A stretch of DNA of 64,000 nucleotides from Aquabacterium sp. (GCF_016234775.1 NZ_JACRAH010000036.1:1-64000); one strand, 5' to 3'; shown: positions 1 to 64,000, numbered from the stretch's first letter. Numbers and translations are program-made. The notes: generated by a model not told the origin, from the sequence alone.

Positions 1-2
1 AA

Positions 3-512
3 GTTGAAGCCTCCAAGGGCGTGTCCGGCATGGTCGGCGCTGAACTGATGGGCTTCGTCAAGGAAGGCTTCCAGGCTGCAGCCATGGCCAAGGTGGCAAC
101 TTCTGCCATCGAAGCGCGCAAGTTCGGCTACCTGCTGGACAGCGACATCGTTGTGCCCAACAAGGACGAAGTCCTGTACGTGGCCATCGCTCAAGCCAAG
201 GCCATGTTCGAGTCCGGCTACCGCGCCCCTGCCAAGAAGCAGTTCGCTGTGGCTGGCCGCAACGTGAAGGCCACGCTGCAGTCGTCGCTGATCAACATGC
301 GTGACGGTGGTTTCATCTCCGCCCACGACTACTACATCAGCTCGGCCATCGCCGATGTGCTGACCGGCGGCGACGTCGATGGCGGCACCCTGGTGAGCGA
401 GGAATACCTGCACGCCCTGGAGCGCAAGCACTTCTGCGCGCTGTTGGACAACCCCAAGACGCAAGAGCGCATCATGGGCATGCTGTCGACTGGCAAGCCT
501 GTCCGCAACTGA
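3..512 (+). CDS. 3-hydroxyacyl-CoA dehydrogenase/enoyl-CoA hydratase, C-terminal part (5' truncated by window)
   Basis: Frame open from base 3; C-terminal FadB/FadJ-like sequence (VEASKGVSGMVGAELMGFVKEGF...); immediately followed by thiolase as in fadBA operons. Confidence 0.75.
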   Translation, partial: VEASKGVSGMVGAELMGFVKEGFQAAAMAKVATSAIEARKFGYLLDSDIVVPNKDEVLYVAIAQAKAMFESGYRAPAKKQFAVAGRNVKATLQSSLINMRDGGFISAHDYYISSAIADVLTGGDVDGGTLVSEEYLHALERKHFCALLDNPKTQERIMGMLSTGKPVRN

Positions 513-530
513 TCGATCGGAGACAAACAC

Positions 531-1754
531 ATGTCTAAGCAACTCCGCGACGTTTACGTCGTTGCCGCCACCCGTACCCCGATCGGCAAGTCTGGCCGTG
601 GCGTGTTCAAGAACACCCGCCCTGACGATCTGCTGGTCGCCACCATCAAGAACGCCCTGAGCCAGGTTCCTACGCTGGATCCGGCTGCCATCGAAGACGC
701 CATCGTTGGCTGCGCGATGCCTGAAGGCGAACAAGGCATGAACGTGGCCAAGATCGCCGCGCTGCTGTCTGGCCTGCCCAAGACTGTGGCCGGTGCCACC
801 GTGAACCGCTTCTGCGCGGCCGGTATCACTGCCGTGTCGATCGCAGCTGACCGCATCCGTGTGGGCGAAGCCGAAGTCATGATCGCCGGTGGCGTGGAAT
901 CGATGTCCATGGTCCCCATGGGCGGTTCCAAGCCTTCGTTCAACCCCGCTGTGGTGAACCTCGACGAAAACGTCGGTATCGCCTACGGCATGGGCATGAC
1001 CGCCGAGAAGGTGGCCGAGCAGTGGAAGGTGACCCGCGAAGAGCAGGACGCTTTCGCCACCGAATCGCACCGCCGCGCCATCGCCGCTCAGCAAGCTGGC
1101 TTCTTCGACGCTGAAACCACGCCGATCGAAATCGAAGTGCGTACGCCCAACCTGGAAACAGGCGAAGTGACGATCACCAAGAAGACCATCAGCCGTGACG
1201 AAGGCGCTCGTCCTGACACGTCGGTGGAAGGTTTGGCCAAGCTGCGTCCCGTGTTCGCTGCCAAGGGTTCGGTCACGGCCGGTAACTCGTCGCAGACGTC
1301 CGACGGCGCTGGCTGCCTGATCCTGGCTTCGAAGGAAGCTTGCGAGAAGTATGGTCTGAAGCCTCTGGCCAAGTTCGTGGCTTTCGCCGTCAAGGGCGTG
1401 CCACCCGAAATCATGGGTATCGGCCCGATCGAAGCCATCCCCAAGGCTCTGGAATACGCCGGCCTGAAGGCTTCGGACATGGACTGGGTTGAGCTGAACG
1501 AAGCGTTCGCTGCGCAGTCGCTGGCTGTGCTGAAGGACCTGGACAGCAAGGGCCACGTGCTGGACCGCGCCAAGGTGAACCCGATGGGCGGCGCGATCGC
1601 CCTGGGCCACCCTCTGGGTGCAACCGGTGCCATCCGCGCTGCGACCGTGGTGCACGGTCTGCGTCGCACTGGCGGCAAGTACGGCATGGTGACGATGTGT
1701 ATCGGTACCGGCCAAGGTGCTGCTGGCATCTTCGAGCGCGTTGACAGCCTGTGA
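531..1754 (+). CDS. fadA: acetyl-CoA C-acyltransferase (thiolase)
   Basis: Thiolase motifs NRFCAAGI, GGVESMSMVPMGG, NPMGGAIALGHPLGATGAIR, CIGTGQGAAGIFE. Confidence 0.93.
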   Translation: MSKQLRDVYVVAATRTPIGKSGRGVFKNTRPDDLLVATIKNALSQVPTLDPAAIEDAIVGCAMPEGEQGMNVAKIAALLSGLPKTVAGATVNRFCAAGITAVSIAADRIRVGEAEVMIAGGVESMSMVPMGGSKPSFNPAVVNLDENVGIAYGMGMTAEKVAEQWKVTREEQDAFATESHRRAIAAQQAGFFDAETTPIEIEVRTPNLETGEVTITKKTISRDEGARPDTSVEGLAKLRPVFAAKGSVTAGNSSQTSDGAGCLILASKEACEKYGLKPLAKFVAFAVKGVPPEIMGIGPIEAIPKALEYAGLKASDMDWVELNEAFAAQSLAVLKDLDSKGHVLDRAKVNPMGGAIALGHPLGATGAIRAATVVHGLRRTGGKYGMVTMCIGTGQGAAGIFERVDSL

Positions 1755-1824
1755 TGAGCTGCTTCAAATTGGCTGTTGATCAGGTGCTTGTACGGGCCTG
1801 ATTGATGGTTGATTGAACTGCAAG

Positions 1825-1859
1825 AGCCCGCAATGGAGTGATCCTTGCGGGCTTTTTTA
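1825..1859 (+). terminator. intrinsic terminator after fadA
   Basis: AGCCCGCAA-N11-TTGCGGGCT followed by T-run. Confidence 0.85.
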
Positions 1860-1896
1860 CAGGCGATATTTCTGCCTTGCTTCTGTTGGACGTTTC

Positions 1897-2757
1897 ATGG
1901 AAGCCCTGCATATCCTTACCGAAGATGGCCACATGCTGGCAGGCCGTTGTTTCAGGCCTCAAGGTGGCATCAACGTTCGCCGTGCGGTGATCGTGGCGTG
2001 CGCCTTGGGCGTGCCTCAAACCTTTTACGAACGCTACGCGAGCTGGCTGGTGCAGCAAGGTTGCGTCGTCTACACCTTTGACTGGCGCGGCATGGCTCAG
2101 TCAGCCCCGCCGAGCCTGGTCGGCTACAAGGCCCGGTTGGTGGACTGGGCACGTCACGATGCGCCAGCCGTGATGGAACTGGTGGCGCTGCGTCACCCCG
2201 GCTTGCCCATCACCTGGTTCGGCCACAGCATGGGTGGCATCCTGTTCGGCATGATGCCGCAGCACCCCCGCATCGACCGCGTGGCCACCTTGGGCAGTGG
2301 CAGTGGTTATCACGAGCATCTGGCGCGGCCGCTGCGTTATGTGATCGGTGCCTTCTGGCATGTCATCGTGCCTTTGAGCGTGGCGCGGCACGGCTACTTC
2401 GCCGGCCGCCGCATCCGTACGGTGGACGACCTGCCGCGTGGCGTGGTGGCGCAATGGAAGCGCTGGTGCGCCCATCCCGACTTCGTCGTCAGCGAGGGTG
2501 AAGAGGTCCGTCGGGCCTATGCCAACGTGAGGCTGCCCATCACGGCGGTCGTGTTCACGGATGACACCATGGCCAGCCCGCGTGGCGTCAAGGCGATGCA
2601 TGCGCACTACACCGGCACGCAGGTTGATCTTCAGGTCCTGCGGCCCGAAAAGCATGGTCTTCGCACCGTGGGGCATTTCAACTTCTTCCATGCCCGGACC
2701 GGCCCGCGTGGCTGGGCCATGAGTCTGCCCTGGTTGGGCTTGGCCACGGCGATGTGA
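1897..2757 (+). CDS. alpha/beta hydrolase family protein (start chosen at ATG 1897, downstream of terminator)
   Basis: FDWRGMAQS, GHSMGG; paralogous to the next ORF. Confidence 0.75.
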   Translation: MEALHILTEDGHMLAGRCFRPQGGINVRRAVIVACALGVPQTFYERYASWLVQQGCVVYTFDWRGMAQSAPPSLVGYKARLVDWARHDAPAVMELVALRHPGLPITWFGHSMGGILFGMMPQHPRIDRVATLGSGSGYHEHLARPLRYVIGAFWHVIVPLSVARHGYFAGRRIRTVDDLPRGVVAQWKRWCAHPDFVVSEGEEVRRAYANVRLPITAVVFTDDTMASPRGVKAMHAHYTGTQVDLQVLRPEKHGLRTVGHFNFFHARTGPRGWAMSLPWLGLATAM

Positions 2758-2796
2758 CAGACGACGACCAACCCATCCGAAAGCCCGGAGCCACCA

Positions 2797-3660
2797 ATGC
2801 CTGCAGAAACCGTTCAGATCAGCACGCGCGATGGCCATGCACTGGTGGCACGCGTGTATGCGCCTGCCGGCGTCGTTCAGCGCGCCGTGCTGATTGGCGC
2901 TGCCATGGGCGTGCCGCAACGGTTCTATGAAGCCTTTGCCACGTGGTTGTCCCACCAGGGCGTGGGGGTGATGACCTTTGACTGGCGCGGCACGGGCGAG
3001 TCTGCCCCTCGGCGCTTGCGTGGCTTCAAGGCCAGCATCACCGATTGGGCCTCGAAGGACCTGCCTGCCGTGGTCGACGCTTTTTGTGCGCGCTGGCCCG
3101 ATGCGCCGAAGACCTATCTCGGGCACAGCCTGGGTGGCCAGTTGTTCGGCTGGCTGGATCAGCCCGAGCGTTTCGAGCGCGTGCTGACCGTGGCCAGTGG
3201 CAATGGCTACTGGCGGCTCAATGCGCCGCAGGTGCGCATGCAGGCGCCCTTGCTGTGGTGGGTGCTGGCCCCCGTGGGTATCGGCCTGGCTGGCTACTTC
3301 CCGGGCAAGAAGCTGGGGGCCGTGGGCGACCTGCCTGCCGCCGCCATGTGGCAGTGGCGCAAGTGGTGCCTGCATCCTGATTACCTCGGCTCCGAAGGGG
3401 CCGCTGTGCGGGCGCGTTACGCCAGCGTGCAAGTGCCCATCACCGCGGTGGTGCTCGAAGACGATGAGCTCGTGAGCCCTGCCGGTATCCGCAAGCTGTA
3501 TCAGCTATATGCGAAGGCCCCGGTGCATTTCGAACACTTGCATCCGCATCAGATGGGCATGAAGCGCATCGGGCACTTCGGCCTGTTCAAGGCCAGCTCT
3601 GCCGAACGCCTGTGGCCCGTGGCCCTGGACTGGTTGCAGGGGGAGCCAGGCAAGGGATAA
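2797..3660 (+). CDS. alpha/beta hydrolase family protein
   Basis: FDWRGTGESAP, GHSLGGQLFG; tandem paralogue of the preceding CDS. Confidence 0.8.
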   Translation: MPAETVQISTRDGHALVARVYAPAGVVQRAVLIGAAMGVPQRFYEAFATWLSHQGVGVMTFDWRGTGESAPRRLRGFKASITDWASKDLPAVVDAFCARWPDAPKTYLGHSLGGQLFGWLDQPERFERVLTVASGNGYWRLNAPQVRMQAPLLWWVLAPVGIGLAGYFPGKKLGAVGDLPAAAMWQWRKWCLHPDYLGSEGAAVRARYASVQVPITAVVLEDDELVSPAGIRKLYQLYAKAPVHFEHLHPHQMGMKRIGHFGLFKASSAERLWPVALDWLQGEPGKG

Positions 3661-3771
3661 CGCGAACCATCCCCCTGAACGGGCTATGACGTTAGCACCG
3701 ATGCGGGGCGTTAATCGAATCGACAGAATGCAGAGCAATTCAATCTGACGCGACGCCCTGCCCAGACCTGT

Positions 3772-5136
3772 GTGTATGACGCTGGCGTGTCCACCACGGA
3801 GCCACTCATGCCACGCCTTGTCGTGCACCTGGGCCTGAGCGCCCTTGCCACCGTTATCGCTTCTTCCGCCTGGGCCGCCCCAGCCCCTTGGGTGCCCAAC
3901 ACCACAGGCAACGTTGGCCCTGCACCCACGACCTTCAACAAGTGGGAGGCCATCGAGGCCCCGGCGGCATCCGGCGCTAGCTGCGGCAATGGCTCCCCCT
4001 ATCGCTTCTTCGTCAACCGCACCACCAAGGCGGCCAATGCGAAGAAGACGGTGATCATGTTCGAGGGCGGCGGCGCCTGCTGGGAGCAGAACGCCTGCCA
4101 GATGAAGGGCGGCCTGCTGGGCGCCACCAACTACAACGGCATCCCCACCAACTACATGAGCTCGGGCCTGGCGCTGGGCGGCCTGATCACGCCGTTTACC
4201 TCGCGCACCCACCCCTTGCAGAAGGTGCAGACGCAAAGCTGGAACATCGTCTACGTGCCCTACTGCACGGGTGACGTGCACACCGGCAACAAGGTGGCCA
4301 CTTATGGCGATGCCGATCCGGCCAGCCCCATCACCTATTACCACCGCGGTTTCAAGAACGGCGAGGCCGTGGCCAACTGGGTGGGGCGCCATCTGCCCAA
4401 GCAGGACCAGTTGCTGGTCACGGGCTTCTCGGCTGGCGGCGTGGGGGCCACGGCCATGTACGGCTTGATCCGTCTGGCGGCGCAACCCAAGCAGTCGGCC
4501 ATGCTGGCGGATTCCGGCCCGCTGTTCCAGGTGGACCGCAATGCATCGCCTGAAGACGCGCCTTCCGTGCTGTTGCACAACAAGATCCGTGTGGCCTGGG
4601 GCCTCGATGGCGACAACGGCCTGGCGTCGCGCATGATCGCGACCTTCCCGACGGCGGGCACGGTGGACAACCTCGGCAGCCTGACAACGGGCCTGGCCAA
4701 GGTCTTCCCGCAGGATCGCCTGGGTTATGCGGTGTTCCAGGCGGACGCCGTGTTCTCGTCCTTCTCGTACACCAAGTTCTATCCCGAGATCGCGGCCGTG
4801 CCGGCAGGCGCCAAGCGCGATGCCTTGCTCAAGGCCAAATGGGTCAAGGAGATCGGCACCTGGGTGGACGCCATGAAGCCTTACGCCAACACGGGCTACT
4901 ACATCCCTTACGGTCGTGACTTCATCAAGTCCCACACGCTGACCACAGCCTCGTTTACCGGCACCGGCATCAAGGAGGCCAACCTGGCGGATGTGGGCGT
5001 GTTCGTGGACAACATCCTGGATCCGAGCCAGCCGCTGATCCGCGCTTACGAAACGCAGCGCACCACGCCCAACTCCAGTGGCATCGCCCTGATCAGCTGG
5101 ATCAACACCGCGTTCTACGCACTTTTCGGCATCTGA
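3772..5136 (+). CDS. secreted pectinacetylesterase-like hydrolase
   Basis: Signal peptide; VIMFEGGGACWEQNAC, PYCTGDVHTGN, GFSAGGVGA motifs of the pectinacetylesterase/NOTUM-like superfamily. Confidence 0.75.
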   Translation: MYDAGVSTTEPLMPRLVVHLGLSALATVIASSAWAAPAPWVPNTTGNVGPAPTTFNKWEAIEAPAASGASCGNGSPYRFFVNRTTKAANAKKTVIMFEGGGACWEQNACQMKGGLLGATNYNGIPTNYMSSGLALGGLITPFTSRTHPLQKVQTQSWNIVYVPYCTGDVHTGNKVATYGDADPASPITYYHRGFKNGEAVANWVGRHLPKQDQLLVTGFSAGGVGATAMYGLIRLAAQPKQSAMLADSGPLFQVDRNASPEDAPSVLLHNKIRVAWGLDGDNGLASRMIATFPTAGTVDNLGSLTTGLAKVFPQDRLGYAVFQADAVFSSFSYTKFYPEIAAVPAGAKRDALLKAKWVKEIGTWVDAMKPYANTGYYIPYGRDFIKSHTLTTASFTGTGIKEANLADVGVFVDNILDPSQPLIRAYETQRTTPNSSGIALISWINTAFYALFGI

Positions 5137-5155
5137 AGTCACGATGCTTCGAGCG

Positions 5156-5177
5156 GGCCCGGCGATGCCGGGCCTTT
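5156..5177 (+). terminator. putative intrinsic terminator
   Basis: GGCCCGGC-GAT-GCCGGGCC then TTT. Confidence 0.55.
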
Positions 5178-5283
5178 GCACTTTTGTCGCCAAAGCTTGC
5201 ATGCGGCTGTCGTGCAAACCACCCGAAAGTGGCGTCTAATTCAGGGTTCCCGAGAACTTGGAAGAACCTGGAGACATTGGGCC

Positions 5284-6057
5284 ATGAGCGAGATCCTGCA
5301 GCATCGTGAAGCTGGTGTACTGACACTGACCTTCAACCGTCTGGACAAGAAAAACGCCATCACCACGGCGATGTACACCCGCCTGGCTGAAGAGCTGGAA
5401 GCTGCTACGGCGGATGACAGCGTTCGCGTGGCCGTCATTCAAGGCGCGGTCGAAATCTTCACCGCCGGCAACGACCTGGCTGACTTCCTCAACAACCCGC
5501 CCATCAGCAAGCCCGGTGGCGAGGTGCCACCCGTGGTGCGCTTTCTCAACGCCATCCGCGACTTCCCCAAGCCCATCGTGGCGGCTGTGGCCGGCCCGGC
5601 TGTGGGCATCGGCACCACGCTGCTGCTGCACTGCGACCTGGTCTACGCCGGTGACAACGCCGCGTTCAGCCTGCCCTTCGTGAACCTGGGCCTGTGCCCT
5701 GAAGCCGGCGCCAGCCTGCTGCTGCCGCAGATCATCGGCTACCCGAAGGCTGCTGAAAAGCTGATGCTGGGCGAGGCTTTCTACGCCGAAGAGGCGCTGG
5801 AGATGGGCCTGATCAACCGCATCGTGCCGCCGCATGAAGTCAACAGCTATGCGCAATCACAAGCCGCCAAGCTGGCCGCCAAGCCGGCCGCATCGCTGCG
5901 GGTGACCAAGTCGCTGATGAAGATGGCCCAGACGCAACTGGCGCCGGTGATGACCGAAGAGCTCAAGCACTTCGGCCAGTTGCTGCAAGGCCCGGCCGCC
6001 AAGGAAGCCATCAGCGCCGTGATGGAAAAGCGCAAGCCCGACTTTTCCAAGTGTTGA
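5284..6057 (+). CDS. enoyl-CoA hydratase/isomerase family protein
   Basis: MSEILQHREAGVLTLTFNRLDKKNAIT, AGNDLADF, AGPAVGIGTTLLLHCDLVYA. Confidence 0.88.
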   Translation: MSEILQHREAGVLTLTFNRLDKKNAITTAMYTRLAEELEAATADDSVRVAVIQGAVEIFTAGNDLADFLNNPPISKPGGEVPPVVRFLNAIRDFPKPIVAAVAGPAVGIGTTLLLHCDLVYAGDNAAFSLPFVNLGLCPEAGASLLLPQIIGYPKAAEKLMLGEAFYAEEALEMGLINRIVPPHEVNSYAQSQAAKLAAKPAASLRVTKSLMKMAQTQLAPVMTEELKHFGQLLQGPAAKEAISAVMEKRKPDFSKC

Positions 6058-6136
6058 TCTGATCCGGCGTGAGCGGGGGCGACAGACGGTCTTGCTCACG
6101 CGATAATGCTTTTCATACAGCTTTCAGGACACCAGC

Positions 6137-8710
6137 GTGCCTGAGAAGCAAAAAATGGGAAGCATTCGGATGTCAGTCTGTGAATCTGGGGTGTGGCGCG
6201 TGCTTGCTCGCGCATTGGCGTGCTTGCTGTGTCTGGGTCTGTCGGCCCATGCGCAGCAGGCCGCGCCTCAACGCATCACGGTTGTCGTGGATGACAACTA
6301 CCCACCCTATGTGTTCCGTGATCACGCCGGGCGCCTGCAAGGCATACGCAAGGATGTCTGGGACCTGTGGGCGGCGCGCACGGGCGTCCAGGTTAATCTG
6401 GTTGGCCTGGATTGGGCCAAGGCCCAGGCGCAGATCCAGTCCGGGCAGGCCGATGTCATCGACATCATCTTCGAGACCGGGCCTCGCAAGAGCCTCTACG
6501 ACTTCGGCCCCGCCTACAGCGACATTGAAGTCCCCATCTTCTTCCACGAGAGTGTGGCAGGCATTGCCAATGCCGATTCGCTCAAGGGCTTCACCATTGG
6601 CGTGAAGGACGGCGATGCCTGCGTGGACTACCTGCAAAGCCAGGGGCTGGATTCCTTCCGTCGTTACCCCAGTTATGAAGCCGTGATTGACGCGGCCGCC
6701 GTGGGGGAGGTGAGGGTGTTTTGCGAAGACAAGCCGCCTGCAAGCTACTTCCTGGTTCGCAAGCAGCTCGAGCACCAGTACCGTAGCTCGCCGCCGCTGT
6801 TCATCGGGCAGTTCCACTGGGCTGTGCGCAAGGGGGATGCCGCCACCTACAAACTGGTGCAAGACGGCTTCAGCCGCATTACCAACTCGGAGATGATGGC
6901 GGTGCGTGATCGATGGATGGGCTCAGCCGTGGAGGTGTCGGGCGTGCCGGCTTACCTCCGTTATGGAGGCTATACCTTGCTGGCTGTCGGTGCCCTCGTG
7001 TTGTTGCTGGGGGCCTGGAACATCGCCTTGCGGCGACGGGTGGTCTTGCGCACGCGTGAACTGTCGACCTCATTGAAACAGTTGACCGAGTCCAAGCAGG
7101 ACGCTGAGCAGACACTCGCGCAACTCAACGCCACGTTGGAGGCCATACCTGACCTGATGTTCGAGGTGGATCTGGATGGCCGTTATGTGGATGTGAGGGC
7201 CAGTCGGGCAGACCTGCTGCTGCAGCCCCCTGAAAGCTTGTTGGGGCGCCGTGTCCAGGAGGTCATGTCTGTACAAGCGGCAGACGCTGTAATGCATGCC
7301 TTGCATGAAGCGGCGGCACATGGTTCGTCCTTCGGCACACAGGTCAGCCTGGACTTGCCCGTAGGGCTGCGCTGGTTCGAGCTGTCCGTGGCGCGCAAAC
7401 GCACAGGCAGTGGTCAGCGCGATCATTTCATCGTGCTGTCGCGCGATGTGACTGACCGCAAACTGGTTGAACAGGCACTGGCGCGCCATGGCGACGAGCT
7501 GGAGAAGATCGTTCAGGAGCGCTCACGGCAATTGGTCGAAGCGCGCGATGCATCCGAAAGCGCCAGTCAGGCCAAGAGCGAGTTTCTCTCCCGCATGAGC
7601 CATGAGTTGCGCACGCCCATGAATGCGATCCTGGGCTTTGCACAGCTCATCGACATGGATGTGGGCAGCGCCAGTCGATCAAAGGCACATGTACAGGAGA
7701 TCCTGCGTGCTGGCAAACATCTGCTGCATCTGATCAACGATGTCCTGGATCTGGAGCAGGTCGAAGCAGGGCGTTTGACCTTGCATCCAGAACGGGTCGA
7801 ACTGAGTGCTTTGGGGCGCGAGGTGCTTGCTCTGATGCAGCCCTTGGCGGATCAGCAGCATGTCGCGTTGAGCATGGGCGGCATGAATGATCTGGCCGTG
7901 ATGGCGGATGCGACGCGCGTTCGGCAAGTGGTGCTCAATCTGCTGTCCAACGCGGTCAAATACAACCGCCCTGGCGGCCAGGTGTGGCTGGAGGCTTGCG
8001 TGCATGGCGACGAGGTCATCCGCATCAGCGTGCGAGACACGGGGCCAGGCATCGCGGCGAAGTACCTCGATCAGCTGTTTCAACCGTTCAGCCGGCTGGG
8101 CGCGGAGTCAGGCCAGATCGAGGGTTCTGGCATCGGGCTGAGTCTGTGTCGACGCCTGGCCGAGTTGATGCAAGGCGCCATGGGCGTGCACAGTCAGGAA
8201 GGCGAGGGCAGCACCTTCTGGGTGGATTTGCCTCGGGCCATGCCGCAGCGAGCTTTGCAGGAAAACGTCATGAGGCCTGATGCGCAGTCAGCCATCGGGC
8301 CGACGGTGGCCGGCGGGCGCCCCTCGCCCCGGCTGGCTACTTTGTTGTATGTCGAGGACAATCCCGCTAACCTGCAACTCATGGAGCAGATTGTGGCGCG
8401 ACACCAGGGCGTGGAACTTGTGACCGCCCCATTGGGGCAAGCTGGCCTGGCGCTGGCCAGAAGCAGTCGACCGGATCTCATCTTGTTGGACATCCATTTG
8501 CCCGATATCGATGGTTATGCAGTCCTGGGCCAGTTGCGCAGTGATCCGCAGACCCGTGCCACGCCCGTGATTGCGGTGACAGCCAATGCCATGCCCATGG
8601 ACGTGCACCGCATTCGCGATGCCGGTTTTGACGACTATGTGTCCAAGCCCATCAAGGTCACGCACATCGACATGTTGATCCACGAGCGCCTTGGGAGCAC
8701 CCTTGCCTGA
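6137..8710 (+). CDS. hybrid sensor histidine kinase/response regulator with periplasmic SBP_bac_3-type sensor domain and PAS
   Basis: Signal peptide + solute-binding-like domain, H-box SHELRTPMNAIL, N-box LLSNAVKYN, G-box GSGIGLSLC, C-terminal receiver LLDIHLPDIDGYAVL. Confidence 0.9.
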   Translation: MPEKQKMGSIRMSVCESGVWRVLARALACLLCLGLSAHAQQAAPQRITVVVDDNYPPYVFRDHAGRLQGIRKDVWDLWAARTGVQVNLVGLDWAKAQAQIQSGQADVIDIIFETGPRKSLYDFGPAYSDIEVPIFFHESVAGIANADSLKGFTIGVKDGDACVDYLQSQGLDSFRRYPSYEAVIDAAAVGEVRVFCEDKPPASYFLVRKQLEHQYRSSPPLFIGQFHWAVRKGDAATYKLVQDGFSRITNSEMMAVRDRWMGSAVEVSGVPAYLRYGGYTLLAVGALVLLLGAWNIALRRRVVLRTRELSTSLKQLTESKQDAEQTLAQLNATLEAIPDLMFEVDLDGRYVDVRASRADLLLQPPESLLGRRVQEVMSVQAADAVMHALHEAAAHGSSFGTQVSLDLPVGLRWFELSVARKRTGSGQRDHFIVLSRDVTDRKLVEQALARHGDELEKIVQERSRQLVEARDASESASQAKSEFLSRMSHELRTPMNAILGFAQLIDMDVGSASRSKAHVQEILRAGKHLLHLINDVLDLEQVEAGRLTLHPERVELSALGREVLALMQPLADQQHVALSMGGMNDLAVMADATRVRQVVLNLLSNAVKYNRPGGQVWLEACVHGDEVIRISVRDTGPGIAAKYLDQLFQPFSRLGAESGQIEGSGIGLSLCRRLAELMQGAMGVHSQEGEGSTFWVDLPRAMPQRALQENVMRPDAQSAIGPTVAGGRPSPRLATLLYVEDNPANLQLMEQIVARHQGVELVTAPLGQAGLALARSSRPDLILLDIHLPDIDGYAVLGQLRSDPQTRATPVIAVTANAMPMDVHRIRDAGFDDYVSKPIKVTHIDMLIHERLGSTLA

Positions 8711-11258
8711 GAGCGGCAGCTCCATCCACTCGGGCCTGAGCGAGACCGAAGCGCAGGCGAGGTGGCTGCAACATGGGCCCAATGAGTTGCCGCAGGCCAG
8801 CAAGCGCACGGCTTGGCGCATTGCGCTGGAGCTCGTGCGTGAGCCCATGCTGCAGTTGCTGCTGGTGGCGGGCGGCATTTACCTGGCCCTGGGGGATGTG
8901 GGGGAAGCCTGCATGCTGCTGGCCTTTGTGGCGCTGACCCTGGTGATTTCCTTTGTGCAGGAGGCCCGCACCGAGCGCGTGTTGGAGGCCTTGCGCGATC
9001 TCAGCAGCCCTCGTGCATTGGTGATCCGCAATGGCGAACGCAAGCGTATTCCCGGTCGGGAGGTGGTGCCGGGGGATCTCCTGTTGCTGGAGGAGGGTGA
9101 CAGGGTGCCGGCCGATGCGCGCTTGTTGTCCGCCAATGACTTTCTGGCGGACGAATCCCTGTTGACGGGTGAGTCTGTGCCCGTGTGCAAGGTGCCCTGG
9201 CTGACGACGCATGGTGATGTTCGCAGGCCGGGTGGCGATGACCAGCCCTGGGTGTACTCGGGTTCGATGGTGGTGCGCGGGTTGGGCATGGCTGAAGTCA
9301 CGGCCACCGGCCCGCACAGCGAGCTGGGTCGCATTGGTGTGGCCCTGCATCAGATCGAGCAGGCACCGCCCGCCTTGCAGCAGCAGACACGCGCCCTGGT
9401 GCGCACCTTTGCACTGGTCGGTATCAGCCTGAGTGTGCTGGTGGCGCTGCTTTATGTGTGGATGCGCGGCGATACCCTGGCGGCCGTGCTGGCAGGCATC
9501 ACCTTGGCCATGTCGCTGTTGCCCCAGGAGTTCCCGCTGATCCTGACCGTGTTCATGGCCATGGGGGCCTGGCGGATCTCTCAACAGCGCGTGTTGGTGC
9601 GGCGCGCCAGTGCCATCGAAGCCCTGGGCACGGCCACCGTGCTGTGTACCGACAAGACCGGCACGCTCACGCTCAATCGAATGAGCATCGCCGCCATGCA
9701 CGTGAGCGGGCAGACCTGGCGTGCACAAGAAACGTCGGCGCCCTTGCCGGAGTCCTTCCATGCCTTGCTCTTGCACGGCATCCTGGCCAGCGAACGCGAT
9801 CCCTTCGACCCCATGGAAAAGGCCTTCTGGGTGCTGGGGCAGGCCCAGTTGCCTCAGCAGATCGCACGACATGCCCCATGGCAACTGGTGCATGAATACG
9901 GGCTGAGCCCCGAGATGCTGGCCATGTCCCATGTGTGGCGCGCGCCTCAGCAGGACGGGCACCTCATCGCCACCAAAGGCGCACCCGAGGCCATCGCCGA
10001 TCTGTGCCATCTGAGTGATACGGCGCTGGCTGAAGTACGGCGTGCGGCTGACATGTTTGCCAGCCAGGGCATGCGCGTGCTGGGCGTGGCGAGGGCCCGG
10101 CACGATGGGCCTCAGCAAGGTGGTCAATGGCCCGCCATTCAGCATGACTTCGATTTCGAATTCATGGGGTTGGTCGCCCTGCAGGACCCTTTGCGCCCTG
10201 ACGTGCCGCAAGCCGTGCAGGCCTGTCGAGGGGCCGGCATCAAAGTGGTCATGATCACGGGCGATCATCCCGTTACCGCGAAGGCCATGGCTGAGCAGGC
10301 TGGCCTGGATGTCAGCGCCGATGTGGTGCGCGGTGAAGATCTGCAAGGCCTGTCGGACGAGGCGTTCAAGGCCTGTGTGGCGAAGGTCTCGGTCTTTGCG
10401 CGCGTGATGCCGGAGCAGAAGTTGCGCATCGTGCAGGCGCTGCAGGCGGGCGGTCATGTGGTGGCCATGACGGGCGATGGTGTCAACGATGCGCCGTCGC
10501 TCAAGGCGGCCGACATCGGCGTGGCCATGGGCTCGCGTGGCACGGATGTGGCGCGTGAAGCCTCCGCCATGGTGCTGCTGGACGATGACTTCGGCGCCAT
10601 CGTCAAAGCCGTTCAGTTGGGGCGCCGCATCGACGACAACCTGCGCAAGGCCATGGCCTTCGTGCTGGCCGTGCATGTGCCCATTGCAGGCCTGACCCTG
10701 CTGCCCTTGTTGATGGGCTGGCCGTTGCTGTTCATGCCCGTGCACATCGCCTTTCTGGAGTTGATCATTGACCCGGTCTGCTCCATCGTGTTCGAAGCCG
10801 AGCCTGATGAGCGCGACATCATGCGCAGGCCTCCACGCGAGATCGGCCGGCCCTTGCTGACCAGGTCGATGATGTTATATAGCCTGACGCAAGGCTTGCT
10901 GGCCCTGGGGGCGGTCGGTCTGGCGTATGCCTGGTTGTTGCAGCAAGGCCTGAGCGAGCCGCAGGCGCGGGCGGGTGGATTCATCGCACTTGTTGCCGTG
11001 AACATCCTGCTCATCGTCAACAACCGATCCTTGCATGGGCACGTGATGTCGGGCTTGTTGCGCCCCAATCCAGCCTTGTGGCGCATGCTGGCCTTGACCC
11101 TCTGCTTGTTGGGGGTGGTGTTTTTCGTGCCTGCCTTGAGTGGCCTGTTCAAGATGACCTTGCCGGGCGAATCGGGTGCCATCGCAGTGGGCGCCGCCAT
11201 GTTCTGTACCCTGATTTCGCTTCAGATTCTGCGGTGGATTCGCGCGGGCAAAGCGTGA
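8691..11258 (+). CDS. cation-translocating P-type ATPase (PMCA/type II-like)
   Basis: DKTGTLT phosphorylation motif, TGES, MTGDGVNDAPSLKAADIGVAMG, PQEFPLILT; TTG start overlaps the kinase stop. Confidence 0.9.
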   Translation: MGAPLPESGSSIHSGLSETEAQARWLQHGPNELPQASKRTAWRIALELVREPMLQLLLVAGGIYLALGDVGEACMLLAFVALTLVISFVQEARTERVLEALRDLSSPRALVIRNGERKRIPGREVVPGDLLLLEEGDRVPADARLLSANDFLADESLLTGESVPVCKVPWLTTHGDVRRPGGDDQPWVYSGSMVVRGLGMAEVTATGPHSELGRIGVALHQIEQAPPALQQQTRALVRTFALVGISLSVLVALLYVWMRGDTLAAVLAGITLAMSLLPQEFPLILTVFMAMGAWRISQQRVLVRRASAIEALGTATVLCTDKTGTLTLNRMSIAAMHVSGQTWRAQETSAPLPESFHALLLHGILASERDPFDPMEKAFWVLGQAQLPQQIARHAPWQLVHEYGLSPEMLAMSHVWRAPQQDGHLIATKGAPEAIADLCHLSDTALAEVRRAADMFASQGMRVLGVARARHDGPQQGGQWPAIQHDFDFEFMGLVALQDPLRPDVPQAVQACRGAGIKVVMITGDHPVTAKAMAEQAGLDVSADVVRGEDLQGLSDEAFKACVAKVSVFARVMPEQKLRIVQALQAGGHVVAMTGDGVNDAPSLKAADIGVAMGSRGTDVAREASAMVLLDDDFGAIVKAVQLGRRIDDNLRKAMAFVLAVHVPIAGLTLLPLLMGWPLLFMPVHIAFLELIIDPVCSIVFEAEPDERDIMRRPPREIGRPLLTRSMMLYSLTQGLLALGAVGLAYAWLLQQGLSEPQARAGGFIALVAVNILLIVNNRSLHGHVMSGLLRPNPALWRMLALTLCLLGVVFFVPALSGLFKMTLPGESGAIAVGAAMFCTLISLQILRWIRAGKA

Positions 11259-11330
11259 ATACTGCATATGACATTTCGTATGTGACATTGATAATGTCGA
11301 ACTCATTTTGACCATATCAGGACTGGTGAA

Positions 11331-12266
11331 GTGCTGTTTTCTCACTTGTTGCCGGACCTTGTCCAGTCTGTTCTGGATGCCCTTCCCACACCCGTGTTCT
11401 TCAAGGACAGAGCGGGCGTCTATCAAGGTTGCAACCGAGCTTTTGCTCGGTTGATCGGGCGGCGTCGGCGCGAGATCATCGGCATGACCGTGTTCGACAT
11501 TTCGCCGCAGGAGTACGCCCAATCGCACTTCGACGCTGATGCAGTGTTGATGCAGTCAGGTGGAGAGCAACGCTACGAAGCCCAGATCAAGCGCTGCGAT
11601 GGCGAGCGTCGCCATGTGGTCTTTCACAAGGCGGCACTGTATGGTGCGGACGGTGAGGTTGCCGGTATCGTGGGCACCATCCTTGACATCACCGAACGCA
11701 AGGCCCTGGAGGTCAAGCTGGCCGCCATGGCAGAGCGCGATGCCCTCACTGGTCTTTTCAACCGCCGGGCCATCTTGGCCCATCTTGAGGCCCTGCACAG
11801 GGATCGAAGGCAGGCTAGCCAGCCCTTGTGCCTGATGATGTGTGATGTTGATTACTTCAAGAGCATCAACGACCGCTACGGCCATGGCGTGGGTGACGAG
11901 GTTCTGCGCAAGGTGGCGCACACCCTGTGTCAGAACCTGCGAGATGGCGATCGCGTGGGGCGCATCGGTGGCGAGGAGTTCCTGATCGTGCTGGCAACAG
12001 CCGATGTGGACGATGCCCGGCAGGTGGCCGAACGCCTGCGGCATCTCATTGCCAGCATGGACGTGCATGGCGGCGAGGGTACCAGCCTGAGCGTGACCAT
12101 CAGCATCGGCGTGGCCCAGAGCCTGCAGCACGATGAGGACTGGTCAGGCGCCGTCGCGCGCGCCGACGAAGGCCTGTATGCGGCCAAGCGAGCGGGCCGG
12201 GACAAGGTGGTGGTCACCGATGCGCAGACGCGCCTGGCACACCGCAAGGACTGGCATCAGCCCTGA
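11331..12266 (+). CDS. PAS domain-containing diguanylate cyclase
   Basis: PAS N-terminus; RDALTGLFNRRA, RIGGEEFLIVL (GGEEF variant). Confidence 0.92.
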   Translation: MLFSHLLPDLVQSVLDALPTPVFFKDRAGVYQGCNRAFARLIGRRRREIIGMTVFDISPQEYAQSHFDADAVLMQSGGEQRYEAQIKRCDGERRHVVFHKAALYGADGEVAGIVGTILDITERKALEVKLAAMAERDALTGLFNRRAILAHLEALHRDRRQASQPLCLMMCDVDYFKSINDRYGHGVGDEVLRKVAHTLCQNLRDGDRVGRIGGEEFLIVLATADVDDARQVAERLRHLIASMDVHGGEGTSLSVTISIGVAQSLQHDEDWSGAVARADEGLYAAKRAGRDKVVVTDAQTRLAHRKDWHQP

Positions 12267-12292
12267 CGGCAGCGCCTTCAAGGTTGGAGTGA

Positions 12293-14350
12293 TCACGGCA
12301 GACTGATACCCAACTTGATCCACCAGCGCCGACCTGCTTCGGGTACCTGCGCGGGCAGCTTGCTGCCCAGGTTGGCCCATGAGCCGTCACTGCTGTGGTT
12401 GAGGTGCTCCACATAGTAGCGATCGAACACATTGTCCACGCCTGCCGCTACCTGCACCTGCTTGTTGAACTTGTACTCGCCCTGGATGTCCCACACGCTG
12501 AAGCCTGGTGTGGCGGCCACATCCAGACCGTTGGTGCTGCCATGGTTGCGGTCAATGCGCTGCTGGCCATCGGCCATGCGCGTGATGAGCTTGAGGCCGA
12601 TTGCATCCTGCTTCCATGCGGCATACAACCGGGCTTGTGTCGGAGGGGTCTGTGCGAGTGCCACATGATCGGTTTTGTTGGCGGCCCAGACCAGGCTCAG
12701 GTTGCCGCCCAGCGCAATGGTTGGGCTGGCTGCCCAGTTGAGCTCACCTTCAAAACCTCGGCGTATGGCATCCACACTTTTTGCGCTGGTGCCACTGGTG
12801 ACCAGCATGAAATTGTCGATCAGGTTGATGAAACCGTTGACGCTGGCGCTGAGTTGGCCGGCGTTGTAGCGCAAGCCAGCATTGAGCTCCTTGTGTTGTT
12901 CCAGGGCCAGGTCATAGCCCTGCAAGCTGCCGATTTCGACATAGTCGGGCCCTCTCTCTGACTGGCCGATGGCCGCATGAGCCTGCCATTGCGCGTCCAG
13001 TCTGTGTTCTGCGCGGACGAAGGCACTGTGCAGGGTCATCTGGCGGCGGCTGCCCTGACCCTTGACGGGGGTGGCGTTGGCCGCGATGCCGCGCACATCC
13101 CCTGCGCGGGATTGCCTTGAGTCAATGCGCAGGCCCGAACTCACGGATGTCGAACCCAGCGTGGCCAGCCATTCGGCGTAGGCGCCGGTCTGCTGGATGC
13201 GGATGTCGTAGTAGGGGGCGATGCCAAGATCATCCGGGGGGAGGCAGGTGACCTCGCTGCCCAGGTCAAAACATACCGTGTTGATAAAGTGATTCTGTGC
13301 GTGGTAGCTGTCTAACCGGCCATCCAGGCCCAGCCGAATCACGTGGTCGTCTGCAATATCCAAGTCCACTCTCAGGCTGGCGGCACGGGAGCGATTGCGT
13401 TGCAGCATGATCTCGCGTGTGCGGTTGATGCCATCGGCCTGATAAGTGCCTTCCTCACCCCGCAGGGTGAAGTTGTCCATGGCGTGGTCCACACTTTGCC
13501 AGCGCACCTGGGCCTCGGCCTGCTTTACCCATGGCGACAGTCGTTGCGCACGCCACTGCAGCCCCAGGCTGTCCGACAGAAAGCGCGTGCCATCCATGTG
13601 ATACGCGGGGTAGACGGCCCAGCCATCGCTGCGTGTCAGTTTGGCTGACAGCGTTTGCTCCTCGCTCAAACGCCAGCCCAGTTCCAGATCGTGGTTGTCG
13701 CGCAAGTAGCTTGACGGGATGCGTTGGCCGTGCCCGTCTCTTTCGTCGCCACTTTGCAGGTGTCGGTTGGTGACCCTCGCCCACATGGTTTCGCTGTTGA
13801 CAAGGCCTTCTGCATGAGTCTGCTGTTTGCCGAAGGCGGCCAGCGTCTGGCTGAGTGTCAACGCCGAGGGCGCATCGGCAGACGGGGGCTTGCGTTCAAA
13901 TACCAGGGCACCGGCCAGCACCCCCGCATAGCGCACGGTACTGGGCCCTTTGATCACCGTGCCCTGGTCAACCGCTTCCGGGTCGATGTAGGAGGTGGCC
14001 GGGTCCATGCCATGGTTGCAGGCGCCTTCCATGGCGATGCCATCGTTGAGCACGGGCAGGCGAGAGCCACCGAGGCCTCGCACCAGCACCGTGCCTGCGG
14101 TACCTGACTGTCGGTTGACCTGCACGCCGCCCACTTGCCTGAGCAACTGCGCCACATCGTCTTGCTCGTCGGTCTGCCCTTTGAGCTTCACCTTGCTTTG
14201 CGAGGCCTGCTGCCTGGGCCTGGCCTTGATCGACACCGTGGGCAACTGGTCCTTGTCTGCCGTGGTGTCGCTGGTTTGTGCCGTCGCGTCCAGCGTCAGC
14301 AGCAGGCTCAGGCAGGCCCATCCGATCGTCCGGTATCGCATCATCATCAC
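12293..14350 (-). CDS. TonB-dependent receptor, OprC/NosA (copper)-like
   Basis: Plug domain (VNRQSGTAGTVLVRGLGGSRLPVLNDGI), ACNHGMDPATSYIDPE motif reminiscent of copper TonB receptors, C-terminal barrel. Confidence 0.78.
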   Translation of the reverse strand: MMMMRYRTIGWACLSLLLTLDATAQTSDTTADKDQLPTVSIKARPRQQASQSKVKLKGQTDEQDDVAQLLRQVGGVQVNRQSGTAGTVLVRGLGGSRLPVLNDGIAMEGACNHGMDPATSYIDPEAVDQGTVIKGPSTVRYAGVLAGALVFERKPPSADAPSALTLSQTLAAFGKQQTHAEGLVNSETMWARVTNRHLQSGDERDGHGQRIPSSYLRDNHDLELGWRLSEEQTLSAKLTRSDGWAVYPAYHMDGTRFLSDSLGLQWRAQRLSPWVKQAEAQVRWQSVDHAMDNFTLRGEEGTYQADGINRTREIMLQRNRSRAASLRVDLDIADDHVIRLGLDGRLDSYHAQNHFINTVCFDLGSEVTCLPPDDLGIAPYYDIRIQQTGAYAEWLATLGSTSVSSGLRIDSRQSRAGDVRGIAANATPVKGQGSRRQMTLHSAFVRAEHRLDAQWQAHAAIGQSERGPDYVEIGSLQGYDLALEQHKELNAGLRYNAGQLSASVNGFINLIDNFMLVTSGTSAKSVDAIRRGFEGELNWAASPTIALGGNLSLVWAANKTDHVALAQTPPTQARLYAAWKQDAIGLKLITRMADGQQRIDRNHGSTNGLDVAATPGFSVWDIQGEYKFNKQVQVAAGVDNVFDRYYVEHLNHSSDGSWANLGSKLPAQVPEAGRRWWIKLGISLP

Positions 14351-15024
14351 TGTTGCTCGCGCTGTGGTGAACGACGAGCCTGGCGGCGACGTGCCACGGC
14401 ACCCATGGCCAGCAAGCCCAGGCCCATCTTCGCCCAGGTCGAGGCCTCTGGGACGGCCGGGGTCTCGTGCAGGCTCAGGTGCAGGCCGATGGTGTCACGC
14501 ACGGGGTCACCCATGCCGGGCATGGCATGGTGGTGGTACATCGACGCGTTCAGGTTGACATACACGTGGTCGGCATCAAAGGTCAGGGCCGTAGCCGGAT
14601 CGAAGCCTTCCAGCAGATTGCCCTGCACATTGGGCACATACCTTGTGTTGCTCACCACCGCGCCTTCGATGGCGGCGATGCTGTTGCCGCTGTCGACAAG
14701 GCGAAAGCCCAGCTTGTCAGGCGAGCCGAAGTTCATGAAGTCGCCGCTGCCAACGTAGCTGAGCACCACGTCGGTGCCGCTGACGTCGATGTTCCACTGG
14801 ATGGTGTTCTTGCTGTCGATCGACCAGTTGCTGACCTCCTGGCCTGCGCCCACGGTGAAGGTCCGGGACTTGATGGTCTGCCAACCTGCGCCGGCATCCA
14901 GACCGTATTCGATGGTCAGGGTGCTGCCATCGAGCGAGCCGTGGGCTTGTGCCTGGCCACTCAGGGTCAGCAGGGAAACAGCCAGCAGCGAAGCGCGGCG
15001 GACGAAGTGAGAGATGGTTTGCAT
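14347..15024 (-). CDS. PEP-CTERM sorting-domain protein, His/Met-rich
   Basis: Signal peptide ending AQA|H; MYHHHAMPGM; C-terminal PEAST-hydrophobic-RRR tripartite tail. Confidence 0.75.
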   Translation of the reverse strand: MQTISHFVRRASLLAVSLLTLSGQAQAHGSLDGSTLTIEYGLDAGAGWQTIKSRTFTVGAGQEVSNWSIDSKNTIQWNIDVSGTDVVLSYVGSGDFMNFGSPDKLGFRLVDSGNSIAAIEGAVVSNTRYVPNVQGNLLEGFDPATALTFDADHVYVNLNASMYHHHAMPGMGDPVRDTIGLHLSLHETPAVPEASTWAKMGLGLLAMGAVARRRQARRSPQREQQ

Positions 15025-15054
15025 GTGCGTTCCTCTTGTGTTGGTGGTGATCGA

Positions 15055-15843
15055 TCAGCGCAGCTTGCGACGGCGTGCGCCCATCAGCAGGCCGGCCAGC
15101 CCCAGTGCGTACAAGCTCACGGTGGCGGGTTCCGGCACGCTGCTGACCTGGATGCCTACGCTCATGCCGTAGGCGGTGGCCAAGTTGGGGTTGCTGCCGA
15201 GTTGGGCTTCGTAGTCGGCTCCGCCGACGATGAGGGAGTAGGTGCCAGCGCCCAGCGCAAACGTTTTGCTGGTGATGCCGTCCAGCAGACCATCGCCTGT
15301 GCCGCCTTGAACTGCACCCACGCCATCAACCGAGTAGCCTTTGAAGCTCAGTGTGTTGATGGCGCCAAAGTCGTTGCCGATCTGAAAGTCACCCACGGCA
15401 TGCCAGACGCCTTCAACGGGGAAGGGCAGGGAGGCCTTGTAGGCGGTGGATGCGGTGGATGTGTCATACGACAGATAGCTCACGGCGGCGTTGCTCGGAT
15501 CCACGCTGGTGGGCGCAATGCCCTGGTAGATCGAGAAGCCGGGCAGCAATCCGCCAACCGATGTGCTGGTGGCGCCGGCATGGGCGCTGACGGTCAAGGC
15601 GACCAGCGCATCGCCCGTGAGCGTGAACTTGAACCACTTGCCTTTGTGGCTGTCGCCCCAGTCCGCATCGGCGGCATCGGCCCAGCCGTAGTTGCCGCTC
15701 ACGGCCTGGTTGCTGATGGTGTTGCTGGTCGAACTGAGGCCATCGTAGGTGCCCAGATCGCGGCCAGTGTAAGAGACGTGTGCAAGGGCGGGCAGAGACA
15801 AGCTGGCCGCACTCAGGGCCAGGACGAAATGACGGGTCAACAT
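15055..15843 (-). CDS. PEP-CTERM sorting-domain protein
   Basis: Start MLTRHFVLALSAASLSLPALA|HVSYTGRD; C-terminal VPEPATVSLYALGLAGLLMGARRRKLR. Confidence 0.85.
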   Translation of the reverse strand: MLTRHFVLALSAASLSLPALAHVSYTGRDLGTYDGLSSTSNTISNQAVSGNYGWADAADADWGDSHKGKWFKFTLTGDALVALTVSAHAGATSTSVGGLLPGFSIYQGIAPTSVDPSNAAVSYLSYDTSTASTAYKASLPFPVEGVWHAVGDFQIGNDFGAINTLSFKGYSVDGVGAVQGGTGDGLLDGITSKTFALGAGTYSLIVGGADYEAQLGSNPNLATAYGMSVGIQVSSVPEPATVSLYALGLAGLLMGARRRKLR

Positions 15844-16049
15844 GTGTGAAAAATCCTGATGCGCAGATCCTTGCTGTCGGCGATCGGCGTGATCTGGCTC
15901 GACAGGTCTGCGTGTGTGATGAACGTGTGTGTGGCAGCGCGGTCTGGCACGCCATGGCTGGCGCACAGAGATGGCCCGGGCATGGCGCCCGAGCCAGCTG
16001 ATCACGTAAGGATCAGCGCGTTGTCAACAAAGGAGTGGGGGCAGGCCGA

Positions 16050-16454
16050 TCAGGCCTGCGCAACAGGAGGGGCTCGGGCCTGGGCCGGCGCCCAGATGGG
16101 CATCGGCCCAGGCGCGTCCAGGAACAGGCGGGGGACTTCGTGCTGCAGCCCGGTGAGGGGCAGCGCCGCCATCTGCGCAGGCGGCATGCCTGCATGGTCA
16201 CCTTGCATGACGCACAGTGGGCAGTGATCCAGCCAGGCGTGATGAGCTGGTTGCTCCTGCATGGGCTTGATCACGATGATGGAAGGCAAGCCTTCACGGC
16301 TCACGCACACCTCGGCAGACGGTACTGCAGATCCTTGAGTCAGGTGGTGGGTGGCCAGCCAGCGGGAAACCGCAGGGGCGATCGCACTCAGCAGGATGAC
16401 CATGGCAGTCATCCAGACCATCCAGCGAAGATGGGGGCTGGTGCGTGAAATCAT
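16050..16454 (-). CDS. DUF2946-like protein
   Basis: Short membrane-anchored protein with CPLC and HAGMPPAQMAALPL motifs. Confidence 0.6.
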   Translation of the reverse strand: MISRTSPHLRWMVWMTAMVILLSAIAPAVSRWLATHHLTQGSAVPSAEVCVSREGLPSIIVIKPMQEQPAHHAWLDHCPLCVMQGDHAGMPPAQMAALPLTGLQHEVPRLFLDAPGPMPIWAPAQARAPPVAQA

Positions 16455-16587
16455 GTGTGGCAGTGTAAAGCACACTTTTGAGTGTCTCGCAAAGCCTGTT
16501 TTGTGCGGGGTCAATGCGTGGCGAGATGCATGACTGATTTAAAATGGGAACATCACACATTTCATTGGGTGGAATGCCCTGGTCCCC

Positions 16588-17481
16588 TTGATGCCTTCTT
16601 CTGCCGGTTCCCCGCAGCCCTCCGATCACGACGCGCTGGCTGATGCCATCCAGTCCGTTCTGGCGCCTTTGGCCGATCTGGCTGTGGCCAGAGGCCTGAC
16701 GTACGCGGTTGTCGAAGAGTCTCTGAAACAGGCCTTCGTGCGCGCCGCGCAGGAGGCGCAGTTGGCGCAAGGGTTGCCCGCACATCGCCTGGTCAGCCGC
16801 ATCAGCGCCGCCACGGGCATCAATCGCCGGGAGGTCACGCGTTTGACACAATCCGATCCGGGTGCCCCAAGTCCTGCCGGTGCGTCACTGGTGTCCCAGT
16901 TGTTCACGCGCTGGATCTCGGATCGCAAGTTGCGCGTCAAAGGCAAACCACGCGCCTTGCCACGTCAAGGTGACGCGCCCAGCTTTGAAGCACTCGCTCG
17001 CTCGATCACGCAAGATGTACACCCCCGAACCATGCTGGACGAACTCTGCCGCCTGGATCTGGCCCGTTGGGATGCCGAGACCGATACCGTCAGCCTGATT
17101 CAGGATGGCTTCACACCACGCGGGGATCTGCAGCGCATGGTCGAGTTCCTTGGCGACAACGTGGGTGACCACCTGCACGCTGCGGTCGAGAACGTGATCG
17201 GCGATGAGCCAACTCATTTCGAGCAGGCCGTTTTCGCGCAAGGCCTGTCAGCGGATTCGGTCGAACAGGTGCGTCATCTGGCGCGCAAGCACTGGAAGGC
17301 CCTGGTCACCGAGGCGGTGCCGCTGTTGGAGCAGCGTATAGACCTGGACGCGCAAACGCCTGATACCGCGACACAACGAGTGCGTCTGGGGCTGTTCACC
17401 TATCACCATGACTCGGCACGGACCGAGCCAGAAACGGGCAGTGCCGGCGTGGTGCCGCGCCGTATGCCCAGCGGGAAATGA
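16588..17481 (+). CDS. DUF6502-like protein
   Basis: N-terminal helical domain (VLAPLADLAVARGLTYAVVEESLKQAFV...), RISAATGINRREVTRL. Confidence 0.6.
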   Translation: MMPSSAGSPQPSDHDALADAIQSVLAPLADLAVARGLTYAVVEESLKQAFVRAAQEAQLAQGLPAHRLVSRISAATGINRREVTRLTQSDPGAPSPAGASLVSQLFTRWISDRKLRVKGKPRALPRQGDAPSFEALARSITQDVHPRTMLDELCRLDLARWDAETDTVSLIQDGFTPRGDLQRMVEFLGDNVGDHLHAAVENVIGDEPTHFEQAVFAQGLSADSVEQVRHLARKHWKALVTEAVPLLEQRIDLDAQTPDTATQRVRLGLFTYHHDSARTEPETGSAGVVPRRMPSGK

Positions 17482-17482
17482 C

Positions 17483-18685
17483 ATGCTGAGACACCTGAAA
17501 TGGACCTTCCTGCTGAGCCTGGTGCTGGTGCTCAACGGGTGTGGCGGCGGTGGCCCTGGTGATACCCAGGCCAATGGCAGTGGGGTGGGAACAGGGGGCA
17601 CGGGCTCTTACACCAATGGCCCGGTGTCAGGCCTGGGTTCGATCATCGTCAACAACGTGCGTTATGGGGTGGACTCGGCGCGCATCCGTCGCGATGACGA
17701 TGTCGATGGCAGTGCCAGCCATGCTTCGTCAGAGCTGAAGCTGGGCATGATGGTCGAAGTGCAGGGGTCCGGCGTGACGCCGGCTGCGACGCCAGGTGCC
17801 ACACCGGTTGCGATGGCCAGCACGGTGCGTTATGGCAGCGTGTTGGTGGGGCCTTCCGCCAATGTGGCAATCAATCTGGACGGCTCGCTGGCCTCCTTGA
17901 CTGTGCACCAGCAGCGTGTGAATGCCAATGCCCGGACGGTCGTGGCGCGCATGCCGAGTTCAGGCGATTTCGTCGAGGTGCATGGCTTGCTGGATGCCTC
18001 AGGTGTGTACACGGCGACTCGCATTGACGTGTTGAGCAGCCCGCCAGCAACCTACAAGATGGTGGGTTACGTCTCGGCCGCTTCCGATCGATATGTTTAC
18101 GTGGGACAGTCAACCGTAGTGCAGGCGATCGACTACAGAACGATGCTGGGCAGCTTGCCAGCTGGTGCGGGTGCCACGGCACGCATCCGAGTGTGGTTCA
18201 GTCCGACCCTCACTGCTGGTGCCTGGGTGGCCAGTCGCATCGTGGTGGATCAACCTCTGGTTGATGACGTGGATGAAGCCAGCGTGGAAGGCCTGGTTAC
18301 CCAGTTGCCCGATGCATCAGGCCTGATGAAGGTGGATGGGCAACTCGTGAACGTGCGTGGCATCACGTCGGCGATGGCCTTGACCTTGGGTGAGAGGGTG
18401 CGCGTAGAAGGTCGCCTGCAAGCGGGCGTGCTGATTGCCTCAGAGCTGGAGAGCGACAGTGAACTGGAGCAAGAAGCGAGTGGCACCGAGCTGCATGGGC
18501 AGATCAGCCAGGTCACGGCGCAAACGTTGGTGGTGCGGGGCGTGACGGTGGCCTACACCTCAGGTGTCGTGCAAAACAACCGGACGCTCCATGACGGTGA
18601 TTGCGTGGAAGTGCACGGCCAGGGCTACAACAGCGCAGCTCAGTTGATCGCGATCGAAATCGAGGTGGGCGACTCCTGCAATTGA
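17483..18685 (+). CDS. DUF5666 domain-containing lipoprotein
   Basis: Lipobox-like LVLNGCGGG; repeated VSGLGSIIVNNVRY / GMMVEVQGSG / VEVHG modules. Confidence 0.7.
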   Translation: MLRHLKWTFLLSLVLVLNGCGGGGPGDTQANGSGVGTGGTGSYTNGPVSGLGSIIVNNVRYGVDSARIRRDDDVDGSASHASSELKLGMMVEVQGSGVTPAATPGATPVAMASTVRYGSVLVGPSANVAINLDGSLASLTVHQQRVNANARTVVARMPSSGDFVEVHGLLDASGVYTATRIDVLSSPPATYKMVGYVSAASDRYVYVGQSTVVQAIDYRTMLGSLPAGAGATARIRVWFSPTLTAGAWVASRIVVDQPLVDDVDEASVEGLVTQLPDASGLMKVDGQLVNVRGITSAMALTLGERVRVEGRLQAGVLIASELESDSELEQEASGTELHGQISQVTAQTLVVRGVTVAYTSGVVQNNRTLHDGDCVEVHGQGYNSAAQLIAIEIEVGDSCN

Positions 18686-18723
18686 GGCATCAGGCAGATT
18701 GTCGTCTAGCCTTGCCGTGCAAG

Positions 18724-19968
18724 TTACTGCACGGCACTCTTGATCTCGATGGTCACGTTCTGAGCGCCCGTTTTGATGGCGCCGGACTGACCAATCCAGT
18801 CTCCAGATTGGGGCATGGCATCGCCGCCTTTCGACACGCGCGCGGTGACGATCACATCGCTGAAGCCTGAGAGTTTGAACTGTGGCGCCATGGCCTGGGC
18901 ATCGTTCAACTCGAATTGGTAGGGTAGATCTCGCACCTGTTTGCGGATGATGGCCAGTGGCATCTTGGGGCCTTGTGCGGCCTTGGCATAGATGAACACG
19001 GTGTCATCGGGAGACACCTTGCCTGCCAGTTGTGCGGACAGGGTCACGGTGCCGGTGATTTGCTTGTGGCCGACGCTGATCCCGGCGTCGCCTTGTGCTG
19101 CTTCTGGCTTCAGGACAGGCAGGCCCGCCCGCTGCCGCGCATCATCCAACGCAGCTCGCATCTGGCGAGCCAACGCTGGATTGTCCGCTGGGGCATGTTG
19201 CACGGCCCGCTCCCACAGCGATGCGGCCGTCTTGTAGTCCTGCTTGTCATAGGCGATGGTGCCGGACAGCGACAAGGCCTTGAAGTTGTTCGCGTCCAGG
19301 CTCAAGGCCTTGTCGATCAGCTTGATGGGCTCGCCCTCCAGCTTGCGGCCTTGTGTCACCGCCAGCGCGTCGGCGTAGTCGGCATACAACTGGGCCTCAT
19401 CGGGGCGCTGCTCGATGGCCTTGCGATAGGCCGGCAACGATTCATCAAAGCGGCGCAGCGCGGCATAGGTGCGCGCCAGCATGGCCCAGCCTTCCGGGTT
19501 GTTGGGTTCAGCCTTGAGTTTGGCCACCAGGCTGTCGACCATGCCTTTGATCTGGTCTTCGTTCATGGCGTGTGGCGCACTGCTGCCTGACGCAGCACTG
19601 TTGCCGCTCGTGGCCTCACCATCGGCGGCAGCCGTGCTCACGGTAGTCCCACTGGGGCCAATCTGCCAAGCACTGGGCGTACCGACCAGGTAGTACCCCA
19701 TGGCGCCTGTGGCCACGACAAAGGCGGCCATGCCCCACATCAGCTTGCGAGAGACGCGGGGTGGCGCTTCCGGTGCCGAGGACACCAGCTTAGCTGTGGC
19801 ACTGGCTGCGCTTGCATGCACCTCGGCGCCGCTCATCACGGCATCGAGCAGTTGACGCTCCAGCTTGGCCTTGGCCTCCTGATAGGCGGTATCGGGCAGG
19901 GTGCCGCTGGCATGCAGATCGGCCAGTTGGCGCAACTGGGTCTTGAGGTGGTTGATGTCCAGGCTCAT
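18724..19968 (-). CDS. ccmI: c-type cytochrome biogenesis protein CcmI
   Basis: TPR region NPEGWAMLARTYAAL..., position at end of ccm operon. Confidence 0.88.
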   Translation of the reverse strand: MSLDINHLKTQLRQLADLHASGTLPDTAYQEAKAKLERQLLDAVMSGAEVHASAASATAKLVSSAPEAPPRVSRKLMWGMAAFVVATGAMGYYLVGTPSAWQIGPSGTTVSTAAADGEATSGNSAASGSSAPHAMNEDQIKGMVDSLVAKLKAEPNNPEGWAMLARTYAALRRFDESLPAYRKAIEQRPDEAQLYADYADALAVTQGRKLEGEPIKLIDKALSLDANNFKALSLSGTIAYDKQDYKTAASLWERAVQHAPADNPALARQMRAALDDARQRAGLPVLKPEAAQGDAGISVGHKQITGTVTLSAQLAGKVSPDDTVFIYAKAAQGPKMPLAIIRKQVRDLPYQFELNDAQAMAPQFKLSGFSDVIVTARVSKGGDAMPQSGDWIGQSGAIKTGAQNVTIEIKSAVQ

Positions 19969-19974
19969 GGTGTC

Positions 19975-20478
19975 TCAAGGCTGCTCGGGCAGATCAGGGG
20001 TATCAGGATCGAAGGCATCGGCTTGCATGCGGGCGCGGCGGCGCAGCGTCCACCACAGGAAGGCCAGGCCTCCCACCGCCAGCAGGCCTGGGCCGAACCA
20101 CAGCAGCGCCGTGCTGCGATCCACCGGCGGGCGGTAGAGGATGAAGTTGCCGTAGCGAGACGTCATGTAGTTGCGGATCTGTTGCTCGTTCTGCCCGCGT
20201 TGCAACTGTTCGCGGATCTCCTGGCGCAGGTCGACGGCCAGCCCGGAGTGCGAATCGGCCACCGTCTGGTTCTGGCAGACCAGGCAGCGCAGTTCGCCGG
20301 CAATGGCCATCATGCGGGCTTCCTGTTCGGGGTTCTCGGCCAGCAGGGCGGCTTCACCGGCCCAGGCGTTCGGTGATGTCACCGTGAGGTGCAGGCACAG
20401 CACCAGGCCACACCAGGCCAGCATACGCAGGGCTGGCCGGACCCATGAGTGTGCGTGTGGGACAGCAAGATCAGCCAT
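19975..20478 (-). CDS. ccmH: cytochrome c-type biogenesis protein CcmH
   Basis: LRCLVCQNQTVADSHSGLAVDLR signature. Confidence 0.95.
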   Translation of the reverse strand: MADLAVPHAHSWVRPALRMLAWCGLVLCLHLTVTSPNAWAGEAALLAENPEQEARMMAIAGELRCLVCQNQTVADSHSGLAVDLRQEIREQLQRGQNEQQIRNYMTSRYGNFILYRPPVDRSTALLWFGPGLLAVGGLAFLWWTLRRRARMQADAFDPDTPDLPEQP

Positions 20479-20995
20479 TGAGTTGCCTCAGCAGGGGTTC
20501 GATTTCATTGACCAGCACGTCCGGCGTGATGGGGCCGATGTGCTTGTGGCGGATCACGCCCGCCTTGTCGATGATGAAGGTCTCGGGCACACCATAGACG
20601 CCGAAGTCGATGCCGATGCGGCCCTCATGATCGAACAAGGATTCAACATAAGGGTTGCCGCCATCACGCAGCCAGGCCAGGCCATCCGGGCGCTCGTCCT
20701 TGTAGTTCAGGCCATAGATGGGCACGACGTTGCGGCGCGCGAATTCAACCAGCACAGGGTGCTCCTGCCTGCAGGCGCCACACCACGATGCCCACACATT
20801 GAGCATCCAGACCTTGCCCAGCAGGTCTTCCTTACGCAGGCTGCGGCTGGTGTCGCTCAAGGCGGGCAGATTGAAGGCGGGCGCGGGCTTGCCGATCAGG
20901 GGGGAGGGGACTTCGCGCGGGTCACGTTTGAGGCCCAGGCCGAGGAACACGGCCAGCGTCAGGAAGATGCCCAGCGGCAAGAGGAAGCGTTTCAT
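20471..20995 (-). CDS. ccmG: thiol:disulfide interchange protein DsbE/CcmG
   Basis: WASWCGACRQEHPVL thioredoxin motif, N-terminal anchor. Confidence 0.93.
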   Translation of the reverse strand: MKRFLLPLGIFLTLAVFLGLGLKRDPREVPSPLIGKPAPAFNLPALSDTSRSLRKEDLLGKVWMLNVWASWCGACRQEHPVLVEFARRNVVPIYGLNYKDERPDGLAWLRDGGNPYVESLFDHEGRIGIDFGVYGVPETFIIDKAGVIRHKHIGPITPDVLVNEIEPLLRQLNG

Positions 20996-22935
20996 GCTGT
21001 GGCTCCTGTTGCTGTGGGTGTGGAGCGCTCAACCGGCTTGCGGACTCGGTAGCGTCGGTCACTGGCTGCCATCATGCCGCCGATGGCCATGATCAGGCAG
21101 CCTCCCCAGATCCAGTCCACAAAAGGCTTGTGATAGACGCGGATGATCCACTCGCCCGTCTCCAGTTGTTCACCCATCGACACATACAGGTCACGCGTGA
21201 TGCCTGCATCAATGGCGGCTTCGGTCATGGGGTTGCTCTGCACCTTGTAGATGCGCTTTTCGGGGTAGAGGGTGCTCACCGTCTTGCCATTGCGTGTGAT
21301 GCGCATCTCACCACGGGCTGCCACGAAGTTCGGGCCTTGCACCTCGCGCACATCCTGCAGCTGGAAGACATAGCCGCCCACCTCGGTGGTGTCGTGCAGC
21401 TTCATCTTCACATCGCGTTCTGTCTCGTAGGTGCGCACCATGCTGACGCCAAACGCAAAGGCAGCCACACCCAGGTGGGCCACGATCATGCCGGCCATGG
21501 CCAGAGGGATCTTGCGCCAGCCCTTTTCGTGCAGGTCCACCGCGATGGAGGCCACGATCCAGAAGGCCATCCACAAGCCGATGGAGGTGCCCAGCGAGAT
21601 CTTGCCGGCCAGCCATTGCGTGGCCAGCGCCGCCACGATCGACACCGCCAGCGCCCAGCGCAGTCGCACGGCCAGATCAGGCAGCTCGGCTTGCTTCCAG
21701 CGTGCCAGCGGGCCCACCCCCATCAGGAAGACCAGTGGCGTCATCAGCGGCACGAACACCGTGTCGAAGTAGGGTGGTCCCACCGAGATCTTGCCCAGCC
21801 CCATGGCATCGAGGAACAGCGGGTAGAGCGTGCCCAGCAGCACCGAGCCCATGGCCACGATCAACAGCACGTTATTGGCCAGCAGCATGGATTCTTTGGA
21901 GACCAGGCCGAAGCGCTGGCCCAGGCCCACGGTGGGCGCACGCCAGGCATACAAAGTGAGTGATGCGCCGATCACCACCACCAGGAAGGTCAGGATGAAC
22001 GCGCCTCGCAGTGGGTCGGTGGCAAAGGCATGGACGGACGACAGCACGCCCGAGCGGACCAGGAAGGTGCCCAGCAGCGACAGCGAGAACGCCGTGATGG
22101 CCAGCAGCACCGTCCAGTTCTTGAAGCTGCCGCGCTTCTCGGTCACGGCCAGCGAGTGCATCAAGGCCGTGCCAGCCAGCCAGGGCATGAAGGAGGCGTT
22201 TTCAACCGGATCCCAGAACCACCAGCCACCCCAGCCCAGCTCGTAATAGGCCCACACGCTGCCCAGCATGATGCCAATCGTCAGGCAGATCCAGGCGGCA
22301 ATCGTCCAGGGGCGCGTCCAGCGGGCCCAGGTGGCATCGAGTTGGCCGCCCAACAGGGCCGCAATGGCGAAGGCGAAGGCCACGGAGAAGCCCACATAGC
22401 CCATGTACAGCATGGGCGGGTGCGCCACCATGCCGGGGTCCTGCAGCAGCGGGTTCAGGTCTCGGCCATCCAGCGCCATGGGCAGCAGGCGCTCGAACGG
22501 GTTGGAGGTTGCCAGCATGAACAGCAGGAAGCCGAAGCTGATCATGCCCATCACGGCCAGGATGCGGGCCAGCACGGCTTGCGGCAGGTGCTGGCTGAAT
22601 TGCGCCACAGCCAGCATCCAGAAGGACAGCATCATCACCCACAGCAGCAGCGAGCCTTCGTGGCCACCCCAGACACCAGCGATGCGATAGGGCAGTGGCA
22701 GCGCGCTGTTGGAGTTGGAAGCCACGTACAGCACCGAAAAATCATGGCGGATGAAGCTGGCCATCAGGGCGATGAAGGCCGCGCCGATCAGCACGAAGAG
22801 CACGCGCGCCAGCGGTCGGGCCAGGCCCATCAGGGCGGCATCATCCTTGTAGGCGCCCCACAATGGCATGGCCGACAACAGCATGGAGACGGCGAGCGCC
22901 AGCACCAGCGCGATCTGGCCCAGTTCGGGAATCAT
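20992..22935 (-). CDS. ccmF: heme lyase CcmF
   Basis: [30 protein letters not shown]. Confidence 0.96.
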
Positions 22936-23393
22936 TTGTGCTCCTTGTGTTGGCCGGCTTCGATGCGGGCGTTGGCGTCGGCCGCGCGCTTGAGGGCTTC
23001 GGCGGCTTCGGGCGGCATGTAGTTCTCATCGTGCTTGGCCAGCACCTCTTGCGCAACGAACACGCCGTCCGTGCCCAGCTTGCCTTGCGCCACCACGCCT
23101 TTGCCTTCCTTGAACAGGTCGGGCAGGATGCCCTGATAGCGCACGGGCACCTTGCGGAAGGTGTCGGTCACCACGAAGTTGACCATCACGCCGTCTCGCG
23201 TCACCGAGCCTTTTTCAACCAGACCACCAAGGCGGAAGGTGCGGTCCAGCGGGGCCTCCTTGGCCACGATCTGCGAGGGCGTGAAGAAGAACACCAGGTT
23301 CTTCTGAAAGGCGTTGAGGACCAGTGCGGCCGCGATGCCCAGGATGGCCAGGCCACCCAGGATGAGCATCAGGCGCTTCTTGCGGGGTGTCAT
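22932..23393 (-). CDS. ccmE: cytochrome c maturation protein CcmE
   Basis: [26 protein letters not shown] with heme-binding His. Confidence 0.95.
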
Positions 23394-23394
23394 C

Positions 23395-23577
23395 TTATGT
23401 ATCCTCTTGTTCGCTGCGGCTGGCCAGCTGGGCATGGCGCCAGGCCTGGCGTCGGCGATGGGTGGCCATCAGCGGCTCGACCAGCATGCACAGCAAGGTG
23501 ACGCCATAGGCGCCCCAGATGTACAGGCCGTAGCCGTCCATGGCGATGAAGTCGGAAAAGCTCTGCCATTGCGACAT
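23395..23577 (-). CDS. ccmD: heme exporter protein CcmD
   Basis: Small protein, [20 protein letters not shown]. Confidence 0.9.
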
Positions 23578-23584
23578 GGTTCAT

Positions 23585-24343
23585 TCACTCCTGGCGACCG
23601 TTCTGATGACCATGGACGAGCGCTTGCACCCACTGGGTCTCGCTTTCGCGCTCCAGCACGATGGCCCGCGTGCGGGTGAAGACCACGGCAAAGGCGTAGG
23701 CCCAGAAGGCGATGGTCATGAGCAGCATGGCGGTGAGCATGGTCGAGGCCATGGTGGGGGCGGCCGTCATGCTGATGGACGCGCCCTGGTGCAAGGTATT
23801 CCACCAGCGCACCGAGAAATAGATGATGGGCACGTTGATGGCACCAACCAATGCAATCAGGGCGCCAGCGGCATCGGCACGGCGCGGGTCATCGATGGCT
23901 TCGACCAGGGCCATGTAGCCCAGGTACAGAAAGAGCAGGATCAGCTCGGAGGTGAGCCTGGCATCCCAGACCCACCAGGCGCCCCAGGTGGGTTTGCCCC
24001 AGAAAGCGCCGGTCCACAGCGCGATGAAGGTGAACAGGGCACCCGTGGGCGCAATCGCGCGGGCCAGCATGGAGGCCAGCCTCACCTTGAAGGCCCAGCC
24101 TGTGGCAGCCCAGAAGGCCATGGCCATGTACAGCACCATGGACATCCAGGCAGCAGGCACGTGGATGAAGATGATGCGGTAGGACTGACCTTGCTGAAAA
24201 TCCGTCGGCGCGACGATGAAGCCCATGTACAGGCCTGCCGCGCTCATCAACAGGCAGACGGCCCATAACCAGGGCATGAGGGCCCCGGCCAGGCGTTCGA
24301 ACTTCGAGGGCGCGGCGAAAGTGGTCCAGTTCAGCTTAGACAT
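23585..24343 (-). CDS. ccmC: heme exporter membrane protein CcmC
   Basis: IFIHVPAAWMSMVLY, WGAWWVWDARLTSELILLFLYLGY. Confidence 0.96.
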   Translation of the reverse strand: MSKLNWTTFAAPSKFERLAGALMPWLWAVCLLMSAAGLYMGFIVAPTDFQQGQSYRIIFIHVPAAWMSMVLYMAMAFWAATGWAFKVRLASMLARAIAPTGALFTFIALWTGAFWGKPTWGAWWVWDARLTSELILLFLYLGYMALVEAIDDPRRADAAGALIALVGAINVPIIYFSVRWWNTLHQGASISMTAAPTMASTMLTAMLLMTIAFWAYAFAVVFTRTRAIVLERESETQWVQALVHGHQNGRQE

Positions 24344-24346
24344 CCA

Positions 24347-25012
24347 TCAATCCAGTGCAATCTTGAGCGCAGCGGCGGTCGCCCAGGGGGCGCCCAACAA
24401 GGTCAGTAGCAACAGCGCACCTAGCAGGGACAAGTGGCCTTCCGGCGAGAGCCCCGCAGAGACCGCCACCACGGCCCCCGCCCCGAAAATCAGCACGGGC
24501 ACGGCCAGTGGCAGCACCAGCAGCACGATCAGCATGCCACCGCTGCGCAGGCCCAGCGTCAGGGCCGCGCCCACGCCACCCAGCAGGCTGAGGACCGGCG
24601 TGCCCAGCAGGAGGCTGAGCACGAGGGTGGCCAATTGTCCTCCTTGCAGGTCGAACAGCAGGCCCAGTACGGGCGATGCCAGCACCAGGGGCAGGCCATT
24701 GATGCTCCAGTGCGCCATGGCCTTGGCCAGGGTGAGGCCCGGCAGTGACTGGCCAGACAGCAGCATCTGCTCCAGGCTGCCATCTGCAAAGTCCGATCCA
24801 TACAGGCTGCCCAGGGACAGCAGCGAGGCCAGCAGTGCACACACCCACACCACGCCAGGGGCGATGGTGCGCAGCGTCTGGGGTTCCGGTCCCACACCCA
24901 GGGGGAACAGGCTGGCCGCCACGATGAAGAACACCAGGGGCAGCAGGGCCTCCACCCGGCGGCGCATGGCCAGCTTCCAGTCTCGCAGGATCAAAGGCCA
25001 CATGCTGCTCAA
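24347..25012 (-). CDS. ccmB: heme exporter protein CcmB
   Basis: LGVGPE, DFADGSLEQMLLSGQSLP; CcmB topology and position. Confidence 0.94.
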   Translation of the reverse strand: MSSMWPLILRDWKLAMRRRVEALLPLVFFIVAASLFPLGVGPEPQTLRTIAPGVVWVCALLASLLSLGSLYGSDFADGSLEQMLLSGQSLPGLTLAKAMAHWSINGLPLVLASPVLGLLFDLQGGQLATLVLSLLLGTPVLSLLGGVGAALTLGLRSGGMLIVLLVLPLAVPVLIFGAGAVVAVSAGLSPEGHLSLLGALLLLTLLGAPWATAAALKIALD

Positions 25013-25602
25013 CCCTTCCGCACCAGACTGAGGTCCAGCTCGATGGCCCCAGGCAGGGACAGCGCCTGGTGACTGGTCAGGATCACGGCGCCCCCGTTCT
25101 GACAGTGCTGCTGGATCAACTTGTTGAGCGTGGTGATGCCTTGATCGTCCAACGCGTCAAAAGGTTCGTCCAGGATCCAGAGCTTGCTGGAGGCAGACAG
25201 ACACAGCCGAGCCAGGGCCACCCTGCGCTTCTGCCCCTGTGACAAGGTACGCACAGGCGAAAGCCGTTGCCTGTGCACACCCATGTGGGTCAGCGCCTCG
25301 GTGCAGGTCTGATCGTCAAAGGGCAGATCGTGCAGGCGCAGCAGGAAGCTCAGAGCTTCGATGGCGTTGAGGTCGTCCTTGAGCCCATGCTGGTGACCGA
25401 TGTAGGCCAGGGGCACGGGGCGGTCGATCTGGCCGTCGGCGGCTTGTGACAAACCCGCCAGCAGCCGCAAGAGGCTGGTCTTGCCTTGCCCATTGGGCCC
25501 GCGCACCCACAGCAGCTGGCCAGGCATGACCGCCATGTGCAGATGTGCAAAAAGCAGCCGACCACCGCGCCGACAGGCCAGATCCTGGGCGTGCAGGTGC
25601 AC
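25009..25602 (-). CDS. ccmA: heme exporter ATP-binding protein CcmA (GTG start proposed at 25602)
   Basis: RGPNGQGKTSLLRLL Walker A, LSQGQKRRVALARL signature, WILDEPFDALD. Confidence 0.92.
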   Translation of the reverse strand: MHLHAQDLACRRGGRLLFAHLHMAVMPGQLLWVRGPNGQGKTSLLRLLAGLSQAADGQIDRPVPLAYIGHQHGLKDDLNAIEALSFLLRLHDLPFDDQTCTEALTHMGVHRQRLSPVRTLSQGQKRRVALARLCLSASSKLWILDEPFDALDDQGITTLNKLIQQHCQNGGAVILTSHQALSLPGAIELDLSLVRKG

Positions 25603-25612
25603 CGGAGTGTGA

Positions 25613-28099
25613 TCAGTAGTCGTAGCGGTAGCCAAGGAAGTAGGTGTAGCGGGTGCTTTGGTCGTTGTTGGCCACGCCTTCGGTGCGCGTGTAATCCACA
25701 TTCAGGTTGGATTCCAGCGTGACGGAGGGCCGAGGCTTGAATGATGCCTTCAAACCGGGGCCCCATGCTACCGTGGTGATGTTCAGTCCCGTTGTGGTGT
25801 CCTGGCTGATGTTGCGTTGCCAGCGCAGACCGGGCTCCAGCTGCCAGGTATCTGTCAGTGGCGTCATGTTGTTGTAGTTGAGCATGTAGGTTTTGATCTG
25901 CTTACCCCGCATCAACGAAACGGTGAACACATTCGTGTCGCGTGCCGAGTACAGGTTGGAGCCGATGGCCAGCAGGCTCAAGGTCTTGGACAGACCGCTG
26001 GCGGCCTGCCCTTGCGGCAAGACGGCGTTGGGGGCGATGGCGCCTGTGCGATTGAAATCGAGTGTGGCACCGGTCTGCCATTGCGGCGAAACCGGCGTCG
26101 TGACGGACAGCATCGAGTGTGTCCAGTAAGACGTGTTGGCGCGTACCAGTTCCCTCAACTGATCGACGGTGTAGCCCCGGTTCTTCAGATCGGTGATGGT
26201 TTGAGGGATGATGCCCGCGTCCGTGAACTCCTGGTACTGGAAGAACAAGGTCTGGCTGAGCGATGCGGGCGCCAGGCTGCGGCGCTCATAGGTCGCCAGG
26301 ACCGTCGTGTTGTCCTCCGCCGTGTAAGTGCCCTGCAGGCTCACCACGTTGATCTTCTTGAAGATGACGTCGTAGTCCGTGGAGGCCATCAATGACGAGC
26401 TCTGCGTGAAGTAACGCAGGTCGGCGCCCGTTGCGCGACGGTCCACCTCGCCATCGATGTTGCGCTGCAGGACGAACAGGGAGGCACCCATATTAGGCGT
26501 GAGCGCATCGGCGTCAATCGAGGTGCCGAAGAACTGCCGTTTGGCTGCACCCAGCTTGTCCGTCGGTTGGCCTGCCGCGGCCGATACCTTCCACTTGGGC
26601 CTGAAAGCGTAGCTGCCTGAGGCGCCGTCATAGCGGCCTTCGCCGCCCCACATGGCAGATTGGCGACCCAGTCTGCCACGCAAGCCATTCTTGAGCCCCT
26701 GGTAGTCGAAGTAGGCGGCGTTCAGTCGGTTGCGGTCGCGGGACTTGCCCTTGAGTTGGGCATCGCTGAGCATGTTGTAGTCGAACTGATCGCGGAACAC
26801 CAGTTTGATGTCACGGTCAGCGTCGCGGGAGCGCCAGGTGGTGTCGACGTTGGTGGACAGCAGGCGCTGATCGGTCGTGCTGATGGGCGCCTTGCTCCGG
26901 TTGTTGATCTCGTCCGCTGACAGCAGCGTGCCATCCGTGTCTCGCACGGCTTGTGTGGCCGTGGTGGACTTGCCGCCGTAGTAGTACTGAGAGATAGAGC
27001 CCGTGGTGGTGATCGCGCCTTCCGGTGTCTTGATGGACTCGATGGTGGGCACCAGCTTCAGATCGGCAGGCTGTATCCCGGCCAACAAGCCTTTGACACG
27101 CTCTGCGCCAGGCCCGCTGGGGTATTGCTTGAGATAGGATTCGAACTCCGCCTGCGCCTTGGCCTGTTCGCCCTGAGACAGCCGCACCATGCCCAGCAAC
27201 TCCTGCGCATCCGGCGTGACGGCGGTGGCCGGCAGATCGAGCAACTGGTTGAGCAACCTGATGGCTTCTTCCGGCTTCTGTTGTTCGTAGGCCTGGCGCG
27301 ATTGATCCAGCAGGTCGCGGGCTTGCTGATCGGCGGTGGCAGCGGGCGCTGTCGCCTGGCCTGGCGCTGATGCTTTGCTGGCAGTGGCGTCGCCCAGCTT
27401 GACAATCACCGCGGCGGGAAAGCGCGACAGTTGTTTCATCGCCGCTTCCGCCTCTGCCAGGGTGCTGAAATAGCCCAGATCCATTTCGTGGACCTGTTTG
27501 CCGTCCACCACCCGGCGAGCCGTGAACACCTGGTAGTTCTGCAGTGATTGCGGGATGGGCGCATCGATTTCCAGCTTGGGGTCAGCCGAACGAGCCAGCG
27601 CGATCACGTAGCGCTGACTGGGCATCCGCTCTTCCTGTGCTTTACCGGTGATGGGCTTGACGGCCGAGCCCAGACCCTCGAGCACGACTTCGATGCTGCG
27701 GTCGCCCTTGCCGGCGCGCACCTTGAAGTTGCCGGCCTGGCTGAACGAGATCACCAGGCGGCGGTTGATGTCGTCGAGCTTGTCCGTGCGAACGGGCTCG
27801 TCGGAGATGGTGATGACAGGCAGACCATCCACCTTGACGATACGGCGCTCGCCTGCCACGAAGCCCGGGTCGATATCGGTCAGACGAAGTTGGTAGTAGG
27901 CCTGGGTCAGGTCCCGGGTTCGCGACGCGGTGGTGCGCAGGACGCTCACTGGCGTGCTCAGGCGGATCTGCACGACGGCATGGTTGCCCTCTCGGCGCAA
28001 ATCAACCTCATCCAGCATTTCGGCGTGCAGCAGCGAACAGGCGGGGAGCGCAAGCAGGGTGGCCAGCCATCTGGCGCGGTGGGTGGACTTCATGGTCAT
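25613..28099 (-). CDS. outer-membrane beta-barrel protein with N-terminal beta/SPOR-like and TPR regions; candidate porin of a porin-cytochrome complex
   Basis: Signal peptide; SPOR-like MDLGYFSTLAEAEAAMKQLSRFP; TPR-like segment; C-terminal half of amphipathic strands ending in aromatic YRYDY; sits between multiheme cytochrome and ccmA. Confidence 0.65.
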   Translation of the reverse strand: MTMKSTHRARWLATLLALPACSLLHAEMLDEVDLRREGNHAVVQIRLSTPVSVLRTTASRTRDLTQAYYQLRLTDIDPGFVAGERRIVKVDGLPVITISDEPVRTDKLDDINRRLVISFSQAGNFKVRAGKGDRSIEVVLEGLGSAVKPITGKAQEERMPSQRYVIALARSADPKLEIDAPIPQSLQNYQVFTARRVVDGKQVHEMDLGYFSTLAEAEAAMKQLSRFPAAVIVKLGDATASKASAPGQATAPAATADQQARDLLDQSRQAYEQQKPEEAIRLLNQLLDLPATAVTPDAQELLGMVRLSQGEQAKAQAEFESYLKQYPSGPGAERVKGLLAGIQPADLKLVPTIESIKTPEGAITTTGSISQYYYGGKSTTATQAVRDTDGTLLSADEINNRSKAPISTTDQRLLSTNVDTTWRSRDADRDIKLVFRDQFDYNMLSDAQLKGKSRDRNRLNAAYFDYQGLKNGLRGRLGRQSAMWGGEGRYDGASGSYAFRPKWKVSAAAGQPTDKLGAAKRQFFGTSIDADALTPNMGASLFVLQRNIDGEVDRRATGADLRYFTQSSSLMASTDYDVIFKKINVVSLQGTYTAEDNTTVLATYERRSLAPASLSQTLFFQYQEFTDAGIIPQTITDLKNRGYTVDQLRELVRANTSYWTHSMLSVTTPVSPQWQTGATLDFNRTGAIAPNAVLPQGQAASGLSKTLSLLAIGSNLYSARDTNVFTVSLMRGKQIKTYMLNYNNMTPLTDTWQLEPGLRWQRNISQDTTTGLNITTVAWGPGLKASFKPRPSVTLESNLNVDYTRTEGVANNDQSTRYTYFLGYRYDY

Positions 28100-28113
28100 A
28101 CGGGATACGGGTA

Positions 28114-30591
28114 TCAGTCCCAGTTGCGATAGGTGTTGCCTTTGTTGCCCAGAGGCCGATGGCAACCGGATTGAGAGCAATCGGTGACACCTGTTCTTTG
28201 CTGGTGTGTCAGCGACTTGCGTTCCATGGAGCCCTGGTAGGCGGTGCCGGCGTTATGGCAGGCATAGCACCAGCCCGAGCCACTGCCCATGCTGTTGTTG
28301 TGGTTCATCACGGCGGTGCCGAAACCGCCCGGGTTGGTGCTGGTGTGACACGCCTTGCAGTCCATGTTGACCCCGTTGAGCAACTGCGCTTCAGGGATGT
28401 GGTTGTTGGGCTTGGCGGTGGCACCCCAGCCCGCATGCGCTGGCGTGTGGCAGGTCTTGCAAGACTGCGCGCTCATGGCAGTGTGATTGGTGGTTACGCT
28501 GGTAGCCCAGGCTTGCTGGGACTTGTGGCAGCTGTCGCACTTCACGCCCCCGACCTGGAGGGGGATGTGGTTGCCGGGCTTGCCGGTAGCCGTGCTGCCG
28601 TTGTGGCAGTTGTCGCAGGTGCCCGTGCCCACGGCATTGGTCGGTGCGTGGGTGTAGACCACGTTGCTCCATGACGCGGTGGACTTGTGACAGGACTCGC
28701 AGCCGCTGCTGATGCCCGCATGCACGGCATTGTTGGGCTTGCTGGTCAGGCCATAGGCGGCGCTCAAGTGACAGGTCGAGCATTGGCCAACGATGCTGAC
28801 GTTGGCGTGGAAGCGGCCCGGGCTCCAGCTGCTGTAGCCACTCTTGTGGCAGGTGTCGCAATTGGTGATGGCAGCGCCCGCCAGCGATTGGTAGGCGATG
28901 TGGTTGGATGGGCGGCCGTCTGCAGGTGGAAAGGCCCCGGAGTGGCAGGTCGAGCAGGCGTTCGTGACGGTGACCTGGGTGTGGTTCCACTTGGTAGGCG
29001 TCCAGCCGGTGGTGTTGTGGCAGCTGTAGCAGTTGGCGGTCACCGGGATGTGGCTGCCAGGCTTGCCCGTGGTTGCACTGCCGTTATGACAGCTAGCGCA
29101 TTGCGTGGTCGAATTGAACAGGCTGTGGTTCACCTTGGCGCCTGCCCAGCGGCTGGTGTTGTGGCAGGACTCGCAGCCGCCGGTCACGGTGCTGTGCACG
29201 GCGTTGGCTGGCTTGCTGGTCAGTCCATAGACTGCTGTCAGGTGGCACGAAGCACATTGCCCGACGATGCTGACGTTGGCGTGGAAGCGGCCGGAGTTCC
29301 AGCTGCTGTAGCCACTCTTGTGGCAGGTGTCGCAGTTGGTGATGGCGGCACCCGCCAGCGATTGATAGGGGATGTGGTTGGAGGGGCGCCCGTCAGCCGG
29401 CGGGAAGGCACCCGAGTGGCAGGTCGAGCAGGCATTTGTGACGGTGACCTGCGTGTGGTTCCACTTGGTGGGCGTCCAGCCCGTGGTGTTGTGGCAGCTG
29501 TAGCAATTGGCGGTCACGGGGATGTGGCTGCCGGACTTGCCTGTGGCCGCACTGCCGTTGTGGCAGCTTGCACACTGTGTGCTCGCATTGAACAGGCTGT
29601 GGTTCACCTTGGCCCCAGCCCAGCCACTGGTTTTGTGGCAGGACTCGCAACCGCCTGTGACCGTGCTGTGCGTGGCCGTGTTGGGCTTGCTGGTCAGCCC
29701 ATAGGCCGACGTCAGGTGGCACGATGCACATTGCCCGACGATGCTGACATTGGCGTGGAAGCGGCCCGGGTTCCAGCTGCTGTAGCCACCCTTGTGGCAG
29801 GTGTCGCAGTTGGTGATGGCGGCACCCGCCAGCGATTGATATGGGATGTGGTTGAACGGGCGGCCATTGGCTGGCGCGAACGAGCCGGAGTGGCAGGTCG
29901 AGCAGGTACCCGCGACCAGCGTTTGTGTGTGATTCCAGTTGGTGGGCTTCCAGCTGTTGACACTGTGGCAGCTGATGCAATTGGCCGTGACAGGGATGTG
30001 GTTGGCTGCCTTACCGCTGGCGGTCGCGCCGTTATGGCAGGACGCGCAGTTGGTGCTGCTGTTGAAGCCACGGTGATCGGGCCTGGCGCCGTTCCAGTTG
30101 CGGGTGTTGTGGCAGGAGTCGCAACTGGCGCGCGTGGCGATGTGGTTGCCGGATTTGCCTTGGGTGCGGACCCCATCGTGACAGGTTTGGCACGCCGTGC
30201 CGGGCGGGATGCCTGTGGTGTGACTGAAGCGCGGATTGCTGAAGGACTGCGTGCCGTGGCAGCTGTCGCAGCCCTGCATCGACGAGTTCGTCGGAATGTG
30301 GGTGGGCGGTATCACCACATTGGATCTGGCCTGACGCGAGCCCTGTGTGTGGCAGGTCTGGCAGTCTCTGGGGGTGCCTCTGAAGATGCCGTTGGTGTGG
30401 CAGCTTTCGCAGCGCTGGGTGGCGTGGGCGCCATTCAGCGGGAACCCGGTTTTGAAATGATCGAACTTGCTGTTGGCTGCGCTCTGGGCTTCAGCCCGCC
30501 CCGGCACCACGCCCAGCACCACGCACATGACCAGCAGCAGCAAGAACGCTGCCTCGCGGTACCAGGTGTGAGCGTGCGGGGAGGGTGTCAT
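28114..30591 (-). CDS. large multiheme c-type cytochrome (28 CXXCH + 1 CX4CH by manual count), Ser/Thr/Asn-rich
   Basis: Signal peptide (VVPGRAEA|QS); CXXCH motifs counted by eye; hexaheme tandem repeats. Confidence 0.93.
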   Translation of the reverse strand: MTPSPHAHTWYREAAFLLLLVMCVVLGVVPGRAEAQSAANSKFDHFKTGFPLNGAHATQRCESCHTNGIFRGTPRDCQTCHTQGSRQARSNVVIPPTHIPTNSSMQGCDSCHGTQSFSNPRFSHTTGIPPGTACQTCHDGVRTQGKSGNHIATRASCDSCHNTRNWNGARPDHRGFNSSTNCASCHNGATASGKAANHIPVTANCISCHSVNSWKPTNWNHTQTLVAGTCSTCHSGSFAPANGRPFNHIPYQSLAGAAITNCDTCHKGGYSSWNPGRFHANVSIVGQCASCHLTSAYGLTSKPNTATHSTVTGGCESCHKTSGWAGAKVNHSLFNASTQCASCHNGSAATGKSGSHIPVTANCYSCHNTTGWTPTKWNHTQVTVTNACSTCHSGAFPPADGRPSNHIPYQSLAGAAITNCDTCHKSGYSSWNSGRFHANVSIVGQCASCHLTAVYGLTSKPANAVHSTVTGGCESCHNTSRWAGAKVNHSLFNSTTQCASCHNGSATTGKPGSHIPVTANCYSCHNTTGWTPTKWNHTQVTVTNACSTCHSGAFPPADGRPSNHIAYQSLAGAAITNCDTCHKSGYSSWSPGRFHANVSIVGQCSTCHLSAAYGLTSKPNNAVHAGISSGCESCHKSTASWSNVVYTHAPTNAVGTGTCDNCHNGSTATGKPGNHIPLQVGGVKCDSCHKSQQAWATSVTTNHTAMSAQSCKTCHTPAHAGWGATAKPNNHIPEAQLLNGVNMDCKACHTSTNPGGFGTAVMNHNNSMGSGSGWCYACHNAGTAYQGSMERKSLTHQQRTGVTDCSQSGCHRPLGNKGNTYRNWD
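28627..30048 (-). repeat. three tandem 474-bp (158-aa) in-frame repeats, six CXXCH motifs each (boundaries approximate)
   Basis: Anchor GCTGGTCAG at 28741, 29215 and 29689; CGATGCTGAC at 28791 and 29265: spacing exactly 474 bp. Confidence 0.9.
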
Positions 30592-32485
30592 GAGTCAACG
30601 GCGGGGACGACCTACTTCTACTGCCAACTGCAAAATGTGAGAACTGCACATTTATTGTACGGTATCCGTCCTGCTGTAGCACCGAGTGTTTTTCAAGTTG
30701 TTTCCAGTCTTTTGTGCTGTGGCACTGCTCGCAGCGCCCGCCAAACTGGCCGTCATGGGTGTCGTCCTTCTGGTGGCAGTCGATGCAGCGTTGGCCTGTT
30801 TCGGCAACCGCCTTGCCGGCGGGGGCTGCCTGGGTGTGACACGCTTCACACTTCACGGTGCGGTGGGCGCCGGTTAGTGGGTAGTTTGTTTGCCGGGCAT
30901 GGTTGAAGTCCCAGGATTTCCAGTGACGGGTGTTGTGGCAACTCTCGCAACGGGTACCCAAACGGGCCTTGTGCTGGTCGTCTTTTCGGTGGCAGGCGAC
31001 GCATTCGCGCTGCGCGTCCTTGAAACGCTTTGTTACGTGGCAATCTTTGCATTCAACACGTCCATGGCTACCGGTTAAGGGGAACCGTGTCTTGCCGTGG
31101 TCGAACACGGTCGCCTTCCAGTCCTTGTCGCCATGGCATTGCTCACATTGCTGGCCCTGTGTGCCTTCGTGCTTGTCGTCCTTCTTGTGGCAGGCGAAGC
31201 AGCTCATCGCGGTGTTGCGGAAGGCTTTCAGGTCGCCCTTGTGGCAGTCGCTGCACCTGATCTGGCTGCGAGCGTGGGCATTGCGCAAGGCAAAGCGGGT
31301 CTTGTCGTGGTCGAAGCGGCCCGCCGTGGCGCGCCAGTCGCGTTCGGAGTGGCAATCCACGCAGGTCTTGCCCAGTGTGCCCTCGTGCTTGTCATCCTTT
31401 TTGTGGCACGAGAAGCAGTCCATGGGCGCCTCCTTGTACATGGCGCTCTTGTGGCAGTCCGAGCAGCTCGCCTTGCCGTGCTTGCCCAGCAGCGGGAAGC
31501 GCGTTTTGTCGTGGTCGAAACGAGGCGGGTCTTTCCAGCCGCTTTCGCTGTGGCAGGAGGCGCAGTCCTTGCCCAGACTTTCCTTGTGCTTGTCGTCCTG
31601 CCTGTGGCAATCCCAGCATGGCTCGGGCAGCTTCTGTTTGTACAGCGGGCCGGTGTGGCAGTCGGTGCAGGCGGTCTTGCGGTGCTTGCCGCGCAAGGCG
31701 TAAGAGGTGTCGGTGTCGTGGTTGAAGTCGATGGCCTTCCATAACTTGGCGCCGTGGCAGGTCTCGCACTTGCCGCCGAACTGGCCTTTGTGCTCGTCTT
31801 CCTTCTTGTGGCAAGCAACGCAGGTCTTGGGCGTGTCCTTGAAGCGGCCATTGGCGTGGCAGTCATCGCACTTGGCCTTGGTGGCGTGCTTGTCTTCCAG
31901 CGCGAAGTGGGTCTTCTTGCCGTGGTCGAAGTCGGTGGTTTTCCAGCCGATTTCGCTGTGGCAGTCCGAGCACTTGCCGCCAATGCCGCCTTTGTGTGCA
32001 TCGTCTTTCTTGTGGCAGCTCAGGCATTCGCCGGCGGCTTGCCAGTACTTCTTGCTGCTGGTGTGGCACTTGTCGCAGGCCACATCCAGGTGTTTGGCCT
32101 TAAGCAGGTAATCCGTCTGTTTGTGGTCAAAGCGTTTGGTGTCGAGCGCCACGATACGGGCCTGGCGCCCCTTGTGGTCGGTGTGGCAGTTGCGGCAGGT
32201 GGCGTCGGGCTTCTGGCGGCCATGGAAGCCTGTACGGGCCTTCATGTCCTGGCCGACCTCCTTGTGGCAGACCACGCACTGGGCGTCCTGGCCCTTTGGG
32301 TTGAAGCGCACATGGCAGTTGGCGCATTCATGTTCGACCTTGGCGTGGCCGCTGATGACATCACCCGGCGCCAGCACCGATTCGATCGATTGCGCATGGG
32401 CGGGCCCGCCCAGTACCAGCAGGAGCAAGGCAAGCAGCAGCAGGCCCAGGTGCAGCCAGCGTTTTGGATTCCGGGGCATCACCAA
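30491..32485 (-). CDS. multiheme c-type cytochrome, cytochrome c3-like triheme modules (24 CXXCH), Lys/Asp-rich
   Basis: Signal peptide (GGPAHA|QS); CxxCHKKDDxHxGxxGxxCxxCH modules repeated about seven times. Confidence 0.92.
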   Translation of the reverse strand: MVMPRNPKRWLHLGLLLLALLLLVLGGPAHAQSIESVLAPGDVISGHAKVEHECANCHVRFNPKGQDAQCVVCHKEVGQDMKARTGFHGRQKPDATCRNCHTDHKGRQARIVALDTKRFDHKQTDYLLKAKHLDVACDKCHTSSKKYWQAAGECLSCHKKDDAHKGGIGGKCSDCHSEIGWKTTDFDHGKKTHFALEDKHATKAKCDDCHANGRFKDTPKTCVACHKKEDEHKGQFGGKCETCHGAKLWKAIDFNHDTDTSYALRGKHRKTACTDCHTGPLYKQKLPEPCWDCHRQDDKHKESLGKDCASCHSESGWKDPPRFDHDKTRFPLLGKHGKASCSDCHKSAMYKEAPMDCFSCHKKDDKHEGTLGKTCVDCHSERDWRATAGRFDHDKTRFALRNAHARSQIRCSDCHKGDLKAFRNTAMSCFACHKKDDKHEGTQGQQCEQCHGDKDWKATVFDHGKTRFPLTGSHGRVECKDCHVTKRFKDAQRECVACHRKDDQHKARLGTRCESCHNTRHWKSWDFNHARQTNYPLTGAHRTVKCEACHTQAAPAGKAVAETGQRCIDCHQKDDTHDGQFGGRCEQCHSTKDWKQLEKHSVLQQDGYRTINVQFSHFAVGSRSRSSPPLTHDTLPARSHLVPRGSVLAAAGHVRGAGRGAGAG
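30636..30650. promoter_or_regulatory. candidate regulator palindrome TGTGAGAACTGCACA upstream of the 28-heme cytochrome
   Basis: Dyad related to 33505-33519; 45 bp upstream of ATG at 30591. Confidence 0.4.
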
Positions 32486-32506
32486 GGCCTGATCAGGTCG
32501 AGCGGA

Positions 32507-33430
32507 TCAATACGCATGCACCGCCACGACATGGAAGATCGCGCACAGCACCATGATCCACACGAAGGGCACATGCGCCACGTGCCACATGGAAAACAAG
32601 CGCTCGAAGGTCTGGAACTGGGCGGCACGCTGCACCGACAAGGCGTAGCTGTCGATCTGCTCGCAGCAGCTGCGGTAGCGGGTGAGCGCTTGTTGCTTGC
32701 TCCACTTCTTGTCGGCCACCGCCTGCTTGATCAACTGTTTGACGTCGGCCTTGCATTGCTGGGCCACGCGTTGGCGCTGGATGGGCAGCACGAACAAACG
32801 CCACAGGTGCCGGGCTCCCTGATTGGCGCCATCAACCAGGGTTTGCCGCTCGAAGGCCTGCATGGCCTGCAGCACGCCGGGCATGCTCTGGAACTGGGTG
32901 TCTGCGGCCTGTTGTTCCTGGCCCATGGCGCTACGCAGGCTGGCGAGGGTGGCTTTTTCGCCGCGCAGATCGGCATGCAGGCGAACATACAGGAAGCGCC
33001 CGATCACCCCGCTGAGTGCCACGATGATCATGGCAAACAGCGCCACGGCGGCGTTGGTGGAGCCAATGTGGAAGGTGGAGTGCAGCAGGATCAGCCAGGG
33101 CCCCAGGATGCCCAGCACCATGTGGGCCGCAAACCAGTACTTCGAGGCGCCCCAGCTGTAGGTGACGCGCCAGCGCTTGCGCAGGGGGTAGGTGAAAAGC
33201 AGCAGCATCGAGACACCGCCCGCCACGCCCAGCCAGTAGCCCGTTTGCGACCAGGAAGTGAACCAGCCTTGGGCCGAGATCCACCACGCCGCCAGCGTCA
33301 GCGCCGTGATGGACAGGTAGATGAGCAGGTCAGTGCGCAAGCGCGCCTGAACCTGCGGTGCCTGTTGCCCGAGCGTGCTGCGCCCAGGTGGTGTGGCGCC
33401 AGGGGTGACGGTGGAGGTTGTGGCGCTCAT
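32507..33430 (-). CDS. polytopic membrane protein, probable b-type cytochrome/electron-transfer membrane subunit
   Basis: About five hydrophobic spans with paired His (AAHMVLG...LLHSTFHIG and WHVAHVPFVWIMVLCAIFHVVAVHAY); adjacent to multiheme cytochromes. Confidence 0.6.
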   Translation of the reverse strand: MSATTSTVTPGATPPGRSTLGQQAPQVQARLRTDLLIYLSITALTLAAWWISAQGWFTSWSQTGYWLGVAGGVSMLLLFTYPLRKRWRVTYSWGASKYWFAAHMVLGILGPWLILLHSTFHIGSTNAAVALFAMIIVALSGVIGRFLYVRLHADLRGEKATLASLRSAMGQEQQAADTQFQSMPGVLQAMQAFERQTLVDGANQGARHLWRLFVLPIQRQRVAQQCKADVKQLIKQAVADKKWSKQQALTRYRSCCEQIDSYALSVQRAAQFQTFERLFSMWHVAHVPFVWIMVLCAIFHVVAVHAY

Positions 33431-33504
33431 GGGGGCCCGATTTCACTGCTTGACGGCCCGTTCGGGCGGTGCAAAAAATTCTATCGACAGTGTATGGTTG
33501 AAAA

Positions 33505-33519
33505 TGTGCAATTTGCACA
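33505..33519. promoter_or_regulatory. perfect palindrome TGTGCAA-T-TTGCACA in the divergent intergenic region
   Basis: 15-bp perfect dyad between the divergent starts at 33430 (-) and 33607 (+). Confidence 0.6.
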
Positions 33520-33606
33520 CGTTTAACATCGCTTACATGAAATCCGGTTGAAGCCATCATCCGGATCGAGTCTGCTTCGGTGTGTTGTTGCCTGCCTTGT
33601 TGTCCC

Positions 33607-34920
33607 ATGTTGATTCCTGCTTACCTGACTTTGTATGGTGGTGTTGCTGCCCTGGCCGTGGGTGTGCACCTGGTGCTGAGGCAACGCCGTCGCAAGGCGG
33701 ATGCGGCTGCGCTGGCGGAGGCCAGCCAGGCTGGCCTGAACCAGCCCGCCTCTCTGCACCCGGTGGTCGATCCCACTCGGTGTTTTGGCTCCGGCGCCTG
33801 CGTCAAGGCCTGCCCGGAGGAGGCGCTGGGCATCGTGGACGGCAAGGCCACACTGGTGAATGCGTCTGCGTGCATCGGGCATGGGGCCTGTGTCACGGCC
33901 TGCCCGAGTCAGGCCTTGTCACTGGTTTTTGGCACCTCGGAGCGCGGGGTCGAGATTCCCGTGCTGAGCAAGGAGTTCGAGACCAATGTGCGCGGCATCT
34001 TCATTGCTGGCGAACTGGGCGGCATGGGGCTGATCCGCAAGACCACGGAGCAAGGTCGCCAGGCCATGAACGGCGTGCGCCAGCGTGTGGCAGAAAGCCG
34101 CGCCGATGCGCCGCTGGATGTGGTCATCGTGGGCTCTGGCCCGGCCGGCATCTCGGCGGGCTTGAGCGCCTTGCAGCACAAGCTGCGCTACCGCATCCTG
34201 GAGCAGGAGGATTCGTTGGGGGGCACGGTGTACCACTACCCGCGCAAGAAGGTGGTGATGACGGCGCCAGCCAAACTGGACCTGGTGGGCAGCATGAGCC
34301 TGGGCACCGAGGTGGCCAAGGAGGCCTTGCTGAGCTTCTGGCACGACGTGGTCGGCAAGACCGGCCTGAGCTTCCAGTTCGGCGAGCGCCTGGAAGGGAT
34401 CGACCCGCAAGCGGACGGCAGCTTCATCGTGCGCAGCAGCAAGGGCGAGCACCACACCAAAGCCGTGTTGCTTGCCTTGGGCCGACGGGGCTCGCCCCGC
34501 AAGCTGGATGTACCCGGTGAGGAGCGCAGCAAGGTGGTGTACCGCCTGATCGACGCCGAGCAATACCGTGGCCAGCGCATGCTGGTGGTGGGCGGGGGCG
34601 ACAGCGCCATGGAGGCCGTCATCGACCTGGCGCAACAACCTGGCTCGCAGGTGACGCTGTCCTACCGCAGTCAGGCCTTTTCGCGCGTGAAGGAGAAAAA
34701 TCGCCAGCAGCTCAAGCAGCTGCAGGACGAGGGCCGCATCCTGGTGTGGCTGCAATCACAGGTGCTGCGCATTGAAGACGATCACGTGGTGCTGCGCACC
34801 CAGGATGGCGAGCAGACCTTGCGCAATGACGGCGTGATCATTTGCGCAGGCGGCGTGCTGCCGACGCCTTTGTTGCAGGCCATCGGCATACGCATGGAGA
34901 CCAAGTACGGCACCGCCTGA
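33607..34920 (+). CDS. membrane-anchored FAD/NAD(P)-dependent oxidoreductase with ferredoxin-like Fe-S domain
   Basis: N-terminal TM; CFGSGACVKACP and CIGHGACVTACP; GSGPAGISAGL and VVGGGDSAMEA dinucleotide-binding motifs. Confidence 0.85.
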   Translation: MLIPAYLTLYGGVAALAVGVHLVLRQRRRKADAAALAEASQAGLNQPASLHPVVDPTRCFGSGACVKACPEEALGIVDGKATLVNASACIGHGACVTACPSQALSLVFGTSERGVEIPVLSKEFETNVRGIFIAGELGGMGLIRKTTEQGRQAMNGVRQRVAESRADAPLDVVIVGSGPAGISAGLSALQHKLRYRILEQEDSLGGTVYHYPRKKVVMTAPAKLDLVGSMSLGTEVAKEALLSFWHDVVGKTGLSFQFGERLEGIDPQADGSFIVRSSKGEHHTKAVLLALGRRGSPRKLDVPGEERSKVVYRLIDAEQYRGQRMLVVGGGDSAMEAVIDLAQQPGSQVTLSYRSQAFSRVKEKNRQQLKQLQDEGRILVWLQSQVLRIEDDHVVLRTQDGEQTLRNDGVIICAGGVLPTPLLQAIGIRMETKYGTA

Positions 34921-34932
34921 GCGGCTGGCCAC

Positions 34933-35667
34933 TCAGGTTGGATCCTGAAACGCCTGCTGCCTGAAGGTCAGCACCAGCGTGTCGCGCCAACCGTGTTCGC
35001 CAATCGGCTGAATCGGCGTGGACTCGTGGATCACCCGCTCGTCATCGAGCAGCAGGGTGCTCCAGGGTTCGGTCAGCGTGAAGCGCACGCCATGCGGGCC
35101 ATCGGCTTCGAACACGCGCGTTTCACCGCCTTTGACCTGGTGACGCTCCAGCATCAACACGGCCACGAAGTCCACGCCATCGCGGTGGGCGCCTTCGGGC
35201 GTGGGGCGGCCGATGCCGCCGGTCGTGTCCACGCGGAACTGGTGGGCTTCGATGAACCAGGTCGGCACAGGCTTGGTTTCGGCCAGCAAGCCGCCAAGGT
35301 GTTTGAGCAGGGCTTGCCACACGGGGTGGGCACAGATGGCTGGTTCGATGGCTTGGAACATGCGTTCGAAGCCACCGTGCAGGGCGTTGTAGGTCACCGG
35401 CTGCCAGTGCGCGCGGTGGGGCGTCTGGGTCAGTTCGCCTGTGGCGGTGTCCAGGCGGAAGCAGCTGTGACGGCGAAAGCGGTAATGGCCGCCATCACGC
35501 AGGTGTTGATCAGGTGGGAGGTCGTTCCAACTGGCATGCACGGCATTGGCGGTGGCCAGATCGGTGTGCAGCGCGGCAAGCAGGGTGGCGGCGTTGATCA
35601 CGGCCCAGCCCTGCTTGCGCAGTGTGGCAGGGACCTGATCCAGCGAATTCGGGTTCAAGGCATCCAT
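34933..35667 (-). CDS. 2OG-Fe dioxygenase family protein
   Basis: HRDGVDFVAVLMLERHQVKGGETRVF; DDERVIHESTPI. Confidence 0.75.
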   Translation of the reverse strand: MDALNPNSLDQVPATLRKQGWAVINAATLLAALHTDLATANAVHASWNDLPPDQHLRDGGHYRFRRHSCFRLDTATGELTQTPHRAHWQPVTYNALHGGFERMFQAIEPAICAHPVWQALLKHLGGLLAETKPVPTWFIEAHQFRVDTTGGIGRPTPEGAHRDGVDFVAVLMLERHQVKGGETRVFEADGPHGVRFTLTEPWSTLLLDDERVIHESTPIQPIGEHGWRDTLVLTFRQQAFQDPT

Positions 35668-35736
35668 CCCGCAATCCTCGCATGAATGCGGCGCCCCGCC
35701 TGGTGGCAGGGCTTGAGGTCGGTCAACGGTCAACGG

Positions 35737-36159
35737 TCAAGCAGGACGAACAGGGCGTGGCTTGCCGTTCTGATCGATGGCCACATAGGTCAGGTTCGCT
35801 TCGGTGACCTTGACCAGGATGGGGTCCGACGGGCGGCGTTCGGCCCAGGCCTCGACGTGGACGGTGATCGACGTGTTGCCAATGCGGGTAACACGCGCAT
35901 AAAGCGTCAGCAGGTCACCGACCGACATCGCATTGCGAAAAACGAACTCATTGACGGCGATGGTGGCGATTCGGCCGCGCGAGATGCGCCCGGGCAGCAC
36001 GCAGCCTGCCAGGTCCACCTGGGACATGATCCAGCCGCCGAAGATATCGCCGTTGCCATTGGCGTCGGCGGGCATGGGCATGACGCGCATGACCAGTTCC
36101 ATTTCCGGGTGCAAATCGGGCGGCGTCAGCAGGGTGTTCGGGGATGGGGATACGGTCAT
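35737..36159 (-). CDS. acyl-CoA thioesterase (hotdog fold)
   Basis: MPADANGNGDIFGGWIMSQVDLAG. Confidence 0.9.
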   Translation of the reverse strand: MTVSPSPNTLLTPPDLHPEMELVMRVMPMPADANGNGDIFGGWIMSQVDLAGCVLPGRISRGRIATIAVNEFVFRNAMSVGDLLTLYARVTRIGNTSITVHVEAWAERRPSDPILVKVTEANLTYVAIDQNGKPRPVRPA

Positions 36160-36215
36160 GGGCAATCCGGTCGACAATCGACCTCTACAACATCAGACAA
36201 AGCATTGTTCCTTAA

Positions 36216-38060
36216 ATGCGCCGCTTCGCACACGCACCCGTTCCCGAAAACCCGAACTCCGGCACGAATAGCCCCCGTTCGGACCGTGACACCCTGGCCC
36301 GCCTGTGGCCCTATCTGTGGGCTTACAAGGGCCGCGTGGTGCTGGCGCTGGCTTTCATGATCGGCGCCAAGGTGGCCAATGTGGGCGTGCCCTTGCTGCT
36401 CAAGAACCTGGTGGACAAGCTGGCGCCCCATCCCAGTGCCGCCCAGGTCATGCTGGCCGTGCCGGTTGGCCTGCTGGTGGCCTACGGGCTGTTGCGGCTG
36501 TCGACCTCGCTGTTCACCGAGTTGCGAGAACTGGTGTTTGCCAAGGCCACCGAAGGTGCCGCGCGCAGCATATCGCTGCAGGTGTTTTCGCACCTGCATG
36601 CCTTGAGCCTGCGCTTTCACCTGGAGCGCCAGACCGGCGGCATGACCCGCGACATCGAGCGCGGCACGCGCGCCGTGCACTCACTGATCTCGTACTCGCT
36701 CTACAGCATCGTGCCCACGCTGATCGAGGTCACACTGGTGCTGACCCTGCTGGGTACGAAGTTCGACATGATGTTTGCCTGGATCACGCTGGCGGCATTG
36801 GTGGTCTACATCGCCTTCACGGTGACCGTCACGCAATGGCGCACGCGCTTTCGGCGTGAGATGAACGAGCTCGATTCCAAGGCGCATTCGCGTGCGATCG
36901 ATTCGCTGCTCAATTACGAGACCGTCAAGTACTTCAACAACGAAGACTTCGAAACCCGCCGTTATGACGAAGCGCTGGAGCGTCTGCGCCAGGCTGGTGT
37001 GAAGACACAGCAGACCCTGTCTCTGCTCAATACGGGGCAGCAGACCATCATCGCCATCGGCCTGATCGCCATGCTGTGGCGCGCAACCGATGGCGTGGTC
37101 GAAGGTCGTATGACGGTGGGGGATCTGGTTATGGTCAATGCCTTCATGATCCAGCTCTACATTCCCTTGAACTTTCTGGGTGTGATCTACCGCGAGATCA
37201 AGCAAGCCCTGACGGATCTGGACAAGATGTTCACCTTGATGGAGCGTGATCGCGAAGTGGCCGATGCGCCTGATGCGAAACCCTTGCTGCTCAAGGACGG
37301 CCCCCATCACCCACCGTCCGTGCGTTTTGATCATGTCGAGTTCGCGTATGACCCGGCTCGCCCCATCCTGCATGACGTGAGCTTCGAGATCCCGGCCGGT
37401 CAGACGGTGGCGGTGGTGGGGCCTTCAGGATCGGGCAAGTCCACCCTTGCACGTTTGCTCTATCGCTTCTATGACGTGCAGGGGGGGCGCATCACGGTCA
37501 ACGGCCATGACATCCAGCACCTCACACAAGACAGCCTGCGGCGCAACATCGGCATCGTGCCGCAGGACACCGTGCTGTTCAATGACACGGTGGCCTACAA
37601 CATCGCCTATGGTCGCCCAGAGGCCACGCATGATGAAGTGATCGCGGCGGCGCAATCAGCGCGCATTCACGAGTTCATCAGCCACACGCCCAAGGGTTAC
37701 GACACCATGGTGGGTGAACGGGGCCTGAAGCTATCGGGCGGCGAAAAGCAACGCGTGGCCATCGCCCGCACCTTGCTCAAGAACCCGCCCATCCTTGTGT
37801 TTGACGAGGCCACGTCGGCGCTGGATTCCGCCAACGAGCGGGCCATTCAGGCCGAGCTGTCTGCAGTGGCGCAAGGCAAGACCGTGCTGGTGATCGCGCA
37901 CCGCCTGTCCACCATCGTGCATGCCCACGAGATCCTGGTGATGGAGCATGGCCGCATCGTCGAGCGGGGCACGCACCCCGCTTTGATGATCGCCAATGGC
38001 CAATACGCGCAGATGTGGCGTCTGCAGCAAGCAGGCGGTGAGCACACTACAGCCGGCTGA
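36216..38060 (+). CDS. ABC transporter, fused permease/ATPase (Atm1/heavy-metal-exporter-like)
   Basis: GPSGSGKSTLARLLYRFYD, LSGGEKQRVAIARTLLKNPPILVFDEATSALD; NYETVKYFNNE typical of Atm1-like exporters. Confidence 0.92.
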   Translation: MRRFAHAPVPENPNSGTNSPRSDRDTLARLWPYLWAYKGRVVLALAFMIGAKVANVGVPLLLKNLVDKLAPHPSAAQVMLAVPVGLLVAYGLLRLSTSLFTELRELVFAKATEGAARSISLQVFSHLHALSLRFHLERQTGGMTRDIERGTRAVHSLISYSLYSIVPTLIEVTLVLTLLGTKFDMMFAWITLAALVVYIAFTVTVTQWRTRFRREMNELDSKAHSRAIDSLLNYETVKYFNNEDFETRRYDEALERLRQAGVKTQQTLSLLNTGQQTIIAIGLIAMLWRATDGVVEGRMTVGDLVMVNAFMIQLYIPLNFLGVIYREIKQALTDLDKMFTLMERDREVADAPDAKPLLLKDGPHHPPSVRFDHVEFAYDPARPILHDVSFEIPAGQTVAVVGPSGSGKSTLARLLYRFYDVQGGRITVNGHDIQHLTQDSLRRNIGIVPQDTVLFNDTVAYNIAYGRPEATHDEVIAAAQSARIHEFISHTPKGYDTMVGERGLKLSGGEKQRVAIARTLLKNPPILVFDEATSALDSANERAIQAELSAVAQGKTVLVIAHRLSTIVHAHEILVMEHGRIVERGTHPALMIANGQYAQMWRLQQAGGEHTTAG

Positions 38061-38916
38061 TGGCCTCCAGGCAGGCTTGCTGAGCCGATTCGCTGCCGGA
38101 TAGCAATGGAGACCGCACAGCTGGCGTGCCCAGGCCTTGTGCTGACAAGGCGACCTTGATCAACGCAGGATTGGGTTCGGCGAACAGCGCGCGAATCACC
38201 GGGCTGAGACGGTGATGCCATTGCCGACCCTCAACCAGTTGATCCGATTGGAGTGCCTTGAACATCGCCATGAAGGCCTGCGGGCACACCTGTGCCGCTG
38301 CCGTGATGGCGCCAGCGCCGCCCAGGCACAGGTTGTGAAAGATCTGCGCGTCCTCACCTGCCAGCACTTGCAGACGGCCATCAGCGATCAACTGCTGGGT
38401 CTTGTCCAGTGAGCCACCACAATCCTTGATACCGATGATGTGGGGGTGATCGGCCAGGGTCAGGATGGTGCGCAGGTCCATTGCCACACCGGTGCGGTAG
38501 GGGATGTCATACAGCACCAGTGGCGCGCGTGATCGATCCGCCAGATCGTTGAAATGCTGAACCAGTGCCGCTTGAGAGGGGCGCACGTAATAGGGGGCTG
38601 GGCTGAGCACGGCGTGCAAGGGCAGGGTGTTCAGATGGGTCAGCCGCGCATGCAAATGGCCCACGTGGTTGCCCGCCAGGCCGGCTATCACGGGCAGGCC
38701 TTGGGCCGCGTCCAGCACGGTGTTGAGCACGGCATCCTGTTCGGCATCGTCCAGCGCCGCGGCTTCGCCCGTGCTGCCCAGCGCGACCAGGCCGGTGACT
38801 TCCGCTTGCCGCAGGTGCTGAACCAGTCGGCGCAGCGCCGCGTGATCCACGCTGTGCGCAGCATCGTTGTGAAAGGGGGTGACGATGGCCACCCAGATCC
38901 CTGAAAGGTCAGACAT
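38047..38916 (-). CDS. dapA: 4-hydroxy-tetrahydrodipicolinate synthase
   Basis: MSDLSGIWVAIVTPF, GSTGEAAAL, APYYVRPSQ, LYDIPYRTGV, IIGIKDCGG. Confidence 0.9.
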   Translation of the reverse strand: MSDLSGIWVAIVTPFHNDAAHSVDHAALRRLVQHLRQAEVTGLVALGSTGEAAALDDAEQDAVLNTVLDAAQGLPVIAGLAGNHVGHLHARLTHLNTLPLHAVLSPAPYYVRPSQAALVQHFNDLADRSRAPLVLYDIPYRTGVAMDLRTILTLADHPHIIGIKDCGGSLDKTQQLIADGRLQVLAGEDAQIFHNLCLGGAGAITAAAQVCPQAFMAMFKALQSDQLVEGRQWHHRLSPVIRALFAEPNPALIKVALSAQGLGTPAVRSPLLSGSESAQQACLEAISRL

Positions 38917-39173
38917 GAATGAGATTCCCACGCGAAACAAACGACCGGTTTGAAGAACCGTCCGGATGGCGAGGGAGATGTCTGGTGGGGTGGGGCGCCA
39001 AAGCCCTGAACCGTTTGCAGGCTGTTTCCGTCGCTCATCTGACGGAAGCAGCTGCCCCGGTCAGACGAGCGGCTGTTTTTTGGCTTTGCTGGACACGCCT
39101 GCACCTTCGCTGGCGCGAAGGCAGTTGGAGGCGTTCAGGCGGATGTCCATGCCGTGCATTCTAGGGGAAAGTC

Positions 39174-40010
39174 TCAGTGCTTGCCATCCACCTGGATGAA
39201 GGGCACCGTGCCACCCGTCACGTTGGGCAGCTTGCCGTCCCACTTGCGAATGGCCTCGCGCTCGTTTTCGATGCGGCGCAGTGCCAGCAGGTCGGTGGTG
39301 ATCTGCTGGCGTTGCAAGGCCAGGGCATCGGCTTCGGCGCGGGCGCTGGCCACCTTCTGCTTGGCCTCCACCTCGATGCGTTGCAGGTCGCGTTCGGCCT
39401 TGAGTTTCTCTTGCTCGGCCTTGACCTTGGCTTCGATGGCTTCCGCGAACGACTTGGAGAAGGCGAAGTTGACGATCGCGAACTCGTCGAGCAGCAGGCC
39501 GTGGCGCTGCATCTTTTCACGCAGCAAGGCGCCGATGGCATCGCGCACTTCCGTGCGACGCGACACCAGTTCTTCCGCTGTGAAGCGAGCTGTCACAGCC
39601 TTCACGGCTTCCTGTGCGGCGGGGATGATGATGCGGTCGGCCGCGATATCGGCGCTGGGGCCAATGTTGCGAAACACCGTGACCACTTCCTTGGGATCAA
39701 GGTGGTAGTTGATGGCAATGCGGGTGTGCACGGACTGCAGATCCTTGGAGGCCGCGTCACCTTCGCCTTCGCCCTTTTGCAGGCGCACGTCCATCATGTG
39801 CATGGATTGCGCCAGGGGGATGCGGAAGTGGATGCCCGGCGCGTAGACCTGATCTTCGGCGCGGCCGAAGGTGGTCATCACGCCCCGATCGCCCGCTGTG
39901 ATCACGACGACAGGGCTCAGCAGGTACAGGCCGAACAAGACGAAGCCGGTTGCCGCTACCTTGCGGATCAGGCTCTGATTGTGGCTGGGGAAGTTATCAA
40001 TAACGGGCAT
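39174..40010 (-). CDS. SPFH/prohibitin family protein
   Basis: GDRGVMTTFGRAEDQVYAPGIHFRIPLAQS; long coiled coil. Confidence 0.9.
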   Translation of the reverse strand: MPVIDNFPSHNQSLIRKVAATGFVLFGLYLLSPVVVITAGDRGVMTTFGRAEDQVYAPGIHFRIPLAQSMHMMDVRLQKGEGEGDAASKDLQSVHTRIAINYHLDPKEVVTVFRNIGPSADIAADRIIIPAAQEAVKAVTARFTAEELVSRRTEVRDAIGALLREKMQRHGLLLDEFAIVNFAFSKSFAEAIEAKVKAEQEKLKAERDLQRIEVEAKQKVASARAEADALALQRQQITTDLLALRRIENEREAIRKWDGKLPNVTGGTVPFIQVDGKH

Positions 40011-40121
40011 GAGGCCTCCTTCAATCTGTTTGCAGATGATTCTGGCACGGCCCAGGTTCGCGGATGAAACCCGTGATCATACCGATTGGCGTCAAATGAA
40101 TTGCGATCAAGAATGCGGCTC

Positions 40122-41165
40122 ATGCTGATCCGAACCTCGTCGCCACTTCATGCACCGCGCACGCTGCACGTGACGTATGCGCGCATGCTGCTGAGCCAGT
40201 TGCAGCAGGCCAGGCCAGATCTGTTGATGAACTTGAATCCGGATTGCTTGCGGCTGCTGGATGAAGTTGATCCCCTGGCGCGATGCACCTTGGCGGAGTG
40301 GCATGCCTTGATGGATCAGGTTGAGCACTTGCTGGAGATGCCCGATCTGGTGCCGCAACTGGCTGAGCAGTTCAAGCCCTGGCATGCCGGCTTGCTGGGT
40401 TTCACGTTGATGACCAGCGGCACGGTGGTCGAGATGGCCGCCTTGCTGCAGCGTTTTCACCACCTGCTCAACGATGTGTACCGGGTGGACCGAGGGCTGG
40501 ACGGCGCCCGTTTTTATTTGCGTTTGAGTGCCACTTCCGGCGAGCGATCCAGGCGTCTGGCACGCTTGTCCTTGTCTGTCTGGGCCTTGCGCCTGCGCTG
40601 GTTGACGGGGCAGGCCACACTCAAGCTCGATGCCAGCTTTGAGGGGCCGGCGCCGGATGATGTGGCCCCGTATCGCCGTATCTTTGGTGGCGCCGTGCGC
40701 TTCGATCAGGAGCAGGACGCCATGTGGGGTGACGCCTCATGTGTCGACCTGCCCATCGTGTCGCGTGATACCTCCAGCCACAGCCTGCTGCAGAGCCAGG
40801 CCCTCAAGCAGCTGGAGCAACTGTCCAGACAGGAGGATCGTCTGGTCGACAAGGTGCAGTCCTTGATCCGCAGTCGGCTGGATTCGGGTGAGCTCAGCCT
40901 GGAAGACATCGCTGCGGCCTTGAAGATGCCCTCGCGGACCTTGCAGCGGCGGCTGGAAGAGGTGGGCGCCAACTTCAGGTTGATGGTCGATGAAGTCCGC
41001 AGGGCGCAGGCTGAGCACTACCTGAGCATGACCACGGTAACCCTGTCCGAACTGGCCGGGATGCTGGGCTTTGCCGATCACGCGAGTTTCAATCGGGCGT
41101 TCAAGCGCTGGACGGGTGTGTCGCCTGGTGCTTTCCGGCGCGCATCCCCGCTGCCCAAGGCCTGA
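40122..41165 (+). CDS. AraC family transcriptional regulator
   Basis: C-terminal HTH: LSLEDIAAALKMPSRTLQRRLEEVG ... LSELAGMLGFADHASFNRAFKRWTGVSPGAFRR. Confidence 0.92.
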   Translation: MLIRTSSPLHAPRTLHVTYARMLLSQLQQARPDLLMNLNPDCLRLLDEVDPLARCTLAEWHALMDQVEHLLEMPDLVPQLAEQFKPWHAGLLGFTLMTSGTVVEMAALLQRFHHLLNDVYRVDRGLDGARFYLRLSATSGERSRRLARLSLSVWALRLRWLTGQATLKLDASFEGPAPDDVAPYRRIFGGAVRFDQEQDAMWGDASCVDLPIVSRDTSSHSLLQSQALKQLEQLSRQEDRLVDKVQSLIRSRLDSGELSLEDIAAALKMPSRTLQRRLEEVGANFRLMVDEVRRAQAEHYLSMTTVTLSELAGMLGFADHASFNRAFKRWTGVSPGAFRRASPLPKA

Positions 41166-41882
41166 TCACGGTTTGTTGGTCCGCTGCGGCCGCTTCTGCC
41201 AGTCTTCCTGGGCTTGCTCGGCCTTTTCTTCCAGCGAGAGCTTGGGGTCGCTTTGTTTGCGCATCAATTCCAGCAACTCTTGCGCGGTCTTTTCTTCTTC
41301 GCCAAACAGGTTTTGAGCCAGTTCTTCGCCAAAGTACTGACGCCGCAAATCCTTGAGCCCATTGAACTGCCGGGTGGCATCGTCCAGTGCGCCTGTGTTT
41401 TGTTCAGGCGGGAAGGTCTGCGTGACGGCTTGCGCGTATTGCGCATATTTCTGGAACAGGTCCTTGAGTTCGCGTCGTGCCTGATCGGGCAGTTCGCTGG
41501 ACTGGCTTTCCAGTTTGGCCCGGGCTTCGTCGCGGGGGAAGAGTGCATAGATGCGCTCGACATCCAGCCGTGTTTGCTGATCGATGGCGAGGCTGCCCTT
41601 GGCTGTGGCTCTGAATATGGGCAGGATCATGGTGTCCAGAGGAGTGGCCGGTTTGATGGCCTCTGTGCGTTGAAGGCCGGCGCTGGTCGCATCGGATGCG
41701 GGCTGAGCAGGCGTCGGGCTGCCGCGCCCGAACCAGGATGCGACGCCATCCAGGGTGCGGGGCGATTCACGGGGGGATGTGGTGGGGCTCAGGCTCCACA
41801 AGCCTGTTGCCATGAGGGCGGCGATCAGGGCTGATATCAGCCACCACTTCTTCTGTGACACCTTGAGAATCTCCTTGGCCAC
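41166..41882 (-). CDS. divergent lipase chaperone (foldase, LifO)-like protein
   Basis: N-terminal TM; C-terminal LKDLRRQYFGEELAQNLFGEEEKTAQELLELMRKQSDPKLSLEEKAEQ resembling lipase chaperones; GTG start. Confidence 0.65.
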   Translation of the reverse strand: MAKEILKVSQKKWWLISALIAALMATGLWSLSPTTSPRESPRTLDGVASWFGRGSPTPAQPASDATSAGLQRTEAIKPATPLDTMILPIFRATAKGSLAIDQQTRLDVERIYALFPRDEARAKLESQSSELPDQARRELKDLFQKYAQYAQAVTQTFPPEQNTGALDDATRQFNGLKDLRRQYFGEELAQNLFGEEEKTAQELLELMRKQSDPKLSLEEKAEQAQEDWQKRPQRTNKP

Positions 41883-41890
41883 GCGCCATG

Positions 41891-41925
41891 AAAAAGGAGA
41901 CCGGGGCAGTTGGGCGCCGGTCTCC
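41891..41925 (-). terminator. intrinsic terminator between PETase-like gene and lipase-chaperone-like gene
   Basis: Read on minus strand: GGAGACCGG-N12-CCGGTCTCC-TTTTT. Confidence 0.8.
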
Positions 41926-41965
41926 AGCTTGCACCAGGTCAGGTGCTCAAGCCATCACAATCCCG

Positions 41966-42784
41966 TCAGAAGGGGCCGTTCGATACAAAGCTCGACAGGG
42001 CTGCATCCTGGCCATTGAGGAACGGGCTGTAGCGGGTGTCGCCATCGGCGAAGCGCTTGGTCCAGGAGATGTTGCTGTAGCTGGCCGGCTCGCTGGCCTT
42101 GGTGGGGAAGAAGTGATCAGCACCATTGATGACCGGCAGCATCTTGGGTGTGGTGGCCGGGATGGCGTCGTAGAACTTCTGCGAGTGACCGGAGACCGAT
42201 GCCACCACATCAGAAGAACCGCCAATGATGGCCGCTGGCACCTTGTTGGCCTTCATCTTCGTGGTCGAGGTGTGCCACGGTGCGTAGGCCACGGCGGAGA
42301 CAAGGCCCGGCGTCAAGCTTGCCGCTTCCAGCGTGCCGCCGCCACCCATGGACCACCCCGACACGCCCTGGCGCGAGGTGTCCATCTTGCCGGCTACGGG
42401 GCCGGTGGTCAGTGCCGTCGTTGTCTTGAGCGCGGCCAGCAGTTGCGTGGCGCGGCTGGATGGGAAGTCAAACAGGGTGTTGGTGGCAATGGTCACGACC
42501 ACGAAGCCGTGCGTGGCCAGACGCTTGCTGATGGCCGTCATCGAACTTTCAGCCGAGACAAAGCCAGGGCACACGGCCACCACGGCGTACTTGCCGGGCG
42601 TGTTGGGTGAGTAAACGGTGCCCGCGCCGAAGCCATTGCCCTTGATTGTTTGCGAAGACACGGCATAAGGGCCATCGGCCTTCAGCGCATCCAGGGTGGG
42701 GGTGGGGCCGTTCTGAACGGCGTGGGCGGACAGGGCAACCAGGCTCAGGCCGATGGCACCAAGCGTGTGTTTCATGGACATCAT
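41966..42784 (-). CDS. secreted PETase/cutinase-like alpha/beta hydrolase (polyesterase-lipase-cutinase family)
   Basis: FGAGTVYSPNT, SKRLATHGFVVVTIATNTLFDFPSSRATQLLAAL, GWSMGGGGTLEAA, APWHTST, INGADHFFP, WTKRFADGDTRYSPFL. Confidence 0.88.
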   Translation of the reverse strand: MMSMKHTLGAIGLSLVALSAHAVQNGPTPTLDALKADGPYAVSSQTIKGNGFGAGTVYSPNTPGKYAVVAVCPGFVSAESSMTAISKRLATHGFVVVTIATNTLFDFPSSRATQLLAALKTTTALTTGPVAGKMDTSRQGVSGWSMGGGGTLEAASLTPGLVSAVAYAPWHTSTTKMKANKVPAAIIGGSSDVVASVSGHSQKFYDAIPATTPKMLPVINGADHFFPTKASEPASYSNISWTKRFADGDTRYSPFLNGQDAALSSFVSNGPF

Positions 42785-42992
42785 CTTGTCTTCCTTTCAG
42801 TGATCAATAGAGGTCAGCGGAGGTGTCGCTCATTCCCAGGCGGGCTGAACGAGTGACCGCATTGTTCTGAAGGACAACAGATGATTCTTTACTTTGAGCG
42901 CGGCAGGCTTGTCTCTGCACGCCAAGTGCGGGTATCTCCTGCTGGGGGTATCGATATAGACCGAAAGGGTTGTATGCCTTGCCGATGAGGGC

Positions 42993-44060
42993 TCAGTTGA
43001 CCTCTGTCGGCATGGTGCATTCCGCGTCGGCCGGGTTGATCTTGCAGCGGATGCGCTTGAGCAGCTTGAGGCCTTGCTTGTTGTAGATGCCCTGGTCGAT
43101 CAGTTCAACACGGGTCTGCCTGAGGAACTCGGCGTACTTGGGCGTGTTCTCTGCTGACAGTTCCATCCAGACGGAGGCGGGCAGTTCGGCCTCGGCCTTG
43201 TTGACGCGCGCCAGAACCTCGTCAAAATGGCTCAGCCAGTACTGGCGGGAGGCTTCGGCAAAGCCAGGTGCAAAGCGTGTGCGGTCGATGATGAGCTGGT
43301 AGCTCACGATCATGTAGGGGAAGTGGCTGACTGCACCTTGGGGCCCCATGCCTTTGAGCAACTCCAGTGGCTTGAAGGCGATGGCCGGCGCGGCAGCCAT
43401 ATCGGCCATGCCGTTGTTGAACTTGTTGGCAAAGTTGGTGATGTCGGCGTTGACAGGTTGTGCCCCGGCCTTCTGAATCAAGGCGGCCTGGGCTTTGTCA
43501 TGGTCAAAGGCGAGGATCTTCTTGCCCGCCATGGCCTCGGGGGTGTTCATGCGCCTGTCTCGCACGACGGCATACACCGCACCCACGTCGATGAGCCCGG
43601 CCAGTTCGTACTTGCCCTGCACCACATAGCTGGACGCGCCTGGTGAGTTGAAGATCTGGCTGGCGGTGCGGATCACCTCGTGGCCTGCGGCATGGTCCAC
43701 CTTGCCTTGGCGCAGGATCAGCGCGGCGCCGAAGGAGTCGGTGGCTGCGGTGACCGGGTTGAAAGCGCGGGTGCGAAAGGCAGTGGCCAGCAAGGCGTCA
43801 CACTGGCCGGTTCGGAAGTCATCGGCTGCCACGCGCTCATCCACATACGACTTCAACACCAGGGGGGGGGCTTTGGCCTGCATGGCCAGGGCGTAGTCCT
43901 TGGTGGCGTTGAACATGTCGCCACTGGCGCCTTGCAGGTCAAACACACAGAGCTTGGGCTCTGCGACCGGCGCGGCCCACGCTGCGTGCGCGCACAGGCC
44001 CGCAATCAGGGCAAGGCATGAGGTGGTCCGGCGCAACGATGATGGGGGGATGGCAGTCAT
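42993..44060 (-). CDS. putative periplasmic solute-binding protein (DUF6091-like)
   Basis: Signal peptide; LCVFDLQGASGDMFNATKDYALAMQAKAPPLVLKSYVDERVAADDFRTGQCD. Confidence 0.65.
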   Translation of the reverse strand: MTAIPPSSLRRTTSCLALIAGLCAHAAWAAPVAEPKLCVFDLQGASGDMFNATKDYALAMQAKAPPLVLKSYVDERVAADDFRTGQCDALLATAFRTRAFNPVTAATDSFGAALILRQGKVDHAAGHEVIRTASQIFNSPGASSYVVQGKYELAGLIDVGAVYAVVRDRRMNTPEAMAGKKILAFDHDKAQAALIQKAGAQPVNADITNFANKFNNGMADMAAAPAIAFKPLELLKGMGPQGAVSHFPYMIVSYQLIIDRTRFAPGFAEASRQYWLSHFDEVLARVNKAEAELPASVWMELSAENTPKYAEFLRQTRVELIDQGIYNKQGLKLLKRIRCKINPADAECTMPTEVN

Positions 44061-44107
44061 GCTGCCACCCTAATGGAAGCGCAGAGGCACGTCGAGAGGA
44101 AAGCGAC

Positions 44108-44137
44108 AAAAAGGGCCTTCGCGTCGCGAAAGCCCTT
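44108..44137 (-). terminator. intrinsic terminator downstream of the cohesin/PEP-CTERM gene
   Basis: AAGGGCTTTCGCG/CGCGAAGGCCCTT stem then T-run on minus strand. Confidence 0.75.
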
Positions 44138-44195
44138 CCATGCGGCGCCAGATGTCGCCTTCCGGCGCCGCATGCCGCCTGGCCTCAATGCGCCA

Positions 44196-44747
44196 TCAGC
44201 TGTGACGACGGCGCGTGACCAGTGCCATGCCGCCCAGTCCTGCCATCAACAAGGCCAGGCTCGATGGTTCAGGAACGGCGGTGACCGTGGCACTGCCGCT
44301 CACGTAGCTGATCGCCACCGGGTCCCCGAACTCGTTGCCGAAGGGGAAGGAGGGTGACTCGCTCAGCGTGATGGCCGAGGTGCCCGCGCCAATGGCCTTG
44401 AACGTCAAGCTCGCGGTCAGGAAATCACCTTTGATCGGCGCCACGAAGGTGTTGAAGTAGATGTCGCTGACGGTGCCTGATGCGGGGTCGAGCAGGCCGG
44501 TTGACTTGGCAAACTCCCACGATGCCGGGATGGTGATGGCATCGAGTTGCAGGATGCTGGGGTCGAACGCCAGGTTGTAGCCCCCGCCGAAGATCTTGTC
44601 GGGGAAGCCGGCGGCCTGGATGTCCACAGAGAAGCTGTCACCCAGGTTGACATCGGTGTGGATGGGGTTGACGGACACCGTCTGAGCTTGAGTGGCAAAG
44701 GCAGCGAGCAGGGCGATGGACGCCATCAGGGTGTGATGCATTTTCAT
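44196..44747 (-). CDS. cohesin-domain PEP-CTERM protein
   Basis: VSVNPIHTDVNLGDSFSVDIQAAGFPDKIFGGGYNLAFDPSILQLDAI...FLTASLTFKAIGAGTSAITLSES (cohesin-like); VPEPSSLALLMAGLGGMALVTRRRHS tail. Confidence 0.82.
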   Translation of the reverse strand: MKMHHTLMASIALLAAFATQAQTVSVNPIHTDVNLGDSFSVDIQAAGFPDKIFGGGYNLAFDPSILQLDAITIPASWEFAKSTGLLDPASGTVSDIYFNTFVAPIKGDFLTASLTFKAIGAGTSAITLSESPSFPFGNEFGDPVAISYVSGSATVTAVPEPSSLALLMAGLGGMALVTRRRHS

Positions 44748-44777
44748 GATGTTGAACTCCTGTTGAGGATGAGGGGT

Positions 44778-47447
44778 TTACTTGCGGGTGATGGTGTCGA
44801 GATGGAGGGCCGAGGGGCCAGGGGGCTTGCCGAACAACTTGGCGAACAGGCTGATGTCCAGCGAGTTGACGATGCCGTCACCGTTGAGATCGCCAGGGAC
44901 GCTGCGCTTGCTGAACTGGTTGCGCATCGCGGACAGATCGAGCGAGTTGACGAAGCCATCGTTGTTCAGGTCGGCGTCGCAGGCATTGCCATAGCCATCA
45001 CCATCGGTGTCGAGCTGCGTCTTGTTGGGCACGTACATGCAGTTGTCGCGGCTGTCAGGGGTGCCATCACCGTCGCCGTCTGTCTCTGTGGATGCCGCCT
45101 GTGTGGTCGCACCATCTGGTGAGCCCACACGGATCCACACGTTGTTGCCCTTGAAGTCACCCAGATCGATCGAGCCGTCGCCGTTGTCGTCGATCAAGCC
45201 ACGTCCCACGGTGCCGCCGGTGATCGGGTCAATGGCGATGGCCGTGATCCATTCAGGCTTGGGCATATTGGGCGGGCAGGTCAGGCAACCAGGCTGGAAG
45301 GGCACCTTGATCTTCACCAGGTTCGACTCCAGTGCGATCAGGGGGAGGCTGAACTTCCACGGGGGCGAGACGCGCAGCTTGACGGTGGGGTCACCCAGCA
45401 GGTTGTAGATGTTGAGTTCCTGTCGCAGGTTGACGATGCCGGGTCGGACCTGGTTGGCGTTCAGTGGGTGCTGGTTGGTTTGCGAACCGTTGGCCACGTC
45501 ATGCACATAGGTCTTGGCGTAGTTCAGCAGGTCACCCAGGCGTTGCACGGGGCTGTTGGTGCCGAAGCTGTTGATCAGGCCTGGGAACACACCATCAAAC
45601 AAACCCAGGGTGAGCTGGTTGTTGTCAGTGGTGCTGCTCTGGCGTGTGTCGCCAATGACGGCCAGGGCGCCGTCGGCCTTGCGCAGGAAGCTCTCGGCCC
45701 AGTAGGTGCTGCTGGCCGATATGCCGTAACCCGTGCTCCAGATGTTGGCAGGCAGGTCCACCGTTTCGTTGTCGAACACACCGCTGGCGCAGTTGATGCT
45801 GAAGACAACCGGGAACTGGTTGTTGGTGACCGACACGAGCGACAGGTCACCGGTCAGGAAGGACGGATCCCCCCAGCCATCCCACCAGCCGTGGTCGCGG
45901 TGGTAGACCAGCGCCGAGCCTTTGTTGATGGCCGCTGCCATGCCGGCCTTGGAGCCGTTCCAGGCAAAGGCAGGCTTCTTCAGCTCATTGGGTATGGCAT
46001 CACCGTTGTTGTAGAACAGCGGGTTGGCATCGGCGTCTGCCGTGTAGAAGCGGTTCACCTCGTATCCCTTGCCAATGGCGTGGTCACGCACGATCTCCGA
46101 AGTCTCCACGAACCAGCGGCGGTCTCGCGTCAGGCTGGTGCCGGTGCTGTCACGTACCTGGTAGAAAGAGCCGAAGGTCAGCCGGCTGTAGAAGTCCTGG
46201 CCAAACAGCGAGTTGAGCGGTGGCGCGTTCTCGAATGCGATCACCTTGGAGACGATGGTGTTGGCTTGTGCCAGCGTGTCCACCGGGAAGCGGCCGATGC
46301 CGAAGGGCGGGATCGTGGTGGGGCCATCACCAGCCTGGAACTGGCCGTACCACATGTCACCAGCGTTGCGCGCCATGTCCCAGATGTTCTTGTTGGCGTC
46401 GTAGTGTGTGGGCACGTATTCCGCGTCGCCCATGAACAGCACCCACTTCGGGCGCACCAGGTGCGAGGTGTAGTAGTTGCTGATCCAGTTGCGGATCTGG
46501 CTCTCGGTGGCGCTGGCGCCTGCCCCCGTGATCTCGGCCGTGGTCACCACGCGGGTCGAGATGCCCAAGGCTTCCTTGTGCGCCTTGAGTGCATCTGCGG
46601 CAGCCTTGAAGTTGGGGTGGGTGACGATCAGGTAGCGCGCACCCAGGAAGGCCGGGTTGATCGTGATGGGGGGCGCACAGGTCAGCTCGGCCACCAGGCC
46701 TTTGTTGAGCGCGAATTGCACGGCAGGCAGCGCCAGCCTTTCGATGCGTTGATCGATGCCATCAAAGCCGGCGCTTTGCGTGGTGCCGGTGACGCCCTTG
46801 AGCTTGAGCCGGTCATAGCGGAAGCAGGAGCCCGGGTGCTTGATGGTGATCAGGTAACTGGGGTAGTAGGTGATCAGCTGCTGGGCCGGGTCATAGCCAT
46901 AGGGACTGAGCTGATAGCCCTGCACATTGGCATCGCCGTGGAAGACGCTGCGTTCGCCTTGCTTTTGCCCAGGTGTTTTGTAGCCCTTGGCCCATATGTC
47001 TGCGTTGAACTGAAACTTGGTGTCGTTGTCGGCACCCGTTCGTGATGACATGGGGGGCTGGATGGGGTAGAGACGGGCTGGCAGGCGCTGGATGCCGCCT
47101 TCGGGCACGATCTCGACCGTGCCGCCTTTGCCATCCACCGGCAGGGCCAGCGAGAAGCCGGCCACGGGCACTTCGGGCAGACCGACATCATTGCTGTCGC
47201 TGCTCACGGCACCGGTGCTGCCCTTTTGCGCAAAGCGCTGGAACAAGCCGCTGGTGGTCTCCACATTGGCCAGCAGGGGGGTGGGTACGGTCACGCGCAG
47301 CACGGTCTGGTCTGCGCTCATCGATACGGTGTCAACGCGCACACCGGGCGCAGTCTGCGCCAGCGAGGTCTGGCTCAGCGCCAACTGTGCCAGCAGCGCT
47401 AAGCCGCCTTGCGCACAGGCCCGAAGCCTGGGATTCATCAAGTTCAT
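44778..47447 (-). CDS. C25 family (gingipain-like) cysteine peptidase with calcium repeats and C-terminal type I dockerin-like duplication
   Basis: VYHRDHGWWDGW (His) and VVFSINCASGVFD (Cys); DTDGDGYGNACD repeat; DLNNDGFVNSLDLSAMRNQF...DLNGDGIVNSLDISLFAKLFGK. Confidence 0.86.
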   Translation of the reverse strand: MNLMNPRLRACAQGGLALLAQLALSQTSLAQTAPGVRVDTVSMSADQTVLRVTVPTPLLANVETTSGLFQRFAQKGSTGAVSSDSNDVGLPEVPVAGFSLALPVDGKGGTVEIVPEGGIQRLPARLYPIQPPMSSRTGADNDTKFQFNADIWAKGYKTPGQKQGERSVFHGDANVQGYQLSPYGYDPAQQLITYYPSYLITIKHPGSCFRYDRLKLKGVTGTTQSAGFDGIDQRIERLALPAVQFALNKGLVAELTCAPPITINPAFLGARYLIVTHPNFKAAADALKAHKEALGISTRVVTTAEITGAGASATESQIRNWISNYYTSHLVRPKWVLFMGDAEYVPTHYDANKNIWDMARNAGDMWYGQFQAGDGPTTIPPFGIGRFPVDTLAQANTIVSKVIAFENAPPLNSLFGQDFYSRLTFGSFYQVRDSTGTSLTRDRRWFVETSEIVRDHAIGKGYEVNRFYTADADANPLFYNNGDAIPNELKKPAFAWNGSKAGMAAAINKGSALVYHRDHGWWDGWGDPSFLTGDLSLVSVTNNQFPVVFSINCASGVFDNETVDLPANIWSTGYGISASSTYWAESFLRKADGALAVIGDTRQSSTTDNNQLTLGLFDGVFPGLINSFGTNSPVQRLGDLLNYAKTYVHDVANGSQTNQHPLNANQVRPGIVNLRQELNIYNLLGDPTVKLRVSPPWKFSLPLIALESNLVKIKVPFQPGCLTCPPNMPKPEWITAIAIDPITGGTVGRGLIDDNGDGSIDLGDFKGNNVWIRVGSPDGATTQAASTETDGDGDGTPDSRDNCMYVPNKTQLDTDGDGYGNACDADLNNDGFVNSLDLSAMRNQFSKRSVPGDLNGDGIVNSLDISLFAKLFGKPPGPSALHLDTITRK

Positions 47448-47555
47448 GGTCGCCTCCAAAAGCGGTCTCACAACAACACCGAACCCGGACTGGCTCGGTA
47501 TGGGAGCGAAGACTAGGCAGTGGGGGTGGGCTCCACAAGACCATGCAGCGCGTGC

Positions 47556-47640
47556 TTCCCTAAGGGTGGGGGCCTGAAGCCTTCTGCAGACCTAGAACAG
47601 GGGCCCTAACTCAAGGGCGGGCACCCCCACCCTTAGGGAA
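47556..47640. repeat. perfect 17-bp inverted repeat, 51-bp spacer
   Basis: TTCCCTAAGGGTGGGGG (47556-47572) and CCCCCACCCTTAGGGAA (47624-47640). Confidence 0.9.
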
Positions 47641-47716
47641 AAAGCCAAAGGTCATGTCGGAAATGAGAAAATTCCTGTTTTCGCCCTTTTAGGGCTTCTC
47701 TCACCGCACGATCGCC

Positions 47717-48760
47717 ATGACCGCCACCACATCCCCAACCCTGGTTCTGACCCGCCCTGATGACTGGCACTTGCACGTGCGTGATGGCGCAGCCATGGCG
47801 GCGGTGGTGCCCGCTACAGCGCGGCAATTTGCGCGGGCCATCGTCATGCCCAATCTGCGCCCGCCGGTGATCACGGCCGAGCAGGCCCAGGGCTACCGCG
47901 AGCGCATCCTGGCGGCCGTGCCTGCCGGCCTGAAGTTCGAGCCCTTGATGGTGCTCTACCTCACTGACAACACGCCCGCAGAAGAGGCCGCCAAGGCCAA
48001 GGCCATGGGGGCGGTGGCCTTCAAGCTCTACCCCGCCGGGGCCACCACCAACAGCGATGCTGGGGTGACCGATCTGCGCAAGACCTACAAGGTGCTGGAG
48101 GCCATGCAGCGCGAAGGCCTGGTGCTGTGCGTGCACGGCGAAGTGACCGACGGCGATGTGGACGTGTTCGATCGCGAGAAGGCCTTCATTGACGACAAGC
48201 TGATCCCGCTGCGCAAGGACTTTCCTGAGTTGAAGGTGGTGTTCGAGCACATCACGACCAAGGAAGCCGCACAGTATGTGAACGAGGCCGACCGCTTCGT
48301 GGGCGCCACCATCACGCCACAACACCTGCTGTACAACCGCAATGCCATCTTCATGGGGGGCGTGCGCCCGCACTACTACTGCTTGCCCATCCTCAAGCGC
48401 GAAGAGCACCGCGTGGCTCTGGTGCAAGCCGCCACCAGCGGCAGCCCCAAGTTCTTCCTGGGTACCGACAGCGCGCCGCATGCCTCGCACTTGAAGGAGC
48501 ACGCATCAGGCTGTGCCGGCTGCTACACCGCACCGTGCGCCATCGAGTTGTATGCCGAAGCCTTCGAGGCAGCCGGCGCCCTCGACAAGCTCGAAGCTTT
48601 TGCCAGCTTCTACGGTGCCGATTACTACGGCCTGCCTCGCAACACCGACAAGATCACCTTGAAGCGCGAAGACTGGACTGTGCCCGAGGTGCTGCCTTTC
48701 GGCGAGGCCGAGATCAAGCCACTGCGTGGTGGCGAGACGCTGCACTGGCGCCTGGTCTGA
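47717..48760 (+). CDS. pyrC: dihydroorotase
   Basis: [42 protein letters not shown]. Confidence 0.95.
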
Positions 48761-48762
48761 TC

Positions 48763-49533
48763 TCAGGCGTCGCTGGCGCGCCGGCCCTTTCGCGTACTGG
48801 GTGTGGCGCGTTTGCGTGAGGTCGATGACGCGGGTGTGGCTTGTGTGGCCACATGCTGCTCGCCCTTCTGCTTGTAGACCCCGTCCAGGCTGCGGAAGAT
48901 CAGCATGTTGTGCGCCAGGATGTCGTCAAGCGAATACTTGAAGCCCGACTGCGTCCAGTTCTTGGCGATGTAGATGGTGGCCCCGGCCAGGCCTGAGACG
49001 ATCACGTCCAGATCGATACCGTACTTGCCCATGTCGGGGTAGAGCATGCTCACGAAGGTGCGCAACATGCCCTTGAACTCGTTGATGGCAGCTTCGGCGC
49101 CGCGCATCCCGCTTTCACTCACGCTCACCGCATCGACCAGCATGATGCGGGCGCGGCGAGGGTCTTCATGCAAAAACGCGTACCAGGCTCGCAAGGAGCC
49201 TTCGCCCATGGCCAGTGGGTCAGGCTGCACCAGGCCCCGGGCCATGATGGCCGCCATCACCTTTTGCTGAACCTGGCCACGCAGTTCGGCATAAACAGCG
49301 TCGAACAACTCGCCCAGCGTTTTGAACGACTCGTAGAAGTAACGTTCAGTCAGCGCCGCCTGTGTGCAGATATCTCGCACGGTTGACAGGTGGTAGCCAC
49401 GCCTGCCGAAGACCTCCAGGCCCGCCTCAATCAGCTTGCGCTGTCGCTCCCGACGGCGCTCGGCGGCATCGACACCGCCATAGCGGCGTGTGACGGTGGC
49501 GGCTCTCTTTTTCTTGGCTGGTCGATCAGACAT
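48763..49533 (-). CDS. TetR/AcrR family transcriptional regulator
   Basis: RQRKLIEAGLEVFGRRGYHLSTVRDICTQAALTERYFYESFKTLGELFDAVY. Confidence 0.9.
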   Translation of the reverse strand: MSDRPAKKKRAATVTRRYGGVDAAERRRERQRKLIEAGLEVFGRRGYHLSTVRDICTQAALTERYFYESFKTLGELFDAVYAELRGQVQQKVMAAIMARGLVQPDPLAMGEGSLRAWYAFLHEDPRRARIMLVDAVSVSESGMRGAEAAINEFKGMLRTFVSMLYPDMGKYGIDLDVIVSGLAGATIYIAKNWTQSGFKYSLDDILAHNMLIFRSLDGVYKQKGEQHVATQATPASSTSRKRATPSTRKGRRASDA

Positions 49534-49658
49534 GGGTTCAGCGAATCAGGCGCAGGGCATGGTCTGATTCTGCCGGAGCCTTGAATGCTTGACGGTGGAT
49601 GTGCTGCCCCATGTCGTGGATGGACGGGCGAAACCCTGACGCGGGCTGGCCCTTGGGG

Positions 49659-50501
49659 CTAGTGATGCTCTGTGTCTGGCTGCTTTGGCCTGCTGCTGGT
49701 TGTTGGCGACACGGACGCCTGCTGTTGTTCTCGCTTGGCCGATTCGATGCTGAGTCGCAACTCGGCGATTTCATGCCGCACTTCCTTGAGTTGCATGTGC
49801 ATGTCATGCAGGATTTCGCTTTCGACCTTGCGCTCTTGCGATCCCACGAACATGGCTGCGATGCTGGCCGTGACCAGGGACAGCAGACCATAGCCGAGCA
49901 GCACCACAAACACCGAGAAAATGCGTGAAGCGGTGTTACTGGGCACGATGTCCCCGTAACCCACTGTGGCGGCCGTCGAGAAGGCCAGCCACAGCCCGTC
50001 GTGCAAGGAGTTGACTTCCGGATCCAGCCAGTAAAAACCGATGCCGCACAGTGCCAGCACGGTCGCACCCATGGCCAGCAACCTGGCCAGGCCGGTTTCC
50101 GTGAACAGCGGCTTGCTGATCTTGAGCAGGCGATAGAGCATCAGCACCGCGATGATCAGTCGCCAGATCAGGGAGGGTTCGGATTCGTTGCTTTGGGGTA
50201 GCACCGCGTTGAGGAGCAAGGCCGCTCCCAGGAACCAGTCCAGCTTGAGCTCCAGCGGGTGGTGGCCCCAGGGGCGGGTCTTGCCTGTGTGCGCGGATCG
50301 CGTTCGCCCCTCCACCAGCCGTTGTACCCGCCACGCCGAAATCAGCACCACCGCCCCGCTCACCACGTACATCCACGTCGCCCAGGTGGCCGGCGTCGGC
50401 ATCATCGAGTCGTAGAAGGCCGGCACGCTGGCGATCAAGGCGATCAGCATGGGCCAGGGGGAGGTGGCGGCGTCTAGAAAGTGTCGGCTTCGGTTGGGCA
50501 T
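49659..50501 (-). CDS. ion transporter (voltage-gated-like potassium channel)
   Basis: Selectivity filter TVGYGDIVPSN in six-TM context. Confidence 0.88.
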   Translation of the reverse strand: MPNRSRHFLDAATSPWPMLIALIASVPAFYDSMMPTPATWATWMYVVSGAVVLISAWRVQRLVEGRTRSAHTGKTRPWGHHPLELKLDWFLGAALLLNAVLPQSNESEPSLIWRLIIAVLMLYRLLKISKPLFTETGLARLLAMGATVLALCGIGFYWLDPEVNSLHDGLWLAFSTAATVGYGDIVPSNTASRIFSVFVVLLGYGLLSLVTASIAAMFVGSQERKVESEILHDMHMQLKEVRHEIAELRLSIESAKREQQQASVSPTTSSRPKQPDTEHH

Positions 50502-50530
50502 GGGCGAGGAAGGCGGGGCAAAGAGGCAGG

Positions 50531-51448
50531 TCAGGCCGGCAGGAAACCTTCCACCGACAGGTAGCGCTCGCCTGTGTCGTAGCAGAAACCCAGCACGCGG
50601 GCGCCATATGGCAAGTCTGGCAGCTTCTGGGCGATGGCGGCCAGGGTGGCGCCTGAGGAAATCCCTACCAGCATGCCTTCTTCTCGCGCGGCACGACGAC
50701 CGAATTCGCGGGCGTCCTCCGCATCCACCTGGATCACGCCGTCCAGCAACTCGGTTTTCAGGTTGACGGGAATGAAGCCGGCGCCGATGCCCTGGATGGG
50801 GTGGGGAGCGGGTTGACCGCCGGAGATCACGGGGGAGGCCTTGGGCTCGACCGCGAACACCTTCAGATTGGGCCAGGCCGCCTTGAGGACCTTGGCGCAG
50901 CCGCTGAGGTGGCCGCCTGTGCCCACACCGGTGATCAGCGCATCCAGGCCTTCGGGGAAATCGGCCAGGATCTCCTGGGCCGTGGTCTGCTCGTGAATGG
51001 TGATGTTGGCAGGATTTTCGAACTGCTGGGGGATCCAGGCCAGCGGGGTTTCGGCGGCCAGTTCCTGGGCACGGGCGATGGCGCCCTTCATGCCCTTTTC
51101 TCGGGGTGTCAGGTCGAAAGTGGCGCCATAGGCCAGCATCAGCCGGCGGCGTTCGATGGACATGCTGTCGGGCATGACCAGAATCAGGCGGTAGCCCTTG
51201 ACGGCGGCCACCATGGCCAGCCCTACGCCGGTGTTGCCCGATGTCGGCTCGATGATGGTGCCGCCGGGTTTGAGGGCGCCGCTGCGTTCAGCCTCTTCGA
51301 CCATGGCCAGCGCAATGCGGTCCTTGATGGAGCCGCCCGGGTTGGCCCGCTCGGCCTTGATCCAGACCTCCGGGCCGGTGCCGAACAGCCGGTTCATGCG
51401 CACGTGCGGGGTCTTGCCGATGGTTTCGAGGATGGAGAGGGCTTTCAT
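50531..51448 (-). CDS. cysteine synthase family PLP enzyme
   Basis: [43 protein letters not shown]. Confidence 0.92.
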
Positions 51449-51516
51449 CTTGGGCTCCTTGACATGAGCAAAGCAAATGGACACATACCGAACAGGATAA
51501 GCCCAGCCCGGGCAGA

Positions 51517-53193
51517 ATGTCGGCCATGAACGAGATCAAGTGGATTGTCGCGCCTTGGCGCGTGTTGTGGCTGATCCTGAGCATGTTCCTGATGCTCCTG
51601 GTGGGGCCTTTGCAGGCGCAAACCTTTCTACCGCCCGAGAAGGCTTTTCAGGCGCGGGTGAGCCAGAGCGGTCCGCACGCGCTGCAGGTGGATTTCACTT
51701 TGGCGCGTGGTGTGTACCTGTACCGTGAGCGTCTGGAAGCCCGTCTGGATGCGGGTTCCGGGGCATCGCCCATTCTGTTGAAGTGGGATCTGCCTCCCGG
51801 TCAATCCAAGCATGATCCGACCTTCGACAAGGTGCTGGAGGTCTATCACGGTGATGTTTCAGGGACCGTTTCGGTGCCCGACAGCCTGCATGGCGAGCAT
51901 GAGTTGACCGTGGTTTATCAGGGCTGTGCGGACGCTGGCCTTTGTTATCCACCTCAGAAAAAACGGGTGCTGTTGAAGCTCAATGACCAGGGGCAAATCC
52001 AGGCGGTGGGGTCAACTTCTGCTGCCTCTGCGTCGGTATCTGCCGCTGTATCAGACAACACCGAGCCTGCTGCTGAGGATGATGGCGGTATCAGCCGTGC
52101 GCTGGCCTCGGGCCAATGGTGGACAGTGGTGCCCGTGTTCCTGCTGGCCGGTGTGCTGCTGTCCTTGACGCCGTGCGTGTTGCCCATGGTGCCCATCCTG
52201 TCGTCCATCATCGTCGGGCAGAAGGAGCACGTCAGCCGGGCGCGTGGTTTTGCCCTGGCCCTGAGCTACTCGCAAGGCATGGCCCTGGTTTACACCGCGC
52301 TGGGTGTCGCCGCCGGTCTGCTGGGGCAGGGGCTGGCGGCCTATCTGCAGCATCCCTGGGTGGTGCTGGTTTTTGCGGCCTTGATGGTGCTCCTGGCCTT
52401 GTCGATGTTCGGTCTGTATGAGTTGCAGTTGCCGGCTTCGGTGCAAAGCTGGCTGGGAGCGGGCTCCAGCCACCTGCCTGGCGGCAAGTTCATCAGCGTG
52501 TTTGCGATGGGCGTGGTGTCGGCCCTGGTGGTCAGCCCCTGCGTGTCCGCGCCGCTGGCGGGGGCTTTGCTCTACATTAGCCAGACGCACGATGTGGTGC
52601 TGGGCGGGGCGGCCTTGTACGCCATGGCCTGGGGCATGAGCGTGCCCCTGCTGCTTGTGGGTTTGTCTGCTGGCAGCCTGTTGCCGCGTACCGGCCCCTG
52701 GATGAAAGCCGTCAAGGCCTTGTTTGGTGTGCTGATGCTGGGCATGGCCGTGTGGGTGGCGCGGCCCGCGTGGCCTTATCTGCAATCCTTGGTGGGCGCA
52801 ACGCCAGCGGCCTCGGCACACCACAGTGCCCTGCCGTTCGAGCGCGTGCGCACGGTGGCGGAACTCGACGCAGCACTGGCCCTGGCCAAGGCGCAAGGCA
52901 AGCCGGTGATGCTGGACTTCTATGCCGACTGGTGTACATCCTGCCTTGAGATGGAGCGCGAGACCTTCTCTGATCCGCAGGTTCAGGCGCACTTGAAGGG
53001 GGCGGTGGTGTTGCAGGCCGACGTGACCGTCAACACGGCGGACGACCGGGCCTTGCTTCAGCGCTTCAAGCTGTTCGGCCCGCCTGGCATCATCTTTTTT
53101 GACGCCCAGGGCCAGGAGCGCACGGCGGCCCAGGTGGTGGGCTTCCAGAAGCCGCAGGATTTCCTGCGCAGCCTGCAGCAAGCCGGTTTTTGA
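51517..53193 (+). CDS. dsbD: thiol:disulfide interchange protein DsbD
   Basis: N-terminal DsbD-alpha, [19 protein letters not shown]-terminal [14 protein letters not shown]. Confidence 0.95.
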
Positions 53194-53230
53194 TCCCCTG
53201 CGCCCGATATGGGGGGATAATCGCGCCCGT

Positions 53231-53609
53231 GAAGTCAGCCAGACCGCCGCTGGTGCAAGGATCGAAAGGTCGCACTGGAGGAAGGTCCGGACTGCACAGG
53301 GTAGCGTAGGAGGTAACACCTCTCCACCGCAAGGTGAGGATCAGAGCAACAGAGACGAGTCTCTGCGGCCTTGGGCGGGGCGAAAGCCACGTCAAAGGCC
53401 ATTCGAAAGAATGGCCCGGGACGCAGAGGGTGAAACGGGCAATCTCTACGCGCAGCAACACCAAATAGGCACACATTGACCTGTCCCGGGGAGTGTGCGG
53501 GTAGGTGGCATCGAGCCGTTCTGGCGACAGGCGGCCCAGAGGAATGGCGGTCACAGCTCAGCGTCGCGAGACACGGGGCTGCACAGAATCCGGCCTATCG
53601 GCTGACTTC
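53231..53609 (+). ncRNA. rnpB: RNase P RNA (class A)
   Basis: GAAGTCAGCCAGACCGCCGCTG ... CTGGAGGAAGGTCCGGACTGCACAGGGTAG ... CCTATCGGCTGACTTC; complementary 5'/3' ends (GAAGTCAGC/GCTGACTTC). Confidence 0.95.
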
Positions 53610-53687
53610 ACACTTTTTTCACATCGCAGGCATTCAAGTTCGGCGTTTTACTGGCCGAAATCTCCGTCGTATTGCGGAGAGTCGATC

Positions 53688-54914
53688 ATGATGGATGCGT
53701 TGCGTGTACGTTTGGCCCAAGTCTTCACACTGGCTGCCAGCATGGCCCTGGTCATGGGCGCCTATGCGGCAGACGGGCATGGGCATGGGGATGCGCCGGC
53801 CGACGGCGGGGATACCAAGGAGGCGAGCATCAAGCCCTCGCTCAAGCCCAATCTGAAAGCCGAAGCGCAGAACGCCGAAGGTCGCCGGGCTGAAGGTCGA
53901 TCCGATGAGCGTGCATCCGAGCCCAGGGGTGAAACCTTACGCAAGGGCGAAGGGAAGGATGCTCGCCGCGAGGCCAGTGGCCGCAGTGAGGGTGCATCCG
54001 AAGCCCGCTCGAATGTCTCCATGGCCGAGTTGCGCGATCTGATCGATCAAAAGATTGCCGAAGTGCGCACAAAGCGGGAGCCAGCACCGGTTGTACGCTT
54101 GCGTCCCAAGCCGGTGGTGAAGGCCAAACCCGTTGCGAGCACGCACGATGCACATGGCGCGCTGCTCCCTGTCGACCCCCATGGTGGCCCTGCCAGCAAG
54201 CACGGAGGTGATGCGCGCTCACCCAATCCCCACGGCCACGATGTGCACTGGGCCTATAGCGGCGACACCGGCCCCGAGAGCTGGGGGCGGCTTAAGCCGG
54301 AGTTCCAGCAATGCATGCTGGGCAAGCGCCAGAGCCCCATCGACATCCGAGAAGGCATCCCCGTTCAACTGGACCCGATCCAGTTCGACTACCGCCCCTC
54401 CAACTTCCGCGTGATCGACAACGGCCACACCGTGCAGGTCAATGTGGAGCCGGGTAATGGCATCACCGTGATGGGGCGCCGCTACGAATTGCTGCAATTC
54501 CACTTCCATCGCCCCAGCGAGGAACGCATCAATGGCCGCCAATACGAAATGGTGGCGCACCTGGTGCACAAGGACATGGATGGCAAATTGGCCGTGGTAG
54601 CCGTGCTGATGGACCAAGGCAAGGCCCACCCGCTGGTGCAGCAAGTCTGGAACAACCTGCCGCTGGAGAAGAATTCGGAGCAAGGTGCGATGACCCAGAT
54701 TGACCTGACGCACCTCTTGCCAGAGCAGCGCCAGTACTACACCTACATGGGCTCATTGACCACGCCGCCGTGCTCGGAGGGCGTACTGTGGATGGTGATG
54801 AAGCAGCCGGCAGGGATGTCGCGCGAGCAGATCGGCGTGTTCTCCAAGCTTTACCCGATGAACGCCCGCCCGGTGCAGTCGGCTGCCGGGCGCCTGATCA
54901 AGGACGGTCAGTAA
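53688..54914 (+). CDS. alpha-type carbonic anhydrase with long low-complexity N-terminal extension
   Basis: [45 protein letters not shown]. Confidence 0.93.
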
Positions 54915-55462
54915 ACGCGCCCGCCCTTGATCTGGGCGTGCGTGCGGCGTGACAGGTCAGTCGCCTTGGCCATCTGTGCCATGGCGTGGCCCGCATGTGC
55001 GTGGCAGATGGCCAGGCCCAGCGCATCGGCCGCGTCGTTGTGAGGCTCACGCGGCAGGTTCAGCAGGCGCATGACCATGTGCCGGATCTGGGCCTTGGCC
55101 GCATGGCCATGCCCCACCACGGCCTTCTTCATCTGCAAGGCGGTGTATTCAGCGACGGCAGGTGATGCAGGGGTGGACAACAAGCCAGCGATGGCCGCGC
55201 CGCGTGCCTGGCCCAGCAGCAGCGTGGACTGCGGGTTCACGTTCACGAACACGATTTCGACCGAAGCCTGCTGGGGCTCATAGCGGCCCACCACTTCGCG
55301 CACACCCTCGAAGATCAGTTTGAGCCGGGTCGGCAGATCGCCTTGAGCGGCCTCTTTGGTCTTGATGGTGCCGCTGGCCACGTAGTGCAGGCGCGGGCCA
55401 TCGGATTCGATGACGCCAAAGCCGGTGGTCTGCAGACCGGGGTCGATGCCGAGAATGATCAT
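54908..55462 (-). CDS. ruvC: crossover junction endodeoxyribonuclease RuvC
   Basis: [35 protein letters not shown]. Confidence 0.96.
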
Positions 55463-55484
55463 GAGGCCGACAGGATAAGCCCTG

Positions 55485-56130
55485 TCAGGCCTGGCCGCGC
55501 AGCGATGACGCGATCATGGGCCACAGCGCCTGGTGCGAGGCGCGGAACCAGTCGATGTGACCGATGGCCTTGAGCCCGTGGCTGGCCGGCTTGATCCGCA
55601 TGGATTGCTTGTGAGCGGCCGGGAAGGTGCACAGCAGGTCGGCCACGGTGGCGGGGGTGGCGATGTCGTCGTCTTCGGCGTACAGCACCGTGATGGGCGT
55701 GCGCACCATTGGCCCCACTGGCGCGCCACGCCCGCGGGCAGGTCTTCACCCAGGCCGACGGCCGACGTCGGCCCATAGCCTTTGACCAGGGTGCCCAGGG
55801 GCACCAGGCAGCGCAGGCCCAGGCGGGCCTTGAGCCGAAAGCCCAGGCGCATGCGGTTGAACCAGCCCGTGGAGGCCGACACCCCCACCAGGCGCGCCAC
55901 GCGGCGGTGGTTGGGCAGCAGGCCGATAACCTGGCCGCCCGCGCTGTGGCCCAGCATCAGCACCTGGTCGCGGCCGGTGCGTTGCAGCAGCCAGTCGAGC
56001 GCAGCCACCTGGTCCAGCTGGCCCCAATCGGCCAAGGTAGCCTTGTTGTGCTTGAGGTGGCCGTGGCGGGACAGGTGATGGTGACGCGCTCGGGCGTGGC
56101 GCTGTCCGGTGTCGGCGTGGGCTGGCTCAT
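55485..56130 (-). pseudogene. frameshifted/truncated alpha/beta hydrolase remnant
   Basis: N-terminal half (HNKATLADWGQLDQVAALDWLLQRTGRDQVLMLGHSAGGQ...ARQWGQWCARP) in one frame, C-terminal half (TPITVLYAEDDDIATPATVADLLCTFP...GHIDWFR) in another. Confidence 0.75.
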
Positions 56131-56663
56131 GAGGTGGCTTTCGGTGGGGTGGTGGCGTCCAGTTGCTGAACATGGGTCAGCCAGCGCGCCACCGTCTGCA
56201 ACTCGGCTTCGGTGAAGCCGGCGGTGAGTTGTTCGTTGATGTGGGACAGGGTCTTGCGCAGCGGCGCCAACTGGGCGCGACCGCGCGCCTGCAGCCAGAC
56301 GCGTTGCGTGCGCGCGTCTTCAGGGCAGGGGCGCCGTTGCACCCAGGCCAGGGCCTCCAGACGCTGGATCAGGCCTGACACGGCCGAGGGCGCGAGGTTC
56401 AGCTCGGTGGCCAACTGGCCCATGGTGGTGCCGTCCTGCCGCGCGAGCACGAACAGCACGCCGGCTTGCGCGGCCGTGGGCGCGGCCTGGCCTTCATGGG
56501 CGGTTTGCGCGTGCAGCGCGCCCATCCAGGCTTGCAGCCGCCGCTGGGCACTGTTGAGCAGGAAGACCAGGCGTGGGCGAGGGGTGCTGGAAGGGCGTGC
56601 TTCGGTCATGTTCAATTTATTTCGCATGCGAAATATGTAGGCAAACAAAAACCGACGTCGCAA
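56127..56663 (-). CDS. MarR family transcriptional regulator
   Basis: GTTMGQLATELNLAPSAVSGLIQRLEALAWVQRRPCPEDARTQRVWL. Confidence 0.88.
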   Translation of the reverse strand: MRRRFLFAYIFRMRNKLNMTEARPSSTPRPRLVFLLNSAQRRLQAWMGALHAQTAHEGQAAPTAAQAGVLFVLARQDGTTMGQLATELNLAPSAVSGLIQRLEALAWVQRRPCPEDARTQRVWLQARGRAQLAPLRKTLSHINEQLTAGFTEAELQTVARWLTHVQQLDATTPPKATS

Positions 56664-56673
56664 GTCGGTTTTT
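56647..56673 (-). terminator. intrinsic terminator downstream of purH
   Basis: AAAAACCGAC-N7-GTCGGTTTTT. Confidence 0.8.
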
Positions 56674-56716
56674 GCGGCCGGCGTGAAGCCGGCTCGCGTG
56701 ATGCAGCGTTTGCTGA

Positions 56717-58306
56717 TCAGTGACGGAAGTGACGCGTGCCCGTGAACACCATGGCAATGCCACGCTCGTCGGCTGCGGCGATGACTTCATCGTCGCGCAT
56801 CGAGCCACCGGGATGGATCACGCAGGTCGCGCCAGCGTCCACCACCACGTCCAGGCCATCGCGGAACGGGAAGAATGCGTCCGACGCCACGGCCGTGCCT
56901 TGCAGGGTCAAGCCAGCATGGCCAGCCTTGATCGAGGCGATGCGGGCCGAATCCAGGCGGCTCATCTGGCCAGCGCCCACACCCATGGTCATGCCGTCCT
57001 TGCAGAACACGATGGCGTTGCTCTTGACGAAGCGGGCCACGGTCCAGGCAAACAGCATGTCCTTGAGTTGCTGCTCGGTAGGTTGCAGCTTGGACACGAC
57101 CTTGATGTCACCGACCAGGTCGATGTTGTCAGCCGATTGCAGCAGCATGCCGCCGCCCACGCGCTTGAAGTCCAAGGCGTTGGACAGGCCACGCGTGGCG
57201 TCAGTCAAGGGCACTTCCAGCAAGCGCACGTTCTGCTTCGACGCATAGGCCGCGCGGGCAGCGTCGGTGAACTTCGGCGCGATCACCACTTCCACGAACT
57301 GCTTGTTGGCGTTGATGGCTTCGATCACATCGACATCCACCGTGCGGTTGAAGGCCATGATGCCGCCGAAAGCCGAGGTCGGGTCGGTCTTCAGGGCCTT
57401 GGAATAAGCTTCCAGCGGGCCGGCACCGATGGCCACACCGCAGGGGTTGGCGTGCTTGATGATCACGCAGGCTGGGACGTCAAAGGCCTTGACGCATTCC
57501 CAGGCCGCATCGGCATCGGCGATGTTGTTGAAGGACAGTTCCTTGCCTTGAATCTGTGTCCAGTTGGACAGCACGCTGACAGCAGGCGAAGCCTCGCGGT
57601 AGAAGGCGGCCGACTGGTGCGGGTTTTCGCCGTAACGCATGCCTTGCACCTTGTGCAGCTGCAGGTTGAACACCGCAGGGTAGGCTTCCTTGGCCGGCAC
57701 GGCTTCGGTCTTCAACTCCGAGCCCGCTTCCAGCGACGTCAGGTAGTTGGTGATCATGCCGTCGTAGGCGGCGGTGTGGGCGAACACCTTCTTGGCCAGC
57801 ATGAACTTGGTCGAACGGGTGATGCCGTCAGTCTTCATTTCAGACAGCACTTGTTCGTAGTCCACCGGATCGATGATCACGGCCACGTCCTGCCAGTTCT
57901 TGGCAGCGGCGCGCAGCATGGTGGGGCCGCCGATGTCGATGTTCTCGATGGCGTTTTCCAGTGTGCAGTCGGCCTTGGCGGTGGCCTGGGCGAAGGGGTA
58001 GAGGTTGACCACCAGCATGTCGATGGTTTCGATGCCGTGTTCCTTCAGCGCGGCCATGTGCTCGGGCAGATCACGGCGGGCCAGGATGCCACCGTGCACG
58101 CGTGGGTGCAGGGTCTTGACGCGGCCGTCCAGCATCTCGGGGAAGCCGGTCACCTCGGACACTTCGGTCACGGGCAGGCCCTTTTCGGCCAGCAGCTTGG
58201 CGGTGCCGCCGGTGGACAACAGGCGCACGCCCTGGGCGTTCAGGGCCTGGGCAAATTCAACGATGCCGGTCTTGTCGGACACGGACAGCAAGGCGGTCAA
58301 AGCCAT
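56717..58306 (-). CDS. purH: bifunctional AICAR formyltransferase/IMP cyclohydrolase
   Basis: [44 protein letters not shown]. Confidence 0.97.
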
Positions 58307-58350
58307 GGTTTTTCCTTCAGTTCAAAGAGCGGGGATACAGGGGAAAAGAA

Positions 58351-58611
58351 TCACTTGATGAGCTTGTGCTCGAGCAGTTTGCGGCGCAGCGTGTTGCGGT
58401 TGATGCCCAGCCATTCGGCGGCCTTGGACTGGTTGCCCTCGGCACGTTGCATCACCACCTCCAGCATGGGGCGCTCCACCGCGTTGACGACCATGTCGTA
58501 CACGGCGTTCGGCTCGGCGCCACGCAAGTCATGGAAGTAACCTTCCAGGTTGTCTCGGATGCAGTCTTGGATGTTCTTCTTGCTCATGATGCTCGGGTCA
58601 GTTCGCCGCAC
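58351..58611 (-). CDS. fis: Fis family DNA-binding protein
   Basis: EGNQSKAAEWLGINRNTLRRKL; located between dusB and purH. Confidence 0.93.
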   Translation of the reverse strand: MRRTDPSIMSKKNIQDCIRDNLEGYFHDLRGAEPNAVYDMVVNAVERPMLEVVMQRAEGNQSKAAEWLGINRNTLRRKLLEHKLIK

Positions 58612-59731
58612 AGGAGGCAGCGCTGGCTTCCTGGGCGTCGTCTTCTTCGTCGATGGCGAGCACCGTGTCCGGCAGCCGGTCGTGGTGCAGGCCGAGTTCG
58701 TCGAAGAAATGGGTCACGGCCTGGATCTGGCTGTCAATGCTGTCCAGGGTGTTCATGTGGGCACGGAATTCTTCACCACCTGGCAGGGCGCGCACCGCCC
58801 AGCCGATGTGTTTGCGTGCCGTGCGCACGCCGGCAAATTCGCCGTACAAACCATAGTGTTCGTGCAGGTGCTCGATCAGCCACTGCCTGACCTGCAAGGT
58901 CAGGGGCCGGGCGCGGTGCGTGCCGGTGGCCAGGTAGTGGGCGATGTCGCCGAAGATCCAGGGGCGGCCTTGCGCGGCGCGGCCCACCATGATGGCATCC
59001 GCCCCGGTGTAGCGCAGCACCAGGGCGGCCTTTTCGGGGGAGGTGATGTCGCCATTGGCCACCACGGGCACCTTCACCGCAGCCTTGACGGCGGCGATCG
59101 TGTCGTACTCGGCCTGGCCCTTGTAACCTTGCTCGCGCGTGCGGCCGTGCACGGTCAGCATGGCCACGCCGGCGCTTTCTGCTGCACGGGCAATGCGCAC
59201 CGCATTCTTGTTTTGCTGGCTCCAGCCGGTGCGCATCTTCAAGGTCACCGGCACATTGTGGGGCGCACAGGCGGCCACCACGGCCTCCACGATCTGGAGC
59301 GCCAGGGCCTCGTCCTGCATCAGCGCCGAGCCGGCCCATTTGTTGCACACCTTCTTGGCGGGGCAACCCATGTTGATGTCGATGATCTGGGCGCCGCGGT
59401 CGATGTTGTAGGCGGCAGCCTCGGCCATCATGGCCGCGTCCGTACCCGCGATCTGCACCGAGATGGGCGCGGTTTCACCTTCGTGGTTGGCGCGCCGGGA
59501 TGTTTTCAGGCTGTTCCACAGGTCCTTGCGCGAGGTCACCATCTCGCTGACCGCATAGCCCGCGCCCAGTCGCTTGCACAACATGCGGAAAGGGCGGTCT
59601 GTCACGCCGGCCATCGGCGCCACGAACAGGCGATTGGGCAACTCGATCGAGCCGACCATCAGCGTGCCGGTGGGGAGTGACGTACTGGACATGAGGGTGC
59701 GTTGCATGGCGTGCCCATTTATTTCGGACAC
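58598..59731 (-). CDS. dusB: tRNA-dihydrouridine synthase
   Basis: APMAGVTDRPFR, DINMGCPAKKV, VHGRTREQGYKG, NGDI, GRAAQGRPWIF. Confidence 0.95.
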   Translation of the reverse strand: MSEINGHAMQRTLMSSTSLPTGTLMVGSIELPNRLFVAPMAGVTDRPFRMLCKRLGAGYAVSEMVTSRKDLWNSLKTSRRANHEGETAPISVQIAGTDAAMMAEAAAYNIDRGAQIIDINMGCPAKKVCNKWAGSALMQDEALALQIVEAVVAACAPHNVPVTLKMRTGWSQQNKNAVRIARAAESAGVAMLTVHGRTREQGYKGQAEYDTIAAVKAAVKVPVVANGDITSPEKAALVLRYTGADAIMVGRAAQGRPWIFGDIAHYLATGTHRARPLTLQVRQWLIEHLHEHYGLYGEFAGVRTARKHIGWAVRALPGGEEFRAHMNTLDSIDSQIQAVTHFFDELGLHHDRLPDTVLAIDEEDDAQEASAASCAAN

Positions 59732-59941
59732 TGGAATCTGACCTGAAACCTGAGCTGAAAGACAGCGCAGCCCTGACCGGCAGGGCGATCAGGGCTGCTT
59801 AAAAAGGAGGCAGAGTATAGCCGCGCGGGGGAACCCTGTGCACCCCCTTTGATCAAATTTTGACCGGCAGATCCCTTCCGTGAGATGCGTCACGGTTCCG
59901 CCGGCTTGAGGGGGGTGTCACCTGATGATTGCATTGTTTGT

Positions 59942-59968
59942 GTTGCATACAATCTGCAACTGTTGCAG
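59942..59968. promoter_or_regulatory. inverted half-site array GTTGCA-N7-TGCAAC-T-GTTGCA upstream of ompW-like gene
   Basis: Includes perfect dyad CTGCAAC-T-GTTGCAG at 59954-59968. Confidence 0.4.
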
Positions 59969-60028
59969 TTTGACTGTAACAAGCATGACCAGCTGCCCAT
60001 GACGGGCCTCCATCTCCTCCGCGAAGAC

Positions 60029-60832
60029 ATGAACATCACAATTTCCAGCATCGGCAAGCACGCCGCCCTGTGCGCGCTGACCCTCGTTTCTGCCTCGGCT
60101 CTGGCGCAGACCTATACCTTCAAGATTGGTGGTGGCTACATTGATCCGCGCGCCACCAGCAGCGATATCAAGGGCACGCTGCCAACTGGTGTGGGCGCGC
60201 TGCCGCTGTATCCCGTTCCTCCCGGCAATCAGTTGCAGGTGCAACCCAAGTCCACCTTGCTGTTCAGCATTTCGCGGAGCTTCAACGACAATTGGGAGGC
60301 TGAACTGGTGCTGGGTGTGCCGCCAGAGCACGATGTGAAACTGCGCGTTGGCGATGGCGTCAAAGCCACCGCAGCGACTCCCAATGGTGTGGTGGCAACC
60401 CTGCCATTGCAGTCGCAGGTCGGTGTCGGTGTCGCTCGCCATGTGGCTGCGTACGACGGCGTTGTGGTGGCCAAGGTCAAGCAGACAGCCCCCACATTGT
60501 TCCTGAACTACAAGTTCCTGGATGCTTCTTCTGCGCTGCGTCCGTATGTCGGTGTGGGCTTCAACTACACCCACTTCAAGGTGACGTCCACCGCTGCGGG
60601 TGATGCGCTGTATGACGATGGCCCGGTGCGCATCAGCTCGACTGATTCCATTGGTCTGGCGTTCCAGGCGGGGGCCAATTACAAGTTTGATAAAAATTGG
60701 TCTCTCAATGCCGCTTGGGCTACTGCTGGCGTGAAGAACAATGTCACGATCAACACGAACTCTAGCGAGCAGACCCTGAGCTATCGCTTCCACCCCTCCG
60801 TGTTCTCGCTGATGGTGGGTTATCAGTACTGA
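60029..60832 (+). CDS. OmpW family outer membrane protein
   Basis: Signal peptide; GGGYIDPRATSSDIKG, LNYKFLDASSALRPYVGVGFNYTHF, C-terminal GYQY. Confidence 0.9.
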   Translation: MNITISSIGKHAALCALTLVSASALAQTYTFKIGGGYIDPRATSSDIKGTLPTGVGALPLYPVPPGNQLQVQPKSTLLFSISRSFNDNWEAELVLGVPPEHDVKLRVGDGVKATAATPNGVVATLPLQSQVGVGVARHVAAYDGVVVAKVKQTAPTLFLNYKFLDASSALRPYVGVGFNYTHFKVTSTAAGDALYDDGPVRISSTDSIGLAFQAGANYKFDKNWSLNAAWATAGVKNNVTINTNSSEQTLSYRFHPSVFSLMVGYQY

Positions 60833-60868
60833 ATATCCATTCGGGCCCTTCCTCTTGCATGAATGACA

Positions 60869-60894
60869 GGCCGGGCTCAGTCCCGGCCTTTTTT
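60869..60894 (+). terminator. intrinsic terminator after ompW-like gene
   Basis: GGCCGGG-N6-CCCGGCC-TTTTTT. Confidence 0.9.
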
Positions 60895-61001
60895 CTTCAG
60901 GTGTGTGTCAACGGGCGGTCCCATGGCGTGGGTGTGCCACCACCCAGTCCGACCCAGCAGGTCGCCGTCGCCGGCATTGAGGTTATTGAAACCCCCGCAC
61001 A

Positions 61002-61538
61002 ATGCGTCTCATGGAAGACGCGTTGACGGCGGGGGTTGCCGCCTTGTTGCAGTGGTTGTCGATGCCCGAAGTCGGGCTCGGGGCCGTGTTTGTGATCGCC
61101 TTTGTATCGGCGACCTTGTTACCGATGGGCTCTGAGCCTGCCGTGTTCGGACTGGTCAAGCTGCAGCCAGACATTTTCTGGCCAGCCGTTCTGGTGGCCA
61201 CGGCAGGCAATACCTTGGGCGGCATGGTGACCTGGGGGATGGGGTTGGCCGCCCGGCAAGCGGCCGACAAGGTGCGTCATATCGATATGAGCGATGCAGC
61301 GACCGCGCCAGCCTTGCAGCCCGGCCATAACAAAGCCGCTGATCACAGGGCCCTGCGCTGGTTGCAGCGCTACGGTGCGCCGGCTTGTCTGTTGTCATGG
61401 TTGCCGGTGGTGGGGGATCCCCTTTGCGCGGTAGCCGGCTGGCTGAAACTGCCGTTCTGGCCATGCGTGCTGTTCATGGCCATTGGCAAGCTGGGCCGGT
61501 ACGTGACCATGACCGCTTTCCTGATTCATGTGACCTGA
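61002..61538 (+). CDS. YqaA family (SNARE-associated/DedA-like) membrane protein
   Basis: Membrane protein with ATLLPMGSEPAVFGL, GNTLGGMVTWGMG, LLSWLPVVGDPLCAVAGWLKL. Confidence 0.85.
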   Translation: MRLMEDALTAGVAALLQWLSMPEVGLGAVFVIAFVSATLLPMGSEPAVFGLVKLQPDIFWPAVLVATAGNTLGGMVTWGMGLAARQAADKVRHIDMSDAATAPALQPGHNKAADHRALRWLQRYGAPACLLSWLPVVGDPLCAVAGWLKLPFWPCVLFMAIGKLGRYVTMTAFLIHVT

Positions 61539-61753
61539 TTTCATCTGGTGCAAGTGGCTGTGGTCACATGAACATGGGATTTCATCTTGTAACCATTTCA
61601 GGCGTGTTTTTGTCCACTTTGACATGGTCTGACACTAGACTTGATTCAACTGCACAACTCAAAGGCGGCATGTGTCGCCAGATACAACAAGTGCAGATTT
61701 GACGCTGTCTATAAATGAATCAGGTCCAGGGAGGACTAATGCAGCGGACAAGG

Positions 61754-61786
61754 CCCTGTTGGTCGCCAGCAGGGCCTTTTCTTTTT
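61754..61786 (+). terminator. strong plus-strand intrinsic terminator
   Basis: AAGGCCCTG-N11-CAGGGCCTT-TTCTTTTTT. Confidence 0.8.
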
Positions 61787-61804
61787 TGGGTGATGACGTG
61801 CGGT

Positions 61805-62098
61805 TTATTTGCGCACTTCAATGGCGGTCACGGTGAACTGGCCGCCGATCTTGTCGGCCGAGAAACGCACCTTGTCACGCACTTGCAGGGTCTTGAGCCA
61901 GTTGGCATCGCTCACGCGAAATGACATCTGCATGGCGGGGATGTCCAGATTCTTGATTTCACCGTGCTTCAGTGTGATCTTGCCGGCGTCCTGATCGATG
62001 CGGATCACCTCCCCATCGACGGGCTGCGCCCAAACTGCCAATGCCACGCCCATGCCGAGGAAAAGGCCACCGAGGGTGCGGGCGATATTGCGTTTCAC
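61805..62098 (-). CDS. CusF-like copper-binding periplasmic protein
   Basis: GKITLKHGEIKNLDIPAMQMSFRV (conserved H/W/M-type CusF core), signal peptide. Confidence 0.85.
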   Translation of the reverse strand: MKRNIARTLGGLFLGMGVALAVWAQPVDGEVIRIDQDAGKITLKHGEIKNLDIPAMQMSFRVSDANWLKTLQVRDKVRFSADKIGGQFTVTAIEVRK

Positions 62099-62308
62099 GT
62101 TTTTGCTCCTTCAAAGGGAATGGCTCCCAAGCATTCAACGGGCCAGGGTGCGCCGTCGTTGACCGCACAAGGGTACCCCCATGAATCGAGGGTTTTCATT
62201 TACTTACAGCCTTCAGGGGTGACGCTCTCCTAATATCGCGGCTCACGCTTCGGCGATAACGAATTTTCATGGCGCACAAACGCGCGCCATTTTTGGGGAG
62301 TCTCCTAT

Positions 62309-62962
62309 ATGACCAAGTCGATTTTCCGCTCGCTCAGCGCCATCGCTGTCGCTGCCAGCCTGGTGACCGTGTCTCCTGCTGCCATGGCCGCCACCAAGGC
62401 CGATGTGGCTTTTTCGGCGGACATCATTACCTCCTTCACGATGTTCAACGTGTTTTTCACGGCCTCTGGCTCGGGCACGTACGCCAACAACACGTTCAGC
62501 AGCGCCGCGTCGGACGTGGCGGCCGGTGCGACCCAGCTGGTGTGGGATCCCGCCTCGGCATTGACGCTGTCCATCGCTGGCAACGGCGCGATGACCTTTG
62601 ATGGCCTGGTGTACGACGCCGGCAAGTCTGCCGTGATCGGTGACGTGCACTTCGTGAACGGCACGACCAAGTTCGACTTCGCCGATGTGTCCGTGTTCTC
62701 GGTTGGCCCCCTGACGCCTGCGTTCTCCACCCTGAGCACCGGCGGCACGGTGTCCGGTGATTTTGCGCTGAGCACAACGGGTCTCGGCGGGGTGGCCAAG
62801 ACACTGGGGATCACCGTGCCTATTCCAGCCCAGAACGTGGGCAAGCTGACCATGACTTCCACCGCTGCCCCCGCTGTGCCTGAGCCCTCTACCGCCGCTC
62901 TGGGCCTGTTGGGCCTGGCTGGCATCGTGACCACGCTGGCTCGTCGCCGCCGCCAAGGCTGA
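62309..62962 (+). CDS. PEP-CTERM sorting-domain protein
   Basis: Signal peptide; C-terminal VPEPSTAALGLLGLAGIVTTLARRRRQG. Confidence 0.88.
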   Translation: MTKSIFRSLSAIAVAASLVTVSPAAMAATKADVAFSADIITSFTMFNVFFTASGSGTYANNTFSSAASDVAAGATQLVWDPASALTLSIAGNGAMTFDGLVYDAGKSAVIGDVHFVNGTTKFDFADVSVFSVGPLTPAFSTLSTGGTVSGDFALSTTGLGGVAKTLGITVPIPAQNVGKLTMTSTAAPAVPEPSTAALGLLGLAGIVTTLARRRRQG

Positions 62963-63105
62963 TCCTTTCGCGTTTGGCCGGCCTGCTGGGCTGGCATGAA
63001 TGCGCGCAGCGCCACATGCCGGACAAGTGTCCGCGTGTGGCGTTTCACATTGCGGGCTGTGATGGCTCTTAAAATGCCGCTTCCGTCTTTCGTTACGAGT
63101 TGTCC

Positions 63106-64000
63106 ATGACCGCCACCCACCACCCGCAATCCGACTCCGTTGCCAACATCGCACCTCGTGACAAGGCCGAAATCCTGGCCCAGGCCTTGCCCTACATCCG
63201 CAAGTTCCATGGCAAGACGATTGTGATCAAGTACGGCGGCAACGCCATGACCGATCCCGAACTGCAGGCCGATTTCGCTGAAGACGTGGTGCTGCTCAAG
63301 CTGGTGGGCCTCAATCCCGTGGTGGTGCACGGTGGCGGCCCCCAGATCGACTCGGCGCTCAACAAGATCGGCAAGAAGGGGCAGTTCATCCAGGGCATGC
63401 GTGTCACCGACGAAGAAACCATGGAAGTGGTGGAGTGGGTGCTGGCCGGTGAAGTGCAGCAGGACATCGTGGGCCTGATCAACGCTGCGGGTGGCAAGGC
63501 CGTGGGCCTGACGGGTCGTGACGGCGGGCTGATTCGCGCGCGCAAGCTCAAGCTGCTGGATCTGGAGGATCCCACCAAGGTCCATGACGTGGGCCAGGTG
63601 GGCGAGATCGAATCGATCGACCCCAGCGTGGTCAAGGCTTTGCAGGACGACCAGTTCATCCCCGTCATCAGCCCCATCGGCTTTGGCGTGAAGAACGAGA
63701 GCTACAACATCAACGCCGACCTGGTGGCCTCCAAGCTGGCTCAGGTGCTCAAGGCCGAGAAGCTGATGCTCCTGACGAACATCAAGGGCGTGCTCAACAA
63801 GCAAGGCGAGTTGCTGACCGACCTGACGGCCCGCGACATCGACGATCTGATTGCTGACGGCACCATCAGTGGCGGCATGATCCCCAAGATCGAAGGCGCG
63901 ATTGATGCTGCCAAGAGCGGCGTGCATGCCGTGCACATCGTGGATGGCCGCGTGCCCCACGCCATGCTGCTGGAAATCCTGACGGAATCGGCCTACGGCA
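63106..64000 (+). CDS. argB: acetylglutamate kinase (3' truncated by window; absent from the supplied ORF track)
   Basis: [70 protein letters not shown]. Confidence 0.96.

Follow-up and report, generated by a model that had tools for sequence, protein, structure and literature searches.

A predicted NAD(P)H-linked Fe-S flavoprotein as a probable, near-obligate fifth component of PCC3 porin-cytochrome gene clusters

Gene clusters of the PCC3 type, which encode a porin, two heme-rich c-type cytochromes and an inner-membrane protein (IMP), are accompanied almost without exception by a gene for a putative Fe-S flavoprotein. The co-occurrence does not prove a physical contact but strongly supports the flavoprotein as a fifth, near-obligate PCC3 component. 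The analysed window, a stretch of 64,000 nucleotides from an Aquabacterium sp. (contig C20 of a draft genome of 4.27 Mb in 68 contigs, 94.7% complete), carries a locus that is itself of the known PCC3 kind, and its novelty most likely lies in this fifth component. No description of the flavoprotein as part of PCC3 was found in the main texts of the open literature searched, and the assignment is likely to be new. We moderately favour the interpretation that the locus represents a PCC3 conduit that brings along its maturation genes and whose fifth component is a cytosolic NAD(P)H:FAD:Fe-S protein anchored in the inner membrane, with electrons most likely flowing outwards.

Organisation of the gene cluster

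Five ORFs are present exactly where the original prediction had placed a porin, two multiheme cytochromes, a membrane protein and a divergently oriented flavoprotein (Table 1). According to the main text of He et al. (2017, PMC5566968), PCC3 is defined by a porin, two heme-rich multiheme cytochromes (MHCs; median heme numbers 34 extracellular and 21 periplasmic) with few residues per heme, and an IMP of ~300 residues with five transmembrane (TM) helices, an SGXXG motif on TM4 and WX3HX13H motifs on TM3 and TM5. The genes are arranged there in the order IMP, periplasmic MHC, extracellular MHC and porin, and such clusters are known in Sideroxydans lithotrophicus ES-1, Leptothrix cholodnii SP-6, Aquabacterium and others. 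The locus described here likewise encodes a predicted outer-membrane barrel, two cytochromes with high CXXCH numbers and a five-helix IMP with both motifs in the same gene order, which is shared by this window and most of 80 named loci. As order, heme-rich cytochromes and both IMP motifs agree, the first four genes constitute a new member of the PCC3 clusters; the PCC3-like conduit originally postulated is thus borne out by gene order, heme numbers, IMP motifs and the predicted barrel. Among named relatives, Aquabacterium MAGs come closest (IMP identity 70–88%). A PCC3 of this kind should conduct electrons across both membranes of the host, a freshwater bacterium.

Table 1. Features of the PCC3 locus and the adjoining maturation genes (positions in the window)
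Feature	Position	Strand	Remarks
Fe-S flavoprotein, membrane-anchored (predicted)	33607..34920	+	frame open from 33580; 33607 = likely start; Pfam/NCBIfam matches
PCC3 inner-membrane protein (IMP)	32507..33430	-	5 TM helices, two WX3HX13H, SGXXG
Multiheme cytochrome c P0003, predicted periplasmic	30491..32485	-	24 CXXCH
Multiheme cytochrome c P0002, predicted extracellular, repetitive	28114..30591	-	28 CXXCH + 1 CX4CH
Outer-membrane porin	25613..28099	-	beta/SPOR-like + TPR N-terminal domains, then 22-strand barrel (model)
CcmA, heme-export ATPase of System I cytochrome c maturation	25009..25701	-	ABC_tran; adjoins ccmB
CcmB	24347..25012	-	PF03379 E 8e-70
CcmC	23585..24343	-	PF01578 E 6e-35
CcmE	22932..23435	-	PF03100 E 1e-36
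CcmF	20992..22935	-	PF16327 E 3e-127
CcmG/DsbE thioredoxin-like	20471..20995	-	Redoxin match + position
CcmH	19975..20478	-	PF03918 E 2e-45
CcmI, apocytochrome chaperone (TPR + CycH Ig-like)	18724..19968	-	PF23892 E 2e-36, PF23914

A profile search revealed the genes ccmABCEFGHI directly after the porin gene on the minus strand, from 25701 down to 18724, with the start of the ccmA ORF overlapping the porin end. These genes beside the porin do not appear in the original description. As they adjoin the porin, the module extends over ~16 kb instead of 9 kb.

Compared to the clusters of He et al., the four conduit genes are essentially the same (the periplasmic cytochrome has 21–27 hemes there), whereas the divergent flavoprotein is unmentioned in the main text (PMC5566968) and ccm directly follows here. 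MtrCAB, MtoAB and PioAB likewise span the outer membrane with a porin and periplasmic and, in Mtr, extracellular multiheme cytochromes. However, they contain decahemes as opposed to the 24- and 29-heme cytochromes of this locus, which gave no family match above the cut-off, and the inner-membrane partner here is a b-type IMP in place of CymA. Membership in the Mtr/Mto/Pio group was rejected, TIGR03508 matching only below its cut-off and inside the 29-heme protein. PCC4 clusters (He et al. 2017) possess a similar IMP motif layout and Fe-S redox genes, but contain three smaller periplasmic MHCs (4, 5 and 10 hemes) and no extracellular cytochrome; this cytochrome composition rules out an affiliation to PCC4.

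The porin and the multiheme cytochromes

The porin consists of 828 residues counted from the ATG at 28099. The large beta-barrel predicted originally was recovered in an AlphaFold model with 18 homologues (mean pLDDT 81, pTM 0.55) as 22 strands within residues 361–828, whose pLDDT values are mostly above 80. Its best structural matches are solved outer-membrane barrels, namely 22-strand siderophore receptors (PirA: Z 18.6, rmsd 3.8, 355 residues) and OprD-type porins; the match of the modelled structure is indicative of a barrel and not of a function. On the sequence level, only the TPR part matched solved structures. The barrel is preceded by a beta region (residues ~29–235), SPOR-like in 10 of the 18 members, and by a TPR domain (~256–341) common to the family. 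The periplasmic TPR part is a plausible candidate dock for the 24-heme protein.

The heme-binding motifs of the two cytochromes, 24 CXXCH in one and 28 CXXCH plus one CX4CH in the other, were counted as originally reported and lie far above the CXXCH numbers in shuffled sequences of the same composition (mean 0.2–0.3, maximum 4). Both proteins devote ~28 residues to each motif and have signal-peptide-like N-termini, and no lipobox was recognised in either upon inspection by eye. Homology suggests a periplasmic location of the 24-heme and an extracellular location of the 28+1-heme cytochrome. Among homologues of the periplasmic type, 67 of 72 contain 24 motifs, and those of the extracellular type carry 12–60 hemes in complete clusters. 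A fixed 24-heme wire and a variable outer cytochrome would fit a constant width of the periplasm and a variable outer reach; a comparable reasoning has been put forward (PMC10734462).

The inner-membrane protein and the flavoprotein

The b-type-like membrane protein of the original prediction is reflected in five helices of membrane-crossing length in the modelled IMP (307 residues, pLDDT 88), in two WX3HX13H motifs at positions 99 and 282 and in an SGXXG motif at 140. The model contains one helical insertion, a long one between TM4 and TM5. The two histidine pairs H103-X13-H117 and H286-X13-H300 could bind an inner and an outer heme b. The N-terminus, loop 2–3 and the TM4-TM5 insertion are placed in the cytosol because the loops are positively charged. 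Neither the Pfam b-cytochrome families including FRD (no match above cut-off) nor a sequence search against solved structures provided a relative. The fold search in the PDB yielded generic helical bundles only, a comparison that is uninformative; NOX, STEAP and cytochrome b are not among the fold matches listed, which does not imply their exclusion.

The divergent Fe-S flavoprotein, also anticipated originally, begins with a single N-terminal helix and a run of Arg residues; two ferredoxin-like Cys motifs come next, and an FAD/NAD(P) domain makes up the remainder. As the Arg residues follow the helix, the body of the protein is predicted to be cytosolic according to the positive-inside rule. 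Of 75 distinct homologous regions in the alignment, all but one show both Cys motifs in recognisable form. The second Cys is replaced by His in motif 2 (74/74), and its position in motif 1 is occupied by Ser (47), Cys (26) or Gly (1; n = 74); a His-ligated or a [3Fe-4S] cluster is therefore conceivable. The NAD(P)-binding GGGDSA motif as well as R363, R369 and K371 are invariant across 11 homologues. The closest solved relatives are YpdA/Bdr, thioredoxin reductases (TrxR) and ferredoxin-NADP reductases (FNR), whose FAD and NAD(P)H domains can be aligned with the flavoprotein over their full length (7a76, 7a7b), whereas the N-terminal helix and the two Fe-S motifs are additional here. An assignment as YpdA/Bdr bacillithiol disulfide reductase was discarded (155.2 bits versus a cut-off of 339.9). 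NADPH oxidase/FRD systems, in which a NAD(P)H-FAD module in the cytosol supplies electrons to two b hemes stacked across the membrane, would work in the same way, albeit by analogy only: here the functions would reside on split proteins with additional Fe-S clusters, five helices are present instead of six and Pfam FRD does not match.

Co-occurrence of flavoprotein and IMP

The distribution of both proteins was analysed in samples at the family (150 genomes), class (369) and phylum level (349). Strong IMP matches were found in 9 genomes of the family sample, and the flavoprotein in the same 9 and in G019 (p = 1e-13), whose copy sits within the ccm operon. The class sample contains 42 genomes with IMP, 43 with flavoprotein and 41 with both (Fisher p = 7e-51). 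The exceptions are one genome with IMP only (G339, 410 contigs) and two with flavoprotein only (G247, a fragment, and G326, 72% complete). The 41 genomes span 33 families and are therefore not confined to a single lineage, even if related genomes cannot count as entirely independent. Moreover, five genomes of this sample contain two IMPs (G182, G185, G250, G448 and G465), and it is these five that also contain two flavoproteins (chance 1e-6); the two matches in G183 represent one broken gene and not two copies. In the phylum sample, strong IMP and flavoprotein scores fall in the same four genomes, and the weaker flavoprotein matches belong to other, larger proteins.

The two genes are mostly linked, the flavoprotein being encoded less than 2 kb from 37 of the 47 IMP copies in the class sample and less than 12 kb from another 4. 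It is present in the fetched stretch of 28 of the 80 named PCC3 loci, and of 50 examined PCC3 genomes whose fetched locus contains no copy, 46 have the gene at another place. This persistence in the unlinked state argues for function over hitch-hiking. The flavoprotein had originally been proposed as part of the conduit system, a claim that the co-occurrence over hundreds of genomes strongly supports.

Proposed electron path and direction

As the flavoprotein accompanies nearly every PCC3, electrons appear to be delivered to or taken from NAD(P)H and not only quinones. We propose the following path, for which the cofactors, the subunit contacts, the locations of both cytochromes, NAD(P)H as cytosolic partner and the direction are deduced. 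NAD(P)H would reduce the FAD and then the two Fe-S clusters of the flavoprotein on the cytosolic face, from where electrons might be passed to the inner heme b (H103/H286) and the outer heme b (H117/H300) of the IMP. The 24-heme periplasmic wire would take them over and conduct them through the TPR/22-strand barrel to the 29-heme surface cytochrome, which may finally reduce an extracellular acceptor such as minerals, humics or partner cells. Both the redox potential and the membrane potential favour electrons leaving the cell from NAD(P)H, and their transfer from Fe(II) onto NAD(P)+ is energetically uphill.

The standard model considers PCC3 as an electron-uptake conduit, e.g. for Fe(II) oxidation, with the IMP donating electrons to quinone; the flavoprotein would then be a side branch or helper. 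This near-obligate partner is, however, left unexplained by the model. PCC3 is found in Sideroxydans, Leptothrix and other iron oxidisers, in line with the model, but also in the isolates Caenimonas koreensis, Polaromonas jejuensis and Piscinibacter defluvii, which are organotrophs. In support of quinone reduction, the di-heme motifs of the IMP resemble those of quinone-active cytochrome b and were modelled in this way by He et al. (main text of PMC5566968). The IMP of PCC3 copy 2 increased when CL21 cells could oxidise iron, but except for this IMP the CL21 clusters are expressed regardless of iron oxidation (PMC12442390). S. lithotrophicus ES-1 expresses both of its PCC3 clusters less with Fe(II)-citrate than with thiosulfate (PMC8788666); in its proteome one cluster is hardly detected and the extracellular cytochrome of the other, Slit_1448, was undetected on magnetite (PMC12016527). 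The published expression data on ES-1 lend no support to an oxidation of Fe(II) by PCC3. In the present genome, neither RuBisCO nor an MtoA/MtrA-type decaheme above the cut-off was found, which in a 94.7% complete draft is weak evidence. Altogether, we regard the uptake model as rather unlikely, and the data lean towards electron export or another non-Fe(II) role for this locus.

Alternatively, the flavoprotein might stand outside the electron path and act as a maturation reductase, which helps Ccm to load the ~50 PCC3 hemes. This proposal is retained mainly because the majority of the flavoprotein genes examined away from the IMP belong to the ccm operon: in 9–10 of 15 IMP-distant loci, several of them in Burkholderiaceae, the gene is located at the end of the ccmA-I operon beside ccmI. 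Likewise, ccm genes are found in 22 of 29 named loci having the porin, and the FAD domain resembles thioredoxin reductase; however, no CXXC was seen in this domain. The copy numbers also track the IMP and not CcmF, as G048 contains two IMPs, two flavoproteins and one CcmF, and G091 and G143 each contain one IMP, one flavoprotein and two CcmF. Of 30 loci in the class sample, 24 have the flavoprotein next to the IMP and one has it next to a recognisable CcmI. CcmF is present in 64 of the 150 family genomes including all 9 with PCC3 (p = 3e-4), which rules out that System I Ccm is unique to the PCC3 genomes of the family. As 54 of these 64 Ccm-positive genomes lack the flavoprotein, it does not track Ccm (p = 4e-10) and is ruled out as a general Ccm component. 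A maturation role for the PCC3 cytochromes appears improbable to us.

Electrons might also run inwards and supply reductant, with extracellular donors of low potential (cathodes, reduced humics or sulfide) reducing NAD(P)+. Such a flow would require the same anatomy as export and could profit from the frequent reversibility of flavoprotein electron transfer. However, it would be uphill if Fe(II) were the donor, the membrane potential would counteract it and RuBisCO was not found in this genome; we consider it very improbable.

We tentatively suggest that PCC3 is not primarily an iron oxidase but a five-part trans-envelope NAD(P)H dehydrogenase, which exports cytosolic reducing power. It would represent a prokaryotic, split analogue of NADPH oxidase with a ~50-heme wire, often encoded together with the genes for heme attachment.

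Implications

Many freshwater Proteobacteria possess PCC3, for which a role as iron oxidase is under discussion. With a near-obligate partner of the NAD(P)H/FAD/Fe-S type, the inner electron partner of PCC3 and the direction of electron flow become testable, and the flavoprotein offers a possible marker to tell PCC3 apart from other porin-cytochrome systems. Should the flow be outwards, the presence of PCC3 in a genome would not count as evidence for Fe(II) oxidation.

Genes around the PCC3-ccm module and the flavoprotein

The flavoprotein gene is adjoined by a CcmI-like gene at nine of the loci fetched from other genomes (L042, L044, L119, L124, L145, L147, L157, L165 and L167), with other ccm genes absent from the fetched stretch, and in this setting the CcmI-like protein is possibly a dedicated apocytochrome chaperone. 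A bigger relative of the flavoprotein is encoded at 1372-3792 of another fetched locus, L181, and apparently combines, as judged from its sequence, an NAD(P)/FAD domain with cyclic-nucleotide-binding-like domains and 4Fe-4S motifs; it might represent a counterpart in other cytochrome systems.

Further genes of the window are compiled in the table. DsbD supplies thiol reductant for cytochrome c maturation. The gingipain-like protein with its dockerin domain appears unusual for a betaproteobacterium.

Further genes in the window
Feature	Position	Remark
DsbD	51517-53193	strand opposite to the PCC3-ccm module, ~17 kb away from it
Peptidase C25 (gingipain-like) protein with dockerin domain	44778-47471	
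DUF6502 protein and DUF5666 protein	16588-18685	adjoining ccmI
Protein with PEP-CTERM-like sorting signal at the C-terminal end (VPEPATVSLYALGLAGLLMGARRRK)	15055-16005	

Distribution within the genus

The family sample includes just one further representative of the genus (G033, 100% complete). This genome carries CcmF, and the search of the sample found neither PCC3 nor the flavoprotein in it. Therefore, the PCC3/flavoprotein module is patchily distributed even inside the genus.
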